Under the pieces are notes generated by a model that worked only from the letters and a program-made list of their open reading frames with translations, made no database searches and was not told where the DNA came from. Source: a virus. From it: DNA of 28,856 nt. The stretch spans positions 1 through 28,856 of IMG/VR virus record IMGVR_UViG_3300027899_000052; one strand, 5' to 3'. The translations under genes and the position numbers were made by a program. Below, piece after piece: positions 1 through 28,856 of the stretch (its first letter is position 1; each line of letters starts with the position of its first letter).

Positions 1-3000
1 CTAATAGTACTCGAGTTAAAGAGATTGAGTTACCATTAATGGTGGCAATATAAGTATCAGCTGGAATCCCAAACGCCACGGCTAGCATACCAGTGGATAA
101 TCCAACATTAGAAGTTACTGTCAGTATGTAGGAATCAGGGGCTCCAACAGATGAAGTTATAACTGGATCATTGGTTATAGTAGCTGTGGCTTCCCATACA
201 CGATTTACATGACGTACCTGTGTGCCTTGTGGGTATGTAGCTACGGCATAACTCCAATCAGTAATGTTGGATGTATATTGATAACGGTCATATTTAATTG
301 TGGTTAAAATAGATCTTGCCAGATTCTTGCCTAAGGCCAATGGTTGATTGCCCATGACAGCGACTGCTAACGCACCGTATCCGTTACCGCCGGTTAATTT
401 GATTATTGGTGTAACAATATAAGGACCGGCAGCATCAATAATATTGATTGCAATAACACGTCCAGCACTGTTAACTACTGCTTGTATATTAGTTGCTTGT
501 TCAACTCCATCAACATATACTTTAACATCCGGTGCCACAGTATATCCGGAGCCACCGTCGACTATAGTAATGTCTTGTAGGTCTAATAGATAATTATTAT
601 ACCATTGTTTCCAAGGATCAAATGTCCAAATTTCTGCATTAGGAGAGGCATCACTAGTAGTGCTCTCTACTATGCTAGTACTTAGATAATATGGTTGGCC
701 TGACTCATCAAACTGTAAAACTGGACTTACATATTGTGGTACGTCTATATTTTCAGTTTTCCAATATGCTGGAACATCAAAGTCAGTTAATGATCCTGGG
801 TAGGTATCATCACCATAGTAAGTCAAATCAAATTGTCTAATTTTTACATGGTATGGTTTGACTTCTTGAATATAATCCAGCACAAACGTTTGATTGTCTT
901 CAAGATAATTTTGGAAGGGCAACAAAGCTCGAATTCTGTGCTCAACATCAACCAAGCTAGTTTTAATTAACCAGTCAGGTGCTGTAAATTCACTGTAAAT
1001 GTAGTTAAACATCAAAATTAAATTACGATTACGTTCAATTGCTAACTCATCTACAAACAATTCGTCATTAATAGCTTGAATAATTTTTCTAGTTTCGATT
1101 ACAGGCTCTTGATCAAAATATTGTGCATCAAATACTTCAACATCAAAACCGTATCTTCCAAGCGCATAATTCCATAACTTTTCACTAAATTGTATAGTGC
1201 CGTCTTGGAGCCCAACGCGGTCCCAACCTAGATCTGTTCTTAGATAAATTTCAAATTTGCCCTGGGCGTTGGCCCGGACCTTAACACTACTACCAACAGG
1301 AGCTTCGGTTAATGTCAACTTGTCTAGAGCTGAATACACAGGAACTTCTGCAATAGGTTGTTTGGTACTGTTGTATCCGGGCAAGTACCAATCGATGTGA
1401 TCCCAGTAACGACGAGTATCATAATTTTCAACTCGAGTCAACTGTACTGTGCGTAATCCTGGGTTATCAACTTGCAGATTTTCATCCAGAACAACCTGAT
1501 AGATACTCCATAGGCCATTTTGTGTGGCGGCACTGTCTACTAGGTACAAATAACCCAATGGTACAGCATATATGTTTTGATAACTAAGCTCTTCAAGATT
1601 GGCAACATTTGCATCCCAGGCACCGGATCCAGCTTCGGGAGGAGGTTCAAAACTGTTTAGTAAATTAAATGATCTATTTTCAGTAATTGGATATTGTGCT
1701 AAAATAGTGTTGGTGCGTACTAGATAGTTTTCCAGGGCCATAAAACGATCAGCAAACATACTTTGACGTGGGCGGAATTGTACTCCATATCGTTCAGCTG
1801 GACTTAACATTGGATCCGGCACTGGTGCGCCACGTGTGTCAACTCCTGAGAAACTGTCTATTAATTTTCTGTATAAAGTTGCATTTAAAAAACTATCAGG
1901 CTGTCCGTCGGCAATAAGATCATATTCAGTATGAATGTTAGCATCGTTGAGTTCTTGATCAAACTCAACGTGTATGATAGTATCGGCTGCTGATATGTAT
2001 TCTAAAGCATTATATAATGCTATTGTACTAGAGTTTAAAGCAGCAATATAAGGTATGCCACTGTTTCTTGGATTTTCAATATAGCGAGCTACTCCAGTGG
2101 CGCTGAGAGTTTTGCCAGCGCCAGTATCTACAGTAGATATATTTCGAACCCAGAAATAATAAGTTGTTACAAAAATATTTTCTTTACTAAGAGCACTTCT
2201 TACAGTGTAACTACTAGTACTCAGCACGGTACCTGCACCAGTATAACTCAGTGGGGGTACATCACTGGCTACCCATTGATAAATGTCTACTCGACTACCG
2301 GGGAATGTCTGCCCCCAGCGTCGACTTGCATACACAATATTGTCTTGATTTGGGTCAATGAATCTTACAGTATCAGTGTCCCACCACATTTCGCCTACGT
2401 GCTCTGCTCCCCAACTGTTGCCTTGATTTCGTATGGTTCCGTTTGTGTAGTTTGCTGGGTCCACTGCTCCAATGTAATCAATGTTTCTACGTGCAGCTCC
2501 TAAAACTTTACCCTGTAACGGATCAATAAAATCAAAATATGTTTGTGTAGACGATACCAATCGATCATACATGTAAACTGAATTAATTTGATTTACATCT
2601 ACCGAAGGTTGTTGGATATGTATTACTTTCCACGCTGGATCACGATCTGGGTTGTTAAACACTGAAACCAACCCATAATTAAGAGCACTGTCTCCCAGGT
2701 CGTTGCCTGGTGCGCCTACCATAAGTCGGCCACTGGTATAATTTAGTGCAGTACCAAACTGATCTTGAGATACTAAATCAGTAGTATAAATTTGCTGTCC
2801 AAACACAAACATGCCAGGATTGGTAGCAGAACCGTTGGCGGATGGTAGGTAATCATAACTGTAAACTACTCCACTGTTGAATACTGGAGAGAAGAATGTA
2901 GTACTACGCTCATCAAAATAAGTTTTTCCGCCATCAAATGTAACAGGTTCGTAGACATTGCCATTTGGCGCACCAACAACTAAATTAACAGCATTAGTAT

Positions 3001-6000
3001 CTATATTCAGTGAACTACCAAACTGGGCATAAGTTACTGCGTTAGGACTGAGTATGGTTTGTGCGTAAACAAAAGTATCAAATCCTAAAGTATCAAATAA
3101 TGTACCAGTTATACCCGGTAACACTGTTAGTCTATTACCCGGGGTAGAAGACTCAAGATTTAATACACTCAATGTCAATCGTCCCGATACTATTGTAATT
3201 ACACTTCCTGCAACGGGTGCGTCAACAAACACTATTTGTTTAGTAGTAGAATTATAAACATAATCTACTCCAGCAGTCTGCAAGGTCGATCCAATATATA
3301 CCACTGTGGTATAACTGTCAGCTGCTGAATAAATGGTTCCTACCTTAAATGTCTTAGTATTATTGTCACCGGTAAAAATTAAATTTGGAGTAACAGTAGC
3401 TATAGCATTGGGAACTGGCGTACTTAATGTCCAATAGGTTGTATTAGTTGGAGCATTGCCCACAGTAGTCGACAATGCCACATAGTAAAAATTATTATAA
3501 GTGACCCGATCGCCAAGCACGTATTGACGAGTAGACAGATATGGGTTAGGACTAATTGCTTCTGCTAGTCCTTTTACAGTGTTATTTGGAGATTGTGGAA
3601 CAACTACTGCCACATCATTGATGCGAATAGATTGTCCTGCAACTAATGTAGGATTGGCAATTAGAGATGTAGTAACACCATATAGTCTGCTTTGATTTAT
3701 ATTGCGGTCTACTGACCCTGCTTCAAGTAGTATAGTGCTGTCTAATGGATTACCAACATACAAGCTACAGCTGGTAGGACAAATGTCCACAGCAGATCCA
3801 AACAAACTTCCACTTTGAGGAGTATTAGCTGAAATTTTCTGTATTTGTTTAAATTGATTAGTTTCAATTTCTATTACGTCGCCAACCGATAATGGATTTA
3901 AAAAAGTAACAGTATTGTTATCAAGATTTACATCAACTTGGCCATTGATGAATTGTATTCTGGTAATTCCAAATTCTGTGTAGCTTTGTATATCTAAAAA
4001 TTCATTGTTTAATATTACTGATACTGGACTAGTTGCTGGCGTAGGAATAGAATATGTTGCAAGGGTTGTATCTTGAACAATATATTTGACTACACTACGA
4101 TCAAATGCATAAACAGATCCTGCATTTGCTGTTGTTGATACGTCGTCAACATTGGCGCCAATATAAATTCCGCGGCCGTCTATAGTAGTGCTTACACTAA
4201 CGCCAAACTGTGCATCAGTTGGCAATCCAGCAACAGAAATTGTGTCAACATACTGCCAGTGTGTATTGGCTATAACAAATATTTGATCGCCCACCCCAGG
4301 AATAGTATTAAAAGTTAGGTCTTGAGTATTAAGATTACTATCATTATTAAATTCATAATCAATGTATGGGCGTTGTATTACCCCATTGACAATAACAGTA
4401 ATTGAATCAATGTTAGTTACAGTGTACAAATATGGTGTCAATGAGAACGGACCGGCTGTGCCGTCTCCGGTTAATTCTACTCCAGAGCGGCGGCTAATTG
4501 ATAACAAAGATCCTTCTGGCGGAATAGTAACAAATGTAACATAGTATCCGGCTGGTAATCCAACTGGATTTTGTTGTATTACATAATCTGTGCCATATGC
4601 GGCTGTTTGCCTATTTAATACAACAACTAATTGCGCAGACTGTGCGTAATCAATTACAATGTTGTCAGAAACTAAAAAAGATTGATCAACGCCATTGGTA
4701 GTAGTTTGAACTACTTGATCTTCAACATCTACACGGTTAAAGCAATAAACTTTTCCGCCGTTGGTATCAGCTGGAGCTCCTACGTATAGCCATCTTTCGT
4801 CGGTACTGACTGCTACTGAACTACCAAATTTGATAGGATCAACGCTGGGACTTGGGCGCACCAATAATTGTGTTTCACGGAAAGCATTAGTGGTTAAATC
4901 TCTATAAACAGAAAGTACATATCCTTGATTGTTATTACTAGCACTGGCACCAATGGCTGCCCATTGATTCTTGCCAAAATCAATTGCGTTACCAAATCCT
5001 TGTGTGCCAATGGCATTAAGGGTAAGCAATACATCTTGAGTGTAATTGGTATTGCCAGAATTTTGACGATATGTATAAACTATACCGGTATCTACCATTG
5101 GACTACCAATCATGGCTGCAAATAAATTTTCGCTTTGTGCTATGCTGGTTCCAAATTTAGAATTTGGAATTGGTGTCTGTGCTAAAAGTTGAGTAGTTGA
5201 TGAGAACGGATTTTGTTTTTCTAGTACTGCCCAATGGCCAGATCCGTCATTATCAACATAAGCACGAGCGCCCGGTAGTAAACTATTAACATAGTCTAAA
5301 CTAGCCACATCACTGGCCTGACTGACTCTCATTGTTTGAAGATCAAACACCATACCGTTACCAGTGATAGTAGTTTGACTGGTATTAATAAAACTGTAAG
5401 AAATAATTACCGATGTAATTGACGGTACTGATAATACTCTGTATACACCGTTGACCGACTCATTGAAATATCTAATTACAATTAAATCTCCAACACTAAG
5501 GCCATGAAGTCCACTAAATTCAGCAACACTGGTACTATTAAGATTGTCAGTAATTTGTGTTAATTGTCCAGGTACTCTGGCGCAACGATATACTCCCCAA
5601 TTGTAACTGTTAATTTTGGCTATCCAAATAGTAGTGCCAACACCAATATTATTGATATCTGCGGCAATACTAGCAGGGTCGTTGATGTCAAAAACAGTAA
5701 CATCAACGTCATCAAGATTTACATAACCAGCACTAGGTAATGCAGTGTCTTGATTGGTTACATAGGTTGTAGGTAATATGTCTGTGGACGTTAGTCTATA
5801 GCTTTCTCTCCAGACATCATTTAACAAAATAGTTTGATCGGCCAAACTTGGTTGTTGTGGCTGTATAACTTGCACTGTTGATGGGTCAGATCTAAGATAT
5901 GCCTCGTTGAGTCTGAGTTCAATGAAACTACGGTTAGCGTTGGCTCCATATGTGCCGATCAGTATTGCCCAGTTTTCAAATATTTCATAGGCGCCCGTTT

Positions 6001-9000
6001 CTTTACCTAAATCAGCATAGGTAAACAATTCTGCAGCTCGTATTGTTCCTTTGGTGCCTAAAAATTGCTGGTAAAGATTTACTTGGCTAACGTCATTTAA
6101 ATTTAAATCTGTCATGTATTGACGCGGTCTGAATCCAATAAGGCCATATGACAACAAATCGTTGTCGCGTTCTAAGTTGGCACTGTTAGTGTTATAACTG
6201 TTGGCCAGTTGATCTGCTTTATTGGCCAAGTTAGGCAAGAGGCCTTTTTGTATTTTAGTATAATCGCTCTTGACCCAGTCGTTGGCCTCAAATTCTAACT
6301 TAGGTTGTACAATAGTCTGGGCTGACCAGTAATTGGTTTTATACAGTACAATTTCACCTTTGGTATATTTCTTATTAGGTTGCCATTGTTTAACATTATT
6401 TTGATTTAGTATAAATCCTTGAGCATTTAACACACCATTCCAGTCTGTACTGGTTGCGCCGGTCATACGCACACGATTTTGTCTAGCAGCAGTAGTAGGA
6501 TCGTACACAAGATCCTGGAAGATACTTACATTATCCAACACAACCATATTTTCATAGTTGGTAAATTTCATATCCAAGAATGATATAGCCTGACTTGATG
6601 CCGATGTTACACTAAACGTGTCGCCATACCGTTGAACAATTAAATCTCGAGTAGGTAATCTTTGTTTGTTTTGATCTAGAATTACGTTTTCTGGGCTTGT
6701 ACTAACAATTGTATCTACTACTGCTCCTGCTCGATAAGCCTTGAGAGTATTGGCTGCTGGATTTAAATTAATAATTGTGCCAGGGGTCCATCCTTGCTGA
6801 CTCCAATACAAAAATTCTTTGGCCATTTGATTCCAGTTAAGAGTATAGTTATTCACTCTTTCATCAAATACCAGTCCCTGACTTTCAAGCCAAGCGCCAT
6901 AACTCAATATAAAATCAACCATCATGGTAGTATTAATAAATGTATAACCATATGGTATTTGAACTACAGTGTTGGTGTATTGAGCCGGAACACGTACTGT
7001 TGCACCACCACTAGAAACTGTTTGTAATACACCGCTGCTTGAACTAGCAAAAACATTAAAATACGGAGTAGCATTATTATATCCATAAACAATGTAGCCG
7101 TTCTCTGTTTGTTCAACAATTAAAGAACTGTAAACTACACGACTAAATGGTTGATTTTTGTATAACAATAAGTTGTAACTGTCGTCTGGTAACAACAAAC
7201 TACTGTTGGTACTGTCAGGACTTGACCGTTCAACATAAAGACTAAGATACTGTTTGTCAGAGAAACTGGCCATTCTATAGCAAAGTCGTACATCTAGGCT
7301 GGCCAAATCATTGGTCAGTGCAGTTGTTGAGTTGCGGCCCAGTTGCTGATTATAGTCCACAATCCAGTTGATGTAACTGGCCTTACTAACACCATTGCCG
7401 TAAACTTGAACTCCACTGGCATTTAATCTGTAGCGCCCATTGTAGAGATATTGTTCCAGGTCAAAATCATATTTGTAAAGATCTCTGTCGGCAAATAAGC
7501 TAAAGAATTCTGCAGGACGTGTTAGTATTAACAAACGCATGACAGCAAAAGGATAGCTACTACTTTGCCACCATGACGCTTCAACCGGGCCGCCGTCGCC
7601 TACTGACCAAGATTTTTGGAAATCAGTAGGGTTGTATGGACCTACTACACTTACCAGAGGATCTAATAATTCTCCCTCAGTTCCTACTGGAATAACTTGG
7701 GTTAAGCCAGGTCTACGATATGCTGGTTTAATGTAAGGAGCAATAGGATCTGCAACAAGGCCGGCCTCCAGGTCGTCCCATAACACCAAGTTATCACTAG
7801 TGTAGGGTGCAGGGCCGTAACGATTTTCCCACCAATCGGGTTGCACACTTAATCCCAGCATTTCCCATGGTGTATAGTTAGGTGTTATAGTGTCATAGAA
7901 ATAACGATAAATTCCACGCCAAGCACCCAACAACGGTTCACTATTAATTTTATTGCCAGCAGTACTATAGTTGTAGGTAAAAGCATTACTGGGTTGATAA
8001 TCTTGTGCTTTGTAATTTAACTTGTTCCATCCTACCCAAGTCAAGAAGCTTTCGCCCAAGATACCAGTGGTTTCTGTTTGTGAATAATCTGTAGTGCGGA
8101 AAAATCCTGGAATTACATCTTCGGCACTAAGTGGAATTGGATTACCATCCATTTTAATATTGTCATAGATTCTACGTTCAAATTCTAATAAAATGTCATC
8201 GCGGTAATCACCAAAAGCCATGGTTATGCTACCATCATGTCCTTCAATTACCAACTGAGGCTCTAAATAATTGTCACTGACATATATCCTAGGCACATAT
8301 TTGGGATAAAGACCCATTTTGGTTGGAGTATTAGGACAAAAGTTACCAGCAGTGTCGGCGTACTCGTTAATGGTGATAATATCCCCTACTTCAAGCGAAA
8401 CCGTAACAGTAAATCTAGGACTGTCAGGCGATACTATATATTCCAGATCTCGAGTAAGTAATCGTGTTTCAGATCCTCTTGTAAGATATACTAGCAGTCC
8501 TTTAAAGTTAGCCGACGTAAAATTGTAAGTTTCTATTGTGTTAAATGTTGCTGTGCTAACAAATCCAATGGTGTCCACAGTTTGTGTAAACACTGATCCA
8601 GTAGGCAACATGTCAGACCAATAAAATGGATTAATATCTGTGCGACCAGATGTGATTTCTGCAATAGCCGAATCAAGGATCTCGGCTATGGTCATTTCTG
8701 GGTATTCATTACGTGCTACAGTTTCCAACAACAAAGATTTATATTTGATGTATTCACGACTGTTGTACTCTAACGAAGCAAAAATATCATATTCTTGGCT
8801 ACGCATAAAATAGCCAGCCAAGGTTAATGGGCTACCTTGTTGTAGTATCTGCAATCCGTAAGGAACAATATTTCCCAAATCTCTGGTATTATTAGCACCA
8901 ATGATTGGACCTTGTATAGTTAATAAATTTTGACCAATAGTTTCATAGTGTGTGCGTATTGTGCCCAAGGTAAACACTTTGCTGTTATCATTGAATGGGT

Positions 9001-11953
9001 TATTTTCTAAATTGATAGGAACCTGATAAAAAGCAGTAGGACTAATCTGGTCACTTAGTACCGCAACCTCAATGACATCACCCGGTACATACAATCGATT
9101 AAGTGTAATTGTAGTAGTGGTATCTGTGGTAATATAACTGTAGTTGGCTGGATCTTCAAACTGGCTGTTTACATAAAGTTGTATGGCAGGAACAGTAGTA
9201 TTAGTATTGACCTTGATGTCTAATCGTAATGGTGTACCATCGTAGCTGAATTGGAATTGTTGTCTAATTAAACTTTGGGTTACTGCAGATTGCCATCCAA
9301 TCTCTTTGGTGTACTCAAGACGAGTACTGTATTGGCGCACAAATCCTTCGCTGACGTATTGTGTTTGCCCAACACTTTGATAAACGTAATCAAAGGTATC
9401 GGTGTAAAGATTATTGTCAAATACAATATCGCCTATGTTAGACAGGCTAAGGTAACGTAATGGAAACCCTAACACAGCATCGGGTGAAGTATTACTGGTA
9501 GCATAGCTGAATAGTTTAGATCCACGGAATGTTGTACTAGGATACTTGACTCGATTACCAAAACTTATTTCAGCTGAATCATAAACATCAAATAACGGTG
9601 CCTGGTTGACTCCAGTTTTTTCTTGTGCTTCGAACCAGTCAACTCCGTCAAACCAAAAACTCAATCCTTGTAATGTTTCTCCGCTAAGACATACTGTGGT
9701 CTGATCTACCAATACTTTATTATCCGTGGCTGGAACCAAATTGATAATAGGTGGTGTGACTGCAGGATCTGGAGTAATAAATTGAACTTCGTAAATTTGA
9801 TTTCTGACCTGTGGGTCAGTATCGGCAGCAAATATAACCAATGTGCCTTGAGCGAACGGGTATCCATCCACACTGTAACCTGTGCTTCCATTGATGGTGC
9901 TTAACGCATCTGTGGTCTGAAAATCAATAATATCAACCGGAGTTACTGCCTGTGTGCCAAAATTAAATAATCGTGTTCCAGCTCTGAATTCCAGGATAGG
10001 TCTACGAGCGCGGAACAGGTTATCTACTGTGGGCTGTATGCCATTTAGTTGGCACGAGTATGTGATTACATCAATATGAAACCAACGATTGCTACGACTC
10101 CAGGCATTGAGATCTGGACTGGCGCGACTTATGGTTAAGTAATCTGGAACTATTGGAGCATTTAGTGTAGCATCAAAATTGCCTAGATCATACGGGGTAG
10201 AGTCATAGGGTATAGTGGCACTTTTAGTATAAGTTTCTGGAGTAACAAATTCTGTTACTGGTAATAATTGAATTGCAGTACCTACACCTTCAACATAATA
10301 ACTATTATTTTGATATGCTAACGGCTCAACATTACCACGGAATGTAACCTTCAATCCGTTGGTGAATACTACTCCATTAGGACTGGTATAATTTTTCTTG
10401 CCAAGAATATCTTCAATGAAAATAATGTCAGTTAGATCTTGGTTAATTAATCTAATCTGTCCAAATATTTCAGGGTCTGTACCATCTTGGTACCATAAAA
10501 GATTCTTAATTGCAGTTAACAGAGGAATTTTTTCAAAGTATCCTGATGCATTTTTATACCAGGATGTACTGGAATATTCTGTGCCATATAGAATAGAAAA
10601 CTTTTGTAAATTGTTAACAGTCAATACATTGTTCAACTGAATATAAATGCCGCCTGGATCAGTTACATATTGAATTTGCCAAACGTCTGATTCAACTGCT
10701 TGTTGCTGAGTTAAAAATACAACTGTTTTGCCATCTAAACTTGTTATTCCATCAATGCCGTCGGGGTTGGCCAGTAAAAATGAATCAAGCAAAACATTGT
10801 TTATTTGGTCAAAGTTAAGTGTTGTGACTAAATCTACTGTGCCAGCAGTTTTTCCACTAATATTTCCAATTGGTGCTAGACTATAATAAAAATTCTGTGC
10901 TGTACTTGGGGGCACATTAAATGTAACTGTTCCTAAATCTTCGCCGTTGTTGACAACTCCAAGCACATCTCTTGAACTGATATTGGGTGCATATGGCAAA
11001 CGACCATCGACTCCAGGATCAGACTGAATCCAAAATCCAGGGCCAGTGCCCGGTGTAGCATCAATGATATTAAACACGCCTTGCATGTTGGCCTGTGTGC
11101 TGTTGGCATAGTACAAGGTGTCAGGAGCATCTTGAGGAACAACAAATGTAATGGTTCCTAAAACCGCTCCGTTGTTGGTAACTCCGTTATTGTATAGATT
11201 TGTATTGCCTAGACTAGGAGTAGTTTTAATATAAAAAGGAAATGGCTGATTCAATACCATAGTAAAGGTATATGTATTGCCGCGCACTAAAGTTAATGTT
11301 GGGTTAGGCTCATAGTCAATGACAAAAGCAGAAGCACCGTTGTTCGACACACGGAAATTAATAGTCTCTTTGTTGTTTTGAGCTACTTGAAAAGTATAAT
11401 TGCCGCCATGTACCAGAGTCAATGTTGGGTTATTGCCACTTATTCCACTAAAGGTATAAACACCATTTTCTCGTGTTACTACAAAATCGTCAGTTAATGG
11501 TATGGTGCTAGCCGACACATCTACAGCAAGCGGCCCAGCAGGTTCCCAATAGTATTGACTATAGTTAACAAATTTATCAAAATCTACAAATGGGTCCCAG
11601 GTATAATAATTGCTTTTGTACAAACTATCTGGGTTGCTGACATTTGCGCCTTGTAATTTTAATGCGTCATTGATGCCAGGATAGGTAATGGCATCTTTGA
11701 TATCTGAAGTATCACTGTCCAGACTAATAACGCCCGGTTCTAATTGATAATCGTTACGACTTTTAGTAGGCTCAATAACATACTTGTCTGCAGAATTAAC
11801 ACCGGGTCCAACTTTACGACCTACATAGCCTTGAGTTTTTTGAAATGCAGGTTCTTGTACCAGCTGATCTAGCGTGGCATTAAGAAATTGGCGATTAGCC
11901 GGGGTTTGAAATATCTCAGGAAGAAAATCTACTGTACGAACGTTATTGGCCAT
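1..11953 (-). CDS. Giant baseplate/tail structural protein, partial (at least 3984 aa, C-terminus beyond left edge)
   Basis: The frame starting at ATG 11953-11951 stays open to the window edge, giving at least 3984 codons. The N-terminus begins MANNVRTVDFLPEIFQTPAN, a start I associate with giant virion proteins of aquatic T4-like phages. The gene lies directly after gp6, where T4 has gp7 (about 1030 aa), so a baseplate-wedge or fibre-attachment role is inferred from position only. Visible modules, by residue: cupredoxin-like repeats at about 170-350; beta-sandwich modules with an NG..DY..GD.I.I pattern at about 900-1220 and again between propeller blades; CBM5/12-like aromatic motifs near 1855, 2805 and 3900; seven FG-GAP-like blades at 2267-3100; and glycine-rich GGSGY/GGNGYGA repeats near 3790-3860. 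Start choice: the ATG overlaps the gp6 stop (TAATG), and a GGAG ribosome-binding site sits 7 nt upstream. No signal peptide or membrane segment was noticed. Existence as a gene is near certain; the gp7 assignment is weak. Confidence 0.88.
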   Translation of the reverse strand, partial: MANNVRTVDFLPEIFQTPANRQFLNATLDQLVQEPAFQKTQGYVGRKVGPGVNSADKYVIEPTKSRNDYQLEPGVISLDSDTSDIKDAITYPGINDALKLQGANVSNPDSLYKSNYYTWDPFVDFDKFVNYSQYYWEPAGPLAVDVSASTIPLTDDFVVTRENGVYTFSGISGNNPTLTLVHGGNYTFQVAQNNKETINFRVSNNGASAFVIDYEPNPTLTLVRGNTYTFTMVLNQPFPFYIKTTPSLGNTNLYNNGVTNNGAVLGTITFVVPQDAPDTLYYANSTQANMQGVFNIIDATPGTGPGFWIQSDPGVDGRLPYAPNISSRDVLGVVNNGEDLGTVTFNVPPSTAQNFYYSLAPIGNISGKTAGTVDLVTTLNFDQINNVLLDSFLLANPDGIDGITSLDGKTVVFLTQQQAVESDVWQIQYVTDPGGIYIQLNNVLTVNNLQKFSILYGTEYSSTSWYKNASGYFEKIPLLTAIKNLLWYQDGTDPEIFGQIRLINQDLTDIIFIEDILGKKNYTSPNGVVFTNGLKVTFRGNVEPLAYQNNSYYVEGVGTAIQLLPVTEFVTPETYTKSATIPYDSTPYDLGNFDATLNAPIVPDYLTISRASPDLNAWSRSNRWFHIDVITYSCQLNGIQPTVDNLFRARRPILEFRAGTRLFNFGTQAVTPVDIIDFQTTDALSTINGSTGYSVDGYPFAQGTLVIFAADTDPQVRNQIYEVQFITPDPAVTPPIINLVPATDNKVLVDQTTVCLSGETLQGLSFWFDGVDWFEAQEKTGVNQAPLFDVYDSAEISFGNRVKYPSTTFRGSKLFSYATSNTSPDAVLGFPLRYLSLSNIGDIVFDNNLYTDTFDYVYQSVGQTQYVSEGFVRQYSTRLEYTKEIGWQSAVTQSLIRQQFQFSYDGTPLRLDIKVNTNTTVPAIQLYVNSQFEDPANYSYITTDTTTTITLNRLYVPGDVIEVAVLSDQISPTAFYQVPINLENNPFNDNSKVFTLGTIRTHYETIGQNLLTIQGPIIGANNTRDLGNIVPYGLQILQQGSPLTLAGYFMRSQEYDIFASLEYNSREYIKYKSLLLETVARNEYPEMTIAEILDSAIAEITSGRTDINPFYWSDMLPTGSVFTQTVDTIGFVSTATFNTIETYNFTSANFKGLLVYLTRGSETRLLTRDLEYIVSPDSPRFTVTVSLEVGDIITINEYADTAGNFCPNTPTKMGLYPKYVPRIYVSDNYLEPQLVIEGHDGSITMAFGDYRDDILLEFERRIYDNIKMDGNPIPLSAEDVIPGFFRTTDYSQTETTGILGESFLTWVGWNKLNYKAQDYQPSNAFTYNYSTAGNKINSEPLLGAWRGIYRYFYDTITPNYTPWEMLGLSVQPDWWENRYGPAPYTSDNLVLWDDLEAGLVADPIAPYIKPAYRRPGLTQVIPVGTEGELLDPLVSVVGPYNPTDFQKSWSVGDGGPVEASWWQSSSYPFAVMRLLILTRPAEFFSLFADRDLYKYDFDLEQYLYNGRYRLNASGVQVYGNGVSKASYINWIVDYNQQLGRNSTTALTNDLASLDVRLCYRMASFSDKQYLSLYVERSSPDSTNSSLLLPDDSYNLLLYKNQPFSRVVYSSLIVEQTENGYIVYGYNNATPYFNVFASSSSGVLQTVSSGGATVRVPAQYTNTVVQIPYGYTFINTTMMVDFILSYGAWLESQGLVFDERVNNYTLNWNQMAKEFLYWSQQGWTPGTIINLNPAANTLKAYRAGAVVDTIVSTSPENVILDQNKQRLPTRDLIVQRYGDTFSVTSASSQAISFLDMKFTNYENMVVLDNVSIFQDLVYDPTTAARQNRVRMTGATSTDWNGVLNAQGFILNQNNVKQWQPNKKYTKGEIVLYKTNYWSAQTIVQPKLEFEANDWVKSDYTKIQKGLLPNLANKADQLANSYNTNSANLERDNDLLSYGLIGFRPRQYMTDLNLNDVSQVNLYQQFLGTKGTIRAAELFTYADLGKETGAYEIFENWAILIGTYGANANRSFIELRLNEAYLRSDPSTVQVIQPQQPSLADQTILLNDVWRESYRLTSTDILPTTYVTNQDTALPSAGYVNLDDVDVTVFDINDPASIAADINNIGVGTTIWIAKINSYNWGVYRCARVPGQLTQITDNLNSTSVAEFSGLHGLSVGDLIVIRYFNESVNGVYRVLSVPSITSVIISYSFINTSQTTITGNGMVFDLQTMRVSQASDVASLDYVNSLLPGARAYVDNDGSGHWAVLEKQNPFSSTTQLLAQTPIPNSKFGTSIAQSENLFAAMIGSPMVDTGIVYTYRQNSGNTNYTQDVLLTLNAIGTQGFGNAIDFGKNQWAAIGASASNNNQGYVLSVYRDLTTNAFRETQLLVRPSPSVDPIKFGSSVAVSTDERWLYVGAPADTNGGKVYCFNRVDVEDQVVQTTTNGVDQSFLVSDNIVIDYAQSAQLVVVLNRQTAAYGTDYVIQQNPVGLPAGYYVTFVTIPPEGSLLSISRRSGVELTGDGTAGPFSLTPYLYTVTNIDSITVIVNGVIQRPYIDYEFNNDSNLNTQDLTFNTIPGVGDQIFVIANTHWQYVDTISVAGLPTDAQFGVSVSTTIDGRGIYIGANVDDVSTTANAGSVYAFDRSVVKYIVQDTTLATYSIPTPATSPVSVILNNEFLDIQSYTEFGITRIQFINGQVDVNLDNNTVTFLNPLSVGDVIEIETNQFKQIQKISANTPQSGSLFGSAVDICPTSCSLYVGNPLDSTILLEAGSVDRNINQSRLYGVTTSLIANPTLVAGQSIRINDVAVVVPQSPNNTVKGLAEAISPNPYLSTRQYVLGDRVTYNNFYYVALSTTVGNAPTNTTYWTLSTPVPNAIATVTPNLIFTGDNNTKTFKVGTIYSAADSYTTVVYIGSTLQTAGVDYVYNSTTKQIVFVDAPVAGSVITIVSGRLTLSVLNLESSTPGNRLTVLPGITGTLFDTLGFDTFVYAQTILSPNAVTYAQFGSSLNIDTNAVNLVVGAPNGNVYEPVTFDGGKTYFDERSTTFFSPVFNSGVVYSYDYLPSANGSATNPGMFVFGQQIYTTDLVSQDQFGTALNYTSGRLMVGAPGNDLGDSALNYGLVSVFNNPDRDPAWKVIHIQQPSVDVNQINSVYMYDRLVSSTQTYFDFIDPLQGKVLGAARRNIDYIGAVDPANYTNGTIRNQGNSWGAEHVGEMWWDTDTVRFIDPNQDNIVYASRRWGQTFPGSRVDIYQWVASDVPPLSYTGAGTVLSTSSYTVRSALSKENIFVTTYYFWVRNISTVDTGAGKTLSATGVARYIENPRNSGIPYIAALNSSTIALYNALEYISAADTIIHVEFDQELNDANIHTEYDLIADGQPDSFLNATLYRKLIDSFSGVDTRGAPVPDPMLSPAERYGVQFRPRQSMFADRFMALENYLVRTNTILAQYPITENRSFNLLNSFEPPPEAGSGAWDANVANLEELSYQNIYAVPLGYLYLVDSAATQNGLWSIYQVVLDENLQVDNPGLRTVQLTRVENYDTRRYWDHIDWYLPGYNSTKQPIAEVPVYSALDKLTLTEAPVGSSVKVRANAQGKFEIYLRTDLGWDRVGLQDGTIQFSEKLWNYALGRYGFDVEVFDAQYFDQEPVIETRKIIQAINDELFVDELAIERNRNLILMFNYIYSEFTAPDWLIKTSLVDVEHRIRALLPFQNYLEDNQTFVLDYIQEVKPYHVKIRQFDLTYYGDDTYPGSLTDFDVPAYWKTENIDVPQYVSPVLQFDESGQPYYLSTSIVESTTSDASPNAEIWTFDPWKQWYNNYLLDLQDITIVDGGSGYTVAPDVKVYVDGVEQATNIQAVVNSAGRVIAINIIDAAGPYIVTPIIKLTGGNGYGALAVAVMGNQPLALGKNLARSILTTIKYDRYQYTSNITDWSYAVATYPQGTQVRHVNRVWEATATITNDPVITSSVGAPDSYILTVTSNVGLSTGMLAVAFGIPADTYIATINGNSISLTRVLL
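2650..5160 (-). other. Seven-bladed FG-GAP-like beta-propeller region inside the giant protein
   Basis: Seven repeats begin with FG followed by a short polar strand, then V/I-G-A/S/N-P-like turns, and end in a V-Y/S-x-F/Y strand. The FG phenylalanines are residues 2267, 2320, 2376, 2583, 2718, 2978 and 3066. Examples are FGSSVAVSTDERWLYVGAP, FGSSLNIDTNAVNLVVGAP and FGTALNYTSGRLMVGAPG. FG-GAP repeats build the seven-bladed propeller of integrin alpha chains and of some bacterial surface proteins. Blades 1-3 are compact, about 54 residues apart. Blades 3-4, 4-5 and 5-6 are separated by 135-260 residues holding inserted beta-sandwich modules. The repeat pattern is seen directly; the propeller fold is inferred from family knowledge. 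Confidence 0.7.
3420..3550 (-). other. CBM5/12-like carbohydrate-binding motif in the giant protein
   Basis: Residues about 2802-2845 read QYVLGDRVTYNNFYYVAL, then a G-x-x-P turn, then TTYW. This fits the CBM5/12 (chitin-binding type 3) pattern Y-x-x-G-D-x-V-x-Y-x-x-x-x-Y-x-A ... G-x-x-P ... W. It sits between propeller blades 5 and 6. Binding to a polysaccharide is inferred from the pattern only. Confidence 0.45.
6255..6400 (-). other. Second CBM5/12-like motif in the giant protein
   Basis: Residues about 1852-1900 contain WQPNKKYTKGEIVLYKTNYW, then S-A and a later NDW. The W...Y..G..V.Y...YW.A...W spacing matches the same aromatic module family as the copy near 3420-3550. It lacks the G-x-x-P turn, so it is less certain. 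Confidence 0.35.
11060..11440 (-). other. Tandem cupredoxin-like / Ig-like modules in the giant protein N-terminus
   Basis: Two copies of a PTLTLV-(R/H)G-(N/G)-xYTF strand motif (about residues 172 and 215) each open a beta-rich segment. The later parts carry NNG...LGT.TF.VP followed by LYYANSTQANMQG, and then a similar NNGEDLGTVTFNVPP. This is the layout of cupredoxin-like domains, which normally end in YY-C-x-x-H-x-x-M-x-G. Here the Cys and His copper ligands are replaced (YYANSTQANMQG) and the first His site reads PFPFY. A copper-free structural version is the likely reading. Confidence 0.5.
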
Positions 11954-14900
11954 TAAATTACTCCGCTACCAGGAGCAGTACGAATATTTGTACTGGTTAA
12001 AGCCTGAATAACTTCAACATCGTTAATGGTGGCAGCATTTACAAATATCTGATTTGGTGCGGAACGAATTTCGTATAGGTCGCCAAAATATTTTTGTGTG
12101 TTGAGTGGCACTAGCACCACACTACTGACTACATCGCCAATCTGTGCATGTATGTAAGCAGCTAACTCACTGAAATAAAATGTAGCACCAAAGTCCCACT
12201 TGTCAAGACTAAAATAAGCATCCATATTGGCTACAACCAAGTTTTTAATTTCACTAACACTGGCCGTACTCTGTGCAGATTTAATAACTTTAATAGTGGC
12301 TCGCAGTTGTTCTGCTGCACGGGCACCAAATAATGGTTTAAATTCCACACTATTAAGAATCATATTGTCTGAAATCATTTTGTAATTTTGTAAACCAGAG
12401 TAAGCAGTGGTCAACTCATCAATGGTAGGCGGAACAGGCTCTGCGACAGTACCAGTTGAATCTTTGATCCAATTTTGATAAGAAGTATAATAAGCACGAG
12501 TAACCACATATATGTCAATGATATTGGTTGATCCTGGGTCTAGTCTACTGGTCAACGGACTGTTATGACGATACTGGAAATATAAATCTTGCCGACCTGT
12601 GCGGGCTATCCATTCAGTGGTGACATCCTCTAACAGTTTGGTGCCGTTGGCATCAATTACAATCTGATAAAATACAAACTGCTCATAGGCATAAAATACC
12701 TGGCCGACTATGTAATCTGCTAATACCAATGCAATAGCGGCTTGGGTTGGGTAGTTGCTGTTTACTACTCCTTGTTCAACCAATAGATATCTTTGTAAAT
12801 TATCAAAGTCTACTGTCTTTTGAAGGAACACTAATTTTTTATTAGGCTCTACATTAGGTGCCACAATGTCATTGAAGAAATCTGGATTGTCTGGAATTCC
12901 GTCACTGTCGACATCTTCAAATCCAACAACAACTTGGAAGTCATCTACATATCCGTCGCTTTCAACTGGTTGTCCAATAATTTTTATTCTAGTGTCGCCG
13001 TCTAATGGCAAGTTGCTGTCAGGTCTACTGTTGGTTTTAAGAATATTAATAAAGTCAGCAATTACTGTGCCAGTTCTACTGTCGTATATCTTTTGATTAG
13101 TAAAGAAAAAGAATCTGGTTTGAATTACACTACCAAAATAATAGTCAAGATTTCTTGATGTTACTGTGTATTGTTGCCCGTCAGTGGTACATTGAATAAA
13201 CCAGGACGCATCAGAGTTCACACCGTCATTGTTATAAGCCGGACCAGGAGGAGTTGGCGGATAGTTTGGACCTTGTGTCAAGCTCCATGTAGCATTAATG
13301 TCAAGGTTGCTGGCTGTAATAATATACCAAGTATAAGGAGTTCCTGTAATGCTACCTGTATTGTCGTAGCCTAAACCAAAATTTTGATTCAATGCAATCA
13401 AATCTAATATGTTTTGTTGTAGGGTTGTGGTAAAATCAGTAACAAATAGTGGAATAACTTGCGCAGCAATAGCACCATCGGGCACATAATTGTTTAATAC
13501 AACTGGGCCTTGTCCATTGTCAAAGTTTCCTTGCCCTTGATTAGTTCCGTTTACATACACTGCTGTTGGGCTAGCCCATAATACCATTTTTTCATCTGCA
13601 CGAATTGGCACGCCGGCTTTGAGATTATTAGTAGCATCAAAGAAATAACCCGGTGGTGGTGTGAATTTTACCAAGGAATTTACCACAATAAATCTAGTAT
13701 TGTTAGAAGTGTAAGGACCAATACTTACGGGACTACCATCACTGTCTTGAAAATATCCAGTGGTTTCGTTAGCCAATGTAGTACTCTGATTCCAGGATAC
13801 CCCCTGTGATGTTAAATCAACTCTGGGATAATTGGCATAATAAAATTGTTGGGCGCCTGATTTAATCAATAAAGGGTTGATTTGATTAATAATAATATCA
13901 GTGATATCGTTATTGGTTAACCAATTAAATCGAAATGCTGGTAAATTGTTGGCTTCATACAGGGCACCATCGCTGGCAAATGTATTAGTACTGGAATATT
14001 TTCCCGTACCGTCAACCAAGTCCAAATAACGACTAGTTCCAATACTGGCACGATTCAATGCCTTGCTTTTTAAAATTGAATTGTAAGCGGTAAATGGAAA
14101 GTTATTATAGTCCTCGCCGTTGACCATGCGATCTTGTGTGTAATAACGAGCTGGAGCACGTTGTTTAATTTCGTCAATGGTTTCACGTGACTGAGCATTA
14201 CTTACTGGCTCAGTGATACCACAGGTAAATGTAATTGTTTCAATGTTGCCTGTACGACTAATGTATGAAATTGGAATAATTACACTTTGCATTTCTTCTG
14301 GATTAATGATATACTGCAATCCATTTGACGCACGAACATAACAACGGAAAAGTCCAACTGGAATAGTAGAGAACACGCCGTCACCAAAGTTCAATGTAAT
14401 TTGATCATTTACTCTGCTGGTAACTGCAAATAAAGTTCTTGTGCCAGGAGCCAACTGCTCAATGGCTGCGCCGTATACACTAGGAACAAAGGTCCACTCT
14501 TGCGAAATATTTCCTACGTTGTCTAATTGATACAACCAACGGTCTGTGTTATTAACACCTTCAATATTGATGTTGACCTGGCGGTTACTAATACGTTCTG
14601 GCAAATTAAAATCTTGGTTCTGTAGTACACCTTGTTTGAAATAGAAAAAATATCCTGTGTTGGCTGATTCAAATCCCAATTCATCATTGCGGAATAACAC
14701 ATTAAATTGTCCAACGGGTTTAGGACTAGGCTCGTAGATAAAATCTTTTCCAACGGCTGTAGCATTAACCACTTCAAAAGGCATGTTAACTCCGTCGATT
14801 GTGGCTGTGTATGGAATCACTGGTATATAACCTGGTACCAAGTTTACTGTGTATTCGTCTGTGCGAATACCTAAGATTGTGGTTCTTGCTCCTGGGCGGC

Positions 14901-15411
14901 CTACACGTTGAGTATCTACCAAACTGGCATTGACAATGGCAGTAAATTGTTCTTGCCAATCAAGATTGCTAGGGTCCGCCCAGTTTACAGTAATGTTAGC
15001 AAGATTAACTCCATTGTAATCTGTAACATTTTCTGTAGTTTGTACACTGAATACTTTGAGATAACCGCTTGATTCGGTATTACGCTTGGGAGTATAGCTT
15101 ACTAAATTTGCAAGTCTGACAACACTGTCGCGGCGTTCTGCTGTGTCTAAATAGTTTTCACGTGTGTTTAAATCTGTACGGAATGCCAAGCCTTGGCCCA
15201 TAAAAGCCATAACATCCAGCAGGGCAATAAATTCTGAACTTTCAATATAGTCATTGAAAGTTTCTGGGTAATACAAACGCAAATAATCCACAAAGCTCTT
15301 GCGTAGTGTTTCAAAATCGTAACTTTGAAAATCAGCTTCGCGATAGGTTTGATAGATTCTCTTCCAATCTTCAACACCAAATATTACTGTTTGTCTTGTG
15401 GTTTTGGCCAT
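11953..15411 (-). CDS. gp6: Baseplate wedge protein gp6 (baseplate_J family), enlarged
   Basis: gp6 dimers join neighbouring wedges into the baseplate ring and control the sheath-triggering change of baseplate shape. The N-terminal 110 residues carry the gp6 hallmark: a DFETLRKSFVDYLR helix, ESSEFIALLDVMAFMGQ, then TAERRDSVVRLANLVSYTPK. The C-terminal 150 residues hold the typical end region with FGATFYFSELAAYIHAQIGD. The protein is 1152 aa against about 660 in T4. The extra length is mainly between residues about 450 and 900: beta-rich, Pro/Gly/Asn-rich stretches and a DVDSDGIPDNPD calcium-type loop at about 834-845. A late-type promoter lies 19 nt upstream. Its stop overlaps the start of the giant gene. 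Identification is confident; the role of the insert is unknown. Confidence 0.92.
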   Translation of the reverse strand: MAKTTRQTVIFGVEDWKRIYQTYREADFQSYDFETLRKSFVDYLRLYYPETFNDYIESSEFIALLDVMAFMGQGLAFRTDLNTRENYLDTAERRDSVVRLANLVSYTPKRNTESSGYLKVFSVQTTENVTDYNGVNLANITVNWADPSNLDWQEQFTAIVNASLVDTQRVGRPGARTTILGIRTDEYTVNLVPGYIPVIPYTATIDGVNMPFEVVNATAVGKDFIYEPSPKPVGQFNVLFRNDELGFESANTGYFFYFKQGVLQNQDFNLPERISNRQVNINIEGVNNTDRWLYQLDNVGNISQEWTFVPSVYGAAIEQLAPGTRTLFAVTSRVNDQITLNFGDGVFSTIPVGLFRCYVRASNGLQYIINPEEMQSVIIPISYISRTGNIETITFTCGITEPVSNAQSRETIDEIKQRAPARYYTQDRMVNGEDYNNFPFTAYNSILKSKALNRASIGTSRYLDLVDGTGKYSSTNTFASDGALYEANNLPAFRFNWLTNNDITDIIINQINPLLIKSGAQQFYYANYPRVDLTSQGVSWNQSTTLANETTGYFQDSDGSPVSIGPYTSNNTRFIVVNSLVKFTPPPGYFFDATNNLKAGVPIRADEKMVLWASPTAVYVNGTNQGQGNFDNGQGPVVLNNYVPDGAIAAQVIPLFVTDFTTTLQQNILDLIALNQNFGLGYDNTGSITGTPYTWYIITASNLDINATWSLTQGPNYPPTPPGPAYNNDGVNSDASWFIQCTTDGQQYTVTSRNLDYYFGSVIQTRFFFFTNQKIYDSRTGTVIADFINILKTNSRPDSNLPLDGDTRIKIIGQPVESDGYVDDFQVVVGFEDVDSDGIPDNPDFFNDIVAPNVEPNKKLVFLQKTVDFDNLQRYLLVEQGVVNSNYPTQAAIALVLADYIVGQVFYAYEQFVFYQIVIDANGTKLLEDVTTEWIARTGRQDLYFQYRHNSPLTSRLDPGSTNIIDIYVVTRAYYTSYQNWIKDSTGTVAEPVPPTIDELTTAYSGLQNYKMISDNMILNSVEFKPLFGARAAEQLRATIKVIKSAQSTASVSEIKNLVVANMDAYFSLDKWDFGATFYFSELAAYIHAQIGDVVSSVVLVPLNTQKYFGDLYEIRSAPNQIFVNAATINDVEVIQALTSTNIRTAPGSGVI
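11961..11964 (-). promoter_or_regulatory. Ribosome-binding site of the giant gene
   Basis: GGAG on the minus strand, 7 nt before ATG 11953-11951 and within the end of gp6. It supports the chosen start and coupling to gp6. Confidence 0.6.
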
Positions 15412-15429
15412 TTCTATTCCCGGTTCTAT

Positions 15430-15437
15430 TATTTATT
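15430..15437 (-). promoter_or_regulatory. Candidate T4-type late promoter upstream of gp6
   Basis: On the minus strand this reads AATAAATA, 7 of 8 to TATAAATA, in the 45-nt gap between gp25 and gp6. It would give a short leader of about 12 nt before gp6, as is common for T4 late genes. Confidence 0.55.
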
Positions 15438-15456
15438 CGTAAAATAAACTGGGTAG

Positions 15457-15831
15457 TTAAACATAGGTGGCACGACGTTGTTGTTGATTAAAAAATATGC
15501 TTAATCGTTGAGCGTCGGTGCTGGGTACCACTATCAGTGATAGTTGTATTAATATACCATTTTGTTGTGGAAATAATTCTATATCGTTTAATGCTACTCT
15601 AGGATCCTGGCCGCATACACGCTGTATTTCAGCAGTAATTTGACGTTCGGTTTCTTGCGTTTGATTTTCAAAAACATAATCCCAAAGAACAGTTCCATAA
15701 CCAGGGCGCCCTACTAGTTGCCCTTGGCGTATATTAAAGGCATTTAGTAGGTCAATTTTAATCAAGTCAAAGTCAATGGCTGTGAATTTTTTGTATTGAT
15801 CAATGGTGTTGAATCCGATGAATGTTGGCAT
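15457..15831 (-). CDS. gp25: Baseplate wedge protein gp25 (GPW_gp25 family)
   Basis: A 124-aa protein, close to the 132 aa of T4 gp25, which seeds sheath assembly on the baseplate wedge. The family core is visible: FDLIKIDLLNAFNIRQGQL, then VGRPGYGTVLWDYVFE with its G-x-P/GxG turn, and later E-I-Q-R-V-C-G-Q-D-P-R-V before the C-terminal strands. It lies just upstream of gp6, a neighbour pairing common to contractile tails. The intergenic gap to gp6 is 45 nt and holds a late-promoter candidate. The C-terminus ends RRATYV. The Shine-Dalgarno sequence is weak. Motif, length and position agree. Confidence 0.9.
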   Translation of the reverse strand: MPTFIGFNTIDQYKKFTAIDFDLIKIDLLNAFNIRQGQLVGRPGYGTVLWDYVFENQTQETERQITAEIQRVCGQDPRVALNDIELFPQQNGILIQLSLIVVPSTDAQRLSIFFNQQQRRATYV

Positions 15832-15836
15832 AGTTG

Positions 15837-15844
15837 TATTTAAT
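15837..15844 (-). promoter_or_regulatory. Weak late-promoter-like element upstream of gp25
   Basis: On the minus strand this reads ATTAAATA (6 of 8 to the consensus), only 5 nt before the gp25 ATG. Its position would make gp25 essentially leaderless, so it may be chance. Confidence 0.2.
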
Positions 15845-15864
15845 CTCGTTTAATTTGTGAATAA

Positions 15865-17442
15865 TTACCCAAAAAGGTTTCTTGCTTGTGTAGTGACCTG
15901 GCTTTGCAAGGATGTGGCCTGTTTTTCAAGATTTTTTAATATATTTTGTGCCTGGGTAATGTCAAGTCTTGACGCTACACTGGGCAAACTAGGATATTCA
16001 AAGTTAGGCACTGGAATTTTGGCACTGCCCAATACTCGTTTAAATGCTGCATCTACAGTTTGGCGATTTACTGTGTTATTAAATCCAGCAGCAGCCTTGG
16101 TGCCTGACACTAAGTCTCCTCCACCACTGAATAAACTACCTAAATTACCTAATGCCCCTTGTACTTGGCTGGCCAAGGCCTGTGCTTGTCCTTGTAAGGC
16201 AGCTGCTTGTCCTTGTAGTTGTCCTGCTAGAGCTTGGGCCTGTCCTTGTAGTTGTCCTACCAAGGCCGTGGCCTGACCTTCTAGTTGTCCTACCAAGGCC
16301 GTGGCCTGGCTTTTTAATTGTCCAGTGACTTTGTCAGACAGCCCGTTTAAGTTAGACAAAGGATTTGAAAAATTCACACTAAATTGCGAAGCTTTGCCCA
16401 ATAAATTCATTCCTGCATTTAGATTGGGTAAACTACCAGGAATAAGATTAGTAAGATTTGAAGTAATAGAATTCAAATTAACATTTTGTAATGCTGACAC
16501 ATTGCCAATTCCAAGAGCTTTACTCCATAAGGCTGTGGCTTGAGTGCCGTACTTGCTGGCATTGCTAATTAAAGCACCTAGGTCTCCGTTAACTTTGTTT
16601 GTTATTTGCGACAGGGTGTTGGTGCTTATTGTAGGAAGTCCATTAATGGTTCCTCCCAATAATGATATTGAATTGCGGTCTACCAAGCCAATGTTGGTAT
16701 AAACTTGTCCAGTACTTAGACTAGGTGGTTGTAGATTTTTGTCAACAATCACTCCAGAAGCCACAAGAGAATTATAGCTCTGTTGCATAATTTCAGTCTG
16801 TATAGTAGTTTGTGTATCAGAGCTGATCAATATATCGTTTAAGGATGTTATACCATCCTTGCCAGTCCATACACTGGGGCTGCTCATGACTGCAACAAAA
16901 TCTTCTGGCGTGTCTATAAAATATTTTGCACTGGTTCCAGGTTTGACATAGCCAGCTTGCTCTAATGAATAAGCGGTAAATCCATATTGCCCAATGCCTT
17001 TTTCTAACGTAATTACATCAAATTCTTGATCTACTATATTGGTAATTTGTGCCAATAATTTTTGCACTTGAAATGAATCCAATGGTCCCACTGCGTTTGG
17101 ACCAAGGCCACCACCCCTGGACAAAAGTATGTCGGCATCGTCAATTGGATTTTGCAATGGTACATTGACCAGCGAAGGTACAGTCGAGGTTGTAGGAAGA
17201 TCTTGAATTATAGCCAATACCGTATTATCAATACCGGCAGTGCCGCGATCCAATCGACTAAGTTCAAGTTTAACTGTTTTTGATTCTACGCTAGTTAATG
17301 TTTGTCCTGGACTATATCCAACAAGGCTACCCGAAGCTACCTGTTCATAAAATATACGATCGGCCTGCAACTGTGTAGTGCCCGACGGGGCGTTTACAAC
17401 AAATTTGTCGCCTGATGGAAGAGTATAGTTAAATTGGCTCAT
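15865..17442 (-). CDS. Uncharacterised baseplate-region protein with hendecad coiled-coil repeat
   Basis: 525 aa, between gp5 and gp25, so very likely a virion protein. I cannot assign a T4 equivalent. The N-terminus (LPSGDKFVVNAPSGTT, then QADRIFYEQVASGSLVGY) resembles a conserved opening I associate with proteins in this position in aquatic T4-like phages. A central domain at about 145-235 includes GQYGFTAYSLEQAGYVKPGT and SPSVWTGKDGITSLNDIL. Residues 378-428 are three perfect-length 11-residue units (such as GQATALVGQLQ), one 7-residue unit and a further 11-residue unit. The last 30 residues are again Gln/Ala/Leu-rich (KNLEKQATSLQSQVTTQAR). A coiled-coil shaft or trimer is plausible. The start ATG overlaps the gp5 stop (TAATG), with only a weak ribosome site. 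Confidence 0.85.
   Translation of the reverse strand: MSQFNYTLPSGDKFVVNAPSGTTQLQADRIFYEQVASGSLVGYSPGQTLTSVESKTVKLELSRLDRGTAGIDNTVLAIIQDLPTTSTVPSLVNVPLQNPIDDADILLSRGGGLGPNAVGPLDSFQVQKLLAQITNIVDQEFDVITLEKGIGQYGFTAYSLEQAGYVKPGTSAKYFIDTPEDFVAVMSSPSVWTGKDGITSLNDILISSDTQTTIQTEIMQQSYNSLVASGVIVDKNLQPPSLSTGQVYTNIGLVDRNSISLLGGTINGLPTISTNTLSQITNKVNGDLGALISNASKYGTQATALWSKALGIGNVSALQNVNLNSITSNLTNLIPGSLPNLNAGMNLLGKASQFSVNFSNPLSNLNGLSDKVTGQLKSQATALVGQLEGQATALVGQLQGQAQALAGQLQGQAAALQGQAQALASQVQGALGNLGSLFSGGGDLVSGTKAAAGFNNTVNRQTVDAAFKRVLGSAKIPVPNFEYPSLPSVASRLDITQAQNILKNLEKQATSLQSQVTTQARNLFG
16159..16311 (-). repeat. 33-nt in-frame tandem repeat coding for hendecads
   Basis: Successive 33-nt units encode SQATALVGQLE, GQATALVGQLQ and GQAQALAGQLQ, then a 21-nt short unit, then a further 33-nt unit. 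The units nearest 16311 are almost identical in DNA, which points to recent duplication. An 11-residue period gives a right-handed or straight coiled coil (three turns per 11 residues), unlike the usual heptad. Confidence 0.75.
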
Positions 17443-18983
17443 TATTCTGTTTTAGTAATGCTTACACCTTCTGGAACGGTAGGAGCTTCAGGACTAGGTG
17501 TTGTTTGGCCCTTTTGTAAACTAACACTTACACTGACACCTTGATTATGATACGGATAAGGTTCATGTGTGGGTGCCCGTGTCACAATACTTTCTAATCC
17601 AGTAGGGTCAGCTACCCAGCCTGCACTGTTGTTAAAAGTAACACTTGGCATAACTGTTTTGGTAATTCCTTGTGGAGTTTCTACACTTGCACCGGCGCCG
17701 CCGTTGAGATTGATTGGTTCTCCTTTAAGACTTAAAGCACCAGAGGATTCCAAACTGGTTGATTTTCCTTTGAGAGCCAATGCGCCATTGCTTTTAAGTC
17801 CAAGTTGTGCGGAAGCAAACAAGGTTAAATTTTTCTTAGTGGCCACATTTACTTCACCATCACTTTGTATGGAAGTACTTTCCATACTCTTCATATTAAT
17901 TTTCTTGCCAGCATACATGTTGATGTCTTCGTCAGCATGTAAATTTATTGTTCCTTGTGTTCTTACGTTGACAGAATTGGTGGCAAATACGTCTACTGTG
18001 CCTTCTTGCCCTAGTTCAATCCAAGTCTGTCCATTGGCGTGAACTATGTAAAAACAATTGCCATCATCACTCATAGTAATCTGATGACCTTTAGCACTAC
18101 GAATACGAATCAAGTTGTCATTGCCAGCAAGATCGCCGTCGTCCATGACCAAGGTGTGTCCACCTCTACGGCCAATTACTTTGAGTTTAGCCAGGGTTTC
18201 TGAATCTAATTGTTTAAGAGCGCCTGCGTCACCGGTTGGCCCTGCTCCAAGTCCGCCTTGATAGATACTTCTTCCTGGAGTTGATATTCCATAGCAAGCA
18301 CTAGGGCTTTCGCGTTGTGCTGAACTGCCGATGCTGCCACGTATGGTATCTTTGATTAAGCCTTGTTCAAACAACACAGCCGCTACATAACTGTGTACTG
18401 GCTTGGGTTGATCAAAAAACTTAGGATTCTCACTGGTTTGGGGGTTCTTTGGACTGTTGTTAATTTCTGTTACTGGTAGCAAAGGAGCATCGCCAAAATA
18501 TGAACTTTGGGTTTTATTTTGTGTAACTGCCCTGGCTTTTGGCACACTACCAATGGCTGGAATCATGTGATTTATCCCTGGAGTTGGAATGCAACCCACA
18601 TAATATCCTTGATTGGGATCACCTGCTATAAAGAAACACATGACTTGTGTGCCAATGTCTGGGGGTGTAAACCACATACCATAACTTTGTTGATTGCCGT
18701 CTAGATAAGTTCCTGTTCCAGCACTGCCTCCTTTGGGAGTGGCTCCGTAAAATGGCGGACAATAACTCACTGTGCGCCATAAACTTTGATCTTTAAGATT
18801 AACACTGCCGTCTTTGTTGGTGTCTGAAAATTCTGATATTACCACTTGCAGTCGCCCATTGCGAGTTGGGTCAACGTTGTTGACTACTATGCCAATAAAG
18901 GCGCCTGTTTCTGTAGCTTGACCGCCACGATCTAATTTATATCCCTGCGGCCGACCTCGACTGCGTTGTACATTTTCTGCCAT
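17442..18983 (-). CDS. gp5: Baseplate hub/central spike protein gp5, lysozyme-less
   Basis: gp5 trimers form the needle under the tail tube that pierces the outer membrane. The N-terminal OB-fold is at about 27-140 (FIGIVVNNVDPTRNGRLQVV; later WFTPPDIGTQVMCFFIAGDP). It contains an EF-hand-like loop, D54-x-N56-x-D58-G59 with N62 and D65. Residues 207-238 hold QGLIKDTIRGSIGSSAQRES, then YGISTPGR. From about 275 to 435 is a repetitive valine/asparagine/glycine stretch (TVDVFATNSVNVRTQGTINL, then DINMYAGKKINMK) typical of the triple beta-helix needle. The C-terminal 80 residues are Pro/Ser/Thr-rich. The total of 513 aa is less than T4's 575, and no lysozyme domain is present between the OB-fold and the helix. 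It overlaps both neighbours by TAATG. Confidence 0.9.
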   Translation of the reverse strand: MAENVQRSRGRPQGYKLDRGGQATETGAFIGIVVNNVDPTRNGRLQVVISEFSDTNKDGSVNLKDQSLWRTVSYCPPFYGATPKGGSAGTGTYLDGNQQSYGMWFTPPDIGTQVMCFFIAGDPNQGYYVGCIPTPGINHMIPAIGSVPKARAVTQNKTQSSYFGDAPLLPVTEINNSPKNPQTSENPKFFDQPKPVHSYVAAVLFEQGLIKDTIRGSIGSSAQRESPSACYGISTPGRSIYQGGLGAGPTGDAGALKQLDSETLAKLKVIGRRGGHTLVMDDGDLAGNDNLIRIRSAKGHQITMSDDGNCFYIVHANGQTWIELGQEGTVDVFATNSVNVRTQGTINLHADEDINMYAGKKINMKSMESTSIQSDGEVNVATKKNLTLFASAQLGLKSNGALALKGKSTSLESSGALSLKGEPINLNGGAGASVETPQGITKTVMPSVTFNNSAGWVADPTGLESIVTRAPTHEPYPYHNQGVSVSVSLQKGQTTPSPEAPTVPEGVSITKTE

Positions 18984-21751
18984 TATGTTTCTCTATCCAT
19001 TAGTTGTGATGGTGCTGTAGTGCCAGCTAATCCTGAATTATAATCTGGTTCTTCTACACTTGCGGTGTCCTGTTGATATTCGTTGTCAGATGATTCAGTT
19101 GGTTGATCACTATACTCATCTGAGATTGGTTCTAAATCTCCATCTGACGTTGGGTTCTCTGGATCTGGTTGCGGCTGTGGTTCTGGTATGCTGATTGGAT
19201 CGCTTTCTTCAGTATTGTCAGTAGGCAGATCTTCTTTGAGTATTCCCACGCCACTACTGGTATCCCATTCACCATTGTTATCAGTTGCTCCTGGGTTGTT
19301 AGTTATCCTTCCATTGGCAGCAGTTCTATTACCCGCGGCGCCTGGAATTGCAGCGGCTCCGACTGGTCTACCGTTTTGCTGTTGTTGTTTAAATGTTTGA
19401 TCTGGCAAGTAACTTAACAAGCTACCTTTGACCACTTGTTTAAAAGATCCCTTATTGAATTCACTTACACAATCATTGGCAATATAAATGTAGCTCTGTT
19501 TAGTGGCTCCAGGACGTCGTCCAGTATTGAATATGGTATTTCTTACATTAGGATCAATAATTCCAGTTTCAAGATTATAATCGCCTGGTGTGTTAATTAA
19601 AATTTCAAATAGTATTTGTTGACTATCGTAGTTGATAGTTCCGTCTGGCATGAATGGGCCTGACTTAAAATTTCCTTTACTAACTGGATCTATGTCGCCT
19701 TGTTGTAACCACGCCGGATCACCTATAATTTGTATAGTAGCATTGGCCAAATCGCCTGGACTATACAAATAATCTGTAAAGTTTGCGCCAATTTCGTTAA
19801 CACCGTTTTTGGCGCCTTGGCTACTTTCCCCAGATCTGGGTTGGTAGCTAGTTTTCATTGTGTCTTGTACAATAGTGCCAACTTGTTGATTTTGTGATCC
19901 GCTAAGAACTGCATAGTAAAGAGCATTGTAAGTTTGTTCATAACTGAGCACCTGAGTGTTCTCGCCAGTGAACCAATAATTGTATTGTTTATGTACACCG
20001 TTGTACTTGGGTAACGGAAAATAGTCACTGACCAATCCTACTACCTTATACGGACTGATTGTATATTTGATATCATAAGCATAATCATTTCGTTTAGAAT
20101 CATACTTGTCTGGCTTGGGCACAGCCGTCATATTAATTTTGTATGTGGCTATGTTATTTCCAGGCTTGGTATTGGGTTGTTGTTTTCCGGTACCGGCTTC
20201 TGACTTTGTTACCAGGGCCTGGGCTGTGATATAGGTACTGTTTTTCATTACAGTATCAATAAGTTGCACAATCTGATTACCAGCTATGACACTGATATTT
20301 CTAGTTTTGAAATCTGTACTGCTGGTTGCAGGATTTAACTGCTGAGCAGCAGTGGTTGGTGGTGCTGATGCTGTGGCAGTTATTTCTGGATTCTTAACTT
20401 GTATGCTGGCCTGTGCCAACGCTGGATCTGTAAATTCAATTGTGTAGGTATCTGCGTAGGTATAAACTCCTTTGTTGACCAATTCTCTTTGAAATTGATT
20501 TAATGCTTCTGCCAACCCGCGTCGCACTGTTATTTTGGGATTTTTAGCGGCTGCCGCATTAGGAGGAGGAGCTGGAGGCTCTGGATCTTCGCCTTCGCCT
20601 GTAACATTATTGTCTCTGGCTTTTTTTTGAATTTCTTCAACCGTAAGTCCACTGGTACGCTGTGGAGGTGCTATGTCTACAGGACCGTTTAGAGCTTCTT
20701 GTACTGTCATGGCTCCTAGTTCTACATTATAAGGTATGGTTCCTCTGGCACTGCCAGCAGCAACGGTTGTTTGAACTGCTGTGGCTTCAATCTCGTACTC
20801 AACTATTTTGTTGGCTACTTTAAAATTAATCTTGTTCAGCGTAATTGGGTAATATTTTTCAACAAATGCACCACCCTGTCCGCCCCCGCCCTGTTTGGCT
20901 GTTGGGTTGCCACCGCGAACCAAGTTTCCAGCATCATCATAACCGTAAAATCTTAATACCAACAAGTAAACAGCCGAAGTAAAGTTTTTCTTTTTATTTG
21001 TAGCACCACCTAAATACCCTTGCACCGCCTTGTCAAGATTGCCCAACAAAGTAATTCCACTGGGTTCAATGATGGTCATTTTGATGTCATTCACATTGTG
21101 AGCCGCATTGGTTCCTTTGCCAGTGATAGCACTGCGTAACGTTACTTTGTCTATGTAGTAGTCATTGCTAAAATAAGTGTTGCGACCGCCCACTGGTGCT
21201 CCGCCGCTTTGTATTAACAGTTGCGGACCTGGAAGAATTTTTTTCTTCTTGTTTACAATCATTGCTCTATAATCATCTGGCTTCATCAGATACAAACTAA
21301 ACTGATAGGTATAGCTGGCATATTGATCCAGTATGTTAGGCTGTGGTATAATAGGCGCTGAGCCAAATGTGGCATCAATCGAAGTGGCTGTGGAATTCTT
21401 TGTAGCCTTACCAGAATCTTCAGAGTCTGCCCCTGCACCAGCTTGTGTTGTGGTATAGGCTACTTCACCATTATTAGTATCAGCCGGTGGTGTAGCCTGT
21501 GTTTCAATAGTTTTTCTGATTCGACCATTTGTGCCGGTTTCAACGGTATTATCATCTGGAGGAGTCCCTGGAATTTCAACCAACGGTTCATCTGCTGGGG
21601 TAGAGGCTGTTGCATCTGGGGCACGGGCACGGGCTTCTTCTTTTACTACTTGACCAGAGCTAGCAGTAAATTGTGCATCAACCCAGTTGTTGTATTCTTC
21701 TTGGGTTACCTCTATGAACTCTCCACCGGCAGGATTAGGTATAAATGGCAT
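18983..21751 (-). CDS. Large baseplate protein, possibly a gp27-type hub
   Basis: 922 aa, immediately upstream of gp5 with a TAATG overlap, so a structural partner of the spike is likely. Residues 1-130 are low-complexity and acidic/Thr-rich. The folded core at about 140-785 starts YASYTYQFSLYLMKPDDYRA and includes KMTIIEPSGITLLGNLDKA and VYLLVLRFYGYDD. It continues with a central NQIVQLIDTVMKNSTYIT helix, then GDLANATIQIIGDPAWLQQG, a phrase that looks like the late beta-domain of tail-hub proteins. The last 130 residues are an acidic Pro/Ser/Glu tail. gp27-type hub is an inference from the pairing with gp5 and these features; T4 gp27 is only 391 aa. The 11-residue motif DEPLVEIPGTP is shared with the 772-aa protein. 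No good ribosome site is seen; it starts 8 nt after gp53. Confidence 0.8.
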   Translation of the reverse strand: MPFIPNPAGGEFIEVTQEEYNNWVDAQFTASSGQVVKEEARARAPDATASTPADEPLVEIPGTPPDDNTVETGTNGRIRKTIETQATPPADTNNGEVAYTTTQAGAGADSEDSGKATKNSTATSIDATFGSAPIIPQPNILDQYASYTYQFSLYLMKPDDYRAMIVNKKKKILPGPQLLIQSGGAPVGGRNTYFSNDYYIDKVTLRSAITGKGTNAAHNVNDIKMTIIEPSGITLLGNLDKAVQGYLGGATNKKKNFTSAVYLLVLRFYGYDDAGNLVRGGNPTAKQGGGGQGGAFVEKYYPITLNKINFKVANKIVEYEIEATAVQTTVAAGSARGTIPYNVELGAMTVQEALNGPVDIAPPQRTSGLTVEEIQKKARDNNVTGEGEDPEPPAPPPNAAAAKNPKITVRRGLAEALNQFQRELVNKGVYTYADTYTIEFTDPALAQASIQVKNPEITATASAPPTTAAQQLNPATSSTDFKTRNISVIAGNQIVQLIDTVMKNSTYITAQALVTKSEAGTGKQQPNTKPGNNIATYKINMTAVPKPDKYDSKRNDYAYDIKYTISPYKVVGLVSDYFPLPKYNGVHKQYNYWFTGENTQVLSYEQTYNALYYAVLSGSQNQQVGTIVQDTMKTSYQPRSGESSQGAKNGVNEIGANFTDYLYSPGDLANATIQIIGDPAWLQQGDIDPVSKGNFKSGPFMPDGTINYDSQQILFEILINTPGDYNLETGIIDPNVRNTIFNTGRRPGATKQSYIYIANDCVSEFNKGSFKQVVKGSLLSYLPDQTFKQQQQNGRPVGAAAIPGAAGNRTAANGRITNNPGATDNNGEWDTSSGVGILKEDLPTDNTEESDPISIPEPQPQPDPENPTSDGDLEPISDEYSDQPTESSDNEYQQDTASVEEPDYNSGLAGTTAPSQLMDRET
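21561..21594 (-). repeat. Dispersed 34-nt repeat, copy 2 (in the 922-aa gene)
   Basis: Same module as at 23604-23637, in the N-terminal disordered arm of the 922-aa protein, about 2 kb away. It may be a shared docking motif or a trace of recombination between the two arms. Confidence 0.75.
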
Positions 21752-21759
21752 AGGTTACT

Positions 21760-22059
21760 TTAGAATCCCAGTGTTGATCTGAGTGTGGTAATCTTGGGCA
21801 AGTAAATTACAGCTCCGGCTACAAAATCTATTGGCGGCTTGGTCAATGTGTTAGGATTACGCTGATAAAACACCCACCACAGTTCCGCAGTATCGTACAA
21901 GTCAAATGCCAATAAATCTGGCCTGTACTGATAGGTAGTATTGATTGTGAACAATTGATCGTCCGGCTCTTTGGGTATGGGTCTATTGACCATTACATCC
22001 AAGAAGAATTGACTGTATTGAGTTAAAAAATAAGGACTGGCTGCAGTGTATGTTGCCAT
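21760..22059 (-). CDS. gp53: Baseplate wedge protein gp53 (short form)
   Basis: 99 aa against about 196 in T4. The gp53 signature is clear: YQYRPDLLAFDLYDTAELWW, then VFYQRNPNTLTKPPIDFVAG and VIYLP. gp53 joins the wedge late in assembly and clamps it to the gp6/gp25 core, allowing wedges to form the hexagonal baseplate. The short length suggests that only the conserved core is kept. Its start overlaps the stop of the 772-aa gene (TAATG). It has the strongest ribosome-binding site in the block, AAGGGAGG at 22069-22076 with a 9-nt spacer, inside the upstream gene. Confidence 0.87.
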   Translation of the reverse strand: MATYTAASPYFLTQYSQFFLDVMVNRPIPKEPDDQLFTINTTYQYRPDLLAFDLYDTAELWWVFYQRNPNTLTKPPIDFVAGAVIYLPKITTLRSTLGF

Positions 22060-24377
22060 TACCAGAATCCTCCCTTGATTAGATCGCCATTGGCAAATGA
22101 TTTAAGACTGAACTGTTTACTTACTTGACTACGACTCTGTACCGGCAATAAAGTTATTGAAATATCTATTTTGGTTGGCACATAGGTAGGACTGTTGGTT
22201 CCTAACGTTGGCGGAGGAAGCGGTGTAGGCAACGCACCCTTGGTCAATGCGGCTGCTGCCAACCGATTAAGCCCGCCAAAATTACTGGCTGTGGCCACAG
22301 TTTGCCGATCACGCTGGCCTATCAAGTTTAATCCAACGTTTAATGCACTGTTGGCACGGATGTAGTCTACATCAGCTGGCAAATTATAATTAAACGATTG
22401 TACCAAGCAAGGATGCTCGTTGAATTGATATTCACCCAAGCCTGACAAATATGTCAATGGAGGAGGTGCTCCACGTTCTGCATCTTGACCGTAAAACATT
22501 TTGGTCACTGCTTTAAAAAATGTAATTACTGCCAACAAATAATTGGCCTCGCCTGTGCTCTGTGCTGTAAAGGTACATTTTAAACTGATTGCATCTACGT
22601 AACTACTTTTATAAAAATATCCCTTGTAGTTTGAATGTGTTAATGTGTATGCATCATACTCAGCTTTATACACAGTATCAATTGATGGTGTGTACGGAAA
22701 TATAACACCGTCGCTGGTCTTTAAAGGTTGTAGTACTCCTGGGCTTGCAGCATTATAAAGATACTTGGCCATTGGTGCCAATCTTAATCTAACACGCCAA
22801 TCACCGTTGTTGACTTGTTTACGCTGATTAGAAATTGTCTGCTGTTGTCTAGCCTGATCTAAAAATCCTTGTGTGACAGATGCATCTTGACTGGCTGCAG
22901 TCTCGGCAGAACTTGCAGGGCTTGCACCTTCGTTGTCTATAGCATTTTCTGCTCGTGTTCTTGCCACTTCTGCTAGCCAATCATTGTCAGCTGGTTGTTG
23001 TGGGGCGCCATTGATTGTGTCGGCGTCAACTTCTGGGTTTGGGATTGGTACTAGTTGTTGATCCTCTGCTTCTTGTTCTGGAACTGGTTGTGCTCCGTCA
23101 CGTTCTTCACTGCCAGGAGGATAATCAAAAAATCCTCCAACTTCTGGATCTACTTCTGGATCTACTGCTTCGGCTGCTAGTGCTTCTTCACTGCCAGGAG
23201 GATATGTTACATCAGTAAAACCAACTTCTGGATCTACATTTGGGTCAACCTCAACAGGGGTGTTGTCGTAAAACCCACTGGAAACTTCGCTGGGCAATGT
23301 ACCAGTTTCTGGATCCACGGCTGGATCTACACCATCGGCTTCAAATTGTACAGAAGTATCTGGTACTTCGTCTGTGTTCAAAGTGGGTACAACCTCTGGA
23401 TCTACACCATCGGCTTCAAATTGTACAGAAGTGTCTGGTACTTCGTCAGTAGTGGAAGTAGGTACTAACAGTGTTTCACCGTCTGACGCAAGAGGTGCAA
23501 ACGGAGATGGCCCTGTCTGTACTTCTGCTTCACTAAATGCTTGTACAAGTTGTTGATAATTTGATTCGTCTTGGGCAACAGCGTCTAATTGAATGTCACT
23601 GGCAGGAGTTCCTGGAATTTCAACCAATGGTTCATCTGTAATCGTTGACTCTGCTGTTTGTACTTCTGATACTGGAGGAAGATCTGGAGTTTGGTAAAGA
23701 TCTCCGTATTCATTTTTAGAATAGCCAACAGGAATAGCATCTGATTTTACATCGCTGGCTGGAATACTAGATGTAGTACTACTATTAAACAAATTACCAA
23801 TGTCAGCAAACGTATTTCCAATGCTGGTTTGAATACTGCTAAGACTAGGAAACACATTAGACAAGCTGGGTAAATTGGTTGAAATTGCATCAACCAAATT
23901 TGGTTGTACTGTGCCCACAGTTGGCAAATCTAATCTGGCACGAATAAATGGGTCAGTAGGATCTGCTCCACCTAACACACTTAATTGCGCTGGTGTAAGT
24001 CCAGATGTAGCAGAATTGGTGTTGACTATACTGTCAGGAATTGCAGGAGTTATCTGTACTGGTGTTCCTGTGGAATTTGAAGTAGTAGTGGTTGTTTGAA
24101 TTTCTGTAGCAGGAACAACAGGACTAGTAGTAGCAGGAGTAGGATTTCCTGAGGTATTTGAAGTGCTTGTGTCTGCTTGTGTTTGCACACCACTTTGATA
24201 ATTTATATCTTGATATATAGATTTTTCTATATTAGCGGCACTGAAATCTCCGCTGGCAGCCAGCTGATCTGCTACGTCTCTGCTGGTAAACGTAATGATT
24301 GAAGTTCCCGAGGCAACGTCAATAATTGACCAGCTTGTGCCATTTTGAATAACTTGATAATCGTTGTTGTCAGCCAT
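22059..24377 (-). CDS. Tail-tube cap-like protein (gp48/gp54 type) with long disordered N-terminal arm
   Basis: 772 aa. Residues 524-772 form the folded part: NNGDWRVRLRLAPMAKYLYN, FPYTPSIDTVY, LTHSNYKGYFYKSSYVD, then EANYLLAVITFFKAVTKMFY, HPCLVQSFNYNLP and a final LIKGGFW. This order parallels the C-terminal halves of T4 gp48/gp54, the tube-related baseplate proteins on which the tail tube starts: a tube-like strand, a helix with a YF-G turn, GPC-Q-SI-F, then L-x-TGTF at the end. Residues 1-60 look like a small domain (WSIIDVASGTSIITF). Residues 61-520 are low-complexity Thr/Ser/Pro/Asp/Glu with tandem repeats, probably disordered. It is the first gene of the leftward block: AAGGAA lies 10 nt before the ATG and a late-type promoter lies just upstream. 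gp48 versus gp54 cannot be settled by eye. Confidence 0.75.
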   Translation of the reverse strand: MADNNDYQVIQNGTSWSIIDVASGTSIITFTSRDVADQLAASGDFSAANIEKSIYQDINYQSGVQTQADTSTSNTSGNPTPATTSPVVPATEIQTTTTTSNSTGTPVQITPAIPDSIVNTNSATSGLTPAQLSVLGGADPTDPFIRARLDLPTVGTVQPNLVDAISTNLPSLSNVFPSLSSIQTSIGNTFADIGNLFNSSTTSSIPASDVKSDAIPVGYSKNEYGDLYQTPDLPPVSEVQTAESTITDEPLVEIPGTPASDIQLDAVAQDESNYQQLVQAFSEAEVQTGPSPFAPLASDGETLLVPTSTTDEVPDTSVQFEADGVDPEVVPTLNTDEVPDTSVQFEADGVDPAVDPETGTLPSEVSSGFYDNTPVEVDPNVDPEVGFTDVTYPPGSEEALAAEAVDPEVDPEVGGFFDYPPGSEERDGAQPVPEQEAEDQQLVPIPNPEVDADTINGAPQQPADNDWLAEVARTRAENAIDNEGASPASSAETAASQDASVTQGFLDQARQQQTISNQRKQVNNGDWRVRLRLAPMAKYLYNAASPGVLQPLKTSDGVIFPYTPSIDTVYKAEYDAYTLTHSNYKGYFYKSSYVDAISLKCTFTAQSTGEANYLLAVITFFKAVTKMFYGQDAERGAPPPLTYLSGLGEYQFNEHPCLVQSFNYNLPADVDYIRANSALNVGLNLIGQRDRQTVATASNFGGLNRLAAAALTKGALPTPLPPPTLGTNSPTYVPTKIDISITLLPVQSRSQVSKQFSLKSFANGDLIKGGFW
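22069..22076 (-). promoter_or_regulatory. Strong ribosome-binding site of gp53
   Basis: AAGGGAGG on the minus strand, 9 nt before the gp53 ATG and inside the last codons of the 772-aa gene. It supports independent reinitiation at the TAATG overlap. Confidence 0.75.
23321..23447 (-). repeat. 75-nt-period in-frame direct repeat
   Basis: A 52-nt block at 23321-23372 recurs at 23396-23447 with a single mismatch. Each copy encodes DEVPDTSVQFEADGVDP in the acidic arm of the 772-aa protein. Related DPEVDPEVG and YPPGSEE motifs are also repeated nearby (residues about 379-425). The near identity in DNA suggests recent slippage or unequal recombination. Confidence 0.8.
23604..23637 (-). repeat. Dispersed 34-nt repeat, copy 1 (in the 772-aa gene)
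   Basis: Encodes DEPLVEIPGTP. It matches 21561-21594 in the 922-aa gene at 32 of 34 bases, with both mismatches synonymous. Confidence 0.75.
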
Positions 24378-24399
24378 GTTTGCTCAATTCCTTATCTTG

Positions 24400-24407
24400 T
24401 ATTTACC
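24400..24407 (-). promoter_or_regulatory. Candidate T4-type late promoter for the leftward tail block
   Basis: On the minus strand this reads GGTAAATA, 6 of 8 to the T4 late consensus TATAAATA, 22 nt upstream of the 772-aa gene. It is the only late-like element I saw in the divergent gap. gp55, encoded next door, would recognise it. Confidence 0.4.
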
Positions 24408-24441
24408 GGAAAAATAAACCACCCAGATAATGATTAAAAGG

Positions 24442-24469
24442 TTGACAACTGTGGTTTTTGTGCTACAAT
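24442..24469 (+). promoter_or_regulatory. Extended -10 sigma-70 promoter of gp55
   Basis: A perfect -35 TTGACA (24442-24447), a 16-nt spacer and -10 TACAAT (24464-24469), preceded by the extended -10 TG at 24461-24462. Transcription should begin near 24476, leaving a leader of about 20 nt with AGGAG. This is the strongest promoter in the window and points to early host-polymerase expression. Confidence 0.8.
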
Positions 24470-24481
24470 AAATATACTATT

Positions 24482-24486
24482 AGGAG
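24482..24486 (+). promoter_or_regulatory. Ribosome-binding site fixing the GTG start of gp55
   Basis: AGGAG, 8 nt before GTG 24495. No better-placed ATG exists nearby. Confidence 0.75.
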
Positions 24487-24494
24487 ATTCGTTA

Positions 24495-25409
24495 GTGTCA
24501 ACTACACCCACAAGAACACCAGCAAAAACAAATTATCTCAACAACAGAGATATATTAAAACAAATACACCTAAGCAAAAATACCTACTGTACCTACACTG
24601 ATCCTGTAATGGATCATCAGTATGATATTATTTTGCCTAGTTTATTAAAAATCAACCAACGTACTATTGCCGAAGCCAGACGTAATCGTGCAGATCGACT
24701 CAAACGCGAAGGTACTATTGTTGACCCAAAAAAGATTCCAAATACTGATTTGGTATTTAGAATAACTTGTTGGGAACATATACCAATGGCGCCCAAAAAG
24801 ATACCTAAATCTACTGCCAAAAAGAAACAGAAAATTGAAGATATTTTTGAACTAGAGCTCGAAGCTGACGATCCATTAGCTGACTTGCTTGATGTTCCAA
24901 TCTTAGATGAAAAGCATGTGCGTCTAAACTTTCCTCCGTTTTATCATTATCGCTTGAACGAAAACAAAGAACCATTTCAAGTGGGCAAAAGCCACTGGAT
25001 TGGCGACTTTGAAACCGGTGAGTTTAGCAAGGACCACGGCAATGCTACTCGCACACTAGCTACAATGTATATGAAACTGTGCGAAAGATATGCCACTCGA
25101 TCCAACTGGCGTGGCTATACTTACAATGAAGAAATGCGTGGGCAAGCCTTGCTACAACTTAGCCAAATTGGTCTACAGTTTGACGAATCAAAAAGTCAAA
25201 ATCCTTTTGCTTATTATACTGCCGCTATTACTAACAGCTTTACTCGTATTCTAAATCTTGAAAAGAAAAATCAAAACATTCGTGATGATGTGCTAGAGAT
25301 GAACGGATTGAATCCTAGTTGGACTCGGCAAGCAGCCGGTAAAAAGAATCCAAACTTCGGTGCAGTAGTTACAAATATTGACATTTCTGAATACAACGAC
25401 GAAACTTAG
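24495..25409 (+). CDS. gp55: Late-transcription sigma factor gp55, with a large insertion
   Basis: gp55 is the small sigma-70-family factor that directs host RNA polymerase, with the sliding clamp and gp33, to late promoters. Two blocks match T4 gp55. One is TNYLNNRDILKQI (residues 12-24, T4 YNYVNNKELLQAI). The other is residues about 190-265, with RGYTYNEEMRGQALLQL, FDESKSQNPFAYYTAAI and TNSFTRI, matching T4 SGYT..WKQEM and FDET.YKNPHAYIT. The latter is the sigma region-2-like DNA/core-binding part. Between them are about 150 residues where T4 has only a few tens. They include a basic stretch (ARRNRADRLKRE), a Lys-rich segment and an acidic one (ELELEADDPLADLL). Total 304 aa against 185 in T4. 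The C-terminal tail NIDISEY may be the clamp-contacting end. GTG start with AGGAG and a strong promoter upstream. Confidence 0.85.
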   Translation: MSTTPTRTPAKTNYLNNRDILKQIHLSKNTYCTYTDPVMDHQYDIILPSLLKINQRTIAEARRNRADRLKREGTIVDPKKIPNTDLVFRITCWEHIPMAPKKIPKSTAKKKQKIEDIFELELEADDPLADLLDVPILDEKHVRLNFPPFYHYRLNENKEPFQVGKSHWIGDFETGEFSKDHGNATRTLATMYMKLCERYATRSNWRGYTYNEEMRGQALLQLSQIGLQFDESKSQNPFAYYTAAITNSFTRILNLEKKNQNIRDDVLEMNGLNPSWTRQAAGKKNPNFGAVVTNIDISEYNDET

Positions 25410-25418
25410 CCTGATCAG

Positions 25419-25447
25419 TTGCAAAGTTTGTTTTATTCCTGTATACT
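25419..25447 (+). promoter_or_regulatory. Candidate sigma-70 promoter of gp47, possibly giving a leaderless mRNA
   Basis: -35 TTGCAA (25419-25424), a 17-nt spacer, -10 TATACT (25442-25447). The expected start of transcription, about 7-8 nt beyond the -10, falls on or beside the A of the gp47 ATG at 25455. An overlapping TATAAT at 25447-25452 is too close to serve this gene. Confidence 0.5.
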
Positions 25448-25454
25448 ATAATCT

Positions 25455-26468
25455 ATGAGTCTATTTAAAAAAGTAGCAGTCTGTACCGATATCCACTTTG
25501 GCCTAAAGTCTAATAGCCAACAACACAATCAAGACTGTAGTGATTTTATTGATTGGTTTATTGACAAAGCAAAACAAAATGGTTGCGAAACTGGTATGTT
25601 CCTTGGTGATTGGAGTCATCAACGTGCGGCAATTAATATGCAGACCTTACAGTATAGTTTGCGTAGTTTGGAAAAATTATCCAAAGCCTTTGAACGTTTT
25701 TATTTTATTCCAGGCAATCATGATTTGTATTATCGCGATAAGCGTGATATCTATAGCACTGAATGGGCCAAGCATATACCCAATATTCAAATTGTTAATG
25801 ATTGGTTCCAAGACGGTGATGTAGTAATTGCTCCGTGGCTGGTTGGCGATGATCATAAACGGATTCCGAAAATGAATGCCAAGTATATGTTTGGGCATTT
25901 TGAACTGCCACATTTTAAAATGAACGCCATGGTAGAAATGCCAGATCACGGCGAAGTCAAGGTAGAAAGTTTTGGTGGCTTTGATCGGGTGTTTAGTGGC
26001 CACTTCCATCTTAGACAACAGAAAAAGAATATCAGCTATATTGGCAACTGCTTTCCACACAACTATGCCGATGCTGGCGATGCTGATCGTGGCATGATGA
26101 TCCTTGAGTGGGGATCCGAACCAGTGTATCATGCGTGGCCCGGACAACCTTTGTATCGTGTGCTTAAACTAAGTCAGGTCATTGACAACGCACCCAAAAT
26201 ACTTGTGCCCAACATGCATGTTCGTGTAGAATTAGACATTGATATTAGTTACGAAGAAGCTAATTTTATCAAAGATACATTTGTCAAAGATTATCGCTTG
26301 CGTGAAATGGCATTGATTCCTGTTAAGAGTAGTGCTGTAGATGCAGACATGGCACCGGGTGAGGTTAAGTTTGAAAGTGTGGATCAAATTGTTACTGATC
26401 AGCTGACCAACATTGAAAGTGAATTTTATGATCCTAAATTATTGTTAAAGATCTATCAAAACCTATGA
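25455..26468 (+). CDS. gp47: Recombination endonuclease subunit gp47 (Mre11/SbcD-type)
   Basis: gp47 is the metallo-phosphoesterase half of the gp46/gp47 complex, which resects DNA ends for recombination-dependent replication and degrades host DNA. 337 aa, as in T4 (339). All core metal motifs are present: D12-I-H14, G51-D52-W53, G87-N88-H89-D90, G147-H148 and G182-H183-F184-H185. The C-terminal 110 residues form the usual partner-binding part. It overlaps gp46 by 4 nt (ATGA), as expected for a fixed-ratio complex. The start has no visible Shine-Dalgarno sequence and lies right after a promoter. The function is well supported. Confidence 0.95.
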   Translation: MSLFKKVAVCTDIHFGLKSNSQQHNQDCSDFIDWFIDKAKQNGCETGMFLGDWSHQRAAINMQTLQYSLRSLEKLSKAFERFYFIPGNHDLYYRDKRDIYSTEWAKHIPNIQIVNDWFQDGDVVIAPWLVGDDHKRIPKMNAKYMFGHFELPHFKMNAMVEMPDHGEVKVESFGGFDRVFSGHFHLRQQKKNISYIGNCFPHNYADAGDADRGMMILEWGSEPVYHAWPGQPLYRVLKLSQVIDNAPKILVPNMHVRVELDIDISYEEANFIKDTFVKDYRLREMALIPVKSSAVDADMAPGEVKFESVDQIVTDQLTNIESEFYDPKLLLKIYQNL

Positions 26469-28228
26469 TCCATATAAAAAATCTAACCGTAAAAAACTTT
26501 ATGAGTGTTGGAAACAGCACACAGGCCATTGACTTTGATCGCAAGGACTTAACTCTAGTCTTGGGAGAAAACTTAGATTTAGGTGGAGATGGGTCACGTA
26601 ATGGTACTGGCAAAACTACAATTATTAATGCTCTTAGCTACAGCTTATACGGACAAGCACTTAGCAATATCCGCAAAGATAATCTTGTAAACAAAACTAA
26701 TAACAAGAATATGTTGGTCAGTTTAGATTTTAGTGTAGGTGGTAAAGATTATAAGATTGAGCGCGGTCGTAAGCCTAACTTGTTAAGATTCTTTGTAAAC
26801 AATCAAGAACAAGTTATCACAGATGAAGCACAAGGTGACAGCAGAGAAACCCAGGATGCAATTGAGCAAACTCTAGGACTAAGCCACGATATGTTCAAAC
26901 ATATCCTGGCACTTAACACCTACACAGAACCTTTCCTAAGTCTTAAAGCAAACGACCAGCGTACTATTATTGAACAGTTGCTTGGAATTACCATGCTCAG
27001 TGAACGTGCTGACAAGATTAAAGAACATAACAGGGCTACTAAAGAAGGCATTACACAAGAAGAATTTAGAATTCGTGCTGTTCAAGAAGCTAATAAACGT
27101 ATTGAAGAACAAATTACAGCACTGAAACGCAGACAAACAATGTGGATAGACAAACATGCGGAAGATATCAAAGAACTTACGACAGCACTATCATCGTTAC
27201 AGAACATCGAAATTGAAGTGGAGATCCAGGCTCACAAAGATCACAAGGAATGGGATCAAAAGCGCAAGGATATCAATGAACTATCAGCGCAGATTAGCCG
27301 AATCAAGTTGGACATCAATCGAGAGGAAAAGCTGGTCACCAAGATATCAGCAGAAATTACGACGCTCGCAAACCATGAATGTCATACATGTGGTCAGCCC
27401 TTCCATGATAGTAAGCACCAACAGGTTATGGAAGCGAAACAGACTGATCTGGATACGGCACGAGCGAGCGGCGCAGAATTTAGCGCCCTCTTATCAGAGT
27501 TGGAGATTGCCCACACAGCCTTGGGCACGTTAGGTAAACCGCCTAAGATGTTCTACGATAAAGAAAGTGATGCTGTGCATCATCAAGCCACGCTGACCAA
27601 TTTAGAAAAACAAATTGCTGAGAAGGGCAAGGAAGTAGATCCTTATACTGAACAGATTGAAGACATGCAACATCAAGCCTTACAAGAGATTTCGTATGAG
27701 GTACTAAATGAACTTACTAGACTACAAGAACATCAAGACTTCTTGCTCAAGTTGCTGACCAGCAAAGATTCGTTTATCCGTAAGAAGATCATTGAACAGA
27801 ATTTAAGTTACTTAAATGCTCGACTAACACACTACTTGGATCGTGTGGGATTACCACATACAGTCGTATTCCAGAATGATTTGACTGTCAGCATCGAAGA
27901 GCTAGGCAGAGAGCTAGACTTTGATAATTTAAGTCGCGGTGAACGTAATAGATTAATCCTTAGCATGAGCTGGGCGTTCCGCGATGTGTTTGAATCCTTG
28001 TATCAACCCATTAACTTGTTGTTTATAGACGAAATGATTGATAACGGACTGGACACGCAGGGTGTTGAAAATGCTCTTGCATTGTTAAAACAAATGAGCA
28101 GAGAACGACACAAGAGTATTTGGTTAGTAAGTCACAGAGATGAACTAGCCGGGCGAGTTGAAAATATTCTTAAGGTTGTCAAAGAAGGTGGCTTTACCAG
28201 TTACAACACGGATGTAGAAATTGCGTAG
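26465..28228 (+). CDS. gp46: Recombination endonuclease ATPase subunit gp46 (Rad50/SbcC-type)
   Basis: SMC-like ATPase partner of gp47. 587 aa, close to T4's 560. Walker A is RNGTGKTT (residues about 45-52), preceded by a glycine-rich insertion (GENLDLGGDGS) compared with T4. Long coiled-coil arms lie at about 190-300 and 315-440, and between them is a zinc hook C306-H-T-C309-G-Q-P-F. The ABC signature L489-S-R-G-E is followed by Walker B LLFIDEM with D522/E523 and the H-loop S556-H557. It opens and tethers DNA ends while gp47 cuts. Its last 8 nt overlap the following radical SAM frame if that gene starts at TTG 28221. Confidence 0.95.
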   Translation: MIHIKNLTVKNFMSVGNSTQAIDFDRKDLTLVLGENLDLGGDGSRNGTGKTTIINALSYSLYGQALSNIRKDNLVNKTNNKNMLVSLDFSVGGKDYKIERGRKPNLLRFFVNNQEQVITDEAQGDSRETQDAIEQTLGLSHDMFKHILALNTYTEPFLSLKANDQRTIIEQLLGITMLSERADKIKEHNRATKEGITQEEFRIRAVQEANKRIEEQITALKRRQTMWIDKHAEDIKELTTALSSLQNIEIEVEIQAHKDHKEWDQKRKDINELSAQISRIKLDINREEKLVTKISAEITTLANHECHTCGQPFHDSKHQQVMEAKQTDLDTARASGAEFSALLSELEIAHTALGTLGKPPKMFYDKESDAVHHQATLTNLEKQIAEKGKEVDPYTEQIEDMQHQALQEISYEVLNELTRLQEHQDFLLKLLTSKDSFIRKKIIEQNLSYLNARLTHYLDRVGLPHTVVFQNDLTVSIEELGRELDFDNLSRGERNRLILSMSWAFRDVFESLYQPINLLFIDEMIDNGLDTQGVENALALLKQMSRERHKSIWLVSHRDELAGRVENILKVVKEGGFTSYNTDVEIA

Positions 28229-28856
28229 AATTCGAGTTCTTCATATTGAGCCTACTGACGTTTGCCAAGCCGCGTGTCCATTGTGTGCTAGAGAAACCAA
28301 TCCAGATTTTAATAAATCTAATGCTAATCATCATTTACGTGTAGAGCATATACAACGCCTATACACTGAAAAACAAACAAAACAACTAGAAAAAGTTTTT
28401 ATGTGTGGTAATTACGGCGATCCAGCTGCTGGCAAATACACATTAGATTTATACAGATACTTTAGAAGTTTAAATCCCGATGTAGTGTTAGGCATGAACA
28501 GCAACGGTGGATTACAAACAACTTTTTGGTGGTATGGGTTAGCTCAAATACTTAATCAACCCAAAGATTACTGTGTGTTTAGTATTGATGGCTTAGAAGA
28601 TACCAATGCTACTTACAGAAAAAATGTTAATTGGGCAAAGATTATGGCCAACGCAGAAGCGTTTATTTCAGCTGGTGGTAATGCTCACTGGGACATGCTA
28701 GTTTATAAACACAATCAACATCAAGTCGAAGAGTGTGAAAAACTAGCACAAGATATGGGTTTTAAATGGTTCAGAGCAAAGGTTAGTAAACGGCCGTTGA
28801 TTGCTGGATTAGCGTCGCCAATTGGTTGGCAACAACCTGTTGAAAAATTAGGAGCA
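28221..28856 (+). CDS. Radical SAM enzyme, partial (C-terminus beyond right edge)
   Basis: The frame is open from 28221 to the window edge (212 codons). The N-terminus carries a radical SAM cluster motif, VCQAACPLCARE with C15-x3-C19-x2-C22, which would bind a 4Fe-4S cluster and S-adenosylmethionine. Further family features follow: VFMCGNYGDP (the glycine-rich second strand), VLGMNSNGG, and CVFSIDGLEDTN...YR, as in SPASM/peptide-modifying radical SAM enzymes. The start is uncertain: an in-frame TAG lies at 28215-28217 and there is no ATG before the Cys motif. TTG 28221 (giving RRIRVLHIEPTDVC) is therefore the best choice, overlapping gp46 by 8 nt. The substrate cannot be told. T4 instead has the sliding clamp gene (45) in this region. 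Confidence 0.8.
   Translation, partial: MRRIRVLHIEPTDVCQAACPLCARETNPDFNKSNANHHLRVEHIQRLYTEKQTKQLEKVFMCGNYGDPAAGKYTLDLYRYFRSLNPDVVLGMNSNGGLQTTFWWYGLAQILNQPKDYCVFSIDGLEDTNATYRKNVNWAKIMANAEAFISAGGNAHWDMLVYKHNQHQVEECEKLAQDMGFKWFRAKVSKRPLIAGLASPIGWQQPVEKLGA

Follow-up and report, generated by a model that had tools for sequence, protein, structure and literature searches.

A giant protein encoded on the minus strand of a phage genome (the window: all 28,856 nucleotides of IMG/VR record IMGVR_UViG_3300027899_000052) contains seven motifs that begin with Phe-Gly, some of them far apart. We asked whether these repeats close into one integrin-like beta-propeller, and what such a ring would do in a phage tail. 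A sequence-only reading had proposed both the ring, with extra beta modules inserted between its blades, and a role in receptor binding or as a scaffold for binding modules.

A giant protein encoded among baseplate genes

The protein is longer than the 3,984 amino acids within the window (Table 1) and matches phrog_10938 'virion structural protein' with 1025 bits. Both the conserved phrog_10938 core and the gene order gp25, gp6, giant protein are present, tblastn with the giant protein matched 84 phage records, and proteins of this type are common to RaK2-, 121Q-, PA5oct- and Atu_ph07-type jumbo phages. The gene directly follows the gp6-like wedge gene, the position taken in T4 by gp7, the baseplate wedge initiator; no T4 gp7 chain was found by sequence when core profiles of the giant protein were compared with the PDB. 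In Vibrio phage 2.275.O, the same gene cluster includes a gp53-annotated gene similar in size to the gp53-type gene of the window. Nine MAG contigs encode the giant protein, none of which gives a host; all nine appear to be phage sequence that was placed in MAG bins.

Table 1. Propeller, flanks and neighbouring baseplate genes in the window (residues are those of the giant protein)
Feature	Residues	Position (nt)	Strand	Basis or remark
Giant baseplate-region structural protein (ORF)		2..11953 (11953..<2)	-	3,984 aa within window; open (no stop) at edge
Conserved C-terminal flank of insertion	3118-3300	2054..2602	-	Alignment with propeller-less phages
Predicted seven-bladed FG-GAP propeller with inserts	2265-3114	2612..5161	-	Pfam, AF2, Foldseek, conservation
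Blade 7	3066-3114	2612..2758	-	AF2
Blade 6, long conserved 2-3 hairpin (TTFD..STTFF)	2978-3055	2789..3022	-	AF2, alignment
Blade 5, strand 4	2961-2967	3053..3073	-	AF2
Insert 3, 3-4 loop of blade 5	2754-2960	3074..3694	-	AF2
Blade 5, strands 1-3, conserved Cys2725 and Cys2729	2718-2753	3695..3802	-	AF2; alignment
Blade 4, strand 4	2693-2707	3833..3877	-	AF2
Insert 2, 3-4 loop of blade 4	2626-2692	3878..4078	-	AF2
Blade 4, strands 1-3	2583-2625	4079..4207	-	AF2
Blade 3, strand 4 (HWQYVDTI)	2565-2572	4238..4261	-	AF2
Insert 1, 3-4 loop of blade 3	2409-2564	4262..4729	-	AF2
Blade 3, strands 1-3	2376-2408	4730..4828	-	AF2
Blade 2	2320-2364	4862..4996	-	AF2
Blade 1	2267-2310	5024..5155	-	AF2 strands SIAQ/AAMIGS/GIVYTYRQ/YTQDVLL
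Conserved N-terminal flank of insertion	2080-2250	5204..5716	-	Alignment with propeller-less phages
gp6-like baseplate wedge gene (context)		11953..15411	-	phrog_10646, E 5e-282
gp25-like baseplate wedge gene (context)		15457..15831	-	PF04965 above cut-off
gp5-like hub/spike gene (context)		17442..18983	-	phrog_13211; PF04717
gp53-type baseplate wedge gene (context)		21760..22059	-	phrog_7145 'baseplate wedge subunit'

The FG repeats are predicted to form one seven-bladed propeller

The seven Phe positions first read from the sequence (2267, 2320, 2376, 2583, 2718, 2978 and 3066) are all exact in the minus-strand ORF, and the suggested FG-GAP profile search gave a match to Pfam FG-GAP_2 (PF14312; E 3.5e-18, 65.9 bits against a cut-off of 23) that falls in five separate stretches of the propeller region and recurs in all 41 clade members sampled. 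A strict FG+GAP composite pattern, met by only four of the seven repeats, occurred four times, always within the propeller region (mean of 0.0045 in 2,000 shuffles). At each of the seven sites the Gly of FG is retained in 87 to 92 of 92 non-redundant sequences, and the count of FG motifs stays at seven in both of our alignments (92 rows from the window clade and 36 rows from another set) despite varying inserts. Both conserved cysteines of blade 5 are present in 86 of the 92 rows.

Structure prediction agreed with these repeats. The AlphaFold2 model of the window propeller, built from the 92-sequence alignment, consists of seven runs of four strands (pLDDT 87.7, pTM 0.85) and does not show the separate beta domains that would have spoken against a ring. 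Its best structural neighbours by Foldseek are integrin-alpha propellers, as the integrin-like label had implied (integrin alpha5, probability 1.00, TM 0.60 normalised on the integrin). A relative with a bare ring, L283, was modelled from a smaller alignment without the later-added loci and has exactly 28 strands, arranged as seven by four; integrin alpha makes up most of its top 50 Foldseek matches (E about 1e-11, TM up to 0.63 on the integrin). Ring closure was judged by strand order and by fold matching of these models. Together these computations lend good support to the prediction that the FG repeats fold into a single FG-GAP (integrin-alpha) beta-propeller with seven blades. The span first given for it, 2650-5160, located the propeller but missed its C-terminal end: the ring runs to residue 3114 (nucleotide 2612), so that those coordinates narrowly exclude the final strand, WKVIHIQ (3108-3114).

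The propeller occupies a slot of variable size

Comparison with propeller-less phages shows computationally that the propeller is inserted as a unit into the giant protein, at a slot that varies in size and is bounded by flanks with mean pairwise identities of 0.53 (N-terminal, residues 2080-2250) and 0.61 (C-terminal, over 3118-3185). Propeller-less relatives carry about 250-360 amino acids in this slot, or other repeats instead. Cultured RaK2-, 121Q-, PA5oct- and Atu_ph07-type phages have the same protein and wedge genes without the ring, which is confined to a single clade of IMG/VR phages; many jumbo phages manage without it. Used as a tblastn query against 50,697 phage records, the propeller gave no match, and at E up to 1 the only matches came from the flank and from short parts of the inserts. 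Scanning IMG/VR with the propeller as a single protein gave no match; the IMG/VR relatives were recovered with alignments of the flanking core. A LamG-like domain suspected in the SCTP-2 slot had no Pfam support and was rejected.

Blade loops carry variable beta modules

The extra beta modules proposed for three gaps are borne out by the AlphaFold2 model, in which each of the three long gaps is filled by an all-beta insert placed between the third and fourth strands of a blade. Insert 1 comprises two tandem, mutually homologous 'VNG..DY' modules (2424-2488 and 2507-2563; hhalign probability 97.6), and insert 2 is weakly related to the remaining modules by hhalign. Insert 3 combines a Flagellin_IN-like stretch (this profile matches 4 of 41 relatives, E 0.0019), a weak CBM5/12-like stretch (2807-2835; CBM_5_12 E 0.096, 13.2 bits, below the cut-off of 26.2) and a 'VNG..DY' module (2866-2925) related to the second module of insert 1 (hhalign probability 98.7).

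Which loops are decorated differs between the two alignments. The 3-4 loops of blades 3, 4 and 5 carry inserts in 92 of 92 window-clade rows, and in the other set it is the 2-3 loops of blades 2 and 4 (21/36 and 19/36 rows, respectively), with CBM_5_12 in 19 of 36 rows at E up to 0.1 (best E 1.8e-10). Propellers that are 88% identical nevertheless differ by a 62-amino-acid module in insert 1. Divergence is fastest in inserts 1 and 2, slower in the blades and slowest in the flanks; insert 3 is conserved about as well as the blades. The faster divergence of inserts 1 and 2 also fits relaxed constraint.

A rigid ring that may display exchangeable modules

The probable function of the propeller, in our assessment, is that of a rigid ring of FG-GAP fold in the adsorption apparatus or baseplate, showing swappable and partly glycan-binding modules. 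The predicted ring is inserted whole into the slot of this protein, whose gene comes after gp6 in the baseplate operon of jumbo myoviruses, and would serve as a rigid part at the adsorption apparatus. Exchangeable beta modules, including putatively glycan-binding CBM5/12, would sit on its loops, and host-contacting parts could change while the ring and its baseplate attachment stayed constant. The original suggestion of receptor binding, or of a scaffold for binding modules, fits the swapping of modules, CBM5/12 among them, between relatives. A broader proposal, which we offer tentatively as a real possibility, is that this uncultured jumbo clade uses a constant integrin-type ring, embedded in a wedge-region protein, to carry the surface that meets the host, and that its host range evolves by swapping small putative glycan-binding modules at fixed loops, on opposite ring faces in different subclades.

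We consider it rather unlikely, if credible, that the propeller is instead a structural or docking part that joins wedges or anchors tail fibres, its inserts touching neighbouring baseplate proteins and not the host. The inserts may be structural because the 'VNG..DY' type is a generic component of tail proteins and recurs weakly elsewhere in the giant protein; insert modules resemble the generic tail-protein families DUF2460 and Phage_T7_tail, the giant protein also follows gp25- and gp6-like wedge genes, and the seven-bladed propeller of the T7 nozzle gp12 serves channel closure and subunit contact (PMC6702177). However, the ring is wholly absent from cultured relatives that share these wedge genes, whole modules are gained or lost in inserts between near-identical rings, and the CBM5/12 modules of other subclades suggest outward glycan contacts. 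It is improbable that the ring itself binds the receptor, through its face or central cavity, with the inserts merely shielding or positioning it: variability is greatest in inserts 1 and 2, not in the blades, whose clade-wide conservation would be unusual for a host-specific surface, although the five-bladed propeller of the phi11 receptor-binding protein, with a cavity possibly for GlcNAc, and the seven-bladed phiKZ gp131C at the baseplate periphery offer precedents (PMC4901313). A string of separate beta domains with chance FG motifs, for which the wide spacing of some motifs and the strict pattern in only 4/7 repeats might speak, is very improbable given that the profile, the invariant count of seven, two AlphaFold2 models and the integrin-alpha matches all concur.

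With the decorated ring as the preferred reading, the propeller is a recognisable candidate adsorption platform for abundant, uncultured jumbo phages. It is also an example of a predicted integrin-type FG-GAP propeller that is stably inserted, with decorations, in a baseplate protein of phages. Should the modules bind hosts, the bacteria infected by these phages might be predictable from the inserts.

Comparison with known propellers

Propellers in phage tails are already known. One is phiKZ gp131C (PDB 4GBF), which has seven blades, lies at the periphery of a jumbo-myophage baseplate and is a suspected receptor binder (PMC4901313), but it is a separate baseplate protein from an unrelated jumbo group, whereas the ring described here sits inside a giant protein; gp131C was absent from the PDB profile search (E up to 10) and from the best 50 Foldseek matches. 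T7 gp12 likewise has seven blades, with a blade-3 loop that extends into an extra domain (PMC6702177), but it is a podovirus tail nozzle that gates DNA and is not an FG-GAP match in our analysis. The phi11 protein Gp45 uses its propeller as a 'platform' on the baseplate (PMC4901313); it is a trimeric receptor-binding protein of a siphophage with a Gram-positive host, and has five blades in place of seven.

Our literature search found no publication tying an FG-GAP propeller to a phage baseplate. One recent paper suggested that FG-GAP repeats might have been confirmed in a virus for the first time in the algal virus it described (PMC11467894); here, in comparison, an FG-GAP profile matches almost all members sampled from a large clade of phages. 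BFVD matches to our model include FG-GAP-annotated viral propellers (Megaviridae; 'FG-GAP repeat [uncultured Caudovirales phage]') and an unnamed Harvfovirus protein (TM 0.76 on the target), but these giant-virus and uncultured Caudovirales proteins are mostly shorter ones.

The integrin alpha propeller (FG-GAP; PDB 4wk0, 3fcu) likewise comprises seven four-stranded FG-GAP blades (TM 0.60-0.63 on the integrin domain), although the PDB profile search gave no significant integrin sequence homology (best, integrin alpha-M, E 0.13). In contrast to integrins, the Ca2+ motif DxDxDG that follows strand 1 of some blades is essentially missing in the phage ring (D-x-D/N-x-D/N after FG at 9/755 sites in one alignment and 5/197 in the other), and the ring has no thigh or calf domains or membrane anchor, being embedded in a baseplate protein. 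The integrin alpha-I domain is itself a domain inserted in a propeller loop, a feature that the predicted phage ring parallels.

A ring-bearing protein in a jumbo-phage baseplate region

Judged from its sequence, the giant protein is a jumbo-phage baseplate-region protein: it has baseplate genes as neighbours, it matches phrog_10938 with 1025 bits, and a tblastn search with its core returned 84 phage records, nearly all jumbo, which include PA5oct-like phages, Atu_ph07, Phosso, Salicola SCTP-2, Vibrio 2.275.O, 121Q and RaK2. Gene position suggests the role of T4 gp7; core profiles gave no sequence match between T4 gp7 and the giant protein. The core profile also matched chitinase modules and protein All3316 of PDB 7b5h weakly.

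Features of the window, a 28.9-kb virus record, with residue numbers of the giant protein
Feature	Position (nt)	Residues	Strand	Evidence or remark
Giant-protein ORF	11953 to 2, open at window edge	3,984 aa	-	ORF
GSGYT-type repeats, near C-terminus	about 350-577	3793-3868	-	phrog_1922
Long 2-3 hairpin, blade 6	about 2855-2953	3001-3033	-	TTFD.G.T.F...STTFF; retained even in distant bare rings
Cys-x3-Cys pair, blade 5	about 3767-3781	2725, 2729	-	kept in 86/92 aligned rows
CBM5/12-like stretch, N-terminal core	about 6323-6388	1856-1877	-	17.3 bits, below cut-off; in 6/8 homologues scanned
gp6-like gene	upstream of giant ORF		-	phrog_10646, E 5e-282
gp25-like gene	upstream of giant ORF		-	PF04965
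525-aa protein, flanked by the gp25- and gp5-like genes	15865-17442		-	low-complexity GQLQGQAxAL repeats; its match to a baseplate hub is weak
gp5-like and gp53-type baseplate genes	upstream of giant ORF		-	profile matches
Late sigma factor and SbcCD genes	after baseplate genes		+	profile matches
Radical SAM protein, directly after SbcC-like gene	28221-28856, open at window edge		+

The FG-GAP repeats form a predicted seven-bladed propeller

A sequence-only reading had proposed an integrin-like seven-bladed FG-GAP propeller with domains between its blades. The seven Phe positions that it gave are exact, and its proposal was borne out by profile (FG-GAP_2 in residues 2240-3130, scoring 65.9 bits where the cut-off is 23) and by structure prediction. 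The strict composite FG+GAP motif occurs four times, always in the propeller region, against 0.0045 expected, and FG dipeptides number ten in residues 2240-3130 versus five in the other 3,093 residues. In an alignment of 92 non-redundant slots, the window's own included and the others 40-60% identical to it, G is kept at each of the seven FG sites in 87-92 rows, followed by a GAP, GSP or GAS motif, and Pfam FG-GAP_2 was found in all 41 rows sampled. The blade 5 cysteines may be a disulphide or a metal site.

The AF2 model of residues 2075-3190 on this alignment (pLDDT 87.7, pTM 0.85) arranges the strands in seven sets of four, with strand 4 of blades 3, 4 and 5 coming after the inserts. Foldseek against the PDB found integrin-alpha propellers (probability 1.00; TM 0.60 on the 449-aa alpha5 domain) in a list that also includes meaningless matches, low in TM and high in rmsd. 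L283, a relative that has no large inserts, was modelled on a 36-row alignment from other subclades (pLDDT 82.6, pTM 0.79); it has exactly 28 propeller strands (7x4) and matches integrin alpha at the top (E about 1e-11, TM up to 0.63), as well as other seven-bladed propellers (Sec12, TM 0.71). Strand order, the TM scores and the constant number of seven point to closure of the predicted ring. Among viral models, the ring matches FG-GAP proteins of giant viruses and uncultured Caudovirales. Two stand-alone proteins also match in fold, a structural protein of cyanophage S-TIM5 (BFVD H6WG31) and a 393-aa 'hemagglutinin' of Atu_ph07 (BFVD A0A2L0UZX4), a phage whose giant protein has no ring and yet whose genome encodes this ring-like protein.

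The ring occupies a variable slot in one clade

Alignment with propeller-less phages places the ring between conserved GHWAVLEKQ (from 2240) and VDVNQINSVYMYDR (to 3131). Two IMG/VR scans with flanking-core alignments each gave more than 560 relatives and at least 80 loci, and the slot between the conserved flanks measured 980-1281 aa in 141 ORFs; the nearest relative by core alignment among the matches listed, L010, comes from a contig of 344 kb. Phages of the PA5oct type, RaK2, 121Q and Vibrio 2.275.O have a slot of about 250-360 aa. It reaches 552 aa in SCTP-2 and about 1,570 aa in Atu_ph07 and Phosso, where it consists mostly of GSGYT-type repeats. Such repeats also replace the propeller in L249. 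Another pair of scans, built around SCTP-2 and Atu_ph07, added more distant relatives, most of which carry a diverged propeller (FG-GAP_2 at E up to 0.1 in 35 of 36 sampled); no FG-GAP propeller was found in about 30 loci from these scans or in any of the seven cultured phages examined.

In a core tree built without the slot columns, all propeller carriers form one clade (branch support 95). The tree has two propeller changes, and being unrooted it does not distinguish gain from loss. One of the two changes is L207, whose propeller is diverged and gives six blade hits but was missed by the score threshold. Computation shows a single seven-bladed ring of the integrin type, set into a structural protein of the baseplate region and conserved in one clade. 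Five MAG contigs (L305, L306, L308, L309 and L310), labelled Neomarinimicrobiota, Pelagibacter, Porticoccaceae and Betaproteobacteria, encode propeller-bearing giant phage proteins and are probably misbinned phage contigs.

Modules occupy fixed loops and change between relatives

The computations further show that modules occupy fixed loops of the ring and change between relatives. In a propeller, 3-4 loops lie on one face and 2-3 and 4-1 loops on the opposite face. All 92 rows of the window's clade carry inserts in blades 3, 4 and 5, in each case in the 3-4 loop, and rarely have them elsewhere; the 36-row set carries them in the 2-3 loops of blade 2 (21 rows) and blade 4 (19 rows), and many of its rows have an extra insert in blade 3, at or behind the fourth strand. 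Extensions of the 1-2 loops never exceed 10 residues, and L283, L203 and L248 have almost insert-free rings. The two tandem modules of the window's first insert and its third insert share a small 'VNG..DY' beta module (hhalign 97.6-98.7%). CBM_5_12 is present in 19 of the 36 rows, and the match in a window insert falls below the cut-off.

The ring is probably exposed, with its modules touching the host or host glycans, a reading to which the inserts of the sister subclade, identified as CBM5/12, point most strongly. The chief alternative gives the ring a docking or structural role, like that of the T7 nozzle propeller (PMC6702177). If the modules do contact the host, their exchange could alter host specificity. 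Mean pairwise identity is higher in the flanks (0.53 and 0.61) than in the blades (0.45-0.50) and lowest in inserts 1 and 2 (0.38 and 0.39), with insert 3 (0.43) near the blade values. Insert 1 differs in length by 62 and 64 aa between rings that are 88% and 87% identical. Of 200 pairs whose framework identity is 0.62 or more, 61 disagree in at least one insert. Exchange of plug-in modules would produce this pattern, and relaxed constraint alone might do so too.

Comparison with known propellers

Integrin alpha shares the fold of the ring but has Ca2+ loops, which the phage ring lacks, and integrins show no significant sequence homology to it. Known phage propellers include phiKZ gp131C, seven-bladed and at the baseplate periphery, the five-bladed phi11 RBP and PRD1 P2 (PMC4901313), and T7 gp12 (PMC6702177). 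A search of a literature library that covers a minority of subscription papers found no paper linking FG-GAP, phage and baseplate. Relative to the known phage propellers, what is new here is the FG-GAP type, the insertion into a giant wedge-region protein, the clade-wide conservation and the exchangeable decoration of the ring.
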